Shown here: positions 1-64,000 of the stretch, piece after piece | Layout: every line of letters starts with the position of its first letter | Numbering within the stretch: position 1 is the stretch's first letter | From: Stigmatella aurantiaca | GTDB lineage: Bacteria > Myxococcota > Myxococcia > Myxococcales > Myxococcaceae | Assembly: GCF_900109545.1 (NCBI RefSeq) | Contig: NZ_FOAP01000022.1 | Span: forward strand, 62,001 to 126,000 | Direction of reading: 5' to 3' | Length of the DNA: 64,000 bases | Notes under the pieces: generated by a model | The model's database searches: none | Seen by the model: only the letters and a program-made list of their open reading frames with translations | What the model was told of the DNA's origin: nothing | Made by a program: the position numbers and the translations under genes

Positions 1-432
1 TTTCTCGCCAACTTCGTGGGGGACTCCAAGCGCCTCGCCGCGGAGATGATCGCCGTCTGCGCCCAGCGTCCACTGTCCATGGGCACCGCCTCGCGCGAGC
101 GCCTCATGGTGCGCAGGAGCTGCCAGCTGAAGCTGACGGATGTGAAGATCCCCGGGGAGCTGCGGGACTTGTCGCAGACGGGCGCGTTCGTCGTGGGCCG
201 CCAGTTCGGGAAGCGCAAGCCCGGCGAGCCGGTGTGGCTGAAGGTGGAAGGCGGCCTGTTCGGCCTCGGCGGAACCTGGCTCGAGGCCCGGGTCATCTGG
301 CAGGGCAAGAAGGGCGAGGAGCCCGGCCTGGGCCTGCGCTTCATGAGCAATGAAGCCAAGCAGGCCTCGGCCATCCAGCGCATCCTGGAAGACGCCTCCC
401 GCACCCGGGAGCCGGCCGCCCGGGCCAGCTGA
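1..432 (+). CDS. PilZ domain protein, 5' end outside window
   Basis: The reading frame is open from base 1, so the gene begins upstream; a GTG at 16 is only an internal candidate. Counting from that GTG, the peptide shows the two PilZ signatures: R29-LMV-R33 (RxxxR) and D51-L-S-Q-T-G56 (D/NxSxxG), followed by a beta-rich stretch ending in GLGLRF, which is usual for the fold. PilZ domains bind cyclic di-GMP and, in myxobacteria, are often linked to motility and exopolysaccharide control; that role here is inference. The visible part looks like one stand-alone PilZ domain with a short basic tail. It converges on the following minus-strand dehydratase gene with a 12-bp gap. Confidence 0.75.
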   Translation, partial: FLANFVGDSKRLAAEMIAVCAQRPLSMGTASRERLMVRRSCQLKLTDVKIPGELRDLSQTGAFVVGRQFGKRKPGEPVWLKVEGGLFGLGGTWLEARVIWQGKKGEEPGLGLRFMSNEAKQASAIQRILEDASRTREPAARAS

Positions 433-444
433 GGCGCCCGCGCC

Positions 445-1365
445 TTACGCGAGAAGCTTGGAGCGCTGGGCCCCGCCGAAGTATCCGCTCTCGCGCATGT
501 CCTTCAGCAGCGTGTTCTCCCGGGGCCGCCACCCGAGCCACTCCTGGGTGAGCGCGCTGGAGGTGGGGTTGTCCAGGGCGGCGAAGCCCGCGATCCAGCC
601 GAAATGCGCCGCCGCCTCGTTCGCGGGGATGCTCCGGACGGGAACGCCCAGCCCCTCGCCAATCGTCTCCGCGATCCTCCGCATGGGGATGCCCTCCTCC
701 GCGGCGCCGTGGAGCAGCGAGCCGGGCACCGCCTTCTCGAGCGCCAGCCGGAACAGCCGGGCGGCATCCAGCCGGTGCACCGAGGGCCAGCGGTTCGTGC
801 CGTCGCCGATGAAGGCGGAGAACCCCTTCTGCCGGGCGATGTCGATCAGCGTGGGCACGAAGGCCTGATCGCCCGCGCCATGAACCGACGGGGGCAGCCG
901 CACGGCGCTCGTGCGCACACCGCGTTTCGCGGCCGAGATCAGCGTCTCCTCCGCGGCGGCACGGCCGCCGAAGGGATTGGCGGACGCGCGCGCGTCGGTT
1001 TCCGTGCCGATGCGGCCGGGCGTGAGCATCACCGTCCCCGAGGCCGCGACGAACGGCTTGTTCGAGCCCTCCAACGCGCGGGCGATCGCCTCCACCGCGC
1101 CCTGATCCGTCTCGACGGCGGCCTTGTACTGGGAGAAGTCGTGGATGAAGGCCAGGTGGATCACCCCCTCGCACGCCCGGGCGCCGGCGGCCAGGCTCTC
1201 AGGGTCCGACAGGCTGCCCCGGTGCCCCTCGGCACCCGCTTGCGCCAGGGCGCCGGCCGCCTCCTCGCTCCGCGCCAGTCCGAGCACGCGGTGTCCCGCC
1301 TCGCGCAGCTCGCGCACGACGGCGCTGCCAATGAAACCTGTTGCTCCCGTCACGAATACACGCAT
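445..1365 (-). CDS. NAD(P)-dependent SDR-family epimerase/dehydratase
   Basis: A 306-residue atypical/extended short-chain dehydrogenase. The N-terminal Rossmann motif GATGFIG lies at residues 7-13. The central SDR tyrosine region is modified (NPFGGRAAAEE), and a later GDGTNRWPSVHRLDAA stretch is typical of a subfamily simply called SDR family oxidoreductase. The exact substrate is unknown. It is divergent from the HTH regulator starting at 1442, with only 76 bp between the two starts, a layout common where the regulator controls the enzyme; that link is inference. No signal peptide or membrane segment is present, so it should be cytoplasmic. Confidence 0.85.
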   Translation of the reverse strand: MRVFVTGATGFIGSAVVRELREAGHRVLGLARSEEAAGALAQAGAEGHRGSLSDPESLAAGARACEGVIHLAFIHDFSQYKAAVETDQGAVEAIARALEGSNKPFVAASGTVMLTPGRIGTETDARASANPFGGRAAAEETLISAAKRGVRTSAVRLPPSVHGAGDQAFVPTLIDIARQKGFSAFIGDGTNRWPSVHRLDAARLFRLALEKAVPGSLLHGAAEEGIPMRRIAETIGEGLGVPVRSIPANEAAAHFGWIAGFAALDNPTSSALTQEWLGWRPRENTLLKDMRESGYFGGAQRSKLLA

Positions 1366-1441
1366 GAAGCCCTCCTCGCTGTTTTGAGAGAGAGCTATCC
1401 TTCAGGGCCTCGGGCCCGAAAAGCCGGGAGCGTATACGGGT

Positions 1442-2317
1442 ATGAACACTAACACCCTGCCAGTCCCGGCCATCTCCCTGGGCAGCTTCCTGCGGGACCG
1501 CCGGTCGCGCTTGCAGCCCGGTCCCGGTGCCCACGGCCGGCGCCGGACGCCAGGGCTCCGGCGGGAGGAAGTGGCGACGCGGGCAGGCGTCAGCGTCACC
1601 TGGTACACGTGGCTGGAGCAGGGGCGTGGAGGCCCGCCTTCCGCCGAGGTGCTGGAGCGGCTGGCGCGCGCGCTGGAGCTCGACGCCGATGGCCGCGAGG
1701 CCTTGTTCCTTCTCGCCCAACACCGGCCCCCGCCGCTCCAGCCCGCCCCGGCGCCCCAGGTCGCGCCGTCCTTGCAGCGGGTGCTCGATGCGTTGACGGC
1801 CAGCCCCGCCTTCGTGAAGACGCCCGTGTGGGACATCGTGGCCTGGAACGCGGCCGCGGCCGCGGTGCTGACCGACTACGCCGCGCTGTCCGCGAGCCAG
1901 CGCAACGTCCTCCGGCGCTTGTTCGGCGACCCGGCCCTGCACGCCTCGCGGCCCGATTGGGAACAGCACGCGCGCTTCGCCCTCGCGGTCTTCCGCATGG
2001 ATGTGGCGCGCACGGGCGGCTCCCCTGAGGCCGCTGCGCTCGAAGCCGAGCTTCAGGCCACCAGCGCCGACTTCCGGCGGCTGTGGGCAGAGAATGACGT
2101 GCACAGCCACGGGGCGGGCCTCAAGCGCATCCAGCATCCCCAGGCCGGACTGCTCACGCTCGAGTACTCGGCCTTCGCCGTGGACGGCGCGGCCGGGCTG
2201 AGCATGGTCGTCTTCACGCCCACGTCACCAGAGGACGCCCGGGCCATTGAAGCGATCCTCTCGCGTCAGGGTCCGAAGGGGGCTGTGGATTCCAGGGCCC
2301 AGGGCCCTTCGAGGTAG
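1442..2317 (+). CDS. XRE-type transcriptional regulator with MmyB-like ligand domain
   Basis: The 291-residue protein starts with an HTH of the XRE type (around residues 13-80, with GLRREEVATRAGVSVTWYTW as the helix-turn-helix core). A C-terminal domain of about 170 residues matches MmyB-like regulators in layout: PVWDIVAWN, then DPALHASRPDWEQHA, and RIQHPQAGLLTLEYS near the end. Members of this family commonly repress or activate a neighbouring short-chain dehydrogenase and sense a fatty-acid-like ligand; the divergent SDR gene at 445-1365 fits. Its 3' end overlaps the convergent 2'-5' RNA ligase-like gene by 52 bp, so the last residues of both proteins are encoded on opposite strands of the same DNA. 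Confidence 0.85.
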   Translation: MNTNTLPVPAISLGSFLRDRRSRLQPGPGAHGRRRTPGLRREEVATRAGVSVTWYTWLEQGRGGPPSAEVLERLARALELDADGREALFLLAQHRPPPLQPAPAPQVAPSLQRVLDALTASPAFVKTPVWDIVAWNAAAAAVLTDYAALSASQRNVLRRLFGDPALHASRPDWEQHARFALAVFRMDVARTGGSPEAAALEAELQATSADFRRLWAENDVHSHGAGLKRIQHPQAGLLTLEYSAFAVDGAAGLSMVVFTPTSPEDARAIEAILSRQGPKGAVDSRAQGPSR

Positions 2318-2766
2318 CGCCACAGCTGGAACGCTTCGCCTTGCGCGGGGAAGGGCGAGAAGCCCGCCGTGAGCAAGGCCTTCAGCGCCCGGGCCTCATC
2401 GGGAGTGACCTTGTTCTGGACCGTCACATGCGGGCGAAAGCCCTGCCGGTCCTGCGGCGTGAGCCACCGCGCCCACCGCCGGGCCAGCTCCGCCCGCAGC
2501 GCGTCCAGGGCCGGCGAAACCAGGTCGAAGGCCACGCCTCTGCCCAGCGAGCGGAGCCCGGTGACCTGCAGCGCCACCGGCGCGGGGGGCGCGGCCTCAC
2601 GCAGGTCCGCCTCCACCGTGTCCCGCTCCTCCCCCGGCAGGTGGTGGAACAGCGTCAGGTGGGCGGACAGGTGGTTGAGGTGCGCGGGGAAGTGCTCCTC
2701 GCGCAGGCGGTTGAAGTGCTCGAAGGTCCGCGCATCGAGCTTCAAGGTCACGATGAGCGGCTGCAT
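2266..2766 (-). CDS. 2'-5' RNA ligase / 2H phosphoesterase family protein
   Basis: The 166-residue protein carries the two H-x-T-x motifs that define 2H phosphoesterases: HLTL near residue 36 and HVTV near residue 113. These residues act on 2'-5' or 2',3'-cyclic phosphodiester bonds in RNA or nucleotides. The actual substrate cannot be read from sequence. The protein is short and cytoplasmic, without extra domains. ATG at 2766 opens directly with the first beta strand (PLIVTLKLD), as usual for the family. The gene overlaps the tail of the upstream regulator on the opposite strand. Confidence 0.8.
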   Translation of the reverse strand: MQPLIVTLKLDARTFEHFNRLREEHFPAHLNHLSAHLTLFHHLPGEERDTVEADLREAAPPAPVALQVTGLRSLGRGVAFDLVSPALDALRAELARRWARWLTPQDRQGFRPHVTVQNKVTPDEARALKALLTAGFSPFPAQGEAFQLWRYLEGPWALESTAPFGP

Positions 2767-2779
2767 TGCCCCCGCAAGC

Positions 2780-2995
2780 TCAGGAGCGGGACTTGCGGGC
2801 CGCCGTCTTGCGGCCTGGGCTCTTCCGGGCGCCCGTCTTCTTGGCTGCCGTCTTCTTGCGCGCCGTCTTGCCCCACCCTCGCTTCAGGTTCTTGTAGGAC
2901 TTGCTGGACACCGTGGAGCGGCTCTTGGGCCGCGACGTCCCCGCCCGCTTGCGACGGTTGATGTTGGCCACGAGGCTGTTCTTCTTCTGCGCCAT
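2780..2995 (-). CDS. lysine-rich histone H1-tail-like small basic protein
   Basis: I chose ATG at 2995 because a good ribosome site (GGAAGGGGAG) sits just upstream; an in-frame start further out at 3079 has no such signal. The resulting 71-residue protein is extremely basic, with an N-terminal part rich in Arg/Lys/Ser and a C-terminal half made of KKTAAKK / ARKS-like repeats, like eukaryotic histone H1 tails and bacterial AlgP/Hc1-type proteins. Such tails bind DNA or RNA without sequence preference; nucleoid association is inference. It follows the RNA ligase-like gene by 13 bp in reverse order on the same strand and could be cotranscribed with it. Confidence 0.7.
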   Translation of the reverse strand: MAQKKNSLVANINRRKRAGTSRPKSRSTVSSKSYKNLKRGWGKTARKKTAAKKTGARKSPGRKTAARKSRS

Positions 2996-3137
2996 GAGGG
3001 GCTCCCCTTCCTGAAGCGCAAGGTCTGCACGGCCCCCCTGCCCCTGCAACCGGGTCCGGGCATGCCCGCTTCCTCGCATCGAGTAGCATGCCCGGTCCCG
3101 GCCAGCGCCTCAGCGGCCACCTGCCTCGGAGCCATGC

Positions 3138-4160
3138 GTGACACGCACGCCCCTCTTCACCGCGGCCATCCTCTGGGTCCTCGCCGCCTTCCCCGCGATG
3201 GCCCAGGGGGAACCCCGCTTGAAGGCAGTGCTGGCCCAGTGGGATCAGGACCCCCACGGGGACCTTCGTGGCGTCATCGTGCTGCGCAACGGGCGGACCG
3301 TCGCGGAGCGCTACTACCAGGGCGAGAAGGCCACCTCCCTCCACGACATCCGCTCGGCGGGCAAGAGCGTCACGTCGCTCCTGGTGGGGATTGCGATCGA
3401 CCAGGGCAAGGTGAAGAGTGCCGAGGACGCCACGGGCACCTATTGGCCCGAGGCCCGGGGCACGGCGCTCGGGGATGTTCCTCTCAAGGATGTCCTGACG
3501 ATGCGCTCCGGCCTGGCGGCGTTCGACGCCGACGACGCCTCGCCCGGCCATGAGGACAGGCTGGACGAGGCGGCCGATCCGCTGGCGTTCATCCTGGCGC
3601 TGCCGCGCGCCGAGCCCCCGGGCTCGGTCTATCGCTACAACTCGGTGACCGCCTCGGCCGCGGGCATCGTGGTGGCGAAGGCGGCCGGCGAGCGCATGGC
3701 CGAGTTCGCGCGCAAGAAGCTGTTCGCGCCCCTGGGCATCCAGCGCTGGCAGTGGGCCTCGGATGCCGCGGGCTACACGAAGGGCCAGGGGAACCTGTCG
3801 CTGACGCTCCGGGATTTCGCCACCCTCGGCGAGATGGTGCGCAACGAGGGGGTTTACCGTGGGCGCCGGATCGTGAGCGCGGCCTGGTTGCGCCAATCCC
3901 TGGCGCCGGCCGCCGTCATCTCGGACGTCGATCCCTATGCGGACGGGTATGGCTACTTCTGGTACTCGAAGACCCACACCCTCAACGGGCGGCCGGTCCA
4001 GGTGTCCTTCGCTTCGGGCAACGGCGGCAACAAGCTCTACATCGTCCCGGAGCGGAAGCTGGTCGTGGCCATCACGTCCAGCGCGTATGGCCGAGGCTAC
4101 GGCCAGCGGCGCTCCGAGGACATCCTCAAGGCCGTGCTGGCGGCGGACGCCCAACGCTGA
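3138..4160 (+). CDS. secreted serine hydrolase, class C beta-lactamase fold
   Basis: GTG at 3138 opens a 340-residue protein with a signal peptide ending near AMA-Q at residue 22. The catalytic S-x-x-K motif is S73-A-G-K76, a Y-N-S motif in VYRYNSVT provides the second element, and GNGGN near residue 294 replaces the K-T-G box, as in the esterase / 6-aminohexanoate-dimer hydrolase branch of the fold. It is therefore more likely an esterase, amidase or peptidase of the periplasm or outside than a true antibiotic beta-lactamase; the substrate is unknown. An inverted repeat 72 bp past the stop may end its transcript. Confidence 0.85.
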   Translation: MTRTPLFTAAILWVLAAFPAMAQGEPRLKAVLAQWDQDPHGDLRGVIVLRNGRTVAERYYQGEKATSLHDIRSAGKSVTSLLVGIAIDQGKVKSAEDATGTYWPEARGTALGDVPLKDVLTMRSGLAAFDADDASPGHEDRLDEAADPLAFILALPRAEPPGSVYRYNSVTASAAGIVVAKAAGERMAEFARKKLFAPLGIQRWQWASDAAGYTKGQGNLSLTLRDFATLGEMVRNEGVYRGRRIVSAAWLRQSLAPAAVISDVDPYADGYGYFWYSKTHTLNGRPVQVSFASGNGGNKLYIVPERKLVVAITSSAYGRGYGQRRSEDILKAVLAADAQR

Positions 4161-4231
4161 CCGCCGCTCACGGTGCGCTCGCAAATCGAGTGTCCGCTAT
4201 CGGCACCGGCCCCGGGCACAAGCATCCGGAC

Positions 4232-4268
4232 AGGGGCCCGAAGATGCGGATCCGGACAGAGGGCCCCT
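4232..4268 (+). terminator. possible terminator hairpin after serine hydrolase
   Basis: AGGGGCCC (4232-4239) and GGGCCCCT (4261-4268) form a perfect 8-bp stem with a 21-base loop, followed by CTTTTC. The arms are also embedded in a direct repeat of ATCCGGACAG. The position between two plus-strand genes fits a terminator, but the loop is long. Confidence 0.4.
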
Positions 4269-4298
4269 CTTTTCACCCGGCCCCGCGCGAAGTGCGGC

Positions 4299-4682
4299 AT
4301 GGTGGGCCGAATGGAGATTGCCGGACCGCCCGTGACACCCACTCCCGACGAGACCACCCGCCGCCTCACGCTCAAGCAGCGCTACGACCGGTACATGGCG
4401 CGCTTCAAGGAGTTCCTCTCCCGCTACGGCATGCTGGCCATCGCCGTGCATGCGGTGTCCTGCCTCATCTTCTACCTGGGCTTCGTGCTGCTCATCCGCG
4501 CGGGCTTCCAGTTGCAGAGCACCGAGGGCACGGTGGGAGCCTTCGCCGGGGCCTACGTCATCTACAAGGCCACCCAGGTTCCGCGCGTCGCCCTGACCTT
4601 CCTCATCACGCCCTTCATCGACCGGATCATCCGGCGGATGCGGAACAAGGGGCAAGGCCCCTCGAACCCCTCCACGCCCTGA
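4299..4682 (+). CDS. FAM210/DUF1279-like small membrane protein
   Basis: ATG at 4299 (or 4311) is favoured over an upstream GTG because the earlier residues are low-complexity and non-conserved in character. The protein has a charged N-terminus (TLKQRYDRYMARFKEF), a hydrophobic helix (around AIAVHAVSCLIFYLGFVLL) and a second amphipathic or membrane segment (GAYVIYKATQVPRVALTFL). This order, with the YKATxxPR-like motif, resembles the DUF1279 domain of the eukaryotic mitochondrial FAM210 proteins. Function in bacteria is unknown. A clear paralogue lies at 30867-31226 in this window. The family assignment is by eye and moderate. Confidence 0.65.
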   Translation: MVGRMEIAGPPVTPTPDETTRRLTLKQRYDRYMARFKEFLSRYGMLAIAVHAVSCLIFYLGFVLLIRAGFQLQSTEGTVGAFAGAYVIYKATQVPRVALTFLITPFIDRIIRRMRNKGQGPSNPSTP

Positions 4683-4704
4683 GCGGTGGACCGCAAGTAG
4701 CAAG

Positions 4705-5529
4705 ATGGCTCCCTGGCTCCTTCCATACCGCCTCCCCTTGGCACTCCCAGGCTGTGTCCTGATGATGGCATGTGCTGGAAGCCCAGGCCCCAACCGTCCA
4801 GGCCGTTATGCCTTGGACAACTCCGCATCGGCGGCTTGCCGGAACAGCCCTGTCCACTGTGCTTCCTTGGGAGAGCGAGTCCCGCTGAAAGGGCCAGGAC
4901 AGGCCGTGGCAACCGCCAGCATGACGGCCCAACGGACGCTCCGCGTTCTCGATGAGGCCACTCAGGCTGCCATCGAAGAGGAATTGGTCCGGTGTGCGGA
5001 TGAAGCCCGCTCCACGGTGCTCCTGAAGCACCGGGCTTCCTTCAAGGCACAGGCTCCATCAGAAGCAGAGTGCAAGCAGTGGGTGAAGGACGCCACGGGA
5101 CGGCGGGTGACCCAGGCCATGTTGCTTGGAACGGAGATGCATCATGCCGCGCGGCGATGCATTGACGAGAAACTGCAGAAGCTACGGCCAGGAGGATTCA
5201 GCCTGGAGCCTCGGTATGCCTATACCCTGGATACGGGTACAAAGCGGTGGATTAGCCCCAAAGAGGAGCAGGCCTTGGAGCATTCGGGGAATGGTGGCGA
5301 GCTGTCAGGGACCCTCAAACCGGATGTCGTGCTCCACTCGGGAAATCCTCTGGAGGTAAAAGCCACTTATGACTTCAAGTTCCCTTGCGTGAACACGGAT
5401 GAGGCTCCGCGATGGAGCCGGTATCCCGATGGCCATCCGTATGAGGATTTCACCCAGGGCCAGATGTATGAAAAGGCACTGGGTGTCAGACCCGCGCGGG
5501 TCGTTCCTCGGCTGGGGATCTTCCGTTGA
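4705..5529 (+). CDS. lipoprotein-type nuclease toxin candidate (SitA-like cassette)
   Basis: 274 residues. The N-terminus is hydrophobic and ends in L-M-M-A-C23 followed by AGSPG, a plausible lipoprotein cleavage site. A helical middle region leads to a C-terminal module with D-V-V-L, then L-E-V-K-A and Y-D-F-K-F, which reads like a PD-(D/E)xK nuclease core, followed by TQGQMYEKALG. It overlaps by 4 bp (TTGA) with a gene of the DUF3396 immunity family. A toxin followed at once by its immunity gene, with a lipoprotein leader, is the known layout of SitA toxins that myxobacteria pass by outer-membrane exchange; assignment to that class is inference. GC looks lower than in the flanking genes, suggesting transfer. 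Confidence 0.6.
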   Translation: MAPWLLPYRLPLALPGCVLMMACAGSPGPNRPGRYALDNSASAACRNSPVHCASLGERVPLKGPGQAVATASMTAQRTLRVLDEATQAAIEEELVRCADEARSTVLLKHRASFKAQAPSEAECKQWVKDATGRRVTQAMLLGTEMHHAARRCIDEKLQKLRPGGFSLEPRYAYTLDTGTKRWISPKEEQALEHSGNGGELSGTLKPDVVLHSGNPLEVKATYDFKFPCVNTDEAPRWSRYPDGHPYEDFTQGQMYEKALGVRPARVVPRLGIFR

Positions 5530-6437
5530 TCCAGCGCTACCCCAGAATCCGAATCCACTCGGAGGACGGAACGCTTCTCGTCCGTGAGGGGCTGAGCATC
5601 TCCTTCTTCATGCATTACACCCACGCCGAGATCGCCCAGGGAGTGCTCAAAGCGCTGGAGCACTACCGAAGCGCCGTGGGTCCGGAGGGCCTGGGCCTCT
5701 ATGCGGATGATGAGGGAGGATGGTGGACGCTGGATGCAGAAGGATGGGACGCCGTTCGCCACCAACTGCACCATCCGCACCGGGCCAGTGTCCATCTTGT
5801 GGGTACATCCGCCGAGCAGCGCCGTTACCGGTTCGATTACGACGGCAAACGGCTTGGGGCTCCTGCCCTTGCCCGTGAGCCCGGCGCGGTTTCCGCCGTG
5901 GCCTTCTGGCTTCCGACCGAGTACCTGGAGGCCCAGGGTCCTGAACAGGTCCGTGCGCTCGCGATGACCTTGGCAGCCCCGCTCCCGCTCTGTTCCGGTC
6001 ATGCGGGACTCGCTTTCAACGGAGCGCTGGACAGGGCCAGCGTGAAGCAGGAGCTCCACCCGTGGCGTTTCCGTTACCCCGGGCTGGATATTCTCGATCT
6101 GGACAGGCACTCCTGGAACCTTGGCACCCGGGTGCGTACGGTCTCCTGGCTCACGTTCCTGGGCGCCCCCGTTCTGGAGGAGCTGGGAGGGGCGGCGGCC
6201 CTTCGCTCGCTGTTATCGTGGCCTGACACCCAGGTGGAAGCGATGGAGGGAGGACGTGCCGTCGTCACCTTGGGAGCCGCTCCTGAAGCGGGCGACACGG
6301 AAGCAGGTGAGCTTCTTCCAGGCTATCGGGAACTGGCGCACGTCTTGGAGCCTTGGCTTTATCAAGAGCCCTTTCAGCCAGGATCGGGCTTCACCGAAGA
6401 CGAGCTGCGCCGCTGGGAGCGCCGGTTTCTCGACTGA
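5526..6437 (+). CDS. DUF3396 / type VI immunity family protein
   Basis: The 303-residue protein starts at a TTG whose bases overlap the TGA of the preceding gene, so translation is probably coupled. It has no signal peptide. Features of the DUF3396 family are visible: the early strand SISFFMHY, the motif LGLYADDEGGWWTLDAEGW around residues 54-72, and the aromatic-rich half with FRYPGLDILDL and VRTVSWLTFLG. Such proteins neutralise a cognate toxin encoded next door, here most likely the nuclease-like lipoprotein at 4705-5529. Cytoplasmic location suits protection against an imported nuclease. The next gene follows after 48 bp and looks unrelated. Confidence 0.75.
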   Translation: MIQRYPRIRIHSEDGTLLVREGLSISFFMHYTHAEIAQGVLKALEHYRSAVGPEGLGLYADDEGGWWTLDAEGWDAVRHQLHHPHRASVHLVGTSAEQRRYRFDYDGKRLGAPALAREPGAVSAVAFWLPTEYLEAQGPEQVRALAMTLAAPLPLCSGHAGLAFNGALDRASVKQELHPWRFRYPGLDILDLDRHSWNLGTRVRTVSWLTFLGAPVLEELGGAAALRSLLSWPDTQVEAMEGGRAVVTLGAAPEAGDTEAGELLPGYRELAHVLEPWLYQEPFQPGSGFTEDELRRWERRFLD

Positions 6438-6485
6438 TCCACCATTCAATCCCGCTCCAGTGCCTGCATGTAGAAGGAGTCCGCG

Positions 6486-6827
6486 ATGCATCACCTGGCC
6501 CTCGTGGCGTTCGATGTCCCCAGCATGGAGCGGTTCTACCGGGAGTACTTCGGCTTCCGGCCGGGACATGGCCCGGGCTTCTTGTTGGATGAGCGCGGCT
6601 TCCTCCTGTCGGTCGAGCCCGCCCCCGCGCCCCCCGAGATTCCCTCGTGGTTGCACCATGGCTTCCACCTCGCCTCGCGTGACGCGCTCGTGGCGCTTCA
6701 CGAGCGCATGCGGGCCCAGGGGGTGCCCATCGTCGATCCGCCCAAGGACCAGGGGCGGACCTCGGTGTTCTTCTGCCGCGACCCGGGCGGCTACCTCGTC
6801 GAGGTCCGGGCGCCCCTCGCGCCTTAA
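6486..6827 (+). CDS. VOC family (glyoxalase/bleomycin-resistance fold) protein
   Basis: A single-domain protein of 113 residues. The N-terminal H-H-L-A-L-V-A-F-D-V strand with MERFYREYFGF and the C-terminal RDPGGYLVEV are the usual landmarks of one VOC module. The early His and the late Glu of LVEV are the common metal ligands. Members include glyoxalase I, dioxygenases and antibiotic-binding proteins; no substrate can be inferred. It ends just before a strong hairpin shared with the convergent GH92 gene. Confidence 0.8.
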   Translation: MHHLALVAFDVPSMERFYREYFGFRPGHGPGFLLDERGFLLSVEPAPAPPEIPSWLHHGFHLASRDALVALHERMRAQGVPIVDPPKDQGRTSVFFCRDPGGYLVEVRAPLAP

Positions 6828-6833
6828 GCGGAA

Positions 6834-6881
6834 GCCCCGCCCTCCCCCTCCTGGACGTGCAGAAGGGGGAGTCGCGGGGGG
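6834..6881. terminator. bidirectional terminator-like hairpin
   Basis: Two nested stems separate the convergent VOC and GH92 genes: an outer GCCCCGC / GCGGGG pair and an inner CTCCCCCT (6842-6849) / AGGGGGAG (6864-6871) pair around a 14-base loop. There is no long T-run on either side, so termination strength is uncertain. Confidence 0.5.
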
Positions 6882-6891
6882 CCTGCGCCCA

Positions 6892-9800
6892 CTACGGCTT
6901 GGTGAGGAGTTCGACCTCGGCGAGCGTGACGCCCGCCGGGCCCGTCAGCTCAAGGCGGTAATGGGTGTAGATACCCGGCGTGGAGACCCGGAAGGGGCGC
7001 GTCTGCGAGCGCCAACGGAAGGTCTGGTCGCTGCGCTTGTCGAGGAGCGTGTAGATCACCCCGTCGTTCGAGCCGCTCAGGGTCCAGCCCGTGGGGTCCG
7101 TTCCCGTGGTGCCCGACGTCAGCGTGTAGAAGGTGACCTTCTGCCCTCCCGAGGCGAACAGGTGCTGCACCACGGGGTTCGCCGCGGTGAAGCTCACGCT
7201 CGTCGCCGAGGTGTTGTCGAAGAGCGCGGCCACGTTCGTGCCATCGCTCGACGTGGCCTGGGTGCCCACCGCGATGTCCCGCAGCGGACTCGGGATGTTG
7301 TCATCGGTGGTGAGCGACGGCGGCGCGTTCTCGGCCCCTGCGCCCCAGGAGGAGGGCGAAGGGCCCATGTCGAAGACGAGGGTGGCGCCCTCGGCCAGCA
7401 GCGCATGGGGCACGTAGGTCTTCGCGTACGGCTGCCCGTTGATCGTCAGCCCTCGCACGTAGATATTCTTCGGGCTGTTGTTGGGCGCGTCGATCTGGAT
7501 TCTCTTGCCGTTCTCCAGGTGGATGACCGCATGCTTGAAGAGCGGTGAGCCGATGACGTACTCCGCGCTGCCCACTTGGAGCGGGAAGAGGCCGAGCGCG
7601 CTGAAGAGCTGCCACGCCGACGTCGCCCCGTTGTCCTCGTCACCGACGTAGCCCTGGCCGATGTTGCTGCCCACCCAGAGCCGCGCGAGCGCATCGCGGA
7701 CCTTCTCCTGCGTCTTCCACGGCTGTCCGGCGTGGAGGTACATGTACGGGATGTGGAACGAGGGCTGATTGCTCAGGCCGAGCTGGCCCATGCGCACATC
7801 CCGTGCCTCGCGCATCTCGTGGATGATGCCGCCGTAGCCGCCCGGGAAGCCCGCCGTCTCCGGCGTGGCGAAGAACTGGTCCAGCTTCGCGGCGAGGTTC
7901 ACCCGGCCCCCGTACAGGTTGGCGAGCCCCAGGCCGTCGTACGGCGCGTCGAAGGCCATGTTCCAGCCGTTGGTCTCGGTGTAGTCGCCTCCCCAGCGCC
8001 GCGGATCATACTGGTGCGGCGGCGTGACGAACGCCCCCTCCGCCGTCTTGCCCTGGAAGAACTGGATCGACGGATCAAAGAGGTTCACGTAGTGCTGCGA
8101 GCGCTCGCGGAAGTACTCCGCGCTCTCGGCGAACTCCTGGTGGCGCGGGTGGCTCACGTCCTCCGCGAGGACGCTGGCCATGTTCGCGATGCCGAAGTCA
8201 TTCAGGTAGCCGGCCATCGCCCACGACAGGCCCGCGCCCGTCGAGACCGGGGTGTAGCCGAGGAAGATGGACGCATCGAGCCCCTTGCGCCCGACGCCGT
8301 TGCTCGTGGGCCGCACCGTCGCGTTCCGCAGGGCCGCGTCGAAGGCCGCCTCCGCGTCGAAGTTCCGGACGCCCTTCACGTAGACGTCGGCGAAGGAGAC
8401 ATCCGAGCTCGTGCCCGTCATGAGGTCCGCGTAGCCCGGCGAGGACCAGCGGGCGATCCAGCCGCCTTCCTTGTACTGCTGCACGAAGCCGTCGGCCAGC
8501 TCGCCCGCCTTCGCCGGCGAGAACAGCGCGTAGGCCGGCCAGGTCACCCGGTAGGTGTCCCAGAAGCCGTTGTTCACGTAGATCTTCCCGCTGACGATCT
8601 TCGCGCCCGTCTGGGTGGGCGTGCTCGCGCCCACCGCGGGGGCCACGGGGCTCGCGTGCGCGTAGACGGGCTCGGCCTCCGTGCCGGTGTTCTCGAAGCC
8701 GGAGTTCGGATACAGGAACAGCCGGTACAGGTTGGAGTAGAGCGTGACGAGCGCGTCCTCGCTGGCGCCCTGCACCTCGATGATGCCGAGCTTCTGGTCC
8801 CAGAGCGCCTGCGCGCGCTCCTTCACGCGGGTGAAGGTGTCGCCGTCCGGGAGCTCCATCGCGAGGTTCTTCTTGGCCTGCTCGAGGCTGATGAGCGAGG
8901 TGGCGATCCGCATGGTCACGGTGCGGTCGCTCGAAGGCACGGTGAAGCGAAGGTAGCCGGTCACGTTCGGGCCGCCACCGCCCGTGAGCATGCCGCTGGC
9001 GGACACCGGCCGGTCGAACGTGGCATAGATGAAGAGCCGCGAGGCGCCCGTCGACAGCCCGCTGCCCACGTCGGAGTAGCCCGACAGGCTGCGCGCGGAG
9101 GCGTCGAGGGTGAGCCCCCCGTTGTTGTTCACGTTGTCGAAGATGAGGCTGGCGTCATCGCCGGGGAACGTGAAGCGGAACATCGCCGCGTGGTCCGTGG
9201 GTGCGAGCTCGGCCCGGATGCCATTGTTGAACTTCACCCCGTAGTAGTAGGGCCGGGCGGTCTCGTTCGCGTGCCGGAAGGGCAGCGCGCGCGCATCCCG
9301 GCCTGCGGCCGGCGTGCCCTCCGCCGCCGAAGGCATGACGTGGAAGGTCTGCCGGTCTCCCATCCAGGGGCTCGGCTGGTGGCTCAGGGCCAAGGCCTGG
9401 AGCCGCGGGTGGTTGTTCGCGTCATTGCGGCGGTGGTACTCGTACAGCCAGCTCGTCGTGCCCGCGTTCGTCGCCGGGGTCCAGAAGTTGAACCCGTGTG
9501 GCACGGCCGTCGCGGGGAAGTTGTTGCCCCGCGAGAAGGTGCCGCTCGAGTACGTGCCGCGCAGGGTCGTCACATAGTCCGACAGGTGCGTGGGCCTCGG
9601 GTTGTCGTGCACTTCCTCGATGCGCACATCGTCGATCCATCCCCCGAAGGCCGTCACCGGCCCGTGCGGATTGTCGTAGCCCACCAGGATGCGCTTGATG
9701 CGCTTGCCCGCGGCCACCTCGCCGATGCGGGAGACCTTGTAGTTCCAGTCGTTGGAGTAGAGCGTGCGCGAGGCGCCCTGGCCCGCCGGGCTCAGGATCG

Positions 9801-11013
9801 CATGGTGCTGATCGACGGCGTTCAGCTCGCTCAGATAGGTGCCGTCATCGAAGGCGAGATCCACCGCCGCGTAGGTGCCCGGGTAGCTGAGGTCGTTCGT
9901 CGCCTCGTCCACGAAGATCAGATACGACAGCTCCGTCACGGGCGTGACCCGGACGTCCACGTCGAAGATCTTGTTGTAGGAATAGCCCCGGCCGTTGCCC
10001 GGCACCGAGCCCGCGAAGCGAAACGCGCGCTTGCCCGTGAAGCCCGCGCCGAGCTTGGCGTTCCACGAGGCCCCCGGGCCGTTGCCGGGGAAGCTCTTCA
10101 TGTCCGTCAGGGGACGCGGCGTGTTGTCGCCATTGGAGAGCTGGAGCTCGGCGATCTGCAGGATGTTGCCGCTTTGGTTGGCGGTGACGTTGAGCCGGTA
10201 ATAGGCGTAGGCGGTGGTGTTGGTGAACTCGTAGGTGTGGGTCTCGAAGCGCGAGGCGAACGACACGCCGCTGCGGGTGTCGACCACAGTCCAGCTCGTC
10301 CCGTCCTGAGAGCCCTCCAGGGTCCAGGCGGAGGGGTCGCGCTCGGGCGCGTCATTGGCCGAGGAGACGGCATAGCGCCTCACGGCGATGGGCTCCTCGA
10401 GCTTGACCCGCACCCAGCCCGTCGCCGTGAACGTCAGCCACTTGGAGGTCAGCTCCCCGTCGGCGATGCGGACCGCCGTCTCGTCGGGGGGATTCTCGCC
10501 GTTGGCCGTCACCTCGGTCACCTGATCCATGATGTTGCCGAGGATCCGCGTGTCCGTCTCTCCGGAGACGCCCGAGGACTTCTTCTGCCCATTCGCATCG
10601 GTTTCGACCGTGGAAATCCAGTCAGGCTGCGGATCCTCCTCTTCGAACGACGAGTAGAAGTCCGTGGGTGGCGTGGGGGAGCCACCGTCATCCGGCCCCG
10701 CGTCCGTCCCGGTCCCTCCGTCCGTCCCGGTCCCTCCATCGGTATCCGGCCCCGCGTCCGTCCCGGTCCCTCCGTCCGTCCCGGTCCCTCCATCGGTATC
10801 CGGCCCCGCGTCCGTCCCGGTTCCTCCATCGGTATCCGGCCCCGCGTCCGTCCCAGTTCCTCCGTCAGGATTCGGCCCCCCGTCGTTGACGGTGCCCGAG
10901 TCGGGCTCTCCGCCCGGGCCGGGCTCGGGATCGGACGAGGAACCACAACCGATGGCCATCACGGCCACTGCGATGGCGAGCAAACGATGAACGCCTTGTG
11001 TGCGATTGAGCAT
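6892..11013 (-). CDS. secreted GH92 alpha-mannosidase with F5/8C (discoidin) domains
   Basis: I start at ATG 11013 (AAGGG upstream), giving 1373 residues, because the signal peptide then begins at residue 1 and ends in a lipobox M-A-I-G-C23. A linker of Asp/Gly/Thr repeats follows to about residue 115. Next is an F5/8-type C domain (about 150-300, with TSKWLTF and WTLEGSQDG) and a jelly-roll-like region. The GH92 module carries GFWDTYRVTWPAYALF, WSSPGYADLMTGTSSD and, near residue 1130, GDEDNGATSAW with the acidic catalytic residues. A second F5/8C domain fills the last 140 residues. GH92 enzymes are calcium-dependent exo-alpha-mannosidases on glycans. The F5/8C domains probably bind the substrate, suggesting a predatory or degradative role at the cell surface. 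Confidence 0.88.
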   Translation of the reverse strand: MLNRTQGVHRLLAIAVAVMAIGCGSSSDPEPGPGGEPDSGTVNDGGPNPDGGTGTDAGPDTDGGTGTDAGPDTDGGTGTDGGTGTDAGPDTDGGTGTDGGTGTDAGPDDGGSPTPPTDFYSSFEEEDPQPDWISTVETDANGQKKSSGVSGETDTRILGNIMDQVTEVTANGENPPDETAVRIADGELTSKWLTFTATGWVRVKLEEPIAVRRYAVSSANDAPERDPSAWTLEGSQDGTSWTVVDTRSGVSFASRFETHTYEFTNTTAYAYYRLNVTANQSGNILQIAELQLSNGDNTPRPLTDMKSFPGNGPGASWNAKLGAGFTGKRAFRFAGSVPGNGRGYSYNKIFDVDVRVTPVTELSYLIFVDEATNDLSYPGTYAAVDLAFDDGTYLSELNAVDQHHAILSPAGQGASRTLYSNDWNYKVSRIGEVAAGKRIKRILVGYDNPHGPVTAFGGWIDDVRIEEVHDNPRPTHLSDYVTTLRGTYSSGTFSRGNNFPATAVPHGFNFWTPATNAGTTSWLYEYHRRNDANNHPRLQALALSHQPSPWMGDRQTFHVMPSAAEGTPAAGRDARALPFRHANETARPYYYGVKFNNGIRAELAPTDHAAMFRFTFPGDDASLIFDNVNNNGGLTLDASARSLSGYSDVGSGLSTGASRLFIYATFDRPVSASGMLTGGGGPNVTGYLRFTVPSSDRTVTMRIATSLISLEQAKKNLAMELPDGDTFTRVKERAQALWDQKLGIIEVQGASEDALVTLYSNLYRLFLYPNSGFENTGTEAEPVYAHASPVAPAVGASTPTQTGAKIVSGKIYVNNGFWDTYRVTWPAYALFSPAKAGELADGFVQQYKEGGWIARWSSPGYADLMTGTSSDVSFADVYVKGVRNFDAEAAFDAALRNATVRPTSNGVGRKGLDASIFLGYTPVSTGAGLSWAMAGYLNDFGIANMASVLAEDVSHPRHQEFAESAEYFRERSQHYVNLFDPSIQFFQGKTAEGAFVTPPHQYDPRRWGGDYTETNGWNMAFDAPYDGLGLANLYGGRVNLAAKLDQFFATPETAGFPGGYGGIIHEMREARDVRMGQLGLSNQPSFHIPYMYLHAGQPWKTQEKVRDALARLWVGSNIGQGYVGDEDNGATSAWQLFSALGLFPLQVGSAEYVIGSPLFKHAVIHLENGKRIQIDAPNNSPKNIYVRGLTINGQPYAKTYVPHALLAEGATLVFDMGPSPSSWGAGAENAPPSLTTDDNIPSPLRDIAVGTQATSSDGTNVAALFDNTSATSVSFTAANPVVQHLFASGGQKVTFYTLTSGTTGTDPTGWTLSGSNDGVIYTLLDKRSDQTFRWRSQTRPFRVSTPGIYTHYRLELTGPAGVTLAEVELLTKP
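10691..10870. repeat. in-frame tandem repeats coding the GH92 linker
   Basis: Two perfect 54-bp units start at 10691 and 10745, then two shortened 36-bp versions start at 10799 and 10835. All begin TCCGGCCCCGCGTCCGT on the plus strand. They code the Asp/Gly/Thr linker on the minus strand (GTDAGPDTDGG pattern) and could vary in number by slippage without breaking the frame. Confidence 0.85.
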
Positions 11014-11152
11014 GCATGAACCCTTACGGGAATGTGGCCGTGATGCGCAGCCAATAAGCGGCGCCCATCCTGCCCCACCTGCCCTTCCGGCATCGCCCCT
11101 ATTTGGTGCATCCCTGCTCCCACCCGGTAGGCTCGGGAGAAAAGGAGCCTCC

Positions 11153-11668
11153 ATGTCCAGAAAGCCTCCGTTGAACCCTGGCGCGCTGCCTCCGGGAACC
11201 TTCGTGGGCCCCTGGCAGGTGGCGCGCTGGCACGCACGAGGCGGCAACGGCACCGTGTACCAGGCATGGAAGACGGGTCCTGAAGGCACAGGGCCCGTGG
11301 CCCTCAAGCTGGCCCTCTATCCCGAGGACAGGCGATTCAGCAGGGAAGCCGGACTCCTCTCGCGCCTCCAGCATCCACACGTGCCACGGCTGCTGGAGTC
11401 CGGACAGTGGCGGCACCCTTCCGGTGTCTCATACCCCTACCTGGCGATGGAGTGGGTGGAGGGCGAGCCCCTGTACGCATGGGGCCAGGGGTCCTCGCCG
11501 TCTTCCCGTCAGGTCATGCGGGTGCTGGCACACCTGGCACGCGCACTGGAGGCCACGCATGCGGCCGACGGGGTCCACCGCGACGTCAAAGGGAGATACA
11601 GTGCTTTCTGTACCTCCGGACGTCGATGCGAAGGTGCAGTCCAGAGGGGAAGTAGCAGCGCCGGGTAG
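11153..11668 (+). pseudogene. Ser/Thr protein kinase, N-terminal half, broken after HRDVKG
   Basis: ATG at 11153 follows a strong AAAGGAG site. The protein shows kinase subdomains I-VIb in order: glycine loop ARGGNGTVYQA (28-38), V-A-L-K52, the hinge AMEWVEGEPL, and the catalytic loop H142-R-D-V-K-G147. Similarity stops at base 11593: where D-N-V-L-V would be expected, the frame reads RYSAFC and ends at 11668. The DFG motif, activation loop and C-lobe are missing, so it cannot be an active kinase. A fragment resembling the C-terminus of the same kinase type occurs at about 19440-19712, suggesting that the intervening island was inserted here. The stop-proximal 75 bases are island DNA. Confidence 0.85.
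11588..11612 (+). promoter_or_regulatory. Shine-Dalgarno supplied by kinase codons, plus dyad over GTG
   Basis: AAAGGGAG (11588-11595) consists largely of the kinase codons for K146-G147 and sits 5 bases before the GTG at 11601. TACAG (11597-11601) and CTGTA (11608-11612) form a small dyad across that start. The site decides the start of the next gene. Confidence 0.5.
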
Positions 11669-12707
11669 TCCGGAGGAGAGGCAGAACTCCAGTCCGGCTG
11701 ACGTCTCGCCGGGTAGCGTGCCGGTCGTCCCCGAGCGGAGCCCCCGGAGCGCAGCGGAGGGGGCGCAGCGAGGCCCTACAGAGCTGCATGGGATGGGGCT
11801 CCTCGTCTACGAGGTGCTCGCCTGCTTCGTTGTCGTCGTGCTCGGGTGGCTGTTCTGGGGCTGGATGGGCGGCGGGTGGCGGGCCGCCGTGTTCGCTGCG
11901 GTCTGCGGGGGGCTCCCGCTTGCGGTGTCACTGCGTGGTGAACTGCGCGGGCGTGTGGTGGCGTGGTGGGCGCGCGTGCGGCTGGCGTGGTGGGCCCGGC
12001 GCTGGCCGCGCCTCCCCCAGCGAGAACCCCTCACGCCGTGTCGGGAGTGCGGCAAGGTGCTGCCGTACCCGTGCGCCACGCCGCTGTGCGACGGCTGCTT
12101 GAGCGAGCCGACGCGCGAGGAGCTTCAGCAGCAAGCGGACGCCATGGCGGCGCGCTGGCGTCAGGCGAGCGCGGACGCGGATGAACTCCGGGCAGTCCTG
12201 CTGGTGGAGCGCAGTGAGTTGCGGCTCGCGGAACATGCTGCCGAGGCGTACAGAGCACAGGCAGACCGTGTAACGCGCGATGCCCAGGCGCAGCACAACC
12301 GGCACTTCCGCGCCGTGCTGGAGCTGCGGCGCCGCCGGAAACTGCACACCGAGCTAATGGGCTACGTCGGCCTGCTCAAACAGGCGCTGCGCAAGGCCCA
12401 GCGGAACCTCTCTGCGGCGGACGCGGCGGTCCTTCGGCGCTTCGACGAAGCACGCGCCTACTGCCGGGAGCTGGAGCACGAGCGCCGCGAGCGCACGCGC
12501 CAACAGGAGCGCGCGGACGAGCTGCACCGCAGGCTGGAGACGGCCGAGCGGGACCACGAAGCGACGGCGGAGGCGCTGCACATAGCGCTGCGCGAGCGTG
12601 ACGCGCTGGACAAGGAACGCACGCGCCTGGCCGTGGAGCTGGAGGTGCTGGGCGAACACCTGGAACGCGCCCAGGAGAGCGCACGGCACCCGGAGGACAC
12701 CAAGTGA
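11601..12707 (+). CDS. membrane-anchored zinc-motif coiled-coil protein (island gene 1)
   Basis: GTG at 11601 is chosen for the perfect ribosome site just upstream; the longer open frame before it runs through the kinase in the wrong phase. The 368-residue protein has a Ser/Pro-rich N-terminus, two hydrophobic segments (around VYEVLACFVVVVLGWLFWGW and AAVFAAVCGGLPLAV), a basic stretch, a four-cysteine motif C-x2-C-x8-C-x4-C-x2-C-like (CRECGKVLPYPC, LCDGC), and then about 230 residues of Arg/Glu/Ala-rich coiled coil. I do not recognise the family. It overlaps the next gene by 4 bp (GTGA) and opens a series of tightly coupled phage-like genes. Confidence 0.7.
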   Translation: MLSVPPDVDAKVQSRGEVAAPGSPEERQNSSPADVSPGSVPVVPERSPRSAAEGAQRGPTELHGMGLLVYEVLACFVVVVLGWLFWGWMGGGWRAAVFAAVCGGLPLAVSLRGELRGRVVAWWARVRLAWWARRWPRLPQREPLTPCRECGKVLPYPCATPLCDGCLSEPTREELQQQADAMAARWRQASADADELRAVLLVERSELRLAEHAAEAYRAQADRVTRDAQAQHNRHFRAVLELRRRRKLHTELMGYVGLLKQALRKAQRNLSAADAAVLRRFDEARAYCRELEHERRERTRQQERADELHRRLETAERDHEATAEALHIALRERDALDKERTRLAVELEVLGEHLERAQESARHPEDTK

Positions 12708-13471
12708 TCGCCTCCGTGGCTGCTCTCCTGGAGCACGCCACGGACCTCCAAGCCTTGACCCTCTGGCAACCCTGGGCGTGGGCAGTCGCCACGCCCGAGG
12801 TGGGCAAGGACGTGGAGAACCGTGGCTGGGAACCTCCGCCCTCGGCGCTCGGCAGGCCGTTGGCGATTCATGCGGGCCTCACCTACGACGCGGACAGCGC
12901 GGCGAGCATTGCCGAGGAGCTGGGCGTACGCGTGCCGGGCAAGGCCCAGTGCGTGCGCGGCGCCGTGGTGGCCGTGGCGGTGCTGGCGCGCGCAGAAGCC
13001 CAGAGCCGCTCCCGCTGGTGGGTGCCGGGCAACGTGGCGTGGTGCCTCGCAGGCACCGTGACACTCCCCCGGCCGGTGCCGTGCAAAGGCGCACAGGGCC
13101 TCTGGCGCCTGCCGCCGGAAGTGCTGGCCCAGGTCCGCACCCAGGTGCTTGAGGCGCTGGCGCCTGTGGCACCCACGCGCGTGAGCGGGCGCGTACATGG
13201 CGGCAGCTCGCGCGGCGGCCCGGCCGTCGTCACTGGCGCGGTGACGATTCGTGGTGGCCAGGTGGTGCCGTGCGAGGACTGCCGCCGGCCGATTCTCGGC
13301 TACGGGCCCGGCCCCCACCGCCATGGCGGCTACCTGCTGGCGCGCGGCATGGGCGCGCCAGGTGGCGGCCCCTGGCCCACCTGCGGCCACGGCGAGTGCT
13401 ACCGGATGAGCTGCCTGGGCAAGCCCGAGGCGCCGCCCTGCTGTGCCAGCGCGGAAGGGAGCGCCGCGTGA
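12704..13471 (+). CDS. ASCH domain protein with C-terminal cysteine motifs
   Basis: GTG at 12704 overlaps the previous stop. Residues 17-155 look like an ASCH domain: LTLWQPWAWAV, then KDVENRGW, and LAIHAG. ASCH domains are related to the PUA fold and bind or act on RNA or modified nucleosides; many are encoded by phages. The C-terminal part has CEDC, CGHGEC and CC motifs that may bind zinc and is not standard for the family. The order ASCH, HTH, methylase, nuclease is typical of phage early or accessory gene blocks. Confidence 0.7.
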   Translation: MIASVAALLEHATDLQALTLWQPWAWAVATPEVGKDVENRGWEPPPSALGRPLAIHAGLTYDADSAASIAEELGVRVPGKAQCVRGAVVAVAVLARAEAQSRSRWWVPGNVAWCLAGTVTLPRPVPCKGAQGLWRLPPEVLAQVRTQVLEALAPVAPTRVSGRVHGGSSRGGPAVVTGAVTIRGGQVVPCEDCRRPILGYGPGPHRHGGYLLARGMGAPGGGPWPTCGHGECYRMSCLGKPEAPPCCASAEGSAA

Positions 13472-13674
13472 GCACCCCCAAAGAGAAGGACCTCGCCGAG
13501 GCCAAGGACCGGCACAGCGCGAAGCAGGAGGAACAGCGCAAGGCCGTGCGCCGCCAGGTGCGCGCGGGGCTCAGCGACGCGGCGATTGCCCGCGTGCTGC
13601 GCATGGGCAAGGCGACGGTGAAGCAGCTCCGCACGGAGCTGGGCCTGCCGAAGAACTCCGGGAGGCGCGAATGA
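13468..13674 (+). CDS. small helix-turn-helix protein
   Basis: A 68-residue protein from GTG 13468, which overlaps the previous stop by 4 bp and has AAGGGAG upstream. The first half is highly charged (KEKDLAEAKDRHSAKQEEQ). The second half carries a helix-turn-helix: LSDAAIARVLRMGKATVKQL. It resembles short phage-borne DNA-binding proteins. Its own stop overlaps the ATG of the methylase gene, so all of these are probably translated from one message. Confidence 0.65.
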   Translation: MSTPKEKDLAEAKDRHSAKQEEQRKAVRRQVRAGLSDAAIARVLRMGKATVKQLRTELGLPKNSGRRE

Positions 13675-14681
13675 GCGGCGAGCCGTTGAAGGCGCCCTTC
13701 CCGTGGTTCGGCGGCAAGAGCCGGGCGGCCTCGCTCATCTGGGAGGGCTTCGGGGACGTGCCCAACTACGTGGAGCCGTTCGCGGGCTCGCTGGCGGTTC
13801 TCCTCGCGCGGCCCACGCCGCCGCGCGTGGAGACGGTGAACGACGTGGACCACTACCTGGCCAACTTCTGGCGGGCCCTCTCCCAGGCGCCCGAGGAGGT
13901 GGCGCGGCACGCGGACAACCCCGTCTCCGAGGTGGACCTGCACGCATGGCACCGCTGGCTGGTGGACAACGCGGAGTTCCGCACGCGGATGGAGAAGGAC
14001 CCTCTCCACTTCGATGCACTCGTGGCCGGGCGGTGGCTGTGGGGCATCTCCCAGTGGATTGGTTCCGGGTGGTGCTCCGCCCCCCAGTGGAAGGGCCGTG
14101 CGCATCCAGGCAACGGCATGCGCGGCATCCACGGACGGCGGGTGCGAGAGGTGGACCCGGAGCCATGGCAGCAAAAGCCCGACCTCGCGGGGAGTCGTGG
14201 CGCGGCTGGACGCGGCGTGCATGCAAGCGGGCGCCGCAACCAAGCGCTGCTGGAGTGGATGGGGCAGCTTGCTGCGCGGCTCCGGTATGTGCGCGTCTGC
14301 TGTGGTGACTGGAAGCGCGTGCTGACACCTGCTGCCACGTCCCAGATAGGCGTGACGGCGGTGCTGCTGGACCCGCCCTATGCCCACGACACAGGGCGGG
14401 ACCCGGCCCTCTACGCCCACGACGCGGCGGATGTGAGCCGGGAGGTGCGCGAGTGGGCCCTGGCCCACGGCGAGGACCCGAAGCTGCGGATAGCCCTGTG
14501 CGGCTACGAGGGCGAGCACGACATGCCGCCCACCTGGCGGTGCGTGGCGTGGAAAGCAGCTGGCGGGTACTCGGCGGCGCGAGGCAAAGGCGCCAACGCC
14601 GAGCGTGAGCGGGTGTGGTTCTCGCCGCACTGCCTCCAGGCCCGCCAGGCGGACCTCTTCGAGCGGAGGGCCACGCCATGA
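13671..14681 (+). CDS. D12-class DNA N6-adenine methyltransferase
   Basis: ATG at 13671 (ATGA overlap) gives 336 residues. The D12-class landmarks are present in order: P-W-F-G-G-K near residue 15 (S-adenosylmethionine side), Y-V-E-P-F-A-G-S-L for the methyl-donor pocket, and the catalytic D234-P-P-Y237. This is the Dam/phage methylase group; it methylates adenine in a short DNA site that cannot be read from sequence. No restriction endonuclease of the usual type lies next to it, so it looks like an orphan phage methylase, comparable in kind to the Mox methylase known from myxophage Mx8. The middle (residues 125-200) is long and Arg/Gly-rich. Confidence 0.85.
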   Translation: MSGEPLKAPFPWFGGKSRAASLIWEGFGDVPNYVEPFAGSLAVLLARPTPPRVETVNDVDHYLANFWRALSQAPEEVARHADNPVSEVDLHAWHRWLVDNAEFRTRMEKDPLHFDALVAGRWLWGISQWIGSGWCSAPQWKGRAHPGNGMRGIHGRRVREVDPEPWQQKPDLAGSRGAAGRGVHASGRRNQALLEWMGQLAARLRYVRVCCGDWKRVLTPAATSQIGVTAVLLDPPYAHDTGRDPALYAHDAADVSREVREWALAHGEDPKLRIALCGYEGEHDMPPTWRCVAWKAAGGYSAARGKGANAERERVWFSPHCLQARQADLFERRATP

Positions 14682-15247
14682 CGGGCGCCGAAGCGGCCGA
14701 GAGGCGCAAGGCGCTGGGCTACACACAGGCGGCTCTGGCCAAGTTGCTGGGCACCTCCTCCCCCACCATGGCGCGGTGGGAGGCGGCCGAGTCCGCGCCC
14801 GAGGCGCTCACCCGGGCCCTGGGGAACCTCGCCCCCTCGACTGGGGGTGGACGGGGGCCGTACCGGCGCGCCGCCGCCGGGATGGCCACGCCCGAGCCCC
14901 CCAGCGCCCCGCCAGCGCGCCAGAGACGGCGGGAGGGCCTGACACCGCCCCCCACCCCGAAGGCGCGCAGGAAGCCCACCCAGGCCCCGCCGCCCCTGCC
15001 TGCCCGGAAGCCCATCACCCCCGAGGTGCAGGAGGCGGCAGCTGTGGGCGCGGTGCTGCTCGAGGACATGAGCGCGGTGGCCGAGCGCGTGGCGGAACTG
15101 CTGGGCCTTGAGGACGCCACGCGCCACGCCCGGCGCGTGCTGCCTCCGCCGCGCTACCCGGTGGCGGCCTGCCAGCGCTGCCCGTGGAAGCGCTGCCCCG
15201 TGCCGCTCGTGGCGGCCCCGGCCGAGGGGTGCTGCCTATGGCGCTGA
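14678..15247 (+). CDS. XRE-type DNA-binding protein with proline-rich linker
   Basis: ATG at 14678 overlaps the methylase stop (ATGA) and gives 189 residues. Residues 1-50 form a helix-turn-helix of the Cro/XRE kind (RRKALGYTQAALAKLLGTSS, then PTMARWE). A Pro/Arg-rich linker leads to a short helical region (EVQEAAAVGAVLLEDMSAVAERVAELLGLE). The protein ends in a cysteine cluster (CQRCPWKRC, then CC) that may bind metal. It could be the repressor of the element or a methylase-linked controller protein; nothing decides between these. Confidence 0.7.
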   Translation: MTGAEAAERRKALGYTQAALAKLLGTSSPTMARWEAAESAPEALTRALGNLAPSTGGGRGPYRRAAAGMATPEPPSAPPARQRRREGLTPPPTPKARRKPTQAPPPLPARKPITPEVQEAAAVGAVLLEDMSAVAERVAELLGLEDATRHARRVLPPPRYPVAACQRCPWKRCPVPLVAAPAEGCCLWR

Positions 15248-15659
15248 TGCTGGCCGAGAACCCCCGCTTCGCCGTGCTGCGCGCACTGGAGCGGGCCCGG
15301 GAGCGCATTGCCCGCGGGCACCCCTCGATTGCCTGTGCGCTCAAGCCGGAACGGCTCACAGAGCGGGCCTGGGTGGATCTGGACCGGACGGTGGATGACG
15401 TGCGCTTTGAGCCGGCCCCGCGCCCTTCCTCCAGGTGCCGCCCTACCGCCGGGGCGAGAGCTTCCACCTCACCGAGTTGCGCGAGCTGCTGCAGGCCGCC
15501 CGCCGCAACGCCTTCCTTGCCTGGGAAGACCCGGGCGGCCTCACCCGCGCCCAGGCCGTGGCGGTGCTCGCGTGCGCCCTGGAGCGCCTGCGCGCGGCGC
15601 CCGCCAAGAGCCCCGGGCCGTTGTTCGACATCCCTAACCCCAACAGGAGAAACCCATGA
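15238..15659 (+). CDS. island gene of unknown function with apparent -1 frameshift
   Basis: ATG at 15238 overlaps the previous gene by 10 bp. One frame reads MALMLAENPRFAVLRALERA through DVRFEPAPRP and then turns into low-quality Ser/Cys sequence. The next frame continues smoothly as FLQVPPYRRGESFHL and on to a stop at 15659 that overlaps the nuclease start by ATGA. Reading one C twice at about 15423 (CGC CCT to CGC CCC TTC) joins the halves into about 140 residues. This could be a one-base deletion, a sequencing error, or a programmed shift. A GTG at 15435 could also start the second half alone. The family is not recognised. Confidence 0.5.
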
Positions 15660-15982
15660 GTCGTGTGACCAAAGGAAAGACGTTCGAGAGAAGAGTGGCC
15701 AAGGCGCTTCGGTGCCTGGATCCGAAGGCGAAGAGGTGCCTCCAGTTCCAGAAGGAGCACGGCGCACCGGACGTGAAGGCTGGACCTCTGTGGGTGGAGT
15801 GCAAGGCGCGGCGCGTGCCGGTGGCCACCGTGTACGAAGAGACGGCCAAGGCCGCCAAAGCGCGTCGGGGCACCATTCCCGTGGTGGTGAGCAAGACGAC
15901 GGCGAAGGGGGCAGTGCTGCTCACTATGAGCCTGCGCGACTTCCTCAAACTCGCACCACGCCTGCCGACGGTGAGTCGATGA
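15656..15982 (+). CDS. PD-(D/E)xK nuclease, Hjc/VRR-NUC-like
   Basis: 108 residues, ATG overlapping the previous stop by 4 bp. The opening GKTFERRVAKAL resembles the first helix of archaeal Hjc-type Holliday-junction resolvases and VRR-NUC nucleases. The active-site string is A-P-D-V, then W-V-E-C-K-A-R (residues about 43-55), i.e. PD-x-ExK. Later AKAARRG-like and IPVVVSKT strands complete the core. Small stand-alone nucleases of this kind are common in phages, where they resolve recombination or replication intermediates. Endpoint and substrate are inference. Confidence 0.7.
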   Translation: MSRVTKGKTFERRVAKALRCLDPKAKRCLQFQKEHGAPDVKAGPLWVECKARRVPVATVYEETAKAAKARRGTIPVVVSKTTAKGAVLLTMSLRDFLKLAPRLPTVSR

Positions 15983-16048
15983 GCGGCTGTGGTCCTGAAC
16001 TTCGAGTAGTGCCCGTGACGCTCAGTCTAGACTCGGCAAGGAGGGGGC

Positions 16049-16309
16049 ATGACGGCGCGCAGACGAGCACTGCCCAAGGACCCGCGCGAATTGGGCTCAG
16101 CCGAGCCTCAGCACGGGATGAGCGAGAGACAGGTCCGGAAGCGCAAGGAGCGCGTGGCGTTTCAGATGGTCCTAGAGGAGTACCCGGCGGTAGCTATTGA
16201 GGAGCGCTTCAGCCGTGGCGATCTGAACCTGACGCGGTTGGCGAGAAAGCACGGGATTGACCTGCGCGCTCGGGTCCATGGATTCCCGGGAGGGCTACCG
16301 GCCCAGTGA
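16049..16309 (+). CDS. small basic island protein of unknown function
   Basis: ATG at 16049 follows a very strong AAGGAGGGGG site. The 86-residue product is basic, with MSERQVRKRKERVAFQMVLE and a putative HTH-like stretch ERFSRGDLNLTRLARKHGIDL. I do not recognise the family. It is the last gene of the phage-like block; the bases after its stop contain an 80-bp palindromic element. The final residues (VHGFPGGLPAQ) may be altered by whatever rearrangement put that element there. Confidence 0.5.
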   Translation: MTARRRALPKDPRELGSAEPQHGMSERQVRKRKERVAFQMVLEEYPAVAIEERFSRGDLNLTRLARKHGIDLRARVHGFPGGLPAQ

Positions 16310-16385
16310 TGACTCACATTTCTGACGCTGGGTCGATGGTCTTGTCTTGAAGAAGGAGTAGCCGCTTGTAGCGCGTCAGGACTAG

Positions 16386-16465
16386 AAGCCTGTCTCGGTA
16401 GGGTCCATTTCTGGCAGCTCATTCCTCGGTCGATGAGGTGCCAGAGCGCCCTGCCGGAACAGGCT
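16386..16465. mobile_element. 80-bp MITE-like palindromic element flanked by CTAG
   Basis: The ends AGCCTGTCTCGGTAGGG (16387-16403) and, as reverse complement, AGCCTGTTCCGGCAGGG (16449-16465) match at 14 of 17 positions. The match continues inward through TCTGGCA (16410-16416 and 16439-16445) and CTCAT, so almost the whole element folds into one hairpin. CTAG lies on both sides (16382-16385 and 16466-16469), as a target duplication of an IS5-like element would. A plain long terminator hairpin is the main alternative. Confidence 0.55.
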
Positions 16466-16478
16466 CTAGGGGGTTCGA

Positions 16479-18719
16479 ATGCAGAGCAGTTATGGATGGC
16501 TGAAGATACTGAAATTATGGCTCGGGCTTTGGCTGGCAGTTGGTTGTGGGAAGGCCACCGTGGAAACGGAAGAGCAGGCATCGCATCATTCGCATCTCTG
16601 GCGCTCCCAGTCGAGATCCCGTGTCGCCGCAGGGGGGCGACATACCTTAGCGGTACGTCCAGACGGCACGGTGTGGGCTGCGGGGTACAACGGAAACGGC
16701 CAGTTAGGGGATGGCACCACGAGTGATCGCAAGGTGGTGCCCGTGGCGGTGCAAGGCCTGAGCGGGGTGGTGGCCGTGGCGGCGGGCTTCTCCCACTCGC
16801 TAGCGGTGCGCTCGGACGGCACCGTGTGGGCTTGGGGGGACAACTACTACGGCCAGGTGGGGGATGGCACTATGAGTACCCGCAGGGTGCCCGTGGCGGT
16901 GCAAGGCCTGAGCGGGGTGGTAGCCGTGGCAGCGGGCTACGACCACTCGCTGGCGGTACGCTCGGATGGCACCGTGTGGGCCTGGGGGCATAACGGAAAC
17001 GGCCAGTTAGGGGATGGCACCACGAGTGCCCGCCCGGTGCCAGTGGTGGTGCAAGGCCTGAGCGGGGTGGCGTCCGTGGCGGCGGGCAACTCCCACTCGC
17101 TGGCAGTGCGCTCGGACGGCACCGTGTGGGCCTGGGGGAGCAACGGAAACAGCCAGTTGGGAGATGGCACCACGAGTGACCGCCCGGTGCCAGTGGCGGT
17201 GCAAGGCCTGAGCGGGGTGGTGGCCGTGACGGCGGGCATCTTCCACTCGCTGGCGGTACGCTCGGACGGCACCATGTGGGCCTGGGGGAGCAACTCCTAT
17301 GGCCAGTTAGGGGATGGCACCACGAGTACCCGCAGGGTGCCCGTGGCGGTGCCAGGCCTGAGCGGAGTGGTGGCCGTGGCGGCGAGTTCCCACCATTCGC
17401 TGGCGGTGCGCTCGGACGGAACCATGTGGGCCTGGGGGAGCAACGGAAACGGCCAACTGGGAGACAGCACCACGAGTGATCGCAAGGTGCCAGTGGCGGT
17501 GCAAGGCCTGAGCGGGGTGGTGGCTGTGGTGGCGGGCCACTCCTACTCGCTGGCGGTGCGCTCGGATGGCACGGTGTGGGCCTGGGGGTACAACGGAAAC
17601 GGCCAGTTAGGGAGTGGCACCACGAGTGCCCGCCCGGTGCCAGTGGCGGTGCAAGGCCTGAGCGAGGTGGTAGCCGTGGCGGCGGGCGGCAACCACTCCG
17701 TGGCAGTGCGCTCGGACGGCACCGTGTGGGCGTGGGGGAACAACTACTACGGCCAGTTAGGGGATGGCACCACGAGTGCCCGCCCGGTGCCAGTGGCGGT
17801 GCAAGGCCTGAGCGGAGTGGTGGCCGTGGCGGCGGGCTGGTCCCACTCGCTGGCGGTGCGCTCGGACGGCACCGTGTGGGCTTGGGGGGACAACTACTAC
17901 GGCCAGGTGGGGGATGGCACCACGAATATCCGTAGGGTGCCAGTGGCGGTGCAAGGCCTGAGCGGGGTGGTGGCCGTGGCGGCGGGCAACTCCCACTCGC
18001 TGGCGATACGCTCGGACGGCACCATGTGGGCCTGGGGGAGCAACTCCTACGGCCAGTTAGGGGATGGCACCACGAGTGATCGCAAGGTGGTGCCCGTGGC
18101 GGTGCCAGGCCTGAGCGGGGTGGTGGCCGTAACAGCGGGCGGCAACCACTCGCTGGCGGTGCACTCGAACGGCACTGCGTGGGCCTGGGGGCATAACGGA
18201 AACGGCCAGTTAGGGGATGGCACCACGAGTGCCCGCCCGGCGCCAGTGGTGGTGCAAGGCCTGAGTGGGGTGGTGGCCGTGGCAGCGGGCTACGACCACT
18301 CGCTGGCGGCGCGCTCGGACGGCACCGTGTGGGCCTGGGGGAGCAACGGAAGCGGCCAGGTGGGGGATGGCACCACGAATACCCGCAGGGTGCCCGTGGC
18401 GGTGCAAGGCCTGAGCGGGGTGGTGGCCGTGGCGGCGAGGTTCTACCACTCGCTGGCGGTACGCTCGGACGGAACCATGTGGGCCTGGGGGAGCAACGGA
18501 AACAGCCAGTTGGGAGATGGCACCACGAGTGACCGCCCGGTGCCAGTGGCGGTGCAAGGCCTGAGCGGGGTGGTGGCCGTGGCGGCGGGCGGCATCCACT
18601 CGCTGGCGGTGCGCTCGGACGGCACCGTGTGGGGCTCGGGTTCCAATGCGAGCGGCCAGATCGGCGACGGTGGACCTACTGACTCCGTAACTACTCCTGC
18701 TCTCTCATTGCTGTACTGA
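16479..18719 (+). CDS. RCC1-repeat (beta-propeller) lipoprotein
   Basis: ATG at 16479 with AGGGGG upstream gives 746 residues. The signal peptide ends in the lipobox L-A-V-G-C23. From about residue 50 the protein consists of 14 repeats of about 50 residues with the pattern SHSLAVRSDGTVWAWG, then N-x-x-GQLGDGTT, then PVAVQGLSGVVAV; the last is incomplete and changes to GSGSNASGQIGDGG. These are RCC1/regulator-of-chromosome-condensation repeats, which in bacteria occur in secreted proteins that bind partners on a propeller face. Seven repeats usually make one propeller, so two propellers in tandem are likely. It sits downstream of the MITE-like element as apparent cargo; the ligand is unknown. 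Confidence 0.85.
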   Translation: MQSSYGWLKILKLWLGLWLAVGCGKATVETEEQASHHSHLWRSQSRSRVAAGGRHTLAVRPDGTVWAAGYNGNGQLGDGTTSDRKVVPVAVQGLSGVVAVAAGFSHSLAVRSDGTVWAWGDNYYGQVGDGTMSTRRVPVAVQGLSGVVAVAAGYDHSLAVRSDGTVWAWGHNGNGQLGDGTTSARPVPVVVQGLSGVASVAAGNSHSLAVRSDGTVWAWGSNGNSQLGDGTTSDRPVPVAVQGLSGVVAVTAGIFHSLAVRSDGTMWAWGSNSYGQLGDGTTSTRRVPVAVPGLSGVVAVAASSHHSLAVRSDGTMWAWGSNGNGQLGDSTTSDRKVPVAVQGLSGVVAVVAGHSYSLAVRSDGTVWAWGYNGNGQLGSGTTSARPVPVAVQGLSEVVAVAAGGNHSVAVRSDGTVWAWGNNYYGQLGDGTTSARPVPVAVQGLSGVVAVAAGWSHSLAVRSDGTVWAWGDNYYGQVGDGTTNIRRVPVAVQGLSGVVAVAAGNSHSLAIRSDGTMWAWGSNSYGQLGDGTTSDRKVVPVAVPGLSGVVAVTAGGNHSLAVHSNGTAWAWGHNGNGQLGDGTTSARPAPVVVQGLSGVVAVAAGYDHSLAARSDGTVWAWGSNGSGQVGDGTTNTRRVPVAVQGLSGVVAVAARFYHSLAVRSDGTMWAWGSNGNSQLGDGTTSDRPVPVAVQGLSGVVAVAAGGIHSLAVRSDGTVWGSGSNASGQIGDGGPTDSVTTPALSLLY
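16626..18716 (+). repeat. 14 tandem ~150-bp repeats within the RCC1 gene
   Basis: Each unit is about 150 bp and contains strings such as GGTGCAAGGCCTGAGCGG and GCTCGGACGGCACC that recur almost unchanged. Variation concentrates in a short window coding the loop before QLGDGTT (YNGNG, DNYYG, HNGNG, SNSYG). Near-identity at synonymous positions points to recent amplification or ongoing gene conversion. Confidence 0.9.
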
Positions 18720-18920
18720 AGCTCTTGTGAATGTCGCGGATGCGGTCATGCTGGCTCTAGACGAAGGGGGATACCCCCACGGCCCTCTGTTGAACCAAGT
18801 AACTCATGTTCAAACATTGCGCCGAAACCGACCGGTAGCGGCGCAGTCTGGGAGGCCGAGCTACCCCCCTGAAACCTATTGGGAGCTGTCAGGGGCTCAA
18901 AGGAAGGGGTTTTGGCGCAG
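18720..18920. other. non-coding stretch between RCC1 gene and recombinase remnant
   Basis: No convincing coding sequence. A GGGGGATACCCCC hairpin near 18765-18777 lies about 45 bp after the RCC1 stop and may help end that transcript. Base composition is lower in GC than the surrounding chromosome. Confidence 0.4.
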
Positions 18921-19400
18921 TTAGGGGGCGGAGGCGGCCAAGAGGTGCGTCCCGCCCCCTTCGACGCCCTGAGAGGCAGTGAGCGCTGCCACATGGCGCT
19001 GTAGTGCCTCTTCTCCCACCCGTGCCTTGGCGGCAGTTGCTGAGACGGCAAGGCTCCGTCCCACATGCTGTGCGCCCAGGCTCAAGAGGCGGAGGAGGAG
19101 GACGAATTCTGCGATGCCAACCTCACGGGCCGCCGTGCGAATCGACTTCTCTTTCATGACTGCTCGCTCACCTATGCCCAGATTGAGAAGGTCTGCTGGG
19201 GATCGTCCGATGGGCTTGCCGCTCTTGGTGCCCATGCAGCAGGCGAGGGTCAACCCCGCGTTGGTGCGTTCAATCAGAAGGCGCCACTCCTCTTGGGCCA
19301 TCCAGCCCGCCAGGGCCGTCAGAATCTCGCCCATGGTGCCTCCCGTATCGACCCACGGCTCACGAATGCTGACGACAACAACGCCAGCGCGGGCGACGGG
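18921..19400 (-). pseudogene. serine recombinase (resolvase) remnant
   Basis: Reading from about 19395 downwards, the frame gives VVSIREPWVDTGG, then EILTALAGWMAQEE, RLLIERTNAGL, GTKSGKPIGR and SIRTAAREVG. This is the end of the catalytic domain, the long helix and the start of the C-terminal helix-turn-helix of a small resolvase/invertase. The N-terminal part with the catalytic serine (normally YxRVSxxxQ) is missing, and after base 19113 the sequence no longer matches. Several conserved positions are changed (EEW for EER, ACCMG for ARARG). It is a decayed recombinase, plausibly from the element that carried this island. Confidence 0.7.
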
Positions 19401-19439
19401 TAGGACTCGCCACTGCGGCCAGTATGGAACCGGTGGGCG

Positions 19440-19712
19440 CCCAAGATGTTCCTTCAGGCTGGGAGGCGATTACCCCTCGACATGCCCCAGCAGCCCCTTC
19501 CAGGCCAGCTCAGGCTCAATGCCTCGGGAAAATGCCCCGGCAGAAACCACACACCCCTCCGTGGAGGATGCTGGCGGGCATTCGAAGGTGGCGCGGAGAA
19601 CTGCGGCGAGGACGAGTATGTCCATGCAGGAAAGTGCTACGCGCCCGTCTTCTCACGGGCACGGCCGTCCACCTCGGAAAGCCCGCAGGATGCAGGTGCA
19701 GGCCCTCATTGA
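19440..19712 (+). pseudogene. C-terminal fragment of a myxobacterial Ser/Thr kinase
   Basis: From an ATG at 19446 the frame reads FLQAGRRLPLDMPQQPLPGQ, then NASGKCPGRN, GGCWRAFEG, NCGEDEYVHAGKCYAPV and PSTSESPQD, ending at 19710-19712. Membrane-anchored myxobacterial kinases of the type broken at 11593 characteristically end with such a cysteine-rich tail (C-P..., GGCW, E-Y, CYxPV). The fragment lies on the same strand as the kinase N-terminal half. The connecting parts (activation loop, C-lobe, membrane helix) are absent. The left limit is uncertain because the recombinase remnant abuts it. Recognition is from memory of the family. Confidence 0.6.
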
Positions 19713-19791
19713 ATGCCCATTGGAGCCGCCCCCCCCCGTCTCACACAGCAACTTATTACCTCCTGCCTACGCCCCTGAAAAAGCTTTGCCC

Positions 19792-20424
19792 CTATGGCTT
19801 AGGGCGGGCCATGGACCGGAGCCACATCTCGATGTTCACCGATTCCTTGGCCACATAGTTGGCCCCGTTGGCTAGCGCCTCTCCTGGGGCTTTGACTGCC
19901 GCTACCGGGTCTCTGAGCACCGAGCTGACAGCCTCGACCCCTAACACTCCGACACCCATGACGGAGTTCAGCCCCACGCCAATAGCCTCTACGGCACCCT
20001 GGCCATATTTGCCATTGGCGAAGCTCTGGAAGGCGTCCTGGGCGAAGGTTCCTGCCTCGTTGAAGTGGGCGGTGGACTGGGACATTTTGCCCGCCTTCAC
20101 CTGCGCGATGTTGTCCATGACGGTGTCAAATGAACAGGCTGAGATACCAACATGCATGGCCTTCAGCATGTTGTCCACGCCGCCCGCGAGTGCACCGTAG
20201 ACACTGGGGTTATTCTCGGCCTGCTTGAGGATCTGCGTGCGCAGATTGTCCGTCTGAAAGGAGTCAGCCAGGTGGCAGTTGGCCGGGCCAGGAGTGGCAG
20301 AAGGGGCGGGCTGCGGAGGCGCAGCAGGGGCCCCCCCCTGCACCCCTGCTGGTGACGGCTTGGTGCCTTGAGAAGAAGAGGGGCGGTTGAAATTGGAATT
20401 GGCAGGAGAGGAGACAGGGGCCAT
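19792..20424 (-). CDS. hypothetical protein, Pro/Ala-rich N-terminus
   Basis: ATG at 20424 gives 210 residues; a TTG at 20454 is a weaker alternative. The N-terminal 45 residues are Ser/Pro/Ala/Gly-rich and low-complexity. The rest is helical with ADSFQTDNLRTQILKQAENN, YGALAGGVDNMLKAMH, and a small hydrophobic or glycine-rich stretch (AIGVGLNSVMGVGVLGVEAV). I recognise no domain. The lower GC than its neighbours and its place beside the island suggest recent acquisition. An effector or secreted protein is possible from the linker-plus-domain layout, but nothing proves it. Confidence 0.55.
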   Translation of the reverse strand: MAPVSSPANSNFNRPSSSQGTKPSPAGVQGGAPAAPPQPAPSATPGPANCHLADSFQTDNLRTQILKQAENNPSVYGALAGGVDNMLKAMHVGISACSFDTVMDNIAQVKAGKMSQSTAHFNEAGTFAQDAFQSFANGKYGQGAVEAIGVGLNSVMGVGVLGVEAVSSVLRDPVAAVKAPGEALANGANYVAKESVNIEMWLRSMARPKP

Positions 20425-20578
20425 GGCGTAAATCCCAGCAGAAAGGCTTTTCAATTTGAGTATCGCAAAGGCTTTTCAAAAAGTTGCGAGGGACTTCTAC
20501 GCTCAGCCGCAAGGAGAGCAGCCATCCAGACAGGCTGACAGTCTTTGCTTTTGTAAGCCCTTCCAGCCTGTGTCTTTA

Positions 20579-21976
20579 TCAGCCCCGGGCCAGCAGCCAC
20601 ACCACGCCGAAGCCTGCCGCGCAGGCGCCCAGGAACAGCCCCGTGGCCACCAGCGCCAGCCGCTTCGGCGGCGGAGCGGCATCGAGTTCCAGCGTATCCG
20701 GCACCCCGTCCCCCGCCTCCTCGCCCTCGATGGCGCGCACCAGCGGCAGCTTGCGCGCCTCCACCAGCCCGCCCCCCGGCTCCTCTTCCACGTCCACCCC
20801 GAAGCTGAGCCGTGCCTCGCGCGTCGCCCGCCGGCCCTGCGGCAGCGTCTTCGGCGAGGCGCCCACGTGCGAGGGCTCCTCCCCCGGCACGTAGTCCTCG
20901 GGCGCTTCCAGCCCGCTGTGCTCGAAGGCCATCGCCGTGGGCGGCGCCAGCATCGCCGGCATGGCCTGCTCGGTGAGCGCGCGCGAGGGGTCCTGCCCCA
21001 GCAGCTCCGCCAGCACCGCGTCCTCGGCCCCCTTCTCCCCGGCGAACGCCTCGCGCATCAGCCGCGCCACGTCCGCGTCTCCCACCTCGGGCGCCAGCTT
21101 CGCCTTGAGCCGCCCCAGCTCCGCCCCGAACGCCGCCGCGTCCGGGAAGCGCTGCCCCGGCTCCACCGCCAGCGCCTTCAGCAGCATGGCGTCCACCGCC
21201 GGCGGCACCTCCGCCCGGTGGCGGCTCGCGGGCTCCCACTTCGGGTAGGCCGCCCGCCTCCAGCGCTCCAGCGGGTCTCCCCGCTGCGGCAGCGGGTGCC
21301 ACGCGAACAGCTCCCACAGCACCACCGCCGCCGCGTACACGTCCGCCCGCCGGTCCACGAACTTCTTCCGCGCCTGCTCCGGGGACATGTACGTCAGGTT
21401 GCCAATCACCACCCGGGGCGCCGTCTGCTGTTCCTTCAACGTGGACTGCGAGGCCCCGAAGTCGATGACCTTCAGCTCCCCGTCGTAGGACAGACAGATG
21501 TTCGCCGGGGACAAATCCCGGTGCACCAGGTGCAGCGGCTGCCCCTGGCCATCCTTGGCATCGTGCGCGTATGCCAGCGCCTCGCACAGCCGCTGGCCCA
21601 GGTGCAGCAGGACGCCCAGGGACAGAGCCTGCCCGTGCTGGCGCACCCGGTGCGCCAGGCGGCTGAGCGTCTTGCCCTGCACGTACTCCATCGCCAGGTA
21701 GAACTGCCCCTCCACCTCGCCCATCGCGTACACCCGCGCGATGTTCGGGTGCTTCAGGTGCACCACCACCCGCGCCTCGTCCTTGAAGCGGCCGAGGAAC
21801 TGCTTGTTCTCCACCAGCTTCGGCAGGACCTTCTTCACCACGCACGCCCGGCGCGGCGACTCCTCCCGCGCCAGGTACACCTCTCCCATGCCCCCCGCGC
21901 CGATGCGCCGCGCCAGGGTGTAGGGGCCGAAGCGCGTGAGCCCCGCGGGGGACTCCTGCTCGTGAGGGCTAGGCAA
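20579..21976 (-). CDS. Ser/Thr protein kinase with C-terminal membrane anchor
   Basis: 465 residues. The complete kinase domain (about 16-290) has GAGGMGEVY (26-34), the VVKK lysine, HRDLSPANICL, DFGAS and SPEQARKK for the APE region. The activation segment carries GNLTYMSPEQ, the usual bacterial Hanks-type form. A long acidic/proline region follows. The C-terminus has one membrane helix (LALVATGLFLGACAAGFGVVWLL) with a tiny tail, so the kinase domain faces the cytoplasm and there is no large external sensor. Its start overlaps the hemL stop by 8 bp, so the two genes are probably cotranscribed. Confidence 0.9.
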   Translation of the reverse strand: MPSPHEQESPAGLTRFGPYTLARRIGAGGMGEVYLAREESPRRACVVKKVLPKLVENKQFLGRFKDEARVVVHLKHPNIARVYAMGEVEGQFYLAMEYVQGKTLSRLAHRVRQHGQALSLGVLLHLGQRLCEALAYAHDAKDGQGQPLHLVHRDLSPANICLSYDGELKVIDFGASQSTLKEQQTAPRVVIGNLTYMSPEQARKKFVDRRADVYAAAVVLWELFAWHPLPQRGDPLERWRRAAYPKWEPASRHRAEVPPAVDAMLLKALAVEPGQRFPDAAAFGAELGRLKAKLAPEVGDADVARLMREAFAGEKGAEDAVLAELLGQDPSRALTEQAMPAMLAPPTAMAFEHSGLEAPEDYVPGEEPSHVGASPKTLPQGRRATREARLSFGVDVEEEPGGGLVEARKLPLVRAIEGEEAGDGVPDTLELDAAPPPKRLALVATGLFLGACAAGFGVVWLLARG

Positions 21977-23255
21977 GCGAGCGGAAGGCCTTTCGCGCCG
22001 CGCCGAGGATGTGCGCCACCTCCGCCTCGCCGATGGCCAGCGAGACGAACGCCGCCTCGAACTGGCTCGGCGGCAGGTACACGCCCTCGTTCAGCATGGC
22101 GTGGAAGAAGCGGCCGAAGCGCGCCGTGTCCGCCTTCTTCGCGCTCGTGTAGTCGTACACCAGCGTGTCGCAGAAGAAGAGCGTCAGCATGCTGCCCACC
22201 CGGTTGAGCGTCACCGGCACGCCCGCCGCCTGCGCCTCCGCCTTCAGCCCCTGCTCCAGCATCGCGCCCAACTGCTCCAGCCGCGCGTAGGTGCCCGGCG
22301 CCGCCAGCGCCTTCAGGCACGCCAGGCCCGCCGCCACCGCCACAGGGTTCCCCGACAGCGTGCCCGACTGGTACACCGGCCCCTCGGGCGCAATCTTGGA
22401 CATGATGTCGCGCCGGCCGCCGTAGGCCCCCAGCGGCATGCCGCCGCCCACCACCTTCGCGAACGTGCTCAGGTCCGGCTTCAGCCCGAACAGCTCCTGC
22501 GCCCCGCCGCGCGCCAGCCGGAAGCCCGTCATCACCTCGTCCAGCACGAAGAGCACCCCGTGCTTGCGGCACAGCTCCTGGAGCCCCTGCAGGTAGCCCG
22601 GCTTGGGCACCAGCACGCCCATGTTGCCCACCACCGGCTCGATGATGGCGCAGGCGATGTCCTTCCCCTTCTCCGCGAAGAGCCGCTCCACCGCCTCCAG
22701 GTCATTATAAGGGGCCGTCAGCGTGAGCTTCGCCAGCGCCGCCGGCACACCCGGCGAGTCCGGCAGCCCCAGCGTCTCCACGCCGCTGCCCGCCTTCACC
22801 AGGAACGGGTCTCCCGCCCCGTGGAAGCAGCCCTCGAACTTGAGGATGGAGTCCCGGCCCGTGAAGCCGCGCGCCAGGCGGATGGCCGCCACCGTGGCCT
22901 CGGTGCCGCTGGAGACGAGCCGCACCTTCTCCACGCTCGGCACCGTGGCGCACAGGAGCTCCGCCAGCTCCACCTCGCCCGGCGCGGGCGCCCCGTAGGT
23001 GGTGCCCCGGCGCGCCGCCTCGATGATGGCCTCGACGATGGGCGGGTAGGCATGCCCGAGGATGAGCGGGCCCCAGCTTCCCACCAGGTCCACGTAGCGG
23101 TTGCCGTCCACGTCCGTCATCCACGCGCCCGTGGCCTCGCGGAAGAAGACGGGGTCGCCGCCCACGCCCCGGAAGGCACGCACCGGCGAGTTGACGCCCC
23201 CGGGGATGCGCTCCTGGGCGCGGGCGAAGAGGGCCTTGCTGTGGGAGTGGTTCAT
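21969..23255 (-). CDS. hemL: glutamate-1-semialdehyde 2,1-aminomutase
   Basis: This PLP enzyme converts glutamate-1-semialdehyde to 5-aminolevulinate in the C5 haem/tetrapyrrole pathway. I prefer ATG 23255 (GGAG ten bases upstream; the product begins MNHSHSKALFARAQERIPGG) over ATG 23267. With 428 residues it has family length. Landmarks are PGGVNSPVRAF, the aminotransferase strings SSGTEATVAAIRLAR and LDEVMTGFRLA, and the PLP lysine in FAKVVGGGMPLGA. It lies upstream of, and overlaps, the kinase gene. The first promoter-distal space (23256-23380) separates it from a divergent gene. Confidence 0.95.
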   Translation of the reverse strand: MNHSHSKALFARAQERIPGGVNSPVRAFRGVGGDPVFFREATGAWMTDVDGNRYVDLVGSWGPLILGHAYPPIVEAIIEAARRGTTYGAPAPGEVELAELLCATVPSVEKVRLVSSGTEATVAAIRLARGFTGRDSILKFEGCFHGAGDPFLVKAGSGVETLGLPDSPGVPAALAKLTLTAPYNDLEAVERLFAEKGKDIACAIIEPVVGNMGVLVPKPGYLQGLQELCRKHGVLFVLDEVMTGFRLARGGAQELFGLKPDLSTFAKVVGGGMPLGAYGGRRDIMSKIAPEGPVYQSGTLSGNPVAVAAGLACLKALAAPGTYARLEQLGAMLEQGLKAEAQAAGVPVTLNRVGSMLTLFFCDTLVYDYTSAKKADTARFGRFFHAMLNEGVYLPPSQFEAAFVSLAIGEAEVAHILGAARKAFRSLA

Positions 23256-23380
23256 GCCGCGCTCCATACCACGCGGGGCCCCCCCACAGCAGCCTGCTCG
23301 TGCCCGGCCTCCCCCGCTGTCTGTCCTCCAACGGAACGGCCGCTGGCATTGGGCCCGCGGCCCGCCCAGACTGCGCGGCC

Positions 23381-24310
23381 ATGATCCGCACCACGCAGCG
23401 CCGGACGTTGACCCTCGAAGCCCCGGAGGAGCCCGGGCGCGCCCTCCACGTCTCCGCCGCCAGCGGGCTCGTGGCCGTGGGGCCCTGGCTCTACGTCATC
23501 GCCGATGACTCGCTGCACCTGGCCGTCTTCCCCCGGCAGGGCGATGCGCCGGGCCGCACGGTGCGCCTCTTCCCCGGCGAGCTGCCCCAGGAGCCGAAGG
23601 CCCGCAAGGCCGCCAAGCCAGACCTGGAGGCCCTCTGTGCCCTGCCCCCCTTCCCGGCCTGTCCGCACGGCGCGCTGCTCGCGGTGCCCTCGGGCTCCGC
23701 GGAGCGGCGGAACCAGGGCGCCCTGCTGCCCCTCACGCCCGAGGGCACCCTCGCGGGCGCGGTGCACCCGCTGGACTTCACCGGGCTGTACACGCACCTC
23801 GCCCGGCACGTGGGGCCGCTCAACGTCGAGGGGGCCGCCGTGGCCGGGGGGCTCCTGCGGCTGCTCCAGCGCGGCAACGGGGATGCGGGCGTGGATGCGC
23901 TGCTGGACCTGGACCAGGAGCGGGTCCTGCGCGCGCTGGAGGCGGGCCAGGCGCCCGGCGGGGAGGTGCTCCGGGCGGTGCGGCGCTGGGAGCTGGGCCG
24001 CTCGGGCCCGGTACGCCTGTCCTTCACGGATGCGGCCCCGCTGCCGGATGGGCGCATGGTGTTCACCGCCGCCGCCGAGGACTCGCGCGATGCCTACGCC
24101 GATGGCCAGGTGACGGGCTCCGCCGTGGGCCTCCTCGCCCCGGACGGCACGCCGCTGTTCCTCGACGCGGTGGACGCGAAGGTGAAGCTGGAGGGGGTCA
24201 GCGCCCACGTGGAGGCAGGCCGCATCCACCTGCTGCTGGTGGCGGACGCGGATGCGCCGGAGGTGGCCTCGCCCCTGCTGGAGGCCGTGCTGGAGGCCGT
24301 GCCCGGCTGA
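23381..24310 (+). CDS. hypothetical beta-propeller-like protein (DUF6929-type)
   Basis: ATG at 23381 gives 309 residues without a signal peptide. The protein alternates short beta strands with turn motifs: SGLVAVGPWLYVIADDSLHLAVF, CPHGALLAVPSGSAERRNQGALL, LNVEGAAVAGGLLRLLQRGN and KLEGVSAHVEAGRIHLLLVADAD. This layout matches uncharacterised propeller proteins, possibly those called DUF6929; the name is uncertain. The final ADADAP resembles a calcium-like Asp loop. Function is unknown. It converges on the TPR lipoprotein gene with a 6-bp gap. Confidence 0.6.
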   Translation: MIRTTQRRTLTLEAPEEPGRALHVSAASGLVAVGPWLYVIADDSLHLAVFPRQGDAPGRTVRLFPGELPQEPKARKAAKPDLEALCALPPFPACPHGALLAVPSGSAERRNQGALLPLTPEGTLAGAVHPLDFTGLYTHLARHVGPLNVEGAAVAGGLLRLLQRGNGDAGVDALLDLDQERVLRALEAGQAPGGEVLRAVRRWELGRSGPVRLSFTDAAPLPDGRMVFTAAAEDSRDAYADGQVTGSAVGLLAPDGTPLFLDAVDAKVKLEGVSAHVEAGRIHLLLVADADAPEVASPLLEAVLEAVPG

Positions 24311-24316
24311 GGCCCG

Positions 24317-25243
24317 TCAGTCCCCGTGGTCGCGCGAGGCCTCTTCGGCGGTGCCGCCCACGGCCTCCACCGAGGTGCGCGGGGCCCGGGCCGGGGGCCG
24401 CGGCGGGGGACCATGGCCGAAGGCCGCGGCGCGCTCGCCGATGGCTCCGGGCGTGGTGTCGGCGATGCGGCGGCGCGCCCGGGAGATGTAGTCCTGCACC
24501 AGCGCCGGGTCCGGGTGGGACTTGAGCGCCTCCACCCACAGCTCGATGGCCTTCTCGTTCTCGCCCGCCTCGGCGCGCAACCGGCCCATCTCCACCGTGG
24601 CGTGCGCGGCCAGCTCCGAGTCCGGGAAGCGCGCGCGCAGGTCCGCGTACGCCTTCGAGGCCTCCTGGCGCCGGCCCTCCATCATGTGAATGGCCTGGGC
24701 CCGGAGAAACAGGGCGTCGTCCACGTAGGCGCTGGTGGAGAAGCGCTCGGCGAGCCGGTTCGCCTCCAGCTCGCTCTGGGCGTAGTCCCCCAGCTCGAAG
24801 TAGAGCTTGGCCACCTGGTAGTGCAGCTCGGCGCTCTGCGGCGGGTTGCGCTGGAGCGCGGCGGTGAGCTGGTCGATGGCGCCGCGCAAGTCCCGGTAGT
24901 GCACCCGCAGCAGCTCCGCGAGGATGATGCGCGCCTCCAGCGCCTCGGGCGACTCGGGGCACTGCGCGAGCAGCTCCTTGTAGACGCTGACCGCCTCCTT
25001 CACCTTGCGCTGCTCCAGCCAGTACACGTCCGCGGCGCCCTTGAGCGCCCGGGCCCGGAGCACCATCGACTGGGGCGTGTCGTCGCGGCGCAGCAGGTCC
25101 ACCGCCTTGCGGTACTCCACGAGCGCCTCGTCCGGCCGCTTCTCGAAGACGGCATCCCGCGCGCGCTGGAGGTGGTCCGCGGGCGTCTCGCGGCACCCCG
25201 CGAGCAGGGCCAGCAGCGCACAGGCGAGGACGAGCCGCTTCAC
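24317..25243 (-). CDS. tetratricopeptide-repeat lipoprotein
   Basis: GTG at 25243 is chosen because it overlaps the previous stop as GTGA and begins a clear signal peptide with lipobox L-L-A-G-C (C16-17). The 308-residue product has repeated 34-residue helix pairs across most of its length (for example ALVEYRKAVDLL, AVSVYKELLAQCPES, AIDQLTAALQRNPP, AQSELEANRLAERF). A Pro/Ala tail ends with SRDHGD. TPRs are scaffolds for protein contacts; the lipoprotein should sit in the periplasm on a membrane. Partner unknown; the small cysteine-rich lipoprotein in front is the obvious candidate. Confidence 0.8.
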   Translation of the reverse strand: MKRLVLACALLALLAGCRETPADHLQRARDAVFEKRPDEALVEYRKAVDLLRRDDTPQSMVLRARALKGAADVYWLEQRKVKEAVSVYKELLAQCPESPEALEARIILAELLRVHYRDLRGAIDQLTAALQRNPPQSAELHYQVAKLYFELGDYAQSELEANRLAERFSTSAYVDDALFLRAQAIHMMEGRRQEASKAYADLRARFPDSELAAHATVEMGRLRAEAGENEKAIELWVEALKSHPDPALVQDYISRARRRIADTTPGAIGERAAAFGHGPPPRPPARAPRTSVEAVGGTAEEASRDHGD

Positions 25244-25497
25244 CCGCACGGCTCCGGGGTGACCTCGGTGCAGACGGTGTCCGAGCAGGTGACGCACTTC
25301 TGCTCGGAGGAGACGTCGGTGACACAGACGGAGACGCCCGAGGAGCGGGGGCAGTCCTCGGCGGTGGTACACCGGTAGCCCCGGCCATCCGCGGAGGAGA
25401 TCTGCTCCCGCCGCGAGCCACACACCTCGAGATCATTGCAGCCCAGCAGGCCCGCCGCCGTGAAGACGGTGAGCCCCAGGCGCCCTAGGAGTCGCAC
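25240..25497 (-). CDS. small cysteine-rich lipoprotein
   Basis: 85 residues. The signal peptide ends in L-L-G-C20. The mature part has eight cysteines beyond the lipid-bearing one, in the pairs CGS, C-x5-C, CVT, C-V-T-C, C-x3-C and a final C-G. They probably form disulfides in the periplasm. The stop overlaps the TPR gene start by 4 bp, so the two are translated together and may work as a pair. No family recognised; such short lipoproteins are frequent in myxobacteria. Confidence 0.7.
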   Translation of the reverse strand: MRLLGRLGLTVFTAAGLLGCNDLEVCGSRREQISSADGRGYRCTTAEDCPRSSGVSVCVTDVSSEQKCVTCSDTVCTEVTPEPCG

Positions 25498-25578
25498 GCA
25501 CCCGTTCTAACCGGATTCGGGGGCGCCGTCACGGAACCGCCCCCCGGAAGGGCCCCCTGTTCTCCCGCCAGGCGGCCG

Positions 25579-25965
25579 TTAGTTGGGGCCACCCTGGGCT
25601 ACCTTGCCGGAGGTGAGCACCGCGGTGTCCACCGAGGCCACGCTGCGGCGCTGCTTCAGCATCCGCACCTTCTCCTCCTGCTTCTGCTGGTGGGCGAGGA
25701 TGGCCGTGGTGTGCACGTCCGCGTGCTGGCAGTGCACCGCGGACACCTGCTTGTGGCGCCGGCCCAGCTCCGTCCACAGCTGCACCTGGGCCTGGTTTCC
25801 CAGCAGGCGCTCCTCGGCGGCATCCAGGGCCTCGTCCATCTTCTGGCCCTCGGCCTCCAGGGCCGCCAGCCGGGCCTCGGCCTCCGGAGGCGGTGAGAAG
25901 CACCCTGCCGCCCCAGAAAGCGCCCAGGCCGCCATCCCGAGACTGATCGCCCGCTTCCCAACCAT
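25579..25965 (-). CDS. coiled-coil lipoprotein
   Basis: ATG at 25965 has GAGGTGGGTG upstream. The 128-residue product has a signal peptide with lipobox G-A-A-G-C (about residue 22), then FSPPPEAEARL and a long helical region rich in Ala/Glu/Gln/Leu (ARLAALEAEGQKMDEALDAA, QKQEEKVRMLKQRR) expected to form a coiled coil. Conserved-looking HCQHADVHTTA lies in the middle. It resembles TIGR-type small envelope lipoproteins without a known job. It stands alone between kdsC and the TPR pair. Confidence 0.7.
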   Translation of the reverse strand: MVGKRAISLGMAAWALSGAAGCFSPPPEAEARLAALEAEGQKMDEALDAAEERLLGNQAQVQLWTELGRRHKQVSAVHCQHADVHTTAILAHQQKQEEKVRMLKQRRSVASVDTAVLTSGKVAQGGPN

Positions 25966-26109
25966 CACACCCACCTCGTCGTAAGAGCTGCCTGCTCGGA
26001 CGCTCAAAGTAGGGAGCCCCCCCGGGGGCCACAACCCGGCCTCGCACCGGGATGGAAAGTTTTTCAAAGAGCCGACGTTTGAAGGTGGGTGGATGTCCGA
26101 TGGGCCCCG

Positions 26110-26619
26110 TCAGGGGGCCGGGCGGTGGCGGAGAATGAACTCGCACACCTCGCGGGCCGCCCCGAAGCCCGCGGCCTTCTGGGCGACATAGTGCACCTGG
26201 GCCCGCACCTCGTCCGGGGCCTCGGGCGGCGCGGCGGAGAAGCCCACCGCCTTGAGCAGCGGCAGGTCCACCACCTCATCCCCCATGTAGCCACACCGGT
26301 CGGCGGACACCTTCAAGAGCTCCAGCAGCCGCTCGAAGTGCGCCACCTTGTCCTGGCTGCCGAAGTGCACGTGCCGCAGGCCCAGCGACTGCATCCGCAT
26401 CTGCGCCGAGAGGCTGTCGCCCCCGGAGATGGCCGCCACCTCGATGCCCACCTCCTGCAGCCGCTTGATGCCCATGCCGTCGCGCACGCTGTACATCTGC
26501 GTCCAGCCGGAGTTGGGCACCCAGAAGATGCGCCCGTCCGTGAGCGTCCCGTCGATGTCGAAGATCATCACCGACAGGTGCCGCACCCGGGCCTTGAGCG
26601 ATTCGAGGTCCTGGTTCAT
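26110..26619 (-). CDS. kdsC: KdsC-like HAD phosphatase
   Basis: 169 residues, family length. The HAD motif I is D-I-D-G-T-L-T-D-G near residue 20, motif II is ISGGDS, the lysine of motif III is in GSQDKVAHFERLL, and motif IV reads GYMGDEVVDLPLLK. This is the C0-type (capless, tetrameric) KDO-8-phosphate phosphatase family, which makes free KDO for lipopolysaccharide. Some relatives act on other sugar phosphates, so kdsC is likely but not certain. It is followed by the Pro/Ala-rich protein gene on the same strand with a 10-bp gap. Confidence 0.85.
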   Translation of the reverse strand: MNQDLESLKARVRHLSVMIFDIDGTLTDGRIFWVPNSGWTQMYSVRDGMGIKRLQEVGIEVAAISGGDSLSAQMRMQSLGLRHVHFGSQDKVAHFERLLELLKVSADRCGYMGDEVVDLPLLKAVGFSAAPPEAPDEVRAQVHYVAQKAAGFGAAREVCEFILRHRPAP

Positions 26620-26629
26620 GGCCGCGGGG

Positions 26630-28021
26630 CTACTTCGGCACGGCCTTGAGCGTGGCCTTGCCGTCCTTGATGACGACCTTGAACTCCACGTTCTTGGCGT
26701 TGTGCTGCTTGAGCAGGTCCGGCACCTGCTTGCGCAGGTTGGCGGCCACCGACTCGTAGCTCATCTTCGAGGTGTCCTCCTGGTTGCGCTTCTTCGCCGT
26801 GACGTAGGCGTCGTAGACGGCCCGGAGCTTGTCGTCCGAGAGCCCCGCGCCACCCGCGGCGGCGGCGGGCCGGGGCGCCTGCGTGGCGGGGCCCGCGGGC
26901 CTGCCGGCCGCGGGCACACCCGGCCGGGCCGCGGGGGCCTGAGGCCGGGCCGCGGGGGCCGCCGTCAGCGGCTCATCCGTGAGCCCCTCGAGCGCGGCGG
27001 CGATGCCCCCTCCGCCCGTGGCCGGGGCCCCGAACGCGGGCACGCCCCGCGCGGGCACCCCGCCCGGCGTTCCCCGGGCAGGCGTTCCTCCCGGCGCCCC
27101 GGGGGCCGCGGGCCGCGCCGGCGTGGCGGGGGCCACGGCGGGGGGACGGGCCGCGCTTCCCAGAGCCGCGGCGGCCGGGGCCCTCACGGGCGCCACGGCG
27201 GGGGCCACCACCGGGGCCACCGAGGGCATGGACGGCACGGCGGGAACCACGGGGGCGATGCTGGGCGTGCCCCGGAAGGGCGTGCCCGCCGCGGGCGCCA
27301 CGGCGGGAATCGTGGGCGCCACCACCGGGGCGATGCTGGGCGTGCCCCGGAAGGGCGTGCCCGCCATGGGCGCCACGGCCGGAATGGAGGGCACCGGCGC
27401 CACGGGCGCCATCGACGGAATGGAGGGCACCGGCGCCACGGCGGGCGCGCCCCGGAACGAGACGCCCCCGGCGGCGGGCTCCACCGGCTGGGGCACGAAG
27501 GCGGGCTTGGCCACCTTCGCGGGCAGCGGCTCGTTGGGGATGATGTCCGACACATCCTCCAGGTCCGCGTCGGACAGCTCCTCCGTCAGCTCATGGGCCT
27601 CCTTGCGGCTGCCGGTGCTGGCGGACTTCTGCGCGCGGCGCTTGGCCTTGAGCAGGTCGCGCTTGTAGGTGCCCGCCTCGATTTCCTGGAGGGTGCGCAT
27701 CCACAACCGCTCGTAGGTGAGGAACTTGTTCTGGAGCGAGTTGAGGCGGAACTTCGCGGCGGTGTTCCGCACGTTGCTGCCCTTGAGCTTCATCAGCCGC
27801 TTCTTGAAGTCCTCATGGGCCCGGCTGGGCGGAAAGCGCTCGTTGCCGAGGAAGTACTGCTCGTAGGTGGCCCGCAGGGCCGCCAGTTCCTCCTCGAGCT
27901 CCGAGGTCTCCTGGAGGGCCAGCTCGCTGTTGGACTTCTTCTGTCCAGCCTTGTCGTCCCCCAGCAGCTTGGAGGGGGCGGACTTGGCGGCGGACGAGGA
28001 TTTTCCAGGCTCCGGTGGCAT
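26630..28021 (-). CDS. MXAN_5187-C-like protein with Pro/Ala repeat region
   Basis: 463 residues without signal peptide. Residues about 40-125 form a helical domain (SELEEELAALRATYEQYFLG, VRNTAAKFRLNSLQNKF, LQEIEAGTYKRDLLKAKRR) resembling the C-terminal family named after M. xanthus MXAN_5187. The middle (about 170-370) is a Pro/Ala/Val array with repeats such as AGTPFRGTPSIAPVV. A final helical module of about 90 residues (LSDDKLRAVYDAYVTAKKRNQ, then EFKVVIKDGKATLKAVPK) closes the protein. Its role is unknown. It lies between kdsC and lgt on the same strand and may be cotranscribed. Confidence 0.7.
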   Translation of the reverse strand: MPPEPGKSSSAAKSAPSKLLGDDKAGQKKSNSELALQETSELEEELAALRATYEQYFLGNERFPPSRAHEDFKKRLMKLKGSNVRNTAAKFRLNSLQNKFLTYERLWMRTLQEIEAGTYKRDLLKAKRRAQKSASTGSRKEAHELTEELSDADLEDVSDIIPNEPLPAKVAKPAFVPQPVEPAAGGVSFRGAPAVAPVPSIPSMAPVAPVPSIPAVAPMAGTPFRGTPSIAPVVAPTIPAVAPAAGTPFRGTPSIAPVVPAVPSMPSVAPVVAPAVAPVRAPAAAALGSAARPPAVAPATPARPAAPGAPGGTPARGTPGGVPARGVPAFGAPATGGGGIAAALEGLTDEPLTAAPAARPQAPAARPGVPAAGRPAGPATQAPRPAAAAGGAGLSDDKLRAVYDAYVTAKKRNQEDTSKMSYESVAANLRKQVPDLLKQHNAKNVEFKVVIKDGKATLKAVPK

Positions 28022-28062
28022 TCGGCCTCAGAGTGTCCCCAAGACGGGGCCCCTTATCAACC

Positions 28063-29361
28063 TCAGGCAGGGCTGGGCGTGGGTCCAAGCCCCGCCGCCG
28101 TGCTTCCCCGCCTGCTGCGCTGGTAGAGGAGAGTTGCGCCAAAGGTGAACATGCACAGGGAGATGAACTGGCTGGTGGACACGTTGTACCAGGCCTCCAG
28201 CGGCACCCAATGTGCGAGGGAAGGCGCATGCCCGGCCAGCAGCCCGTGCAGGGTGCCGCGCTCGGTGTCCCCGCGGAACAGCTCCACCGTGGAGCGCAGC
28301 ACCGCGTAGGCCATGAGCCACAGGGAGAAAATCTGCCCGTGGAAGCGCCGGTGGCGGCGCAGGGCCAGGAGCGCCACGAAGAGCAGCGCCTGCCCCAGGG
28401 ACTCGAAGAGCTGCGTGGGGTGCACCGGCAGGGTGGTGCCGTGCTGGGCCGCCCACTCGGAGATGCGCACCGCGCCGGGGGCCGCCTGGTGCAGCACCTC
28501 GCCGGTGGCCTCCACCACATAGCGCCCGTCCTTCACCTGGGAGTGGAAGGCGTTGCTGCCGTTGCCCGTCAAATGCCCGAACAGGTCCTGCGCCACGCGC
28601 GCGCCCGGAAAGCGCACCGCCAGCGGGGCGTCCGCGCCCGCCGTGCCGCCCCAGCAGCACCCCGCGCAGAAGCAGCCCAGCCGCCCCAGCGCCTGGCCCA
28701 GGGAGACGGTGGGCAGGGCCACGTCCGCCAGCCGCAGGAAGTCCAGGCCGTGCACGCGCGCGAAGACGTAGGCCGCCCCCGCCGCGCCCATGAGGCCGCC
28801 GTAGAAGACGAGCCCCCCGCCCAGGGAGAAGATGCTCGTCCAGTTGCTGGCGTAGTCCTTCCAGTTGACGAGGATGAAGAGCACGCGGCTGCCCACCAGG
28901 CCCCCCACGAGCACCCAGAGGGCCAGGTCCAACACCTGCTCGCGCCGGCGCGGCCCCTCCACGTCCACGAAGCCCCGCCCCTCCACCCACGCCACCCGGC
29001 GCCACTCGTCCCGCGCCAGCCGGGCCGCCACGCTCACCGCGCAGGCGAAGCCCAGGGCGAGCAGCACCCCGTAGGTGTGCACCGGAATGCCGTCCCCCTT
29101 GCCGCCCGGAAAGGCGCTCGCGGGCAGCGCGTACTGGAGGCCATAGAAGGCCAGCGCCGCGCCGATGCCGCCAAAGAGCGCCGCGCGCTGCGCCCGGTCC
29201 GCGGCGGTGGGCGGAGGCCGGGGGCCCGGGCCCTTCCCCGCGCCGAGCGCGCCCCGCCACCCGTTGCGGGCGATGTAGCCCACCAGGGCCAGGGCCGCGG
29301 CGTACAGCAGCACCTGGGACCAGAGCGATTCGAACGAGAGGCGGAAGAGGATGGGGAGCAT
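28063..29361 (-). CDS. lgt: prolipoprotein diacylglyceryl transferase
   Basis: Lgt transfers diacylglycerol to the lipobox cysteine of prolipoproteins in the inner membrane. The 432-residue protein is clearly longer than the usual ~290 because of extended loops and an N-terminal helix region. Landmarks: PVHTYGVLLALGF, GSRVLFILVNW, GGGLVFYGGLMG (the conserved GGL motif), GRLGCFCAGCCWG and HPTQLFES. The many lipoproteins in this window are its substrates. It is the last gene of a same-strand set with two lspA genes, giving the first two steps of lipoprotein maturation together. Confidence 0.93.
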   Translation of the reverse strand: MLPILFRLSFESLWSQVLLYAAALALVGYIARNGWRGALGAGKGPGPRPPPTAADRAQRAALFGGIGAALAFYGLQYALPASAFPGGKGDGIPVHTYGVLLALGFACAVSVAARLARDEWRRVAWVEGRGFVDVEGPRRREQVLDLALWVLVGGLVGSRVLFILVNWKDYASNWTSIFSLGGGLVFYGGLMGAAGAAYVFARVHGLDFLRLADVALPTVSLGQALGRLGCFCAGCCWGGTAGADAPLAVRFPGARVAQDLFGHLTGNGSNAFHSQVKDGRYVVEATGEVLHQAAPGAVRISEWAAQHGTTLPVHPTQLFESLGQALLFVALLALRRHRRFHGQIFSLWLMAYAVLRSTVELFRGDTERGTLHGLLAGHAPSLAHWVPLEAWYNVSTSQFISLCMFTFGATLLYQRSRRGSTAAGLGPTPSPA

Positions 29362-29482
29362 GGGTCCTGCCAGGGGGGACGGCGGCCCGGAGCCTACCGC
29401 CGGGCGAGGCCTTCGGAACGCCCCGGGCCCCCCGCCTGTTCCCGGCCGCCCCGGGAGGGGGCGGGCGGACGGCGCGGAAACC

Positions 29483-30088
29483 TCAGGTGCGCGCGGGCTC
29501 CGCCGGGCGCTCCTTGCGCACGAAGGCGTCGATGACGAGCAGGCCCACCCCTACGCAGATGGCCATGTCCGCGACGTTGAAGGAGGGCCAGTACGCCTTG
29601 TCCATCCAGTGCGCCTGGATGAAGTCCACCACGAAGCCGCGGGCCACGCGGTCGATGTAGTTGCCCAGCGCCCCGCCCAGCACGAGGCTCAGGCCCCACA
29701 GCGCCCACTTCTCCGCCGGGTCCGTGCCGGTCAGCTTGGTGAAGTAGTAGCCGATGAGCAGCACCGCCCCGATGCTCACCACGTGGAACAGCGGCCCCCG
29801 GGTGCTGGCCGGCAGGTTGCGGAACATGCCCCAGGCGGCGCCCGGGTTCTCCTCGTAGCGCAGGCGCAGGAAGGACTCGGACAGGTCGATGAAGCGCTTG
29901 GAGCGGAAGTGCCGTCCATCCATGCCCAGCGGCGGGGGCTCGCCGTACATCGCCTTCAGGCGCTCGCCGGTGGTCTGCGCTCCGTCGAAGCGCGTGGTGA
30001 GCTCGCCCACGACGGCGTATTTCGTCCACTGGTCCAGGACGATGAGGACCAGCGTGACGACAAGGAGGATGAGGTATTTGCGCGGCAC
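29483..30088 (-). CDS. lspA: lipoprotein signal peptidase II, copy 1
   Basis: An aspartyl membrane peptidase that removes the signal peptide of lipoproteins after Lgt. The 201 residues contain the family motifs: LDQWTKYAV in helix 1, ENPGAAWGMF, G-N-Y-I-D-R with one catalytic Asp, and F-N-V-A-D with the second. It is about 40 residues longer than E. coli LspA because of an inserted stretch after helix 1 (around residues 33-80). A second copy with the same insertion precedes it on the minus strand, so the pair arose by duplication. Confidence 0.93.
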   Translation of the reverse strand: MPRKYLILLVVTLVLIVLDQWTKYAVVGELTTRFDGAQTTGERLKAMYGEPPPLGMDGRHFRSKRFIDLSESFLRLRYEENPGAAWGMFRNLPASTRGPLFHVVSIGAVLLIGYYFTKLTGTDPAEKWALWGLSLVLGGALGNYIDRVARGFVVDFIQAHWMDKAYWPSFNVADMAICVGVGLLVIDAFVRKERPAEPART

Positions 30089-30120
30089 GGGGGCGGCTTA
30101 CACCACAAGCCCCCCGCCCG

Positions 30121-30750
30121 TCACGGATTGGGGCTCTGGGTGAGCGGCCGGGAGGGGGCCTCGGCCGGGCGGCGCAGGCTCAGCGAGTCCAGCAACATGA
30201 GCGCCACGCCCACACAGATGGCGGCATCCGCCACGTTGAAGGTCGGCCAGCGCATGCCCGGCTGGTTGCGCCAGTGCCAGTCGATGAAGTCGATGACGTA
30301 GCCGCGCAGCAGCCGGTCCAGGAAGTTGCCCAGGGCGCCGCCGGCCACCAGCGCCAGCGCCAGGCGCACCAGGCGCTGCGAGGGCTCCGAGCGCACATAC
30401 ATGACGAAGATGAAGGTGAGCGCCACCAGGCTCACCACGTGAAAGAAGACGCGGCGCACCGTCTCCGGCAGGTCGCCGAACATGCCCCAGGCGGCACCGG
30501 GGTTCTCCACGTAGCGGAAGTGCCAGTAGTCCTCGATGAAGCGGTAGGGCCGGGTGGCCCGGTAGCGGCCCCCTTCGGTGGGCGGCTGGTTGTCCAGGTT
30601 CTGCTCCGAGACGAACCCCTGCAGCCGGGACACCCCGGTCCGGCCATCCAGGGCATCCGTCAGGCGGGCGACCGCGAGGTACTTGGTGACCTGATCGGCG
30701 GCGAGCACCGCGAAGGCCACGAGGATCAGGAAGCGCAGGGAGTTCTTCAT
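30121..30750 (-). CDS. lspA: lipoprotein signal peptidase II, copy 2
   Basis: 209 residues with all active-site elements: ADQVTKYLAV, ENPGAAWGMF, G-N-F-L-D-R and F-N-V-A-D. The periplasmic insertion (GFVSEQNLDNQPPTEGGRYR) is similar in place but different in sequence from copy 1, so the duplication is old. Two LspA enzymes may divide the lipoprotein pool. In M. xanthus extra LspA copies are linked to resistance to the LspA inhibitor antibiotic TA (myxovirescin); whether that applies here is inference. It is 33 bp upstream of copy 1 in transcription order. Confidence 0.93.
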   Translation of the reverse strand: MKNSLRFLILVAFAVLAADQVTKYLAVARLTDALDGRTGVSRLQGFVSEQNLDNQPPTEGGRYRATRPYRFIEDYWHFRYVENPGAAWGMFGDLPETVRRVFFHVVSLVALTFIFVMYVRSEPSQRLVRLALALVAGGALGNFLDRLLRGYVIDFIDWHWRNQPGMRWPTFNVADAAICVGVALMLLDSLSLRRPAEAPSRPLTQSPNP

Positions 30751-30866
30751 CCTCCCTGACCTCTAACCTGCCCGCCCAAGTCCTGACAACCCAGGATGCC
30801 TGCCTGCTGTCCACCAGGCGCCCTCCCCCGGTTTCCCAGCGCCCGGGGTTCGGGCATGGTGAGGCC

Positions 30867-31226
30867 ATGTCTTCTGTTGAGCCTCCCGTGAAGCCTACCT
30901 CGACCGACACGGCCGCCCCCGCTACGGCCCCCAAGCCCTCGCTGCTCACCCGCTTCAAGACGCTGGTGGTGGAGTACGGCCCGCTGGCCATCCTCCTCAA
31001 CTTCGCCATCTTCTTTCTGACGGTGGGAGGCTTCTTCCTGGCCTTCAAGCTCGGGTTCCGGGCGGAGAGCACGGAGGCCACCGCGGGCACCCTGGCGGCG
31101 GCGTACGCGGCTTCCCAGGTGGTGAAGCCGTTCCGCCTGGCCGCCGTCTTCGCGCTCACGCCCCTGGTGGGGCGTGTGCCCTTCGTGGCGCGCTGGATTC
31201 AGCGCACCCGGCAGCCCAGCGCCTAG
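30867..31226 (+). CDS. FAM210/DUF1279-like membrane protein, second copy
   Basis: 119 residues. A Thr/Pro/Ala-rich N-terminus precedes RFKTLVVEYGPLAILLNFAI, a membrane helix, FKLGFRAESTEA, and the segment AAYAASQVVKPFRLAAVFAL. It aligns by eye with the protein at 4299-4682 along the whole hydrophobic half, with the same YGxLAI start, GF(Q/R) boundary and AAY/GAY-x-K/P-R stretch. Function is unknown in bacteria. Its TAG stop shares the palindrome CTAG with the TAG of the convergent gene, so the two coding regions overlap by 4 bp. Confidence 0.65.
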   Translation: MSSVEPPVKPTSTDTAAPATAPKPSLLTRFKTLVVEYGPLAILLNFAIFFLTVGGFFLAFKLGFRAESTEATAGTLAAAYAASQVVKPFRLAAVFALTPLVGRVPFVARWIQRTRQPSA

Positions 31227-33625
31227 TTCAGCGGCACCAGGAAGTCCTTGATGACGCCCATGTGCTGCATGTTGGTGGCGGCACTGTCCCCGGACTGCAC
31301 CGGGGCGATCTCCGAGAGCGGCGTGTAGGCGCGGCTGTCGAGCACCAGCCCGTTGGCGAAGCTGCTGGCGCCGAGGACGGTCGCCGTCTGGTAGGCGCGC
31401 AGGTCCGCATCCACCAGCACGTGGTCATACGGCTTGCTGCGGCCCGCGTTGGTGCCGTCCTTGCCGTTCTTGTCCACCGGGTGGGGGCCGTCGGTCACCA
31501 CCACCTGCTTGAAGGTGGTGAAGCAGGACTCCGAGCGGCTGTCGGTGTTGAAGTCACCGCCGACGGCCAGGTAGTCCCCCGCGGGGACATTGGCCTTGAT
31601 CTTCTCGACGATCGAGACCGCCTCCGAATTGCGGACCGTGGCGTTGCGCGTGAGCAGGTGCACGCTCACCACCCAGAGGTCCTTGGGCCCCGGGATGTCG
31701 ATGCGTGCCCAGGCGAAGTCGCGGTTGTCGACCTCCGGATCCTTCCACTCGCCCGAGGCGATGATGGGGTAACGGCTGATGATGCCGTTGGGGATCTGCG
31801 CGCCGGCCTCCTGGTAGTAGTAGAAGCCGGGGCCGAAGGTGGTGTTCACCAGGTCGCTGATGGAGCCCGACTTGTAGTTGAACTCCTGGATCATCACGAT
31901 GTCGGGCTGGGCGCCCTGCATCAGCCGGATGCCGGGGGCCTCGTACGCCTGGTAGTTGCCGCTGCTGACGTTGGCCGCCATGAGCCGGATGCGTGCGGTG
32001 CCCGCATCGGGGGCGCCCGCATCCGGAGCCGAGCCCCCGTCCGTGCCCGCGTCCGGGGTGCCCGCGTCCTGAGCAGGGCCCCCGTCCATGCCCGAGTCCG
32101 GGGTGCCCGCATCCGGAGCAGGACCCGCGTCGATGCCCGAGTCCGGCGGGCCCGCGTCCGGAGCAGGACCCGCGTCGATGCCCGCGTCCGGCGTGCCCCC
32201 GTCCGTGCCCGCGTCCGGCGTGCCCGGGTCCCCGCCCAGCGGCACCAGGAAGTCCTTGATGACGCCCATGTGCTGCATGTTGGTGGCGGCGCTGTCCCCG
32301 GACTGCACCGGGGCGATCTCCGAGAGCGGCGTGTAGACGCGGCTGTCGAGCACCAGCCCGTTGGCGAAGCTGCTGGCGCCGAGGACGGTCGCCGTCTGGT
32401 AGGCGCGCAGGTCCGCATCCACCAGCACGTGGTCATACGGCTTGCTGCGGCCCGCGTTCGTATTGGAGTTGCCGTTCTTGTCCGCCGGGTGGGGGCCATC
32501 GATGTCCACCACCTGCTTGAAGGTGGTGAAGCAGGACTCCGAGCGGCTGTCGGTGTTGAAGTCCCCTCCGATGGCCAGGTAGTCCCCCGCAGGCACGTTG
32601 GCCTTGATCTTCTCGACGATCGAGACCGCCTCCGTGTTGCGGGTCGTCGCGTTGCGCGTGAGCAGGTGCACGCTCACCACCCAGAGGTCCTTGGGCCCCG
32701 GGATGTCGATGCGTGCCCAGGCGAAGTCGCGGTTGTCGACCTCCGGATCCTTCCACTCGCCCGAGGCGATGATGGGGTAACGGCTGATGATGCCGTTGGG
32801 GATCTGCGCGCCGGCCTCCTGGTAGTAGTAGTAGCCAGGGCCGAAGGTGGTGTTCACCAGGTCGCTGATGGAGCCCGACTTGTAGTTGAACTCCTGGATC
32901 ATCACGATGTCGGGCTGGGCGCCCTGCATCAGCCGGATGCCGGGGGCCTCGTACGCCTGGTAGTTGCCGCTGCTGACGTTGGCCGCCATGAGCCGGATGC
33001 GTGCGGTGCCCGCATCGGGCGTGCCCGCGTCCGTGCCCGAGTCCGGCGTGCCTGCGTCGATGCCCGCGTCCGGCGTGCCCGCGTCCGGAGCCGAGCCCCC
33101 GTCCGTGCCCGAATCGGGCGGCAGACCCGCGTCCGGGGCCGAGCCCCCGTCCGTGCCCGAATCGGGCGGCAGACCCGCGTCCTCCTCCTTGCCACCATCC
33201 GTGCCAGGACCCGCGTCCGGCTCCTCTTCCACGGGGCCCAGGCCACCGTCCGGACGCGTCCCCGGACCGCCATCGGAAGTCCCAGCATCGGAGGCGCCCG
33301 CATCCGGCGGGGTGCACGCATCCTGGGGCAGACAGAAGCCGCCGGTGCCTCCGTCCTCACCGTGCGGACAGCACGCGAGGGAGGGATCCGCGCAGCCGGT
33401 GGCCGGCTCGCAGGAGTCCACGCACAACGAGCGCTCATAGGCCTCGACGAACCGGCAGCGCTGGCCCACGCCACAGACGCCCGCGTCCTGCTCGTCGCAC
33501 TCGACCCACGTACCGCCATCCGCCAGCGGCGGCGGCGGGGGCGCGGGGTCCGAGCCACCGCACCCTTGCGCCACCAGCATGAGCGTCAGCCCCGCCCCCA
33601 GCATCCCCAGCAACGTCTTCTTCAT
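31223..33625 (-). CDS. lipoprotein with two exo/endonuclease/phosphatase domains
   Basis: ATG at 33625 (AAGGAA 10 bases upstream) gives 800 residues. A signal peptide with lipobox V-A-Q-G-C is followed by a cysteine-rich segment (12 Cys within about 60 residues) and a Pro/Asp/Ala/Gly linker. Two EEP domains of about 255 residues follow, each with IRLMAANVSSGNYQAYEAPG, QEFNYKSG, SVHLLTRNAT, GGDFNTDSRSE and KPYDHVLVDADL, which carry the expected acid, His and DH catalytic residues. A second DAG-rich linker separates them. EEP enzymes cut phosphodiesters (nucleases, phospholipases, sphingomyelinases); DNase activity outside the cell is plausible. The copies are nearly identical at DNA level. Confidence 0.85.
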   Translation of the reverse strand: MKKTLLGMLGAGLTLMLVAQGCGGSDPAPPPPPLADGGTWVECDEQDAGVCGVGQRCRFVEAYERSLCVDSCEPATGCADPSLACCPHGEDGGTGGFCLPQDACTPPDAGASDAGTSDGGPGTRPDGGLGPVEEEPDAGPGTDGGKEEDAGLPPDSGTDGGSAPDAGLPPDSGTDGGSAPDAGTPDAGIDAGTPDSGTDAGTPDAGTARIRLMAANVSSGNYQAYEAPGIRLMQGAQPDIVMIQEFNYKSGSISDLVNTTFGPGYYYYQEAGAQIPNGIISRYPIIASGEWKDPEVDNRDFAWARIDIPGPKDLWVVSVHLLTRNATTRNTEAVSIVEKIKANVPAGDYLAIGGDFNTDSRSESCFTTFKQVVDIDGPHPADKNGNSNTNAGRSKPYDHVLVDADLRAYQTATVLGASSFANGLVLDSRVYTPLSEIAPVQSGDSAATNMQHMGVIKDFLVPLGGDPGTPDAGTDGGTPDAGIDAGPAPDAGPPDSGIDAGPAPDAGTPDSGMDGGPAQDAGTPDAGTDGGSAPDAGAPDAGTARIRLMAANVSSGNYQAYEAPGIRLMQGAQPDIVMIQEFNYKSGSISDLVNTTFGPGFYYYQEAGAQIPNGIISRYPIIASGEWKDPEVDNRDFAWARIDIPGPKDLWVVSVHLLTRNATVRNSEAVSIVEKIKANVPAGDYLAVGGDFNTDSRSESCFTTFKQVVVTDGPHPVDKNGKDGTNAGRSKPYDHVLVDADLRAYQTATVLGASSFANGLVLDSRAYTPLSEIAPVQSGDSAATNMQHMGVIKDFLVPLN
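31233..33017. repeat. 1008-bp-offset tandem duplication coding the two EEP domains
   Basis: Bases about 31233-32009 repeat at 32241-33017 with an exact offset of 1008 bp (336 codons). Differences are scattered single bases and a small GNSNT versus GKDGT change. Synonymous positions are mostly identical, so the duplication is recent or kept uniform by conversion. The remaining part of each unit is the DAG linker. Confidence 0.85.
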
Positions 33626-33741
33626 AAGAACAGCCAATTCCTTGCTACCGGGGGAGAGCGGGCCGAACGCCGCGCCGGTACGCGGCCACCGGAAGGATTA
33701 TACGGAACGAGACATCCCTCGCCAGCCACCCCGTAAAATTC

Positions 33742-33827
33742 CGCTGAGGATGACTCAGCGTCCCAGATAGGCATGACACGACGTGACGCATACCCGTCCG
33801 GAAGGGCTGGCCCTTCTCAAGCCTTGA
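33742..33827. promoter_or_regulatory. cluster of three short palindromes in divergent promoter space
   Basis: Between the divergent EEP and Mut7-C genes are CGCTGAG/CTCAGCG (33742-33760, 5-base loop), GAAGGGC/GCCCTTC (33801-33816, 2-base centre) and CTCAAG/CTTGAG (33815-33827, 1-base centre). They may be operators or hairpins in the leader of the plus-strand gene. No known binding-site consensus was recognised. Confidence 0.35.
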
Positions 33828-33849
33828 GAGGTTGGGAGAAACGGCGGCG

Positions 33850-34611
33850 ATGATGCCAAAGCAGGTGACGGTGCGCCTCTACGGGGCGTTGAACGACTTC
33901 CTCCCGCCCGAGCGGCGAGGAGCCGAGTTCACGCACGTGTTCACGGGGAGCCCGTCGGTCAAAGACCTGCTCGAGTCGCTGGGGCCCCCGCACCCGGAGG
34001 TGGACCTCATTCTGGTGGACGGCCAGGCGGTGGACTTCGGGCACCGCGTCGAGCCGGGCACGCGTGTGGTGGCCTATCCCCCCTTTCATGCCCTGGACGT
34101 GACGGCGATGGAGCGGGTGGGAGTGCCCCTGCCCTCCGCGATGCGCTTCGTGCTCGACGTGGGGTTGGGGCGGCTCGCGGGCTTCCTGCGGATGCTCGGC
34201 TTCGACACGCTCTGGCGCAACGACGCCGGGGACTCCGCGCTCGCCCGGGTGTCTCAGGAGGAGGAGCGCATCCTGCTCACCCGGGACCTGGGGCTGCTCA
34301 AGCGCGCCGAGGTCCGGCACGGCTACTTCCCCCGCCACTCGGACCCGGGGCACCAGTTGGTGGAAGTCGTGCGCCGGTTTCAGCTCGCCCCCCGGATGCA
34401 ACCGTTCACCCGGTGCATGGCGTGCAATGGCGTGCTCACGGTGGCCCGGCGGGACGACGTGCTGGAGCGCATTCCGCCCCGCGTGGCCGCCTCGCACACC
34501 GGGTTCCAGCAGTGCCCGTCGTGTCAGCGCGTCTACTGGGCTGGGACCCACCACCAGCGAATGCAGGCCCTGGTCGAAAAGCTCCGGGGCCTGAAGCCAG
34601 ACATGCCCTGA
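33850..34611 (+). CDS. Mut7-C RNase-domain protein with N-terminal ubiquitin-like fold
   Basis: ATG at 33850 (GGGAG upstream) gives 253 residues. The N-terminal 90 residues read as a MoaD/ubiquitin-like beta-grasp domain (TVRLYGALNDFLPP, VDLILVDGQAVDF). The rest is a Mut7-C domain: RFVLDVGLGRLAGFLRMLGFDTLWRN (split below), the LLTRD segment, and a zinc ribbon C-M-A-C / C-P-S-C at residues about 193-225. Mut7-C is a PIN-related nuclease domain of unclear cellular task in bacteria; the D of FVLD and D of TRD are the likely acidic residues. The gene stands alone. Confidence 0.8.
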   Translation: MMPKQVTVRLYGALNDFLPPERRGAEFTHVFTGSPSVKDLLESLGPPHPEVDLILVDGQAVDFGHRVEPGTRVVAYPPFHALDVTAMERVGVPLPSAMRFVLDVGLGRLAGFLRMLGFDTLWRNDAGDSALARVSQEEERILLTRDLGLLKRAEVRHGYFPRHSDPGHQLVEVVRRFQLAPRMQPFTRCMACNGVLTVARRDDVLERIPPRVAASHTGFQQCPSCQRVYWAGTHHQRMQALVEKLRGLKPDMP

Positions 34612-34710
34612 GTCCGGAAGCGCTTCGCGGATCACGGTTGGCACCCATGGGCACGCCCCGTATCATCCCCGCCATTCATGAAAATCAGCATTAAACGGCC
34701 AGGACTGAAA

Positions 34711-36387
34711 ATGCTCTTTCCTTCCCTCCACGCCCCCTCGCGCCCTCGCGCCTCCGTTCCCGTGCTGCTTGCCCTGCTGGCCCTGGGGCCCGCCTGTGGC
34801 GAGGCCCTCCCCGGAGAATCCGAGGAGGCCCTCCAGCCCAGCCCCGGCATCGCCGCACTCGCCAGCGCCAACCTGTACGACTCCTTCACCCGCGCCAACA
34901 GCACCACCTCCCTCGGCAGCCTGGAGACGGGCGGCCAGGGCTGGAGCGTCACGCCCTCCACCGCGAAGTGGGGCATCCTCTCCAACCGGGCGTATCTCGC
35001 CACGGATGACGGCACCTGGAATGACCACTACGCCACCGTCCAGGGCACCGCCAACGGCCGCGTGCGCGTCACCCTGGCGGTGCTGGGCCAATACTCGGGC
35101 CTCACCTTCCGCTTCATCGACCGGAGCAACTGCTGGAAGCTCGCCACGGACACCAGCGCGGGCAAATACTTCCTCACGAAGTTCGTGGGCGGCACCCAGA
35201 CGTTCCCGCTCCAGATTGCCCAGGCCCCCGCCGCCGGAGACGTCTTGGAAGTGCGCCTCTCCGGCACCCGCATCGACGTGTTCATCAACGGCGTGCTGAA
35301 GGGCGGCGTCGACGACGCGAGCCACCAGACCGCCACCCGCGTGGGCCTGCTCGGCAGCCAGGACAACCTCGCCCGGTACGACGACTTCACGGTCTACACG
35401 GCTGGCACCCGCGACGCCACGCTCCAGCCCTTCGTGTCGAGCTCCGTGTGGAACCTGCCCATCGGCACCGGCGCCACGTACGCGGACACCACGGACCCCG
35501 CCACGAAGGACTTCATCGCCACCAGCATCAACGGCATGACTATTCACACGTGGGCCAACTGGGATGTCTACTCCCACCCCATTTCCCTCGCCTCGTCCAG
35601 CGACCCCTGGGCCACGGTGACGGACACCAACGACTCCTGGCGCAGCGGGGCCTACTTCCTGCCCGCCACCGCCCCCATCGCCAGCGGCAGCGACAAGCAC
35701 ATGCACGTCATCAACCCGGCGCGCACGGTGATTGATGAAGCCTGGGCCGTCACCCGGGTGTCCCCCACCGCGTACAAGGCGGGGCGCCACCACACGATTG
35801 ATCTCTTCGGCCACGGCATCGGGCCGCAGAACGGCGTGCGCGCGTACGGCGGCTCGGCGGTGGGCGGGCTCATCCGCGCCTGGGAGACCACGCCCACGCA
35901 CCCGAAGTACACGGGCAAGATTCAGCACGCGCTCGCGGTCGCGGTCGACCGCGTGCAGCTCTTCTACCAGTGCTGCGGCAAGAGCGGCTACGACGCGAAC
36001 GGCTATGGCACCGCGAAGGGCTACGTCTGGCCCGCCACCGAGCAGGACTGGGGCAGCGAGACCACCTACAAGGGCAACGTCCCCATGGGCGCCTACTTCG
36101 CCATTCCCCCTTCCGTGGACCTCAACACGCTGGGCCTCACGGCGGAGGGCAAGATGATCGCCCAGGCCCTCCAGGACTACGGGGCCTACGTCACGGACGC
36201 CACGGGCGCCACGGTCGCCTTCTATGTGGAGCCCACCGCCCCGTCCTCGTTCGTGAGCAACCTGCGCCGTGACTTGCCGCTCATCCGCTCGAAGATGCGG
36301 CGGGTGACGAACAACAGCGCCGCCACCCCGAACGGCCCGGGCACCCGGCGCGTCCCCCTGCTGCCGGAGCTCGCCCCCGCACCCTGA
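34711..36387 (+). CDS. secreted protein, LamG/DUF1080-like domain plus unknown domain
   Basis: ATG at 34711 has AGGA six bases before it and starts a clean signal peptide (VPVLLALLALGPAC, possible lipobox), whereas ATG 34678 has no ribosome site. The 558-residue product has a jelly-roll domain at about 55-235 (DSFTRANSTT, GLTFRFIDRSN, VEVRLSGTRIDVFINGVLKG-like strands) typical of LamG or 3-keto-glucoside-hydrolase-like folds. Residues about 240-540 belong to an uncharacterised secreted domain with SSVWNLPIGTGATY, HTIDLFGHGIGPQNGVRAYG, IQHALAVAV and PMGAYFAIPP. Carbohydrate binding or breakdown is a guess from the first domain. It converges on the IleRS-like gene with a 2-bp gap. Confidence 0.7.
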   Translation: MLFPSLHAPSRPRASVPVLLALLALGPACGEALPGESEEALQPSPGIAALASANLYDSFTRANSTTSLGSLETGGQGWSVTPSTAKWGILSNRAYLATDDGTWNDHYATVQGTANGRVRVTLAVLGQYSGLTFRFIDRSNCWKLATDTSAGKYFLTKFVGGTQTFPLQIAQAPAAGDVLEVRLSGTRIDVFINGVLKGGVDDASHQTATRVGLLGSQDNLARYDDFTVYTAGTRDATLQPFVSSSVWNLPIGTGATYADTTDPATKDFIATSINGMTIHTWANWDVYSHPISLASSSDPWATVTDTNDSWRSGAYFLPATAPIASGSDKHMHVINPARTVIDEAWAVTRVSPTAYKAGRHHTIDLFGHGIGPQNGVRAYGGSAVGGLIRAWETTPTHPKYTGKIQHALAVAVDRVQLFYQCCGKSGYDANGYGTAKGYVWPATEQDWGSETTYKGNVPMGAYFAIPPSVDLNTLGLTAEGKMIAQALQDYGAYVTDATGATVAFYVEPTAPSSFVSNLRRDLPLIRSKMRRVTNNSAATPNGPGTRRVPLLPELAPAP

Positions 36388-36389
36388 CC

Positions 36390-38780
36390 TTACGGAGCGG
36401 GCTCCGGAGCCACGGCCGGCTCCGGAAAGCCCGCGAGGAAGACGCTCTCCGCGCGCGGGCCGGGCAGGGCCTGCCACACCGCTTCCGCCGTGAAGCTCAG
36501 CACCGGGGCCAGCAGCCGCACCAGCGTGGACACCACCGCGTACAGCATGGCCTGGGCGCTGCGCCGCGCCGGGCCCTCCTGGGACAGGGGCTCCCGGAGC
36601 GCCTCCAGGGACGCGGCGGACAGCGAGTCCTCGCAGAACGCCCCCACCGTCTCGATGACGAGGTGGAACGCGCCCTGCTCGTAGGCCTGGCGGATTTGCG
36701 TCACCCCTTCCGCCAACCACTCGCGGAGCCGCGCCTCCTGCGGCAGCACGGCGTCAGGGGCCCCTCCGGGCTCGAAGCCCTCCAGGTGGCTCAAGGCGCG
36801 GTGCAGCGCCTCCCTCACCTTCGCGGCGTCCTGCCGCAGCCCTTCGAGGAGGCTGTCCGACAGGGGCACCTCCGCGTGATAGCTGTGGGTGGCCGCCCAC
36901 AGCCGCAGGACCTCCGCGCCGTAGGCTTGGAGGATTCGCTCCACCGGCAGCGTGCCGTCCGGAGCGCTGACGGCGCCGTGCGTGAAGCAGGCCCGCGAGG
37001 GCACCTGTCCCCGCGTCCCCGCCCACACCAGCCAGGAGCGGCGGAACGCCTCGCCCCGGGAATCGCTTCGCGCCACGCAGAGATCCGCGGGCCCGCGCGG
37101 GTGACGCGCCAGCACCGCCGGGAGCATGCACGCCGCGTCGAAGCCCGCGTCCAGGAGCTCCGTCTCCCGCCGGAACGTGCTCCCTCCGCACCCCGCGCAC
37201 CGGACGCCCGCGCCCAGGAACGTTTCCACCGGCGAGCGGAACCAGACCTCCACGCCCTCCTGCGCCACGGCCGAGGCCACCCGCTCCATCACCTCGGGCG
37301 AGGCGATGGCCTCGCCGCACCCCTCGCAGAAGGCCACGGGCAGGGGAACGCCCCAGCGCCGCGGCTGGCCGAGGCCCCAGTCCTTCTGCCCTTCCAGCCC
37401 GCGCCGCAGGCGGCCGAGCCCCTCCTCCGGCATCCACTGCACCCGGTCCACCGCCTCCAGCGCCCGCGCGCGGAGCGACGGGTGCCCCTCCGGCGCCCGG
37501 TCCATCGAAAGCACCCACTGGGGCCGTGTCAGAAGGAAGGCCGGCTGGTGGCAGGTCCGGCACCGGGGCGCCGGGTGCTCCACCGTGTCCGTCTTCGCGT
37601 TGAGCAGCGCGCCCCGCTCCTCCAACAGGTCAACGATGCGCGCGTCCGCTTCGAACACCTTCTGCCCCTGGAGCGCCGCGCCCACCGAGCCGTCGTAGCG
37701 CCCGTCCAGGCCCACGGGGCTGGGGCGCCCCTCCCCGTCCTCACCAGCGGCAGGCGCGGTGGGCACCAGCCCCGTGCCCGCCTCGTCCGTCACATGCGGG
37801 CTCAGCACCACCCGGCCCGTCCGCTCCAGCCAGGGGTGCTGGTAGGTGAGGTGCTGCAAGTCCTCGCCGCTCGCGTAGGCGAGGATGCGCCGGAAGTCCT
37901 CGAAGCCCACCGTCTCCACATCCCCGCCACGCAGGCGCGCCGTCTTCTTCACCAGCTCGTCGCCCTTCACCTCGGCCAGCACCTTCGCCAGCAACGGCCG
38001 CGCGGCGCAGATGACCCGCTCGCCGAGCTGGTAGAAGACGTACTCGAAGTCCGCGTGCACCGAGAGGGTCTCGTGGACCGGCAGCGTCCACGGCGCGGCC
38101 GTCCAGCCGAGGAAGAAGACCTCCCGTCCCTCCAGCATCGGCATCCGCCCGGCCAGCTCCGGCCCCGCGCGGAAGGCCACATATAAGGAGGGGCTCTGGC
38201 GGGGCACGTCCTCCACCTCCTCCTCGGACAGCACCGTCTGGCAGTGCGCGCAGCCGTACGCCCACCGGCGCCGCCGGGACAGCAGCCCCCGGCGCGCGAG
38301 CGTGGCCAGCTCCCGAAGTTCCTGGGCCGCTGCGGCCGGGTCCATCGTCCGGTAGGGCGCCTCCCAGTCCGCGAACACCCCCATCCGCTGGTACGCCGCC
38401 GTCTGAAGGCGGATGCCCTCCAGCGCCTGCGCGCGGCACCGCGCCTGGAAGTCCTCGCGGGACAGCGCCCCCGGGTCCACGCCTTCCGCCTGGAGCCGCT
38501 GCGCCACCGCCTGCTCCAGGGCCCGCCCGTGCGTGCTCCAGCCGGGGACCACGCGGCATGGGCGCCCGGAGAGGTTGCGGAACTTCGCGGCGATGTCCGT
38601 GAGCAGCCGGCCCAGCGCGGCATCCAGCGGCACGGGGCCTGCCACCTCCGAGGGCCCGTCCACCAGCACGAAGGGCTCGGCCCCGGCGTTCTTCTCCAGG
38701 AGCCGGGCCCCGATGCCGCGCTCGGCCCACCCACGGGCCAGCCGCGCTTCGCTCTCCAGCGGGTTCAGGGAGTCGCTCAT
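36390..38780 (-). CDS. isoleucyl-tRNA synthetase paralogue lacking HIGH and KMSKS
   Basis: ATG at 38780 gives 796 residues; true IleRS has 900-1050. Alignment by eye with IleRS is continuous: FVLVDGPSEVAG matches FVLHDGPPYANG, VVPGWSTHGRALE matches VPGWDCHGLPIE, GWTAAPWTLP the editing domain, and YGAEVLRLWAATHSY the region after KMSKS. But HIGH (H-I-G-H) reads P-L-D-A, and between HGAVSAPDG and VERILQAYGAE about ten residues including KMSKS are gone. The editing histidine string HTAPAHG reads PTAPAAG. Zinc-type motifs C-R-T-C, C-E-G-C and C-A-G-C remain. The frame is intact with normal codon use, so a kept, non-catalytic protein is more likely than a dying gene. tRNA or amino-acid sensing is speculation. 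Confidence 0.85.
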   Translation of the reverse strand: MSDSLNPLESEARLARGWAERGIGARLLEKNAGAEPFVLVDGPSEVAGPVPLDAALGRLLTDIAAKFRNLSGRPCRVVPGWSTHGRALEQAVAQRLQAEGVDPGALSREDFQARCRAQALEGIRLQTAAYQRMGVFADWEAPYRTMDPAAAAQELRELATLARRGLLSRRRRWAYGCAHCQTVLSEEEVEDVPRQSPSLYVAFRAGPELAGRMPMLEGREVFFLGWTAAPWTLPVHETLSVHADFEYVFYQLGERVICAARPLLAKVLAEVKGDELVKKTARLRGGDVETVGFEDFRRILAYASGEDLQHLTYQHPWLERTGRVVLSPHVTDEAGTGLVPTAPAAGEDGEGRPSPVGLDGRYDGSVGAALQGQKVFEADARIVDLLEERGALLNAKTDTVEHPAPRCRTCHQPAFLLTRPQWVLSMDRAPEGHPSLRARALEAVDRVQWMPEEGLGRLRRGLEGQKDWGLGQPRRWGVPLPVAFCEGCGEAIASPEVMERVASAVAQEGVEVWFRSPVETFLGAGVRCAGCGGSTFRRETELLDAGFDAACMLPAVLARHPRGPADLCVARSDSRGEAFRRSWLVWAGTRGQVPSRACFTHGAVSAPDGTLPVERILQAYGAEVLRLWAATHSYHAEVPLSDSLLEGLRQDAAKVREALHRALSHLEGFEPGGAPDAVLPQEARLREWLAEGVTQIRQAYEQGAFHLVIETVGAFCEDSLSAASLEALREPLSQEGPARRSAQAMLYAVVSTLVRLLAPVLSFTAEAVWQALPGPRAESVFLAGFPEPAVAPEPAP

Positions 38781-38832
38781 GGGCCCGGGGCCGTAACACG
38801 CCCCCCGGGAGCCCCGCAACGGCGGGGGCCCC

Positions 38833-40263
38833 TCAGCGCGGCTTCATCCCCTTCGCGTCGAGCTGGTACTTCTTCACCAGCCGCTCGATGGACTTGCGGT
38901 GCAGCCCGCTCTCGCGCGCCGCGCGGGACAGGTTGCCCTCGCAGCGGCCCAGCACACTGGTGATGTACTCGCGCTCGAAGTTCTCCAGGAGCTGCTCCTT
39001 CGCGTCCTTGAAGGCCAGGTGCTCGTTGAAGGGCAGCGGCCCCTCGCGGGCCTGGCCCCGCACGCGCGCGGGCAGGTGCACGGGGAGAATCTCCTCCCCA
39101 TCCGAGAAGGTGAGCACGTGCGAGAGCACGTTCATCAGCTCGCGCACGTTGCCCGGCCACGCGTAGGCCATGAGCAGACCCAGCGCCTCGGAGGAGAAGC
39201 GCTTGCGGCCGTGGCGCTCCACCACCTCGGGCTCGGCCAGCGCCCGCTTGAGGATGAGCGGAATGTCATCCCGGCGCTGGCGCAGCGGCGGCAGCGGGAT
39301 GTGGATGACGGAGAGGCGGAAGTACAGGTCCTCCCGGAAGTTGCCCGCGGCGATCTCCTTGAGCAAGTCCCGGTTCGTGGCGGCGATGACGCGGCAGTCC
39401 ACGCCAATCACGTCGTTGCCGCCCACGCGCCGCACCTCGCGGTTCTCCAGCGCGCGCAGCAGCTTGGGCTGCAAGTCCAGGCGCAGCTCGCCCAGCTCGT
39501 CCAGGAAGATGGTGCCGCCTTGCGCGCGCTCGAAGGCGCCGGGGCGGCTGTTCACCGCGCCGGTGAAGGCCCCCTTCTCGTGGCCGAACAGCTCGCTCTC
39601 GATGAGGTTGGGCGGAATGGCGCCGCAGTCGAGCACCACCATGGGGCCCTTGCGGCGCTCGGACAGCTCGTGGACGGCGCGCGCCACCAGCTCCTTCCCC
39701 GTGCCCGTCTCCCCCTGGATGATGACCGACACGTTCATCGGGGCGATGCGCTGGATGAGCCCGAAGATTTGCCGCATCTTCGCGCTCTGTCCCACCATGC
39801 CGCACAGCTTGCCCTCCTCCTCGGGCGAGCCTGAGGCCTCCTCCGTCACCGGGGTGAAGGTGACGACGCTGGAGCCGGCGCGGACCTGGGAGGCGGGTGA
39901 GAGGTAGGCCCGCTCGATGCGGCGGCCATCCAGGAAGGTGCCGTTGGTGGAGTCGAGATCCACCAGGAGGTAGCCGCGCTCGGTGAATTGGATTTCGAAG
40001 TGGTGGCGGCTCGCGGTGCGGTCCTCCACGAGGACCAGGTCGTTGTCCGGGTGCGCGCCCACCGTGAGCCGCTCCTTGCCCGTCACCACGCAGCGGCCCT
40101 CGTCGGGCCCTGCCACCACGAGCAACCGGCACGTGTGGGGGCCCGTGCCCGGCGGGGGGTTCATCACCACCGTCTGTGAGGAAGGGGGGCCCAGGGCTTT
40201 GCCAGGGCCAGTGCTTCCGGAGGAGGGGGCCACCTCCCCCAGGGGGGGGTCTTGAGAAGTCAT
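38833..40263 (-). CDS. FHA domain sigma-54-dependent activator (bEBP)
   Basis: ATG at 40263 gives 476 residues. An N-terminal FHA domain (about 40-130; VGAHPDNDLVLVEDRTASRH and STNGTFLDGRRI) reads phosphothreonine and so couples the protein to Ser/Thr kinases. The AAA+ domain has Walker A GETGTGKE, the sigma-54 contact loop GAFTGAV, Walker B GGTIFLDELGE and the arginine region. A Fis-type helix-turn-helix (about 440-465; NLSRAARESGLHRKSIERL) binds enhancers. This FHA-bEBP design is typical of myxobacteria. It is divergent from the RimK-like gene with 78 bp between the starts. Confidence 0.92.
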   Translation of the reverse strand: MTSQDPPLGEVAPSSGSTGPGKALGPPSSQTVVMNPPPGTGPHTCRLLVVAGPDEGRCVVTGKERLTVGAHPDNDLVLVEDRTASRHHFEIQFTERGYLLVDLDSTNGTFLDGRRIERAYLSPASQVRAGSSVVTFTPVTEEASGSPEEEGKLCGMVGQSAKMRQIFGLIQRIAPMNVSVIIQGETGTGKELVARAVHELSERRKGPMVVLDCGAIPPNLIESELFGHEKGAFTGAVNSRPGAFERAQGGTIFLDELGELRLDLQPKLLRALENREVRRVGGNDVIGVDCRVIAATNRDLLKEIAAGNFREDLYFRLSVIHIPLPPLRQRRDDIPLILKRALAEPEVVERHGRKRFSSEALGLLMAYAWPGNVRELMNVLSHVLTFSDGEEILPVHLPARVRGQAREGPLPFNEHLAFKDAKEQLLENFEREYITSVLGRCEGNLSRAARESGLHRKSIERLVKKYQLDAKGMKPR

Positions 40264-40341
40264 CCGGAGCGGAGGATACCAAACAGGAGCCTCAGAGCTG
40301 CTCGGTCCCTCCCTTGCCCGTGCTAGGCTCCCGCGCCCTGC

Positions 40342-41361
40342 ATGCCCCCCTCCAAGGCGAAGAAGAAAAAGGTGCGAGCCCCCGCCCGCACCGAGGCCTC
40401 TCCCCGTGCCCTGGTGCCCCCAGCGCGTTCCCCGCGGCGCACGGCGAAGAAGACGGTGGTGCTCCTGTCGCGCAAGCGCTCGCTGTACTCCACCGGCCGG
40501 CTGGTGGAGGCCATCAAGAAGCGGGGCCACCGGCCGCTGGTGCTCGACACGCTGCGCTGCACCATGCTCCTGGCGAAGGACCAGCCGCGGATGATGTACC
40601 GGGGCGTGGAGATCCGCGGCGTGGACGTGGTGATTCCGCGCATCGGCGCCTCCATCACCGCCTACGGGCTGGCGGTGGTGACGCACTTCGAGATGATGCA
40701 GGTGCCGGTGGTGAACGAGGCCGGCTCCATCCTGCGCAGCCGCGACAAGCTGCGGTGCCTGCAGCACCTGTCGCGCGCGGGGCTGGACATCCCCCGCACG
40801 GTGATGGCGCATGACCGCAGCAACGTGCGCAAGCTGGTGGAGGAGGTGGGCGGCATGCCCCTCATCATCAAGCTCATCCGGGGCACGCAAGGGGTGGGAG
40901 TCATGATCGCCCACACGCTCACGGAGGTGCAGAGCATCGTGGACACCTTCTGGGACCTGGGGCAGGAAATCGTCCTCCAGGAGTTCGTCGCCGAGAGCAA
41001 GGGCAAGGACGTGCGCGCCCTGGTGGTGGGCAACCGGGTGGTGGGGGCGATGCGGCGCCAGGCGAAGAAGGGCGAGTTCCGCTCCAACATCCACCGGGGG
41101 GGCGAGGGCCAGCCCATCGAGCTGCCCCCTGCCTACGTGGAGGCCGCCGTCACCGCGGCGCGCATCACCGGGCTGGGCATCGCCGGGGTGGACATGCTGG
41201 AGGGGTACGCCGGACCCCGGCTGATGGAAATCAACTCGAGCCCGGGCTTCGAGGGGCTGGAGGCCGCCACGGGCCAGGACATCGCCGGGGCGATGGTGGA
41301 CTACGCCCTGGAATTCGCGGAGACCAGGCGGGGAGGCGAGCGCGTCCGGCAGCCGTTGTGA
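40342..41361 (+). CDS. RimK-family ATP-grasp glutamate ligase
   Basis: 339 residues. A basic, lysine-rich leader of about 35 residues (SKAKKKKVRAPAR) precedes a RimK-like fold: VVLLSRKRSLYSTGRLVEAI, VVIPRIGASITAYGLAVV, then the ATP-grasp part with LDIPRTVMAH, PLIIKLIRGTQGVGVMIA (the lysines and the glycine loop that hold ATP), QEFVAESKGKDVRALVVG and the metal ligand E-I-N-S-S-P-G-F-E. The R-x-x-x-N of the last helix fits. RimK adds glutamates to ribosomal protein S6 in E. coli; other members make peptide bonds on cofactors. The substrate here is unknown. It lies divergent to the FHA activator. Confidence 0.9.
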   Translation: MPPSKAKKKKVRAPARTEASPRALVPPARSPRRTAKKTVVLLSRKRSLYSTGRLVEAIKKRGHRPLVLDTLRCTMLLAKDQPRMMYRGVEIRGVDVVIPRIGASITAYGLAVVTHFEMMQVPVVNEAGSILRSRDKLRCLQHLSRAGLDIPRTVMAHDRSNVRKLVEEVGGMPLIIKLIRGTQGVGVMIAHTLTEVQSIVDTFWDLGQEIVLQEFVAESKGKDVRALVVGNRVVGAMRRQAKKGEFRSNIHRGGEGQPIELPPAYVEAAVTAARITGLGIAGVDMLEGYAGPRLMEINSSPGFEGLEAATGQDIAGAMVDYALEFAETRRGGERVRQPL

Positions 41362-41480
41362 ACAGAGGTGCCGGGCATCCAAGCCCTCCACTTCGTGCGT
41401 CCTGCGGGAATGAGCGTCTGCGGCGGATGTCAGGAGGGGATTGGCAGTTGGAGGGCGCCCCTCTAATCTGGGCACCCTTG

Positions 41481-42158
41481 ATGAAGACCCTGCTGCCCAA
41501 GACGCTGCAGATTACTGTGTACCAGGATGTGCTGTGCGCCTGGTGCTACATCGCCGACATGCGGTTGGAGACACTGCGCCACGAGTTTGGTGACGCCGTC
41601 CGCTGGCGTGTGAGGCCCTACCCGCTGCGCGTCCAGGACGCGCGCCCCACGGAACGCGAGCTGAGAGGCTTGTCCGAGGAGGTGAAGCGCGCCAGCAACG
41701 AGCCGGAGCCCGTGGCGCGGCTGCTCACCACGGACCTGTGGCTGGGAGGAGACCCTCCCCGCTCCAGCCTCCCGGGACTGGCGGCGCTGGAGGCCGCGCG
41801 GCTCCAGGGGCCCCAGGCGCGCGCGTTCATGGCCAAGGCCATGCAGCGCGCGGCGCTGGAGCAGGGCGTGAACGTGTCGCGCACGGACGTGGTGTTCGAG
41901 CTGGCCAGCCGCGTGGGCCTGGCGATGAACGACTTCTCCGCGGCGTTCCACTCGGAGGAGACGCGAAGGCTCATCCTCGACGAGCACCGGCTGGCCGCCA
42001 GCCGCGGCGTGCGCGGCGTGCCCACCGTCATCATCGGCGGGCGGTGGATGGTCTGTGGCCTGCGCGAGGTGGCCGAGTACCGCGAGCACATCCTCGCGTG
42101 CATGGGCAAGCTCGCCACGCCCCGCCCGGGCAGCACCTCCGAGCGGCTGGTGCACTGA
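41481..42158 (+). CDS. DsbA-family (FrnE-like) thioredoxin-fold oxidoreductase
   Basis: ATG at 41481 gives 225 residues; earlier in-frame starts lead through non-conserved sequence. The thioredoxin-fold active site is C19-A-W-C22 in QDVLCAWCYIADMRLE, and the cis-proline loop is GVRGVPTVIIGG near residue 177. An inserted helical domain lies between. This is the DsbA/2-hydroxychromene-2-carboxylate isomerase group; the FrnE-type pattern suggests a cytoplasmic disulfide/oxidoreductase, since there is no signal peptide. The substrate is unknown. A perfect hairpin follows the gene. Confidence 0.85.
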   Translation: MKTLLPKTLQITVYQDVLCAWCYIADMRLETLRHEFGDAVRWRVRPYPLRVQDARPTERELRGLSEEVKRASNEPEPVARLLTTDLWLGGDPPRSSLPGLAALEAARLQGPQARAFMAKAMQRAALEQGVNVSRTDVVFELASRVGLAMNDFSAAFHSEETRRLILDEHRLAASRGVRGVPTVIIGGRWMVCGLREVAEYREHILACMGKLATPRPGSTSERLVH

Positions 42159-42175
42159 GGCCGCCGCGCGCGGCG

Positions 42176-42200
42176 AGGGCTCCTCTTTCCGGGGAGCCCT
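42176..42200. terminator. bidirectional hairpin between convergent genes
   Basis: AGGGCTCC (42176-42183) and GGAGCCCT (42193-42200) form a perfect 8-bp stem with a 9-base loop, 18 bp past the plus-strand stop and 9 bp before the stop of the minus-strand membrane gene. No long T-run is present. Confidence 0.5.
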
Positions 42201-42208
42201 TGGCGCGC

Positions 42209-43168
42209 TCAGCCCCGCGGGGCGTCCCCGGAGCGCAGGGACAGGTAGAGCGCCGCGAGCAGCAGGTAGCTCATCCCCAGCGCCGGGAAGAGGCCCACAC
42301 AGCACGCGAGCACGCCCACGAACAGCAGCACCATGTTCATGAGCCCGAAGCCCACGGCGGCGAGCCGCTGGCCACGCATATAGGCGTAGCAGTTGCGGAT
42401 GGCCTGCACCGCCGAGGGGTGCTCCGCGTAGGCCAGCTCGGGCTGGAGCAGGTACAGCGGCAGGGTGAGGTAGACGAGCACGGGCACGAACAGCACGCCC
42501 ACGCACACCGCGGCGACGATGCGTGTCGAATCCCAGGCCATCTCCTCGAAGGAAGGCGGGAACGTGTCCAGGGGCACGGCGATCACGAACAGGATCGCGG
42601 CCATGAGGCCCATGAGGAGGGCGACCCCCAGGAAGACGATCAGCAGCGAGACGAGGTAGACGCCGATCTTGTGCAGCTGGCTGAACAGCCGGCCGATGTC
42701 GGCGCGCTGCCCGTGGAGCACATCGAGCAGCATGCGCATGACGCCCAGCCCCAGCACGCCCTGCACCACGTTCTGCACGAAGAAGGAGACCACGGTCAGG
42801 CCCACCGAGAGGGCCACGCTGTCCAGCGCCTGGCCAATCATCGGCAGGACGTTGCCCACGAGCTGCACGATGAGGGTGATGCCCAGCACCACGAGCACCG
42901 AGACGGAGATCATCACCCACTCCCGCTTGAAGAGCGGGAAGCAGTAGTCCCACAGCCCGCTGAGGCTCCAGGTGTCGCGGGTGAAGGGGAACTCCTGGCC
43001 CCCCGTGCGCGCCCGGCAGGTGGGGCAGCTCGACTGGCGGCCGCCTCCCGTGCACGTGGCGCACATGAAGTTGCCGCACCGCGTGCAGGTGCCCTGGGCC
43101 GGCGCCTCCGGATGCAAGGCGCAATGCGCGCCTGCCTGGTGACCCCCACCCCAATCCATCTCCGGCAT
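42209..43168 (-). CDS. B-box-type zinc-finger multi-spanning membrane protein
   Basis: ATG at 43168 has GAGGGAGAG upstream. The 319-residue protein has an N-terminal zinc-binding module (H-C-A-L-H-P, C-T-R-C, C-A-T-C, C-P-T-C; about residues 15-50) resembling a B-box, followed by about six hydrophobic helices between residues 70 and 310 (for example MISVSVLVVLGITLIVQLVG, YLVSLLIVFLGVALLMGLMA and VGFGLMNMVLLFVGVLACCV). The combination of a cytosolic zinc finger and a membrane body occurs in uncharacterised myxobacterial proteins. Function unknown. Confidence 0.75.
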   Translation of the reverse strand: MPEMDWGGGHQAGAHCALHPEAPAQGTCTRCGNFMCATCTGGGRQSSCPTCRARTGGQEFPFTRDTWSLSGLWDYCFPLFKREWVMISVSVLVVLGITLIVQLVGNVLPMIGQALDSVALSVGLTVVSFFVQNVVQGVLGLGVMRMLLDVLHGQRADIGRLFSQLHKIGVYLVSLLIVFLGVALLMGLMAAILFVIAVPLDTFPPSFEEMAWDSTRIVAAVCVGVLFVPVLVYLTLPLYLLQPELAYAEHPSAVQAIRNCYAYMRGQRLAAVGFGLMNMVLLFVGVLACCVGLFPALGMSYLLLAALYLSLRSGDAPRG

Positions 43169-43368
43169 CGGCTCTCCCTCGCGGCCGGAAAGGGACCGTC
43201 CCCCCGGTAGCCCGCGCAAGTCCCCTATATCCCAGGGATTCGCGGGGCCTCCAGGGATTGGACGCCCGGAGGGGGGGAGGACTGAATTTCCGGGCCCCCC
43301 GTGCGTCTTTCCGGATGCCGTCGTAAGACAGAAGCGGACCGGAGGCCCTGGTCCGGGAGACTCCTCAC

Positions 43369-44487
43369 ATGCGTCGCCTCCTTGCCCTCGTCGTCCCGTT
43401 GGCCCTGCTGGCAGGCACCGGCTGCGTCGTCACGCCCTACCACAGCCACCGGAGCGCCTACCGCGCCGTGAGCGTGGTGGAGTACCGGTACGGCGGCGTG
43501 CACCCCATCCCGCACGCGGGCGGCTGGTGCAACGAATCCGCCTACCACGTGCACGACTACGAGCCGGAGCCCGAGTACTACGCCTACACGAACGACGTGT
43601 ACACGTACCGGGGCCCCACGCTCGTGTGGTACCTGGACCTGCACCCCATCCCGAGCGGTGGGTACTGCCACCTGAGCGGGCGGCACCACCACGACTACCA
43701 CGCGCGGCAGTACGACGGCTGGTCCCACTCGTGGGACCGCAAGCGCGAAGTCTACGTGTACAACTCGCCCCGCGGCAGGCATGGCGCCTCGCCCGCCCCG
43801 GGCTACCGGGCGCCGAGCCCCGTGCAGCACGCCCGCCCCACCCCTCCTCCGAGCAATGGTGACCGGTGGGGCCGCAACCCTCCGCCGGGCGGCGTGGGCC
43901 ATGGTGGCTCGACGCCTCCGGGCGGCGGCTGGGGCAACCCACGTCCTCCCTCGAACGGTGGCAACTACCCGCCCCCGTCCTCGCCTCCGCCCACGGGCGG
44001 CGGTAACGGCGGCGGCTACGGCAACGGCGGCGGCAACAACGGCGGCGGCCATGGCCACGGTGGCGACAACAACGGCGGCGGTCACAACGGCGGCGGCTAC
44101 GGCAACGGCGGTGGCAACAGCGGCGGCGGCTCCGGCAACGGCGGCGGCAACAGCGGCGGCGGCTACGGCAACGGTGGCGGCAACAGCGGCGGCGGCAACA
44201 GCGGCGGCGGGTGGGGCCGTCCCGGCAGCGGCAGCGGCGGGGGCAACAGTGGCAACGGGGGCAACGGGGGCAACAGTGGCAACGGGGGCTATCAGCGCCC
44301 CGGAAGCAGCCAGGGCGGCCGTGGCGGCGAAGGCCGGGGCAGCAGCAGCGGCGGCAGCTGGGGCAGTGGTGGCAGCAGCGGCGGCAGCTCGCGCGGCAGC
44401 AGCTCCTCGCCTCCGCCGGGCCGTGGCTCCCAGGGCTCTGGCTCGGGCCGCAGCTCCTCCTCCGGAGGCAGCAGCGGCCGCTGGTAG
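43369..44487 (+). CDS. Gly/Ser/Asn-rich lipoprotein
   Basis: 372 residues. The signal peptide ends in the lipobox L-A-G-T-G-C19. The first 150 residues of the mature part contain many Tyr and His in a repeated arrangement (VVEYRYGGVHPIPHAGGWC and WYLDLHPIPSGGYC), perhaps two copies of one small module. From about residue 165 the protein is low-complexity: Pro/Gly then long GGGNSGGG/GNGGG runs and a Ser-rich tail. Such Gly/Asn tails are flexible or form surface meshes. The function is unknown. A stem-loop follows the stop. Confidence 0.7.
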   Translation: MRRLLALVVPLALLAGTGCVVTPYHSHRSAYRAVSVVEYRYGGVHPIPHAGGWCNESAYHVHDYEPEPEYYAYTNDVYTYRGPTLVWYLDLHPIPSGGYCHLSGRHHHDYHARQYDGWSHSWDRKREVYVYNSPRGRHGASPAPGYRAPSPVQHARPTPPPSNGDRWGRNPPPGGVGHGGSTPPGGGWGNPRPPSNGGNYPPPSSPPPTGGGNGGGYGNGGGNNGGGHGHGGDNNGGGHNGGGYGNGGGNSGGGSGNGGGNSGGGYGNGGGNSGGGNSGGGWGRPGSGSGGGNSGNGGNGGNSGNGGYQRPGSSQGGRGGEGRGSSSGGSWGSGGSSGGSSRGSSSSPPPGRGSQGSGSGRSSSSGGSSGRW

Positions 44488-44500
44488 CCCATTCGTTCGC

Positions 44501-44547
44501 CACGGGACGATTGACTCCGGGGTGGATTGCCACCCCTGCGGCCCGTG
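44501..44547 (+). terminator. nested hairpin after Gly-rich lipoprotein gene
   Basis: An outer CACGGG (44501-44506) / CCCGTG (44542-44547) pair encloses a perfect 7-bp stem GGGGTGG (44519-44525) / CCACCCC (44530-44536) with a 4-base loop. It lies between two same-strand lipoprotein genes and may attenuate or end transcription; the bases after it are AAAATCTT. Confidence 0.45.
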
Positions 44548-44566
44548 AAAATCTTGGCAAGCAGCC

Positions 44567-45424
44567 ATGAAGCGTCCTTGTCTGCTTGCTCTCTGTTCTC
44601 TGCTGGGCTGGGGCCTTTCGGCCTGTGGTGATGGCACCAACCCAGACCCTGGCCTGCTCACCGAAGATGCCCAGCCGGTGGATCTGGATCACCTCCGCGT
44701 CACCGTGCGCGGCCAGGTGGACCTCTTCCCCGAGGCGGCCCAGCGGCTGGCCCTCCAGGGGGAGTCCCCGCCCTCGCTGGCGGGCCTCCCGGTGCACATC
44801 GACGAGCCCCTGCGCGTGGCGGTGAATGATCCGTCGGCCTCCTTCGGCACGGGCCTCACCACCGAGGGCGGCGCGTTCGACATCTCCGGCGTGCCGGTGA
44901 AGGACATTCACACGAGCCTCGCCGCGAGCCTGGCGCACCCGGGCCTGGTGCCCACCTCCACCATCGTCTTCGACACGGCCTTCACGGGCTCCCGGCCGCG
45001 CACGGACATCGCCAACGCGCGCGCCTGGGCCGTGCCCGTGTCCTTCCAGGACGCGCTCACCCAGGCGGTGGGCGAGGGGGCCATCGGCACGCACACCCAG
45101 GGCCTGGCGCGGACCCTGTGGGAGGCGGGCTTCATCCTCGGCCGCGTGGTGGATGCCCAGGGCCAGCCGGTCGCCGGCGCCCGCGTCCAGGCCGAGCCCG
45201 GAGAGCTGGCCGGCCGCCTCTACTACCCGTCCGAGGACTTCACCCAGGCGGGCCAGGAGGGCACGAGCCGCCATGGCCTCTTCGTGTACGTGCACTCGGG
45301 CCTGGGCGCCGAAGCGTTCCGGCTCACCGTGCACGGCACCGAGGCCTACCCGTGGCGCACCGCGGGCGCCATGCCCGGACGGGCCCTGGTGCTCACCCTG
45401 CACCCGGGGGGCCGCGCGCCCTGA
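44567..45424 (+). CDS. lipoprotein with carboxypeptidase-regulatory-like module
   Basis: 285 residues with a signal peptide ending in L-S-A-C20. The mature protein has two beta-rich parts; the second contains GRVVDAQGQPVAGARVQAEP, the typical opening of a carboxypeptidase regulatory-like (transthyretin-like) domain, near residue 197. The first part has VRGQVDLFPEAAQRL and ends with the string FDISGVPVKDIHT. These modules are small beta-sandwiches common in secreted proteins. Function not known. It lies 79 bp after the Gly-rich lipoprotein and may form a unit with it. Confidence 0.7.
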   Translation: MKRPCLLALCSLLGWGLSACGDGTNPDPGLLTEDAQPVDLDHLRVTVRGQVDLFPEAAQRLALQGESPPSLAGLPVHIDEPLRVAVNDPSASFGTGLTTEGGAFDISGVPVKDIHTSLAASLAHPGLVPTSTIVFDTAFTGSRPRTDIANARAWAVPVSFQDALTQAVGEGAIGTHTQGLARTLWEAGFILGRVVDAQGQPVAGARVQAEPGELAGRLYYPSEDFTQAGQEGTSRHGLFVYVHSGLGAEAFRLTVHGTEAYPWRTAGAMPGRALVLTLHPGGRAP

Positions 45425-45471
45425 GCCGCGCCGCATCCCCCGCCCAACGTTTCCCGGAAAGAACGGGGTTG

Positions 45472-45496
45472 GCCCTTGACGCTCTCCGTCAAGGGC
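45472..45496 (+). terminator. strong 10-bp hairpin before histidine kinase gene
   Basis: GCCCTTGACG (45472-45481) and CGTCAAGGGC (45487-45496) are perfectly complementary around a 5-base loop, 48 bp past the lipoprotein stop and 50 bp before the kinase start. It is followed by GCGATCGTTTCCCC, so a weak T-run exists. An operator is the alternative reading. Confidence 0.55.
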
Positions 45497-45546
45497 GCGA
45501 TCGTTTCCCCCCATAGAGGGCGCTGCATTCCTGGGGGGGATGCGCC

Positions 45547-47517
45547 ATGTCCGCCGAGTCCGGTTCTCGCGACGTCCGCATCATCCAGAGCCTCGTGTGG
45601 GCCGCGCCGCTGGGCGTGGCGTTGGTGGGGGTCCCCGTGCTGCTCGGCTACCCCAAGGCGCTGGTGCCCAGCCTCGGTGTCCCGGAAATCCACACCGCGC
45701 TGGGACTGCTCTGCGGCGGCCTCGCGCTCGGCCTGCTCCACCCCAAGGCCCCGGGGCGGCTGCGCTGGCTGCTGGGCATGGGCTGCGCGGGCCTCCTGTT
45801 CCTCCTGGGCGCCGCCACCCTCCTGCACCACTTCAGCGGCCTGGAGTCCCACGCGCTGCGCCTCGTTCCGTGGGGGCCCCGGGCCCCGGCGCGGGTGCCG
45901 GATGCGTCCGCCGCGGGCACCGCCTTCTGCTTCCTGCTGATCGGCGGCGCGCTGCTGCTGCTGGGCCGGGGCACCGAGGAGGCCGCGCGGTGGGCGGACC
46001 TCTTCATCCTGCCGGCCCTCATCACCACGCTGCTGGCCTTCAACGGCTACTTCCATGACGCGCTGCTGCTGCTGCCCCCGCACTTCCTGCAGCAGACGGG
46101 CATGGGGCTGCCCGCCTCGGCCGCGCTGGTGCTCCTGTGCCTAGGGCTGCTGTGCGCCCGGCCGGACCAGGGGCTGATGGTCCACATCACCCAGGACACC
46201 CTCGGGGGGTTCCTGGCCCGCAGGCTCGTGCCGGTGACGCTGCTAGGGCCGCCGCTGTTCGGCGCGCTGCTCAAGGTGCTCGACACGTACGGGCACCTGG
46301 ACGCGTCGATGAAGATTCCGCTCTTCGCCACCATGGCGAGCGTGAGCGGCGTGGGGCTCGTGCTGCTGTCCACCACGGCCCTGGACCGCATCGACACCGA
46401 GCGCCGCCGCGCCAGCGCCCGCGCCGACCACGAGCGCAACCTGCTGCGCACCGTGGTGGACAACGCCCCGGTGGGCATCCTCTTCGTGGATGCCGTGACG
46501 CAGGAGGTGCAGGCCAACTCCGCCTTCCAGTCCCTCGTGGGCCAGCCGCTGCGGCCCGGCGGAGGCCCGCGGCAGTTTCTCGGGCACCTGCGCCACCCGG
46601 ACGGGCGGCCCGTGGCCACCGAGGAGTTCCCCACCTCCCGGGGGCTCAGCGGCCAGACGGTCTCCCCCGAGGAGTACGTCATCGTCCAGCCGGACCGGCA
46701 GCTGCCCGTGCTCACCTCGGCCGCGCCCGTGCACGAGCCCTCCGGCCACGTGCGCGGCGTCATCGTCACCCTGCAGGACATCACCGCCCGGCGCGAGCTG
46801 GAGCGCCTGCGAGAGGAGTACGTGGGGCTCATCTCGCACGACCTGCGCAACCCCCTGCAGCTCATCACCCTCCGGGCGAGCCTCCTGCAGCGCAAGCTCC
46901 AGGAGAAGGCGCTGCCCTCCGAGGCGGCCCTGGCCGAGGCCCTGCTGCAGAACACCCAGCAGATGAGCGGCATGGTGGAGGAGCTGCTCGAGAGCTGCCG
47001 GCTGGAGGCCCACCAGGTGGAGCTGCACCGGGAGCCCACGGACATCCGCCACTTCCTGGAGGCGGTGCTCGACCGGGACATCGCCCCGGATGCCCGCGAG
47101 CGCCTGCGCCTGGAGACGGCCGCCCCCGTCTCGCACATCCTCATGGACGTGCACCGCATGGAGCGCGTGATGGTGAACCTGCTGACCAACGCGCTCAAGT
47201 ACAGCCGGCCCGCCACCCCCGTGGTGGTGCACCTGGGGCAGACGGGCCCCTGGGTGGAGGTCTCCGTGACGGACCAGGGCGTGGGCCTGTCCGCCGAGAG
47301 CCTCACCCACCTCTTCGAGAAGTACTACCGCACGCGCGAGGGCCGCAGCTCGGACGGCATGGGGCTGGGGCTGGGGCTCTACATCAGCAAGCTCATCGTC
47401 GAGGCGCACGGCGGCGCCATCCGCGTGGCGAGCACCCCGGGCCAGGGCACCACCTTCACCTTCACCCTGCCCCGGCTCGTGGGCGGCGCGGAGCCCGCGC
47501 AGCGCCCGGCCTCCTGA
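45547..47517 (+). CDS. membrane sensor histidine kinase with PAS domain
   Basis: 656 residues. The first 280 hold about seven or eight hydrophobic helices, an integral membrane sensor of MASE-like layout but no recognised name. A PAS domain follows (about 295-420; LLRTVVDNAPVGILFVDA). The HisKA helix has the phosphorylated His in LISHDLRNPLQLI; the ATPase part has N-box NLLTNALKYSRP, G1 DQGVGLS and G2 GLGLGLYI. No receiver is present, so the partner response regulator is encoded elsewhere. It converges on the TolB-like gene with a 6-bp gap. Confidence 0.9.
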   Translation: MSAESGSRDVRIIQSLVWAAPLGVALVGVPVLLGYPKALVPSLGVPEIHTALGLLCGGLALGLLHPKAPGRLRWLLGMGCAGLLFLLGAATLLHHFSGLESHALRLVPWGPRAPARVPDASAAGTAFCFLLIGGALLLLGRGTEEAARWADLFILPALITTLLAFNGYFHDALLLLPPHFLQQTGMGLPASAALVLLCLGLLCARPDQGLMVHITQDTLGGFLARRLVPVTLLGPPLFGALLKVLDTYGHLDASMKIPLFATMASVSGVGLVLLSTTALDRIDTERRRASARADHERNLLRTVVDNAPVGILFVDAVTQEVQANSAFQSLVGQPLRPGGGPRQFLGHLRHPDGRPVATEEFPTSRGLSGQTVSPEEYVIVQPDRQLPVLTSAAPVHEPSGHVRGVIVTLQDITARRELERLREEYVGLISHDLRNPLQLITLRASLLQRKLQEKALPSEAALAEALLQNTQQMSGMVEELLESCRLEAHQVELHREPTDIRHFLEAVLDRDIAPDARERLRLETAAPVSHILMDVHRMERVMVNLLTNALKYSRPATPVVVHLGQTGPWVEVSVTDQGVGLSAESLTHLFEKYYRTREGRSSDGMGLGLGLYISKLIVEAHGGAIRVASTPGQGTTFTFTLPRLVGGAEPAQRPAS

Positions 47518-47523
47518 GGCCCC

Positions 47524-48627
47524 TCAGCGCGGCACGAACCAGCGCGGCAGCCAGTCGGGCCCCTTCGCCGTGGTCAGCCGCGTCTGCCCGCTGCCATCCG
47601 CGCGCATCAGCCACAGGTCCACATCCCCCTGCCGCTCCGCGACGAACACCAGGTGCTTGCCGTCCGGGCTCCACGCGGGCGCATCGTCCCGGCTCTGGCC
47701 GTCCGTGAGCGCCACCGGCGCGCCGCCCTCCACCGGGGCCACCCACAGGCGGCTCTTCGCCTCCGGCAGCCGCTCCACGAAGGCCACGTGCCGGCTGTCC
47801 GGGCTCCACGCCAGCTCGCGCTCGTCGAGCTTCGTGGCCTCGCCGGACACCGCGCGCAGGGACGTGCCGTCCGGGCGCACCACGTAGTAGCGCTCCCGGC
47901 CCTCGCGGTTGCTGATGAACGCGAGCCACTTGCCGTCCGGGCTCCAGCGCGGCTCCCGGTCCTCCTTGTGGAAGACGGTGAGCCGGCGCTCGTCCGTGCC
48001 GTCCGCCTTCATCACGTAGATTTCCGGGTCTCCCTCCCGGCTGCAGACGAACGCCACCTCCGTGCCGTCCGGCGAGACGGCCGGCTCGAAGCAGCCCTCC
48101 TTCACCTGCGTCAGGGGCCGCTCCTCCGTGTCCGCCTTGGGCTCCAGGCGCACCAAGTCGCTGAAGCTGCGCGCGTCCGACTCGGCCACCAGCCAGCGGC
48201 CATCCGGGGACCAGCTCGGGTTGCGCGCCCGGGCGCGGGGCGCATGCAGCGGCACCGGCGCCCCGCCATCCAGCGGCTGCACGCGCAGCTGCTCCAGGTG
48301 GAACCCGTCCACCATGCGCGTGGCGATGACGAGCAGCGCCTTGCCGTCCGGCGCGGGCGCCGCGGGGAAGTCATCCTCCTCCGGGCTCTTCGTGAGCTGC
48401 GTCTCCTCCCCGGAGGGCTTCACCAGCCAGATGTCCTTCTGGCCCGCCCGCTCGGAGATGAAGGCGATGGTGCCCGGAAGGGCCCGCCGCTCCGCCTCGG
48501 AGAGCGGACCCGGGCCGGACGCCGCGCGGCCACACGTGCCCGCGCGGCACCCCAGGCCCACCAGGGCGAGCACGGCGGCCCGCCGCGCCCACCCCCCCTT
48601 GCCGCGTGTGCCCAGGTGCATGCCCAT
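47524..48627 (-). CDS. TolB-like beta-propeller lipoprotein
   Basis: 367 residues from ATG 48627 (48621 is possible). The signal peptide has a lipobox V-G-L-G-C (about residue 27). The body repeats the PD40/WD40-like unit with W-S-P-D-G or S-P-D-G motifs at least five times (PSWSPDGRWLVAE, AVSPDGTEVAFV, RWSPDGKWLAFIS, AWSPDSRHVAFVE, AWSPDGKHLVFVA), i.e. a six-bladed propeller as in TolB or DPP-IV N-domains. It may bind envelope partners. Only 3 bp separate it from the amidase gene upstream in transcription order, so the two are probably one unit. Confidence 0.85.
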   Translation of the reverse strand: MGMHLGTRGKGGWARRAAVLALVGLGCRAGTCGRAASGPGPLSEAERRALPGTIAFISERAGQKDIWLVKPSGEETQLTKSPEEDDFPAAPAPDGKALLVIATRMVDGFHLEQLRVQPLDGGAPVPLHAPRARARNPSWSPDGRWLVAESDARSFSDLVRLEPKADTEERPLTQVKEGCFEPAVSPDGTEVAFVCSREGDPEIYVMKADGTDERRLTVFHKEDREPRWSPDGKWLAFISNREGRERYYVVRPDGTSLRAVSGEATKLDERELAWSPDSRHVAFVERLPEAKSRLWVAPVEGGAPVALTDGQSRDDAPAWSPDGKHLVFVAERQGDVDLWLMRADGSGQTRLTTAKGPDWLPRWFVPR

Positions 48628-48630
48628 GGC

Positions 48631-50235
48631 CTAGCGCACGCGGATGGCGTCGGCGATGACGACCGAGGGACTGGCCGTCCAGCGGCTGACCTTCACCGTG
48701 TTCCACCCGGCCGGGAAGCTCCACGCGCCCAGCGTGTTCCACTGGCCGCCCCCCGCCTGCTGGTTCACGCTCACCGAGGCCAGCTGCTTGCCGCTCGCGT
48801 CGAAGATGACGAAGGGCGCGGAGGCGGAGCGGTTGGTGCCCGCGGTCCACCACGCGCTGATGCTCTTCGTGGCCGCGGCCGGCAGGTAGAAGGAGAACTC
48901 CGCCGCGTCGGAGACGTTCTGGATCGACGCGTAGGCGTAGCTCCCCCCGTAGGAGCCCGACGAGGAGGAGGTGACCGTCCAGTTCGCGGACGCCGTGAAC
49001 TTCGCCGCCGCGGCGTTGTTGTTGGCGTTGTTGGAGTCCACGATGAGGTCGGTGGCACACAGGTCCTGGACGCGCTTCAGGTACGCGTCCCACGGCCAGT
49101 TCTTGCCCGGATCCGTGCGGGTGGCGGGCTGGAGCTTGCCGTGCGCCACGATGTGGTAGCTGTCCCGCAGGATGCCCTGGTCGCGGGAGATGTCGCACGA
49201 GAGCTTCGCCGAGGCTTCAATCTGCCCCGCGGGGAAGCTCGTCTGGCTGGCGCTGCCGCCGTGCTCGATGCCCACCGAGAAGTGGTTCACCGAGACGGTG
49301 TTCAGGCCGCAGTCCACGCTGTTGTTGAGCGTGCAGTCATAGGAGGCGCCGATGTGCCAGCCGCGGCTCGCCTCGGTCACGAGCTGGGAGATTTCCGAGC
49401 CGTCCTCCTTCACCACGTAGTGCGCGCTCACCCCCGAGTCCTTGTTCGTCAGCCAGCTCCAGCAGCTCGTGTAGCTGCTCTCGCACGTGTGGATGATGAT
49501 CATCGAGATGTCCGTGCCCGCGGGACGCGCGCCGAAGTTCTCGGACGGCCGCCACACGGCCGGCGCGTAGTCCGGCCCGGCCGCCAGGGCGCGCAGCGCG
49601 GGCAGGGCGAACTTCGCCTGCACCTCGGTGGGCATGAGGGAGGCCCTCACCGTGCCGTCCGCCGCCTCGGCCACCACGCCCTTGCGCAGCGTGGCGAACA
49701 CATCGTTGTGCACGTACTCGGCCTGCCCGTCCGTGCGGGAGATGCCGCTGAAGCGCGCCACCGCCGGCGCCCAGTCCCCCAGGTCCGCCCGGTCCACCTT
49801 CAGCGCCTCGGCGTCGGCCGACAGCAGCGCCGCACCCGCGCGGATGTTCGCCCGCGCCTCCGTGCGCGCCGCCTCCACGGACACGCCCGCCAGGGCCGCC
49901 CCGCGCTCCAGCCGCTCACCGCGCAGCGCCATCACCCCGTAGGCCGGCGCCATCCCCTCGAACTCGCTCAGCCCCTCCCACATCTGCCAGCGCGTCTCCG
50001 AGAAGGAGATGGCCTTGAGCAGGTTCGCCGGCACGTTGAACTCGCGCGCGGCCTGCTCGAACAGCGGGTCCAGCCCCTCCTGCGTGCCCCGCCCGGCGGC
50101 CTCACGCGCCGCGTCAGCCACCGCGCTGCGGGAAGAGGGCTGCGCCGTCTCGGGGCCCTCGGGCGTCTGGGGGCCACAGGCCGCCAGGGCCAGGGCCGCG
50201 GCGGCGGCCGCGAAAGGGTTGCGCATCGGGTTCAT
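48631..50235 (-). CDS. N-acetylmuramoyl-L-alanine amidase lipoprotein
   Basis: ATG at 50235 (GGAG nine bases upstream) gives 534 residues. The signal peptide ends in A-L-A-A-C. Residues about 55-100 recall a lytic-transglycosylase-like helix bundle ([25 protein letters not shown]) without a clear catalytic Glu context. The amidase_2 domain (about 235-400) has the zinc ligands: [16 protein letters not shown] and [12 protein letters not shown]-terminal CBM/golvesin-like beta domain (about 415-534) ends with [10 protein letters not shown]. It should cut the amide between muramic acid and the peptide in peptidoglycan. The composite layout suits predation or cell-wall recycling. Confidence 0.85.
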
Positions 50236-50426
50236 GAACACTCCGGGGGATACGGTGGGAGAGAGTCGCTACCCCAGTACGGCCCGTGGACGCCTTCGGC
50301 CTTCGCCCAGAAGCCCTGGATGTCACAACTGTACTGTTTCGATACAAGGGTGCGGTAAACAGATTTCAACTTCTCCCCCCGCGTGTCAATGCCGCCCGGA
50401 GGCAGGGGGCTTGGTATGAGGGGGCC

Positions 50427-51164
50427 ATGCGTCTCTTCGCCATCGGCGACACCCACCTGCCCTCCACCCGGAACAAGGACATGCACCGCTTCGGGTGGGC
50501 GGAGCACCCCCTGCCCCTGCAGCGCGCGTGGGACGAGAAGGTGCGCCCCGAGGACATCGTCATCGTCGCGGGGGACATCTCCTGGGCCACGCGGCCCCCG
50601 GAGGTGCTGGAGGACCTGAAGTGGCTGAACGAGCGGCCCGGGCGCAAGGTGCTGGTGCGCGGCAACCATGACTACTGGTGGGGGGACTCGGCCTCGAAGC
50701 TGCGCAAGCTGCTGGAGCCCTTCTCCACGCTGGAGGCCTTCCTGCAGAACTGCGCGGTGGTGATGGGGCCGTGGCTCATCGCCGGCTCGCGGCTGTGGAC
50801 GGCGCCCGAGGCCCCGCCCATGCCCGGCGGGGAGATGGGGGACGAGGCCGCGGACCTGAGCTACGTGGAGCGCGAGACGCGCCGGCTGAACACCTCCATT
50901 GAAGACGCGCTGAAGAAGGAGAAGCAGAGCCCCACGCCGCTGCGGCGCGTGGTGGCGGTGCACTTCCCGCCCGTCTACGCCAACGAGCGGCCCACCGCCT
51001 TCAGCGGCCCCATCGAGGCCTTCCAACCCAAGGTGTGCGTCTACGGCCACCTGCACGCGGCGGGCATCGCCGCGGGCTTCACCGGCGAGCGCGCCGGGGT
51101 GCGCTACGTGCTGGCCTCGTGCGACGCGGCGGGCTTCTCCCCGGTGCTGCTCGACGAGGCGTGA
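50427..51164 (+). CDS. calcineurin-like metallophosphoesterase
   Basis: ATG at 50427 with GAGGGGG upstream gives 245 residues. The five metal motifs are present: G-D-T-H-L, G-D-I-S-W, G-N-H-D-Y, V-H-F-P-P and Y-G-H-L-H. The fold hydrolyses phosphoesters with two metal ions; the precise substrate is unknown. Annotated relatives are often called serine/threonine phosphatases or UDP-2,3-diacylglucosamine-hydrolase-like proteins, neither of which I can confirm. The gene is divergent from the amidase and stands 190 bp from it; that space contains an AT-richer patch (near 50325-50370) suited to a promoter. Confidence 0.85.
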   Translation: MRLFAIGDTHLPSTRNKDMHRFGWAEHPLPLQRAWDEKVRPEDIVIVAGDISWATRPPEVLEDLKWLNERPGRKVLVRGNHDYWWGDSASKLRKLLEPFSTLEAFLQNCAVVMGPWLIAGSRLWTAPEAPPMPGGEMGDEAADLSYVERETRRLNTSIEDALKKEKQSPTPLRRVVAVHFPPVYANERPTAFSGPIEAFQPKVCVYGHLHAAGIAAGFTGERAGVRYVLASCDAAGFSPVLLDEA

Positions 51165-51176
51165 GCCCCGTGCGCC

Positions 51177-54152
51177 TTACCCCTTGCCCGGCGGCTTGAG
51201 CGCCGGCGCATCCAGGGGCAGCTCCACCGTGAACGTGGCTCCGCCGCCGGGCGTGTCCGTCACGGTGATGGCGCCACCATGGGCCTCCACCACCTGCCGG
51301 GAGACCCACAGCCCCAGGCCCAGCCCGCCGTAGTGGCGCACGGGCACCGCGCGCTCGAAGCGGTGGAAGATGCGCGCGCGGTTCTCGGGCGCCACGCCAA
51401 TGCCGTGGTCCACCACCTCCAGGCGCGCGAAGGGGCCCACGTGCCGCAGCCGCACCTCCACGGGCTTGCCCGCGCCGTACTTGATGGCGTTGGACAGGAG
51501 GTTCTGCACGAGCTGCCCCATGCGCATCGCATCCAGCCGCCCGGGCAGGCTCGCCTCCGACTCGAGCGTGAGCGAGCACCCCTGCCGGGCCATCTCCTCG
51601 CGCTGCTGGGCGACGCCGTCCGCCACGAGCGCGGCCAAGTCCAAGGGCTCGGGCTTGAGCTGCAGCCGGCCCGTGGCCACCAGGGAGATGTCGAGCATCG
51701 TCTCGATGAGGCCCGCGAGCCGCTGCGTCTGCCGGCGCACCGCGAAGAAGCGCTCGCCCACCTGCGCGCGCACCTCCGCGGGCAGGGTCCGCTCCAGCGC
51801 CTCGGTCTGCAGCCGCAGCGCCGCCAGGGGCGTCTTCAGCTCATGGCTCGCCACGGACAGGAAGTCATCCCGGGCGTGCACCGCCTCCTGGAGGCTCAGC
51901 GCGCTGGCCTCGCGCACGGCGGCCTCCCGGCGCAGGCGGGCCATCTCCAGGTTGGAGCGCACCCGCGCCAGCAGCTCCCGGGCGCTGAAGGGCTTCACCA
52001 GGTAGTCGTCCGCGCCCGCCTCCAGCCCCTCCACGGAGGACTCCTCCCCGGCCCGGGCCGACAGCATGATGAAGGGCACCGCCTTCCACTCGGGCTTCGC
52101 CCGGACCTCGCGCAAGAGGCCAAAGCCGCCCATCCGCGGCAACATCACATCCGAGAGGATGAGCTCCGGCGTCCGCGCCCGGAGCGACTCCAGCGCCTCC
52201 AGGCCGTCCGCCACGGCCTCCACCTCGAACGAGGGCTGGAGCAGCCCCGTGATGTAGGCGCGCATGTCCGCGTTGTCGTCCACCACCAGCACCCGCGCGG
52301 CCAGCGGGTCCTCACGGGGCGGCGGGGCCGGGGAGGGGCCGGGCTCCTTCAGCCAGCCCAGGGCCTCCTCGAGGTAGGAGGCGCCCTGTCCCGCCTGGGC
52401 GTCCCCGGGGCGTCCGGCGCGCACGTGCTCCTGGGGCAGGTGCTCCTTGCCCAGCGGCACGCGGACCGTGAAGGTGCTGCCCTGGCCCAGCACGCTGTGC
52501 ACGGCGATGTGCCCCCCGTGCAGCTTCACCAGTTCCTGCACCAGGGCCAGCCCGATGCCGCTGCCCTCGTGGCTGCGCGCGCGGGCGCCCTCCACGCGAT
52601 GGAAGCGCTCGAACACGTGCGGCAGGGCCTCCTCCGCGATGCCGGTGCCGGTGTCCCGGACGGCCAGGACGGCATCGGCGCCCTCCGCGCGGAGGGACAC
52701 GGTGATGCGCCCCTCGAAGGTGTACTTGAGCGCGTTGGACAAGAGGTTGAAGACGACCTTCTCCCAGGCCTCCCGGTCCACCCAGACGGGCCCGGGCAGC
52801 GCCGGCAGCTCCAGGGAGAGCTTGAGCCCGGCGCGCCGGATGGCCGACTCGAAGTGGCTCACCAGCTCGGCGGTGAAGTGCGGCAGATCCGTGGCCTGGT
52901 ACACCGCCTTGGCCCGGCCCGCCTCCAGCCGTGAGAAGTCGAGCAGCGTGTTGACGAGCTTGAGCAGCCGCCCCCCGCTGCGGTGCACCAGCGAGAGCCG
53001 GTCGCGGTGGCGCGGCGGCAGGGCCTCCTCCCCGTCGGCCAGCGCATCCTCCAGCGGCCCCAGCATGAGCGTCAGGGGCGTGCGCAGCTCGTGGCTGATG
53101 TTGCTGAAGAAGGCCGTCTTCGCCTCATCCAACGTCTGCAGCTGCTCCGCGCGCCGCTTCTCCTCCTCGTAGGCGCGCACCCGGGCCACCTCCGCGGCCA
53201 CCTGGCGCGCGAGCAGCTGCAGGAACTCCCGGTAGTCCTCATCCAGCGCGAGCCGGGGGCTCAAGCCCGCCACGAGCACCGCGGTGGTCTCCCCGCTGCG
53301 CTCCCAGGAGAGGGGGATCGCCAGCGCGCGGGAGACCGGCTCCGGCCAGGGCCCTACCTCGAGCGCGCCGAAGCGCGCGCCCAGGTCCTCCAGCAGCACC
53401 GGCTGGCCCGAGCGCACCACCTCCTGGACGGGCCAGACCGGGACGTCGGCGAGGTTCAGCCGCGCCGGGGCCGGGGCGCTTCCCGGCTCCAGCCCCGTGC
53501 AGGAGACGAGCTGGGCGCGGGGGGAGCCGCGGGACTCCACCTGGTAGAGCAGCGAGAAGGGCAGGTCCGCGCGGGGCTGCGCCAGCAGGGACTGCACGGC
53601 CTGGAAGACGCCCTCCACGCTCTTCTCCAGCGCGGTGCGGATGGACAGCTCGCGGATGGCGCGCATGCGCCGCTCGGCCAGCGTCTGCCGCGTCGTCTCG
53701 TTCGCGAGGATGAAGATGCCCGCGAAGTGGCCCGCCTCGTCCTGGGTCGGAATGTAGGACCAGGTGACGAAGCACTCCTCGGGAAAGCCCCGCCGCTCCA
53801 GGAAGAGGATCTGCTCCTGGGTGTACGACGCCTGCCGTGAGGTGCGGACCTGATCGAGCATGGGGCCGAGGACGTTCCACGACTCGCTCAGCACCTGCTC
53901 CGCGGCGGCCCCCAGGGCCGCGGGGTGCTTGGTGCCGAACACGGGGCGGAACGCATCATTATAGAGCAGCACGTACGCCTCGCCCCAGAACAGGGCCGCG
54001 GGGTAGGGCGAGGCGAGCATGGTGCTCACCGAGGTGCGCAGCGCGGGGGGCCAGCCGGCCACGGGCCCCAGGGGCGTCTGGCTCCAGTCGAAGGTGCGCA
54101 TGAACGCCCCCATCTCTCCGCCGCCCGCGAGGACGTGCGCCGTGCCGCTCAT
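51177..54152 (-). CDS. hybrid histidine kinase PAS-GAF-HK-REC-HK, paralogue 1
   Basis: 991 residues without membrane segments. An N-terminal PAS-like region (about 1-165; FDWSQTPLGPVAGWP and YNDAFRPVFGTKHP) is followed by a GAF-like region (about 180-320), a first HisKA/HATPase (H in FFSNISHELRTPLTL; N-box NLLSNALKYTF), a receiver (DDNADMRAY, LSDVMLPRMGG with the phospho-Asp, ADDYLVKPFS) and a second HisKA/HATPase (H in VASHELKTPLAAL; N-box NLLSNAIKYG). Two full kinase modules in one chain around one receiver suggest an internal phosphorelay. It overlaps the next upstream gene by ATGA, and the two are close paralogues. Confidence 0.9.
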   Translation of the reverse strand: MSGTAHVLAGGGEMGAFMRTFDWSQTPLGPVAGWPPALRTSVSTMLASPYPAALFWGEAYVLLYNDAFRPVFGTKHPAALGAAAEQVLSESWNVLGPMLDQVRTSRQASYTQEQILFLERRGFPEECFVTWSYIPTQDEAGHFAGIFILANETTRQTLAERRMRAIRELSIRTALEKSVEGVFQAVQSLLAQPRADLPFSLLYQVESRGSPRAQLVSCTGLEPGSAPAPARLNLADVPVWPVQEVVRSGQPVLLEDLGARFGALEVGPWPEPVSRALAIPLSWERSGETTAVLVAGLSPRLALDEDYREFLQLLARQVAAEVARVRAYEEEKRRAEQLQTLDEAKTAFFSNISHELRTPLTLMLGPLEDALADGEEALPPRHRDRLSLVHRSGGRLLKLVNTLLDFSRLEAGRAKAVYQATDLPHFTAELVSHFESAIRRAGLKLSLELPALPGPVWVDREAWEKVVFNLLSNALKYTFEGRITVSLRAEGADAVLAVRDTGTGIAEEALPHVFERFHRVEGARARSHEGSGIGLALVQELVKLHGGHIAVHSVLGQGSTFTVRVPLGKEHLPQEHVRAGRPGDAQAGQGASYLEEALGWLKEPGPSPAPPPREDPLAARVLVVDDNADMRAYITGLLQPSFEVEAVADGLEALESLRARTPELILSDVMLPRMGGFGLLREVRAKPEWKAVPFIMLSARAGEESSVEGLEAGADDYLVKPFSARELLARVRSNLEMARLRREAAVREASALSLQEAVHARDDFLSVASHELKTPLAALRLQTEALERTLPAEVRAQVGERFFAVRRQTQRLAGLIETMLDISLVATGRLQLKPEPLDLAALVADGVAQQREEMARQGCSLTLESEASLPGRLDAMRMGQLVQNLLSNAIKYGAGKPVEVRLRHVGPFARLEVVDHGIGVAPENRARIFHRFERAVPVRHYGGLGLGLWVSRQVVEAHGGAITVTDTPGGGATFTVELPLDAPALKPPGKG

Positions 54153-57136
54153 GGGGCGCCTCCCGCGCCGCCCGCGGCCACCGTGAGGGGCATGCGCACC
54201 GTGAACCGCGTCCCTTCCCCTTCCACGGACTTCACCTCCACGCGGCCCCCATGGGCCCTCACGATGTGGTCCACGATATAGAGCCCCAGTCCCACGCTGC
54301 GTCCCACGGTGTTGCGTTCCTTGTCCCCGCGCTGCATGGGCTGGAACAGCCGCGGCACCAGCTCCGCCGGAATCGGCGCCCCCTCGTTGTGGACCTCCAG
54401 CACCCCCTCCGTCCCCTCCTCGTCCGCCCGCACGCGCACGGGCGTACCCGGGGGGCTGTAGTGCAGGGCGTTGCTGATGAGGTTGGTGAGCACCTGCGCC
54501 GTCCGGTCCCCATCCCAGAAGGCCTGCCCCGCCCCGCCCCGCTCCAGCTCGATGGCCCGCTCGGGGTGCGCCACCTGGAGCTCGTCCACCACCTGCTGGC
54601 TCAGGGCATGGAAGTCGAGCGCCTGCGGCTGGAGGGGGAGCCCCCCGCCCAGCCGGGCCTGCGTGAAGTCGAGCAGGTCTCGGATCATCCGGTTGGCGCG
54701 CTCCGCGGACGCGAAGATGCGGCCGATGGGCCGGCGCTGGCGCTCCTCCAGGTCCGTGCGGCGCAACAGCGTCGCGGCCGACATGGTGATGGCGGCCAGG
54801 GGGTTGCGCAAGTCGTGGCTGACGATGCCGATGAGGTGCTGCTCGAAGTCGGCGCGCTCGCGGGCCAGGCGCTCCCGCGCGGCGCGCTCGCGGGCCAGGC
54901 GCAAGGCGCCCTCCACCCGCGCCAGCAGCTCCCGGGCGCTGAAGGGCTTCACGAGGTAGTCATCGGCCCCCGCCTGGAGCCCGCCCACCGTGGCCTCCTC
55001 GCCCGCGCGCGCGGACAGGAGGATGAAGGGCACGGCCGCGGTCCTCGGGTTCGCGCGGAACTCGCGCAAGAGCCCGAAGCCATCCAGCCCCGGCATCATC
55101 ACATCCGAGAGCACCAGGTCCGGCACGCGGGCCTCGGCCGCCGCGAGCGCCGCCCGGCCTTCCGCCACCGCCTCGACGGTGAAGCGCGCCTCCAGGAGCC
55201 GCCGCACGTAGTCGCGCATGTCCGCGTTGTCGTCGGCGAGCAGGATGTGGCCCTGGGGCGCCTGGCTCCGGGCCAGGGGGACCGTAGGGGGCGGCGCCGG
55301 GGCCGTCTCCGGCGCTGGCCGCGGGCTGCTCAGCCACCCGGAGGCCTCGTTGAGGAAGGGGGCCACCCGCGCGCTGGCGGGGGCCGCGGCGCGCGAGGCG
55401 GCGAGCCGCTCCCGCGGCAGGTGGGCGGAGCCGGCCGGCAGGGACACGGTGAAGGTGCTGCCCTGGCCCAGGGTGCTCTCGGCCCGGACGGTGCCGCCGT
55501 GCAGCCTCACCAGCTCCTGCACCAGGGACAGGCCGATGCCGCTGCCCTCGTGGCTGCGGCCCTTGGCGCCGTGGACGCGGTGGAAGCGCTCGAAGATGCG
55601 CGGCAGCTCCTCGGGGGGAATGCCCGTGCCGGTGTCCCGCACGGACAGCTCCACGTGGTCCTCCCGCCACCGCAGCGCGACGCCAATCTCTCCCTCGAAG
55701 GTGAACTTGAGCGCGTTGGAGACGAGGTTGAGGACAACCTTCTCCCACATCTCCGGATCCACCCACACGGGGGCGGGCAGCGGAGGGCACTCCACCACGA
55801 GGCGCAGCCCGGCCTTGGCCACGGCGGAGTCGAACGCGCTGGCCAGGCCCACGGTGAGGGCGGCGAGATCCGTGGGCTGGTAGCTGGCCTGCATGCGGCC
55901 TGCTTCCAGGCGGCTGAAGTCCAAGAGCGTGTTGACGAGCTTGAAGAGGCGCAGGCCGTTGCGGTGGACGCGCTCCAGCGCCTCGCGCTCCTCGCGCTCC
56001 AGCCGGTCCGAGGCGAGCACGTCCTCCACGGGGCCGAGCATGAGCGTGAGCGGGGTGCGGAACTCGTGGCTCACGTTGCTGAAGAAGACGGTCTTGGAGC
56101 GGTCCAGCTCGGCGAGCGTCTCCGCGCGGCGCTTCTCCTCCTCGTAGGCGCGCGCGTTGGCGATGGCCGTGGCGATGTGGCCGGCGACGAGCCCCATGAA
56201 GCCCCGGTACTGCGCGTCGTACTCGAGGCGGATGCTCAGGCCCGCGATGAGAAAGCCCGGGGAGCCGCCCTCGGCCCCACCCTCCAGGGGGAGCACCACC
56301 GCCCGGGTGGCGGCGCGCGGCGCCTCGGGCTGGAGCGCCAGGCCCAGGTGCTGGGACAGGGCCGCGAGCGCCAGGGGCTCACGCGACGAGAGCCCCTCGG
56401 CCAGGGGCCCGCCCTCCCTGAACAGCTCCAGGCCGAGCCACCCGGGTGGGGGGGGATGCCCGGCGGGGAGCCCGGTGGAGGCGGCCAGGGAGAGCTGCTT
56501 GCCGTCCTGCTCGCACAGGTAGAGGAGCACGAAGGGCACGTCATTGGGGTTCTCGCCGAGCGCCCGGACCGCGCGCTGGGCGGCGTCATCGACCCGCTTG
56601 GCCTGGAAGGAGCTGGCGGAGACCTGTTGAAGGGTGTGCAGGCGCCGCTCGCTGAGCACCTGGCTGGTGGTCTCCTGGGCGGTGACAAGCACGCCGCCAT
56701 AGCGCCCGGAGCCCTCGGGGATGGGGCTGTACGAGAAGGTGAAGTAGGTCTCCTCGCTGAAGCCCTTGCGGTGCATGGGGAGGAAGAAGTGCTCGGCCCA
56801 CTCGGACGTGCCGTGGCGGAGGACTTTCTCGTGCAGGGGGCCGAGGACGTTCCAGATCTCCGGCCAGGCCTGGGAGGCGGGGGCGCCCAGGGACGCGGGG
56901 TGCTTGTCGCCCAGGATGGGGCGGTAGGCGTCGTTGTAGAACTGGAGCAGGCGCTCGCCCCAGCGGATCGCCATGGGAAAGCGGTTGCTGAGCACCACAC
57001 CCACCATGGTGCGCAGGGAGAGAGGCCAGGACTCCACGGGGCCAAGCTCCGTCTTTGCCCAGTCGAAGGAGCGCATGAGGGCCCCCATCTCGCCCCCCTC
57101 CGCGAAGACGTCCTCGGCTGTGCTACCGGAACTCAT
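54149..57136 (-). CDS. hybrid histidine kinase PAS-GAF-HK-REC-HK, paralogue 2
   Basis: ATG at 57136 (AAGGATGGAGG upstream) gives 995 residues. It repeats the architecture of the neighbour: PAS-like FDWAKTELGPVESWP, GAF-like part, HisKA 1 (FFSNVSHEFRTPLTL), receiver (DDNADMRDY, LSDVMMPGLDG, ADDYLVKPFS) and HisKA 2, here of the other subtype (IGIVSHDLRNPLAAI). Similarity to paralogue 1 is strong from the start through the receiver and weaker in the second kinase module, so the last part was probably exchanged or diverged. It is the first gene of the two-gene unit and overlaps the second by 4 bp. Confidence 0.9.
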   Translation of the reverse strand: MSSGSTAEDVFAEGGEMGALMRSFDWAKTELGPVESWPLSLRTMVGVVLSNRFPMAIRWGERLLQFYNDAYRPILGDKHPASLGAPASQAWPEIWNVLGPLHEKVLRHGTSEWAEHFFLPMHRKGFSEETYFTFSYSPIPEGSGRYGGVLVTAQETTSQVLSERRLHTLQQVSASSFQAKRVDDAAQRAVRALGENPNDVPFVLLYLCEQDGKQLSLAASTGLPAGHPPPPGWLGLELFREGGPLAEGLSSREPLALAALSQHLGLALQPEAPRAATRAVVLPLEGGAEGGSPGFLIAGLSIRLEYDAQYRGFMGLVAGHIATAIANARAYEEEKRRAETLAELDRSKTVFFSNVSHEFRTPLTLMLGPVEDVLASDRLEREEREALERVHRNGLRLFKLVNTLLDFSRLEAGRMQASYQPTDLAALTVGLASAFDSAVAKAGLRLVVECPPLPAPVWVDPEMWEKVVLNLVSNALKFTFEGEIGVALRWREDHVELSVRDTGTGIPPEELPRIFERFHRVHGAKGRSHEGSGIGLSLVQELVRLHGGTVRAESTLGQGSTFTVSLPAGSAHLPRERLAASRAAAPASARVAPFLNEASGWLSSPRPAPETAPAPPPTVPLARSQAPQGHILLADDNADMRDYVRRLLEARFTVEAVAEGRAALAAAEARVPDLVLSDVMMPGLDGFGLLREFRANPRTAAVPFILLSARAGEEATVGGLQAGADDYLVKPFSARELLARVEGALRLARERAARERLARERADFEQHLIGIVSHDLRNPLAAITMSAATLLRRTDLEERQRRPIGRIFASAERANRMIRDLLDFTQARLGGGLPLQPQALDFHALSQQVVDELQVAHPERAIELERGGAGQAFWDGDRTAQVLTNLISNALHYSPPGTPVRVRADEEGTEGVLEVHNEGAPIPAELVPRLFQPMQRGDKERNTVGRSVGLGLYIVDHIVRAHGGRVEVKSVEGEGTRFTVRMPLTVAAGGAGGAP

Positions 57137-57369
57137 GCCTCCATCCTTCCGAGCTGGGCCGCGCGGGCATGCACGCACCGGCATACCAGGGCCCCCCTCC
57201 GGGGGGACTGAAAACTTGGGGCGCCCTCCGCCATCCGCACTGTTCCGAACGGCTCATCCCCCGAAGGGCCCCCAGGCCGCGTGCTCGATGGTTGGTCAGG
57301 GTGTGACGCGCGGAAATTTGACGAGCCCGTAGAGGCCGAGGTCTTCTGCCCTGCGGGAGCCACTGTACA

Positions 57370-58638
57370 ATGCGAGCGCTAGAACTCACTATCCGAGGAT
57401 TTCGGGGAATCCCTTATTTACATCTTCCCCTGAGGCCCTCCCTGACGGTTCTCGTCGGAGTGAATGGCTCGGGCAAGACGACGATCCTGGATGCGCTCGC
57501 CGTGTTGATGATGGCGCTTCAAAGCCGGATCCTGCGCGGAAAGAGGAAGGGAGACCGTTCACTCCATGTCTCCGACGTCAACACACGGATGAAGGAGACG
57601 CACCTCTCCATCCAAGCGGAGGTGGGCGGCGAGAAGCTTTCCTGGGAGGTGAATGGGCGTTTGTTTTTCGCTCGGCTTCAAGTCGAGGAAAGCGATACGG
57701 ACCTACGCCGGTTCGCGAATGAATTGGCGGAACGCCAGTCGAAGAACGCGGACGTCAGCATTCCCCTGGCGGTCTACTTCCCAACCAACCGGGCCGTGCT
57801 GGACATTCCCCAGCGGATTCGAACGACGCATGTGTTCGATCAACTCGCGGCCTATGACAACAGCCTCGATGACAACTGGAGCAATTTCCGGCTCTTTTTC
57901 GAGTGGTTCCGGGACCGGGAAGATCTTGAAAACGAGGCGCGGCGGGACAACCCGGACGCACGGGATGTGCAACTGGAGGCAGTCCGCCAAGCGGTGAGCT
58001 CGCTACTGCCTGGCTTCACGGATTTGCGTATCCGGCGGCAACCGGCTCTGGCCATGACGGTCGAGAAGGACAACGAACTCCTGGCGGTGGACCAGCTCTC
58101 GGATGGAGAGAAGTGCGTCCTGGCGCTCGCGGGAGATCTGGCGCGCCGGCTGTCCCTGGCGCATCCCCAGGAGCACCAGCCCCTGGCGGCCCCAGCCTTG
58201 GTGCTCATCGACGAGATCGAACTGCACCTCCACCCGGGCTGGCAGCGGGGCATCATCGCTGCCTTGAAGCGCACGTTCACGGGCTGCCAATTCGTGATCA
58301 CCACGCACTCACCCCAGGTCCTGAGCGAAGTCCATCCCGACGACATCCTCTTGTTGAGCCATCGGGCGGGGGCCTTCGAGGTTCACAGCGCGGAGAATTC
58401 ATTTGGACGTGATTCGAACTGGATCCTCCAGACCATCATGGGCGTTGACGCACGTCCTCCTCGGGTGGGGGAGCGCTTGCGGAGTTGCTTCCAGCTCATC
58501 GACGAGGGACGGCTCAAGGAGGCCCGGGAAGAGAAGAACGCCCTTGCAAGAGAGATTGGGGATGACGATCCCGAGCTGCTTCGGGCCGAATTGATCCTGC
58601 GGCGCAAGGAGTTGCTGACGCGTGCGCCCCATTCTTAA
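57370..58638 (+). CDS. ptuA: PtuA-like ATPase of a Septu defence system
   Basis: 422 residues, ATG at 57370. ABC/SMC-like ATPase: Walker A GVNGSGKT (30-37), signature loop QLSDGEK near residue 240, Walker B LVLIDEIELHLHP near 280 and an H-loop ITTHSPQVL. The pattern with ELHLHPGWQ matches the OLD/RecF-like ATPases, and the next gene encodes an HNH protein of the PtuB type that overlaps it by 17 bp. PtuA-PtuB is the two-gene Septu anti-phage system; the ATPase senses infection and the HNH protein cleaves nucleic acid. No reverse transcriptase or retron RNA is next to it. GC is visibly lower than in the flanking genes. Confidence 0.8.
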   Translation: MRALELTIRGFRGIPYLHLPLRPSLTVLVGVNGSGKTTILDALAVLMMALQSRILRGKRKGDRSLHVSDVNTRMKETHLSIQAEVGGEKLSWEVNGRLFFARLQVEESDTDLRRFANELAERQSKNADVSIPLAVYFPTNRAVLDIPQRIRTTHVFDQLAAYDNSLDDNWSNFRLFFEWFRDREDLENEARRDNPDARDVQLEAVRQAVSSLLPGFTDLRIRRQPALAMTVEKDNELLAVDQLSDGEKCVLALAGDLARRLSLAHPQEHQPLAAPALVLIDEIELHLHPGWQRGIIAALKRTFTGCQFVITTHSPQVLSEVHPDDILLLSHRAGAFEVHSAENSFGRDSNWILQTIMGVDARPPRVGERLRSCFQLIDEGRLKEAREEKNALAREIGDDDPELLRAELILRRKELLTRAPHS

Positions 58639-59284
58639 GAGCCCAGAGCCTGCCACCTTCACGGCTTGGAAGGGCGGCCTCGCCTCCGTACCCGGCTGGA
58701 ACCATTTCACGCAGACGTTTCCGCTCATCAAGCGCGACTTGAAGGCGGCGCTGCTCCAAGAACAGTTTCAGGTGTGCTGCTACTGTGAGCGTGACATCGC
58801 AGGTGGAGCGCACATCGAGCACCTGGTACCGAAATCCTTGGACCCCGGCAGGACGTACGACTACTCGAACCTGCTGGCCTCGTGCGAGGGTGAACGGGCG
58901 AAAGGGCGCCCGCCGGAGACCTGCGGGCACCTCAAGGACAATGCTCCCCTCTCCGTCCATCCGTTGATGCCGGATTGCAGCAGCTATTTTGTTTTCAGCA
59001 GTTCGGGCAATGTCAGCCCCTCCCCGGATGCGGCCAAGCAGCAACCTGCTCAGGACTCCATCACGACGCTGGGACTCGACAGTGCTCGACTCGTCGCGCT
59101 GCGGCGAGTCGCCCTCGAGGACGTGGACTCCCGGCTCCCCTCCCCGGGGAACACACCCGAGGACCGCGCCCTCTTCCGTGCAGAAGTCACGAAGCTGATC
59201 GCGGAGTATTCGGCGCCCGATGCGCAAGGACGGCTCACGCCCTTCTCGACCGCCTTGGTGCAGTACCTTGAGCGTTATCTCTAA
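58622..59284 (+). CDS. ptuB: PtuB-like HNH endonuclease of a Septu defence system
   Basis: 220 residues from GTG 58622, inside the 3' end of the ATPase gene. The nuclease core is C-C-Y-C-E-R-D-I near residue 56, H-I-E-H-L-V-P-K-S (70-78) and the closing N-L-L-A-S-C, the pattern of the TIGR02646-type HNH proteins found with AAA ATPases and retrons. The HIEH histidine is the likely general base. The C-terminal half (about 110-220) is helical with no named domain. In Septu systems this subunit degrades nucleic acid once released or activated. The pair is probably one transcript starting in the 233-bp space before 57370. Confidence 0.8.
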   Translation: MRPILKSPEPATFTAWKGGLASVPGWNHFTQTFPLIKRDLKAALLQEQFQVCCYCERDIAGGAHIEHLVPKSLDPGRTYDYSNLLASCEGERAKGRPPETCGHLKDNAPLSVHPLMPDCSSYFVFSSSGNVSPSPDAAKQQPAQDSITTLGLDSARLVALRRVALEDVDSRLPSPGNTPEDRALFRAEVTKLIAEYSAPDAQGRLTPFSTALVQYLERYL

Positions 59285-59335
59285 CCACCGGGAAGGCCTG
59301 GCCGCAGGCTCAGCGCGAGCAGGCACCGCCCGCCG

Positions 59336-61258
59336 CTACAGCTCCACCTGCGTGCCCAGCTCCACCACGCGGTTGGGCGGAATGCGGAAGTAGGACGTGG
59401 CGCTGCGCGCGTTGCGGCTCATCCACGCGAAGAGCGCCTCGCGCCAGATCGCCATCCCCGGCTTCTTCGAGGGAATCAGCGTCTCGCGCCCGAGGAAGAA
59501 CGACGTGCTCATCAGCTGGAACTGCAACCCCTGCTCCCGTCCCCGCTTGAGGATGTCCGGAATGCTCGGGTTCTCCATGAAGCCGTAGCGCGCGATCACC
59601 CGCACGAAGCCCTGCTCCAGCGGCTCCACCTCTACCCGCTCGGAGGCAGGCACGTGCGGCACCTCTTCCGAGAGGATGGTCAACAGCACCACCTGCTCGT
59701 GCAGCACCTTGTTGTGCTTCAGGTTGTGCAACAGCGCCGGCGGCGTGCCCTCGGGGTTGCCCGTCATGAACACCGCCGTGCCCTGCACCCGGTGCGGCGA
59801 GTGGTCCCCGCTCAGGCTGTCCAGGAGCCCCTTCAGCTCCATGCTCGCCTCGCGCAGCTTGGCCGCCAGGATCTCCCGCCCGCGCTTCCACGTCGTCAGC
59901 AGCGTGAAGAGCAGCGCCGCCAGGATCAGCGGGAACCAGCCCCCATCCGGAATCTTCACCGCGTTGGCGCAGAAGAACGACACATCCACCGCCAGGAACA
60001 GCCCCACCAGCGGCAGCGCCACCCGGCGCTTCCAGCCCCACCGCTCCCGGGCCACCACGTACGCCAGCACCGTGGTGATGGTCGCCGTGCCCGCCACCGC
60101 GATGCCATACGCCGCCGCCAGCGCGCTGGAGGAGCGGAAGCCCAGCACCAGGCACACCACCCCGCCCAGCAGCAGGAAGTTCAGCCCCGGCAGGTAGATC
60201 TGCCCCATCTCCTCCGCCGAGGTGTGCACCACCTCCATGCGCGGGCAGTACCCCAGCTGCATCGCCTGCCGCGTCAGCGAGAAGACGCCCGAGATGAGCG
60301 CCTGCGAGGCGATGACCGCCGCCATCATCGCCAGCCCCACCAGCGGGTAGAGCGCCCACGAGGGTGCCAGCAGGTAGAACGGGTTGCGCGCTGCCTCCGG
60401 CGCCCGCAGGAGCAGCGCCCCCTGCCCCAGGTAGTTGAGCATCAGCGCCGGCAGCACCAGCGTGAACCACGCCAGGCGAATGGGCTTGCGGCCGAAGTGG
60501 CCCATGTCCGCGTAGAGCGCCTCGCCGCCCGTCACCACCAGGAACACCGAGCCCAGCACCAGGAAGCCATGCGCCCCGTTGTGCAGGAAGAAGCGCACCC
60601 CGTGCACCGGCGACAGCGCCTCCAGCACCACCAGGTTGTGCAGCAGCTCCTTCACGCCCAGCACCGCCAGCGTGACGAACCACAGCGTCATCACCGGCCC
60701 GAACAGCGCGCCGATGTCCGCCGTGCCCTTGCGCTGCAACACGAAGAGCCCCAGCAGGATGATGAGGCTGATGGGCAGCAGGTACGGCTGGAACAGCGGC
60801 GTGGCCACGCTCAGGCCCTCCACCGCGCTCAGCACCGACATGGCCGGGGTGATGATGCCGTCCCCATACAGCAACGCCGCGCCGAACAGCCCCAGCCCCA
60901 CCAGCACCGGCCGCGCCGGGTGCGGCGAGCGCACGCCCCGGGGCCGCTGCAGCACCAGCGCCATCAGCGCCAGGATGCCGCCCTCGCCCCGGTTGTCCGC
61001 CCGCATCACGAACAGCAGGTACTTCATCGAGATGAGGAGGAACAACGACCAGAAGATCAGCGAGAGCACCCCCATCACGTTCTCGGGTGTCGGGGCGATG
61101 CTGTGCGGCCCGCTGAAGCACTCTCGCAACGCGTACAGCGGACTCGTGCCGATGTCCCCGTAGACGATGCCCAGGGCTCCCAGGGCCAGCGTCGCCGTGC
61201 GTTTGAAGGTGTCCGGTGCCTCGGGAAGGGGCTCCGGCGCTGCCGTGGTCGCGTTCAC
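59336..61258 (-). CDS. kup: Kup-type potassium uptake permease
   Basis: GTG at 61258 gives 640 residues starting just before the first helix; a GTG at 61318 would add 20 residues. Landmarks: GIVYGDIGTSPLYALRE in helix 1, ILALMALVLQRP, GGEALYADMGHFG and about 12 hydrophobic helices to residue 455, then a soluble C-terminal domain (FMTGNPEGTPPALLHNLKHN). Kup takes up potassium together with protons. Length and order match the family in full. It converges on the ptuB gene with 51 bp between stops. Confidence 0.95.
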   Translation of the reverse strand: MNATTAAPEPLPEAPDTFKRTATLALGALGIVYGDIGTSPLYALRECFSGPHSIAPTPENVMGVLSLIFWSLFLLISMKYLLFVMRADNRGEGGILALMALVLQRPRGVRSPHPARPVLVGLGLFGAALLYGDGIITPAMSVLSAVEGLSVATPLFQPYLLPISLIILLGLFVLQRKGTADIGALFGPVMTLWFVTLAVLGVKELLHNLVVLEALSPVHGVRFFLHNGAHGFLVLGSVFLVVTGGEALYADMGHFGRKPIRLAWFTLVLPALMLNYLGQGALLLRAPEAARNPFYLLAPSWALYPLVGLAMMAAVIASQALISGVFSLTRQAMQLGYCPRMEVVHTSAEEMGQIYLPGLNFLLLGGVVCLVLGFRSSSALAAAYGIAVAGTATITTVLAYVVARERWGWKRRVALPLVGLFLAVDVSFFCANAVKIPDGGWFPLILAALLFTLLTTWKRGREILAAKLREASMELKGLLDSLSGDHSPHRVQGTAVFMTGNPEGTPPALLHNLKHNKVLHEQVVLLTILSEEVPHVPASERVEVEPLEQGFVRVIARYGFMENPSIPDILKRGREQGLQFQLMSTSFFLGRETLIPSKKPGMAIWREALFAWMSRNARSATSYFRIPPNRVVELGTQVEL

Positions 61259-61420
61259 CCGACCCGCTTTAGCTGAACCCACGCCCGGAGCAACCGGCAG
61301 ACAGTCTAAAGCCCGCACATTCCAGCTTCAGCGGAATCCCGGCCCGGCCTGTCCGTGAAATGGGGAACCTCTGGGGGCCTCCGCGCCCCCTGGGCCTCCC
61401 GGAAAGCCCCGGGGCGGGCC

Positions 61421-61864
61421 TCAGCCCTCGGTGTTGCGCAGGAAGTCGCCGGTGTGCTGGAAGCGCTCCTCCAGGAAGCGCCGCAGGCCCCCCGTCACGC
61501 CGCGCGCATCCATCGCCTTGCGCATGCAGCGCAGCCACGCATCGCGCATGGCGATGTCCACCGGCACGTGGCCGTGGCGCATGCGCAGGCGCGGGTGGCC
61601 ATGGCGCTCCACGTAGTGCTGGGGGCCGCCCAGCCAGCCCACCAGGAACAGGCCGAAGCGCTCCCGCGTGCCCGCGTTCACCCGGCCGTTCTCATCCAGC
61701 GCGTGCAGCTGGGCGAGCGCCGGCTCGTCCGCGTCCATCGCGTCATAGAAGGCGCCCGCCAGCGCCATGACCTCCGCCTCGCCCCCGATGCGTTGGAAGG
61801 GGGTGTCCTCCAGCGAGGGAATCCAGTCGTCTTCGGTGGGGAGCGTCTTGAGCTGAGGAAGCAT
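61421..61864 (-). CDS. group II truncated haemoglobin
   Basis: ATG at 61864 gives 147 residues; ATG 61897 is possible. Typical group II strings are RIGGEAEVMALAGAFYDAM, WLGGPQHYVERHGHPRLRMRH (in parts), and DAWLRCMRKAMDA. The proximal haem-ligand His lies in the RMRHGH region, and the Tyr and Trp of the distal pocket are in GWLGGPQHY and DAWLRC. These small globins bind oxygen or NO and may detoxify reactive nitrogen. The gene follows the 5'-3' exonuclease by 37 bp on the same strand and may share its message. Confidence 0.88.
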   Translation of the reverse strand: MLPQLKTLPTEDDWIPSLEDTPFQRIGGEAEVMALAGAFYDAMDADEPALAQLHALDENGRVNAGTRERFGLFLVGWLGGPQHYVERHGHPRLRMRHGHVPVDIAMRDAWLRCMRKAMDARGVTGGLRRFLEERFQHTGDFLRNTEG

Positions 61865-61901
61865 GGATGGTGTCAACCCGGCAGGAGTCAGGCGCATTCT
61901 C

Positions 61902-62792
61902 TCAGATGCCGCCCGCCTCCGCCCACCGTTTGGGACGGGCCTTGAGGGTGGTGAGCCCCAGCCGGTCACACATCGCCTCGAAGGGGGCCCGGGGCACCCC
62001 CTTCCACGCGAGCGCCCCCAGGGACTCCTTCAGCGGCGCGTCCGTCACCAGCGTGGCGAGCCGGCGGTAGAGCAGCGCCTCCTCGCGGTGCTCCCGGAGC
62101 GTGGCCGCCAGCCGGTCCGCGCCGCGCGGGCGCACCGACCAGTCCGCCGCCTCGGCCGGGATGGCCTCCAGGTGGCCGTAGGCCGTGAGCAGCGCGGCGG
62201 CCCCCTTCCCGCCGAAGCCCGGCAGCCCGGGGATGCCGTCCGCGTCGTCCCCCACCAGCGCCAGCAGATCCGGCACGCTCGCCGGGGGCACGCCGAGCTT
62301 CGCGCGCACCCCTTCCGCGTCCAGCTCCTTCTCCTGGCGCCGGTCCACCTGCACCACGCGCTGGCCCCTCACGCACTGGCCCAGGTCCTTGTCCGGGGTG
62401 AGCAGCCGCACCTGCTCCACCTGATCCGCCCAGCGCGCCGCGGCGGTGGCGAGCGCGTCATCCGCCTCGTGGTCCTTCATGGACCAGGCGGTGACGCCCA
62501 GCGCGCGCACGGCCTCCTCGGCCAGGTCGAACTGCGCGAGCAGCTCCGGGGGCACGCCCTCCTCGGACTTGTAGCCCGCGAAGAGCGCGTTGCGGAACGA
62601 GCGGATGGGGTTGTCGAAGGCCACCGCCAGGTGCGTCACCGCCTCGGCCTTGTCGTGCAGGAGCGCGAGCAGCGAGGACATCAACCCCACGGTGGCCTTC
62701 ACGTCCTGCCCATCCGGCGCCCCGTGCCCCGGCCGGGGCGAGAAGTGCGCGCGAAACAGCTCATACGTTCCGTCAACCAGGTGCAGGCGCAT
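61902..62792 (-). CDS. 5'-3' exonuclease / FEN-like nuclease
   Basis: 296 residues without a polymerase part. Order and motifs match the Pol I-N/FEN family: MRLHLVDGTYELFRAHFS with the first metal Asp, AFDNPIRSFRNALF (Arg/Lys bridge helix), DHEADDALAT, LTPDKDLGQ, and the helix-hairpin-helix GDDADGIPGLPGFGGKG near residue 190. It acts on 5' flaps or RNA primers in DNA repair and replication. It is a stand-alone version beside, presumably, a full-length DNA polymerase I elsewhere. The downstream truncated haemoglobin gene is unrelated in function. Confidence 0.9.
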   Translation of the reverse strand: MRLHLVDGTYELFRAHFSPRPGHGAPDGQDVKATVGLMSSLLALLHDKAEAVTHLAVAFDNPIRSFRNALFAGYKSEEGVPPELLAQFDLAEEAVRALGVTAWSMKDHEADDALATAAARWADQVEQVRLLTPDKDLGQCVRGQRVVQVDRRQEKELDAEGVRAKLGVPPASVPDLLALVGDDADGIPGLPGFGGKGAAALLTAYGHLEAIPAEAADWSVRPRGADRLAATLREHREEALLYRRLATLVTDAPLKESLGALAWKGVPRAPFEAMCDRLGLTTLKARPKRWAEAGGI

Positions 62793-62903
62793 GGGGGAGA
62801 CCTTGGCAACCGGGCAGGCTGGAGAGCAAGCGTCCTCGCTCGAGGCGGGTTGCTGGCCTGTCCTTCCATCCCCACCTCATGGGCCATGGGGTGGCCCGGC
62901 ATC

Positions 62904-62920
62904 CCGGGCGTTTTGCCCGG
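62904..62920 (+). promoter_or_regulatory. hairpin overlapping the ribosome site of the DUF4398 gene
   Basis: CCGGGC (62904-62909) pairs with GCCCGG (62915-62920) around GTTTT. The last two bases of the stem are also the first two of the GGAGGGAAG ribosome site before ATG 62931, so folding could limit translation. It could simply be a short hairpin with no role. Confidence 0.35.
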
Positions 62921-62930
62921 AGGGAAGACC

Positions 62931-63293
62931 ATGCGCAACACGCTTCTGGCCGCGGTCCTGGCACTGGGCGCTTCGGCGTGTGCCACGGCCCAGGTGAAGT
63001 CCGAGGCCCCCACGGCCCGGCTGGCCGAGTCCACCGCGACGGTGCGCGCGGCGCGGGAGGCCGGGGCGGCCGTGGTGCCCGAGGCCGCCACCTACCTGGG
63101 GTTCGCCCAGCAGCAGGTGCTCCAGGCCGAGGCGCTGATGGCCCGGGGCGAGCACGAGGCGGCGGACCTTCAGTTGCGGCAGGCGGTGGCGGATGCGCGG
63201 CTGGCGTTCGCGCTGGCCCAGGCGGTGCCACTGGAAAACGAAGCGCGGCAACTGGCCGAACAGGCCGAGCGCCTGCGGCGCGGACTGCGCTGA
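62931..63293 (+). CDS. DUF4398-type lipoprotein
   Basis: ATG at 62931 follows GGAGGGAAGACC. The 120-residue product has a signal peptide with lipobox A-S-A-C17, then a long helical hairpin (ARLAESTATVRAAREAGAAV, YLGFAQQQVLQAEALMARGE, AVADARLAFALAQAVPL) typical of DUF4398. Such proteins are outer-membrane-anchored and usually precede an OmpA-family protein. The next gene, 18 bp on, has the same opening module, so the two form an envelope pair. Function unknown. Confidence 0.8.
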   Translation: MRNTLLAAVLALGASACATAQVKSEAPTARLAESTATVRAAREAGAAVVPEAATYLGFAQQQVLQAEALMARGEHEAADLQLRQAVADARLAFALAQAVPLENEARQLAEQAERLRRGLR

Positions 63294-63311
63294 AGCGAGG
63301 GGAGTCACGGC

Positions 63312-64000
63312 ATGCAACGGTGGAAGCGATGGGTGTGGGGCTGTGCGGGGGCCGCCGGACTGATGTCGGGGTGCATGGCGCACGGCCCGCCGCCGCGGGA
63401 GCTCGTGGATGCCCGGACGGCCTACCAGCGCGTCTCGGTGAACCCCACGGTGCGCCAGCAGAGCGCGGAGCCGCTGACGGAGGCGTACCACGCGCTGCTC
63501 GCGGCCGAGCGCGAGTACGACCGCTCCAAGGACTCGGCGAAGACGCGCTCGCTGGCGTACGTGGCGCTGCGCAAGGCGCAGCTCGCGGAGACCCAGGCCA
63601 GCATCGCCGTGGCCCAGCACCAGCGGACGGTGGCGGCCCAGGCGCTGCGGCAGACGCAGGAGGCGCAGCGCCGGCAGTCCCAGGCCCAGCTCGACGCGGC
63701 CCAGCAGCAGCTCCTGGAGGCCCGGCGGCTCCGGGATGAGGCGGCGCAGCTCGCCGAGGCGCGGCGCCTTCAGTCGCAGACCGCCCAGCTCCAGCAGGAG
63801 GCCCAGCGCCGCCAGGAGGAGATGGACCGGCTCGCCCAGGCCCAGCGCCAGCAGAGCGAGGCGTCCGCCCAGTCCCAACGCCTGGCCCAGGTGGAGCAGG
63901 AGCTGGAGGCGGAGCGGCGCGCGCGCGCCGAGGCCGAGGCCCGCGCCAACCAGGAGCGCGAGGCCCGGGCCCAGGCCGAGGCCCAGGCCGCCACGGCCCT
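63312..64000 (+). CDS. DUF4398/OmpA-type lipoprotein, 3' end outside window
   Basis: ATG at 63312 has GGAG upstream; the frame is open to the window end (229 complete codons seen). The signal peptide ends in L-M-S-G-C21. After LVDARTAYQRVSVNPTVRQQ comes a DUF4398-like helical region, then a very long Gln/Ala/Arg/Glu-rich coiled coil (QAQLDAAQQQLLEA, RRQEEMDRLAQAQRQQ, EAEARANQEREARAQAEA). In related myxobacterial proteins this leads to a C-terminal OmpA-like peptidoglycan-binding domain; here that part is beyond the window. It is the second gene of a unit with the DUF4398 lipoprotein. Confidence 0.75.
   Translation, partial: MQRWKRWVWGCAGAAGLMSGCMAHGPPPRELVDARTAYQRVSVNPTVRQQSAEPLTEAYHALLAAEREYDRSKDSAKTRSLAYVALRKAQLAETQASIAVAQHQRTVAAQALRQTQEAQRRQSQAQLDAAQQQLLEARRLRDEAAQLAEARRLQSQTAQLQQEAQRRQEEMDRLAQAQRQQSEASAQSQRLAQVEQELEAERRARAEAEARANQEREARAQAEAQAATA

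Follow-up and report, generated by a model that had tools for sequence, protein, structure and literature searches.

A decayed prophage, probably of a lineage that integrates into kinase catalytic-loop codons, in Stigmatella aurantiaca

The 64,000-nucleotide stretch of the Stigmatella aurantiaca genome analyzed here (hereinafter the window) contains a Ser/Thr kinase gene broken within the codons of its catalytic loop. We consider it probable that the gene holds the degraded remains of a prophage whose lineage uses these very codons as its integration site, and that one deletion subsequently shortened the insertion, leaving just the left 4.4 kb of the prophage. The earlier note on this DNA had proposed an island inside the kinase gene: the entry of an element at the HRDVKG codons stands, while the right end given to the island, with a recombinase remnant inside it and a kinase tail closing it, is probably wrong. 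Bacterial development in this host group depends on kinases. The target is an unusual one: because the kinase family has many copies, its active-site codons give the phage many possible sites, with one kinase silenced per insertion.

The interrupted kinase and its left junction

The N-terminal residues 1–147 of the interrupted kinase, KinA, are encoded on the plus strand at 11153–11593, and the frame matches the Pkinase profile (PF00069, 5.7e-9, over 11153–11665). As had been noticed from the sequence, the kinase reads normally up to HRDVKG and then breaks: tblastn and orthologue comparisons place the end of the kinase similarity at residue 147. KinA orthologues without the interruption are present in the sister species (G001, 442 aa) and in two further genomes, G005 and G004. 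When aligned with the sister species (locus L041), window positions 6684–11592 show 90.7% identity and the match breaks off at 11592. At the left junction, attL (11583–11602, plus strand), the kinase codons GACGTCAAAGG pass into the element DNA AGATACAGT, as delineated by alignment with the attL of a second kinase, KinB, in the sister species and with uninterrupted sites. The sequence AGATACAGT is found once in the window, at 11594, and across the 64-kb window and 38 kb of the sister genome it occurs beside junctions only. The junction is thus genuine and sharply defined, kinase sequence giving way to foreign DNA after base 11592. Since an identical junction exists in another kinase in two genomes, chance or a fault in a single assembly can be dismissed as its source.

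KinA residues 148–336 are absent from the window, and a search of this genome for the missing middle recovered no copy at orthologue identity. KinA has presumably lost its kinase function; dN/dS of the kinase N-terminal parts is 0.17 for KinA and 0.18 for KinB, values that are dominated by divergence predating the insertion.

The prophage remnant

The phage-like genes that had been suspected inside the island are borne out by profile matches, either directly or via counterparts in a related prophage of the sister species (see below). All lie on the plus strand. The first prophage gene (11601–12707, with the GTG start being our reading) is an open frame that has a counterpart in that prophage and no Pfam match. 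It is followed by a gene (12704–13471) of the phrog_3193 type, as assigned via its sister-species counterpart (8.2e-31), the window copy itself being without a Pfam match, and by a small gene (13471–13674) that possibly codes for a helix-turn-helix (HTH) protein given weak, sub-cut-off Pfam matches. Next come genes for a D12-class adenine methylase (13671–14681; PF02086, 7.4e-11) and an HTH regulator (14678–15247; HTH_3, PF01381, 7.2e-6). A RusA-like nuclease gene (15656–15982; counterpart matching phrog_244, 1.4e-10) is the last shared gene of this left module, which is 91–93% identical between the window and the complete prophage. Searches for capsid and integrase genes recovered none in the window or elsewhere in this genome, and the phage type is accordingly read from the sister-species copy.

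The same element in a second kinase gene

The element also occupies KinB, at the codon where KinA is cut, both in this genome and in the sister species. It entered at least two different kinase genes at the HRDVKG codons. Between the two KinB copies, the element is 95.0% identical, the neighboring gene 95.5%, and the kinase N-terminal part agrees at 384/425 positions, values compatible with either one or two insertion events; in the KinB copy of this genome, which is cut short by the end of contig G000:C4, the first 125 bp are divergent and ATG precedes AAA. The supposition that the DNA coding for HRDVKGDN is highly conserved is supported: in 18 kinase paralogues, no 21-bp stretch is better conserved than the one coding for HRDVKGD (rank 1 of 397). 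Of these paralogues, 4 have the GTC-AA variant of the site and 13 have GTG-AA. This genome has 30 close paralogues of the kinase. The window contains no tRNA gene, which leaves no tRNA integration site in it.

Other candidate insertions were rejected. The short kinase frames G003:C301, G003:C371 and G002:C6 continue beyond the site and are not cut kinases, and a kinase-tail match beside an integrase in G061 is part of a phage-type kinase-tail gene. Among the integrase relatives (33–47% identity), none was located beside a kinase cut.

The many paralogues, together with the presence in related phages of a gene akin to the kinase tail, offer homology by which a chance or homology-driven rearrangement might have set phage-like DNA against the kinase without site-specific integration. 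We regard such an origin as highly improbable: the identical element end lies at one codon of two paralogues, the phage gene resembles the tail rather than the catalytic loop, and a complete copy exists that ends in an integrase gene and yields an open kinase frame when its flanks are joined.

A complete prophage in the sister species

The complete copy is the KinB insertion of the sister species, a prophage of 24.6 kb. Its tyrosine integrase gene (PF00589, 2e-6) lies beside the right junction, with about 40 bp separating its end from the resumed kinase sequence. A packaging ATPase gene (phrog_2666, 2.5e-9; L042, 11671–12453) adjoins a capsid gene at 12731. The structural model of the capsid protein, which gave no sequence match, resembles the coat proteins of PRD1, PM2 and STIV at similar Z-scores (16.2 to PRD1 P3 and 14.7 to PM2 P2), while Foldseek TM-scores against PRD1-type coat proteins are low (0.35–0.40 by query length). 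On the strength of this model, the protein has a PRD1-like double-jelly-roll fold; the matching part of the window element was either deleted or never present.

Both KinB junctions of the sister species share the short core AAGGGAGA. The attL has one A beyond what a simple exchange within this core would give. Joining the KinB flanks in silico yields an open kinase frame of 483 aa, so precise excision would restore the gene, a result that holds for KinB of the sister species only. A reversible kinase switch is thus possible there, but not in the window, where the integrase and KinA residues 148–336 are gone and the gene cannot be restored. The serine recombinase whose remnant lies between the window's kinase pieces was considered as the integrating enzyme and rejected, because the enzyme encoded at the right-hand end of the complete relative is a tyrosine integrase. 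This integrase is the likely integrating enzyme, and we infer that it carries out the reaction.

By the same comparison, the window element would once have had these capsid and integrase genes as well. The three kinase-site copies diverge behind the rusA gene, this genome gave no capsid match, and neither did a related element in G005 whose integrase is 47% identical and which also matches the first gene. These observations would suit a smaller related mobile element, such as a satellite or capsid-less island, that shares only the left module and integrase type with the prophage. We consider this unlikely, as the sole complete kinase-site copy has the capsid and ATPase genes of a full prophage and shares 91–93% identity with the window over the left module.

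The region to the right of the remnant

The match to the prophage extends to 15971, and host DNA is recognizable from 16352 (a 32-bp hit) and firmly from 16470, which places a presumed deletion joint between prophage and host, on neither strand in particular, at 15972–16351. Beyond it lie an RCC1-repeat gene (16479–18719, plus strand; PF00415, 13 stretches), which we read as a host and not a prophage gene; a serine-recombinase relic (18819–19397, minus strand; tblastn 2.7e-54), which we read as older than the insertion; and a kinase tail (19392–19712, plus strand; tblastn 1.3e-41). The earlier note had recognized the recombinase remnant and the kinase C-terminal tail at 19440–19712 for what they are, and had taken the tail to be the C-terminal remainder of the gene that was interrupted.

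The gene order of the sister species does not bear out this pairing. There, KinA is followed by a CHAT gene, a discoidin-like gene (as read), the RCC1 gene, a serine-recombinase relic, and a relic of a second kinase, KinA', which persists only as pieces. The window keeps the order of RCC1 gene, recombinase relic and kinase tail behind the prophage piece, and its recombinase relic shares 92.9% identity with the sister-species copy on contig C21 as against 78.3% with the gene in the prophage. Of 14 sites distinguishing KinA from KinA', the tail agrees with KinA' at 8, with KinA at 5 and with neither at one. The tail is most likely that of KinA'. From neighbor order, relic identity and the lost middle of KinA, we posit that 16479–19712 is probably the old downstream neighborhood brought up by one deletion, and that the right end formerly placed at 19440 is probably wrong.

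A single island from 11593 to about 19390 within one kinase would instead make the RCC1 gene and recombinase its cargo and the tail KinA's own, with the right end and residues 148–336 lost. The tail is indeed 92% (91.8–92%) identical over its length to the KinA tail of the sister species, like the rest of the gene; five of the 14 sites favor KinA, and the complete prophage also has a minus-strand serine recombinase, between its left module and the kinase C-terminal half. This alternative nevertheless appears improbable to us, in light of the eight sites favoring KinA', the closer identity of the relic to the non-prophage copy, and the fact that the sister species has RCC1 gene, relic and kinase relic arranged in this order where there is no prophage.

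A proposed history

Under the deletion model, a temperate tailless phage with a double-jelly-roll capsid would have entered KinA by means of its own tyrosine integrase. A short attP core, similar to the catalytic-loop codons, would have recombined with the HRDVKGDN codons, cutting the kinase after residue 147. Later, a deletion, presumably a single one, would have run from just behind rusA to the RCC1 gene, taking with it the remaining prophage, KinA's C-terminal half and two genes downstream. This would leave the window with the N-terminal part of KinA, attL, 4.4 kb from the left side of the prophage, and the old neighbors including the tail of a second kinase.

More speculatively, and in our view improbably, a lineage of tailless temperate phages might be specialized on the catalytic-loop codons of an expanded family of membrane kinases, which would be among the largest repeated targets in its hosts, with attP mimicking these codons, several paralogues being usable, and intact copies serving as reversible switches; the kinase-tail protein of relatives could then act as a decoy for this kinase family.

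Comparison with known systems

The element DNA and the capsid, ATPase and integrase proteins gave 0 matches in 50,697 phage records; relatives of the integrase were absent from the genome_contigs and viral_contigs scans, and the capsid protein from the viral_contigs scan. Among the literature matches listed, titles and abstract openings name no prophage in a kinase catalytic loop. Integrases of the dusA family use a single conserved protein-coding gene as their site (PMC4482086, available portion); they target one gene at its 5′ end, whereas here several paralogues are targeted mid-gene, at active-site codons. Mx8, Mx9 and Mx alpha are temperate myxobacterial phages or prophages, with Mx alpha particles being tail-less, and the available text of PMC6070905, in which "kinase" has 0 occurrences, does not name a kinase site for them. 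As described there, Mx8 resembles the element described here in carrying an adenine methylase gene and in the place of its attP, which is within int, the junction in the sister species being about 40 bp behind int. A parallel in outcome is offered by phage-regulatory switches such as phiSa3, a prophage lodged in hlb whose excision would make the frame of that gene whole again (PMC6597384, in part); in silico, the joined flanks of the sister species likewise restore a frame, while the window copy can no longer do so.

The sister-species prophage shares a double-jelly-roll capsid fold, a packaging ATPase and the prophage state with the Vinavirales and the proposed Asemoviridae (phage NO16), as these are described in the available parts of PMC9502842 and PMC9966536, the likeness here being drawn from genes and a structural model. 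NO16 is thought to use the host XerCD at dif-like sites (PMC9966536), unlike the sister-species prophage with its phage tyrosine integrase and kinase gene. The accessible text of PMC9502842 calls it unclear how most gut Vinavirales prophages integrate, and the sister-species prophage bears on this question for tailless double-jelly-roll phages. As its insertion joins an integrase, both junctions and uninterrupted sites in a complete tailless-type prophage, the reaction is directly testable.

A kinase gene cut at its catalytic loop

In the window (G000:C22:62001–126000, from a 9.4 Mb genome in 61 contigs) the Ser/Thr kinase gene KinA starts at 11153 and codes for a protein kinase domain as far as HRDVKG (PF00069, 5.7e-9). 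Its counterpart in the sister species G001 is an uninterrupted 442-aa kinase, and uninterrupted counterparts are also found in G005 and G004. Window 6684–11592 matches the G001 DNA at 90.7% identity, with the match ending at 11592, and a later G001 piece matches window 19392–19696 at 91.8% identity. Thus, alignment with an uninterrupted orthologue, as proposed in an earlier note, bears out its reading of a kinase that is normal up to HRDVKG and then stops: the window keeps residues 1–147 plus a tail resembling residues 337–441.

The same junction, which that note proposed looking for beside similar genes in other genomes, was sought with window 11000–12000 in 30 genomes, its own included. Matches cross the junction at two further places, G001:C23 and G000:C4, both inside KinB, a kinase other than KinA. 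Of the other kinase matches listed, none extends beyond query base 607, which lies no more than about 15 bases past the junction. In the six other genomes of the genus, 269 places matched; among the matches listed there, the one cut at the site is G001:C23. Short frames are seen in two of the 30 closest kinase paralogues of G000, namely KinA and KinB. The short kinase frames in G003:C301, G003:C371 and G002:C6, considered as further cuts, continue past the site. The closest KinB counterparts of G005 and G004 are uninterrupted (72% over the C-terminal part). KinA and KinB together require two insertion events or more; the two KinB copies may represent one event or two.

We scanned conservation across 18 of the 28 uninterrupted close G000 paralogues (those among the 20 best matches), and conservation peaks, out of 397 windows, in the 21 bp that encode HRDVKGD (mean 0.89 vs 0.68). 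Hence, the earlier suggestion that the conserved HRDVKGDN-coding DNA offers an attractive target is well founded. The AA at the site is preceded by C in KinA and in G001 KinB; among the 18 paralogues the preceding bases are GTC in four and GTG in 13. The G000 KinB copy has ATG before AA and differs over the first 125 bp of the element.

The complete prophage of the sister species

The whole element is found in G001:C23, from 1211 to about 25860, with a 380-aa tyrosine integrase (PF00589, 2e-6) at its right end; about 40 bp separate the end of the integrase from the point at which the kinase frame takes up again with KGDN. Joining the flanks in silico gives an open 483-aa kinase frame. Both ends share AAGGGAGA; as attL (the left junction of prophage and kinase) has one A beyond what exchange in this shared core predicts, the crossover may be at CAA. 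In the 64-kb window, the 9-mer AGATACAGT has a single copy, at the junction; within 38 kb of G001 it is limited to the left junction and two positions near the right one, a distribution expected of putative integrase binding sites. Integrase relatives show 47, 41, 34 and 33% identity, with a match in five of 96 genomes of the family, G001 included. No cut kinase was found beside these relatives in the stretches examined; consequently, kinase-site choice has been seen in no more than a small branch.

The left module (the left ~4.4 kb of the prophage, kept in the window) is 91–93% identical between G001 and the window; searches with it matched 12 of 147 genomes, strongly only in G000 and G001. 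Searches of G000 gave no match to the capsid or the integrase, so the element is identified as a phage through its G001 copy. This prophage encodes a packaging ATPase (phrog_2666, 2.5e-9), and the adjoining gene codes for a 485-aa protein without Pfam or PHROG match. Its AlphaFold model, built from an alignment of ten relatives (mean pLDDT 82.9), resembles PRD1 P3 (Z 16.2, rmsd 4.2, 279 aligned) and PM2 P2 (Z 14.7); Foldseek E-values against PRD1-type coats reach 1.9e-10, with TM-scores of only 0.35–0.40 by query length. We take it for a predicted double-jelly-roll capsid protein. Relatives are present in 11 of 147 genomes of the class, and nothing similar was found in 50,697 phage records.

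A related element in G005 (L045:9800–15208) has an integrase 47% identical; the capsid search did not match it, and no match to a kinase was found within this 20-kb stretch. Capsid-bearing relatives in G002 (L065), G083 (L067) and G085 (L073) lack an integrase in searches with the integrase model and adjoin the same neighboring gene, presumably an S46-type peptidase. The two ends of the G085 element share a 12-bp repeat (positions 9289 and 25822 of L073–L074), which might be dif-like.

The G001 prophage also codes for a 270-aa protein (L047:2483–3295) whose end is like the kinase tail (30% over 105 aa, 1e-10) and whose start, on our reading, looks like a remnant kinase N-lobe. An iterated search recovered relatives from parts of six other genomes (G061, G086, G002, G083, G085 and G013), not all of which need lie inside a prophage.

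The right side of the island

The prophage match stops at 15971, inside a rusA-like gene, and host DNA is met again by 16352 (a 32-bp match), with a firm match from 16470 on. From there on, the window follows the order seen about 2 kb downstream of intact G001 KinA, where an RCC1 gene is followed by a serine-recombinase relic and a relic of a second kinase, KinA′. The recombinase relic of the window is 92.9% identical to this downstream copy, compared with 78.3% for the gene that the G001 prophage carries. The earlier note suggested seeking the missing kinase middle elsewhere in the genome; for the G001 DNA that runs from the middle of KinA to a point upstream of RCC1, G000 offers no more than paralogue-level matches (at most 79% over >100 bp), apart from the tail and 82 bp of 91% identity on contig C44. 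A single deletion would explain this loss.

The fragment at 19440–19712 is indeed a kinase tail, 92% identical to that of G001 KinA; its attribution to the interrupted gene itself fared less well, as the order is that downstream, at KinA′, and at 14 sites telling the two kinases apart it agrees with KinA′ at eight, KinA at five and neither at one. The better-aligned stretch has four KinA′-type sites vs one of KinA; at three of these four, two G005 tails agree with KinA, and we therefore read the window and KinA′ as sharing changes. G005 has two kinase tails, 91.8% alike, in one genome (a lone upstream tail at L044:2080–2391 and intact KinA at 4723–6144). Near-identical tails at the KinA locus are thus not odd, and the pair hints at repeated tail copying there.

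The RCC1 gene of the window (16479–18719) codes for 746 aa with about 14 repeats, its G001 counterpart being only a short 90-aa frame. In both G001 (L041:8209–9091) and the window (18819–19712), the recombinase relic directly precedes the second kinase relic, in the orientation expected from a kinase-inserted prophage. Judged by this arrangement, the pair may have been left by an older insertion into KinA′.

Relationship to known integration systems

Among the papers listed on kinase sites and tailless-phage integration, no title or abstract start mentions a tailless phage whose tyrosine integrase uses the catalytic-loop codons of a kinase. Insertion of prophages and islands into coding genes is known, as in the dusA family (PMC4482086), and tailless prophages have likewise been described (PMC9502842, PMC9966536).
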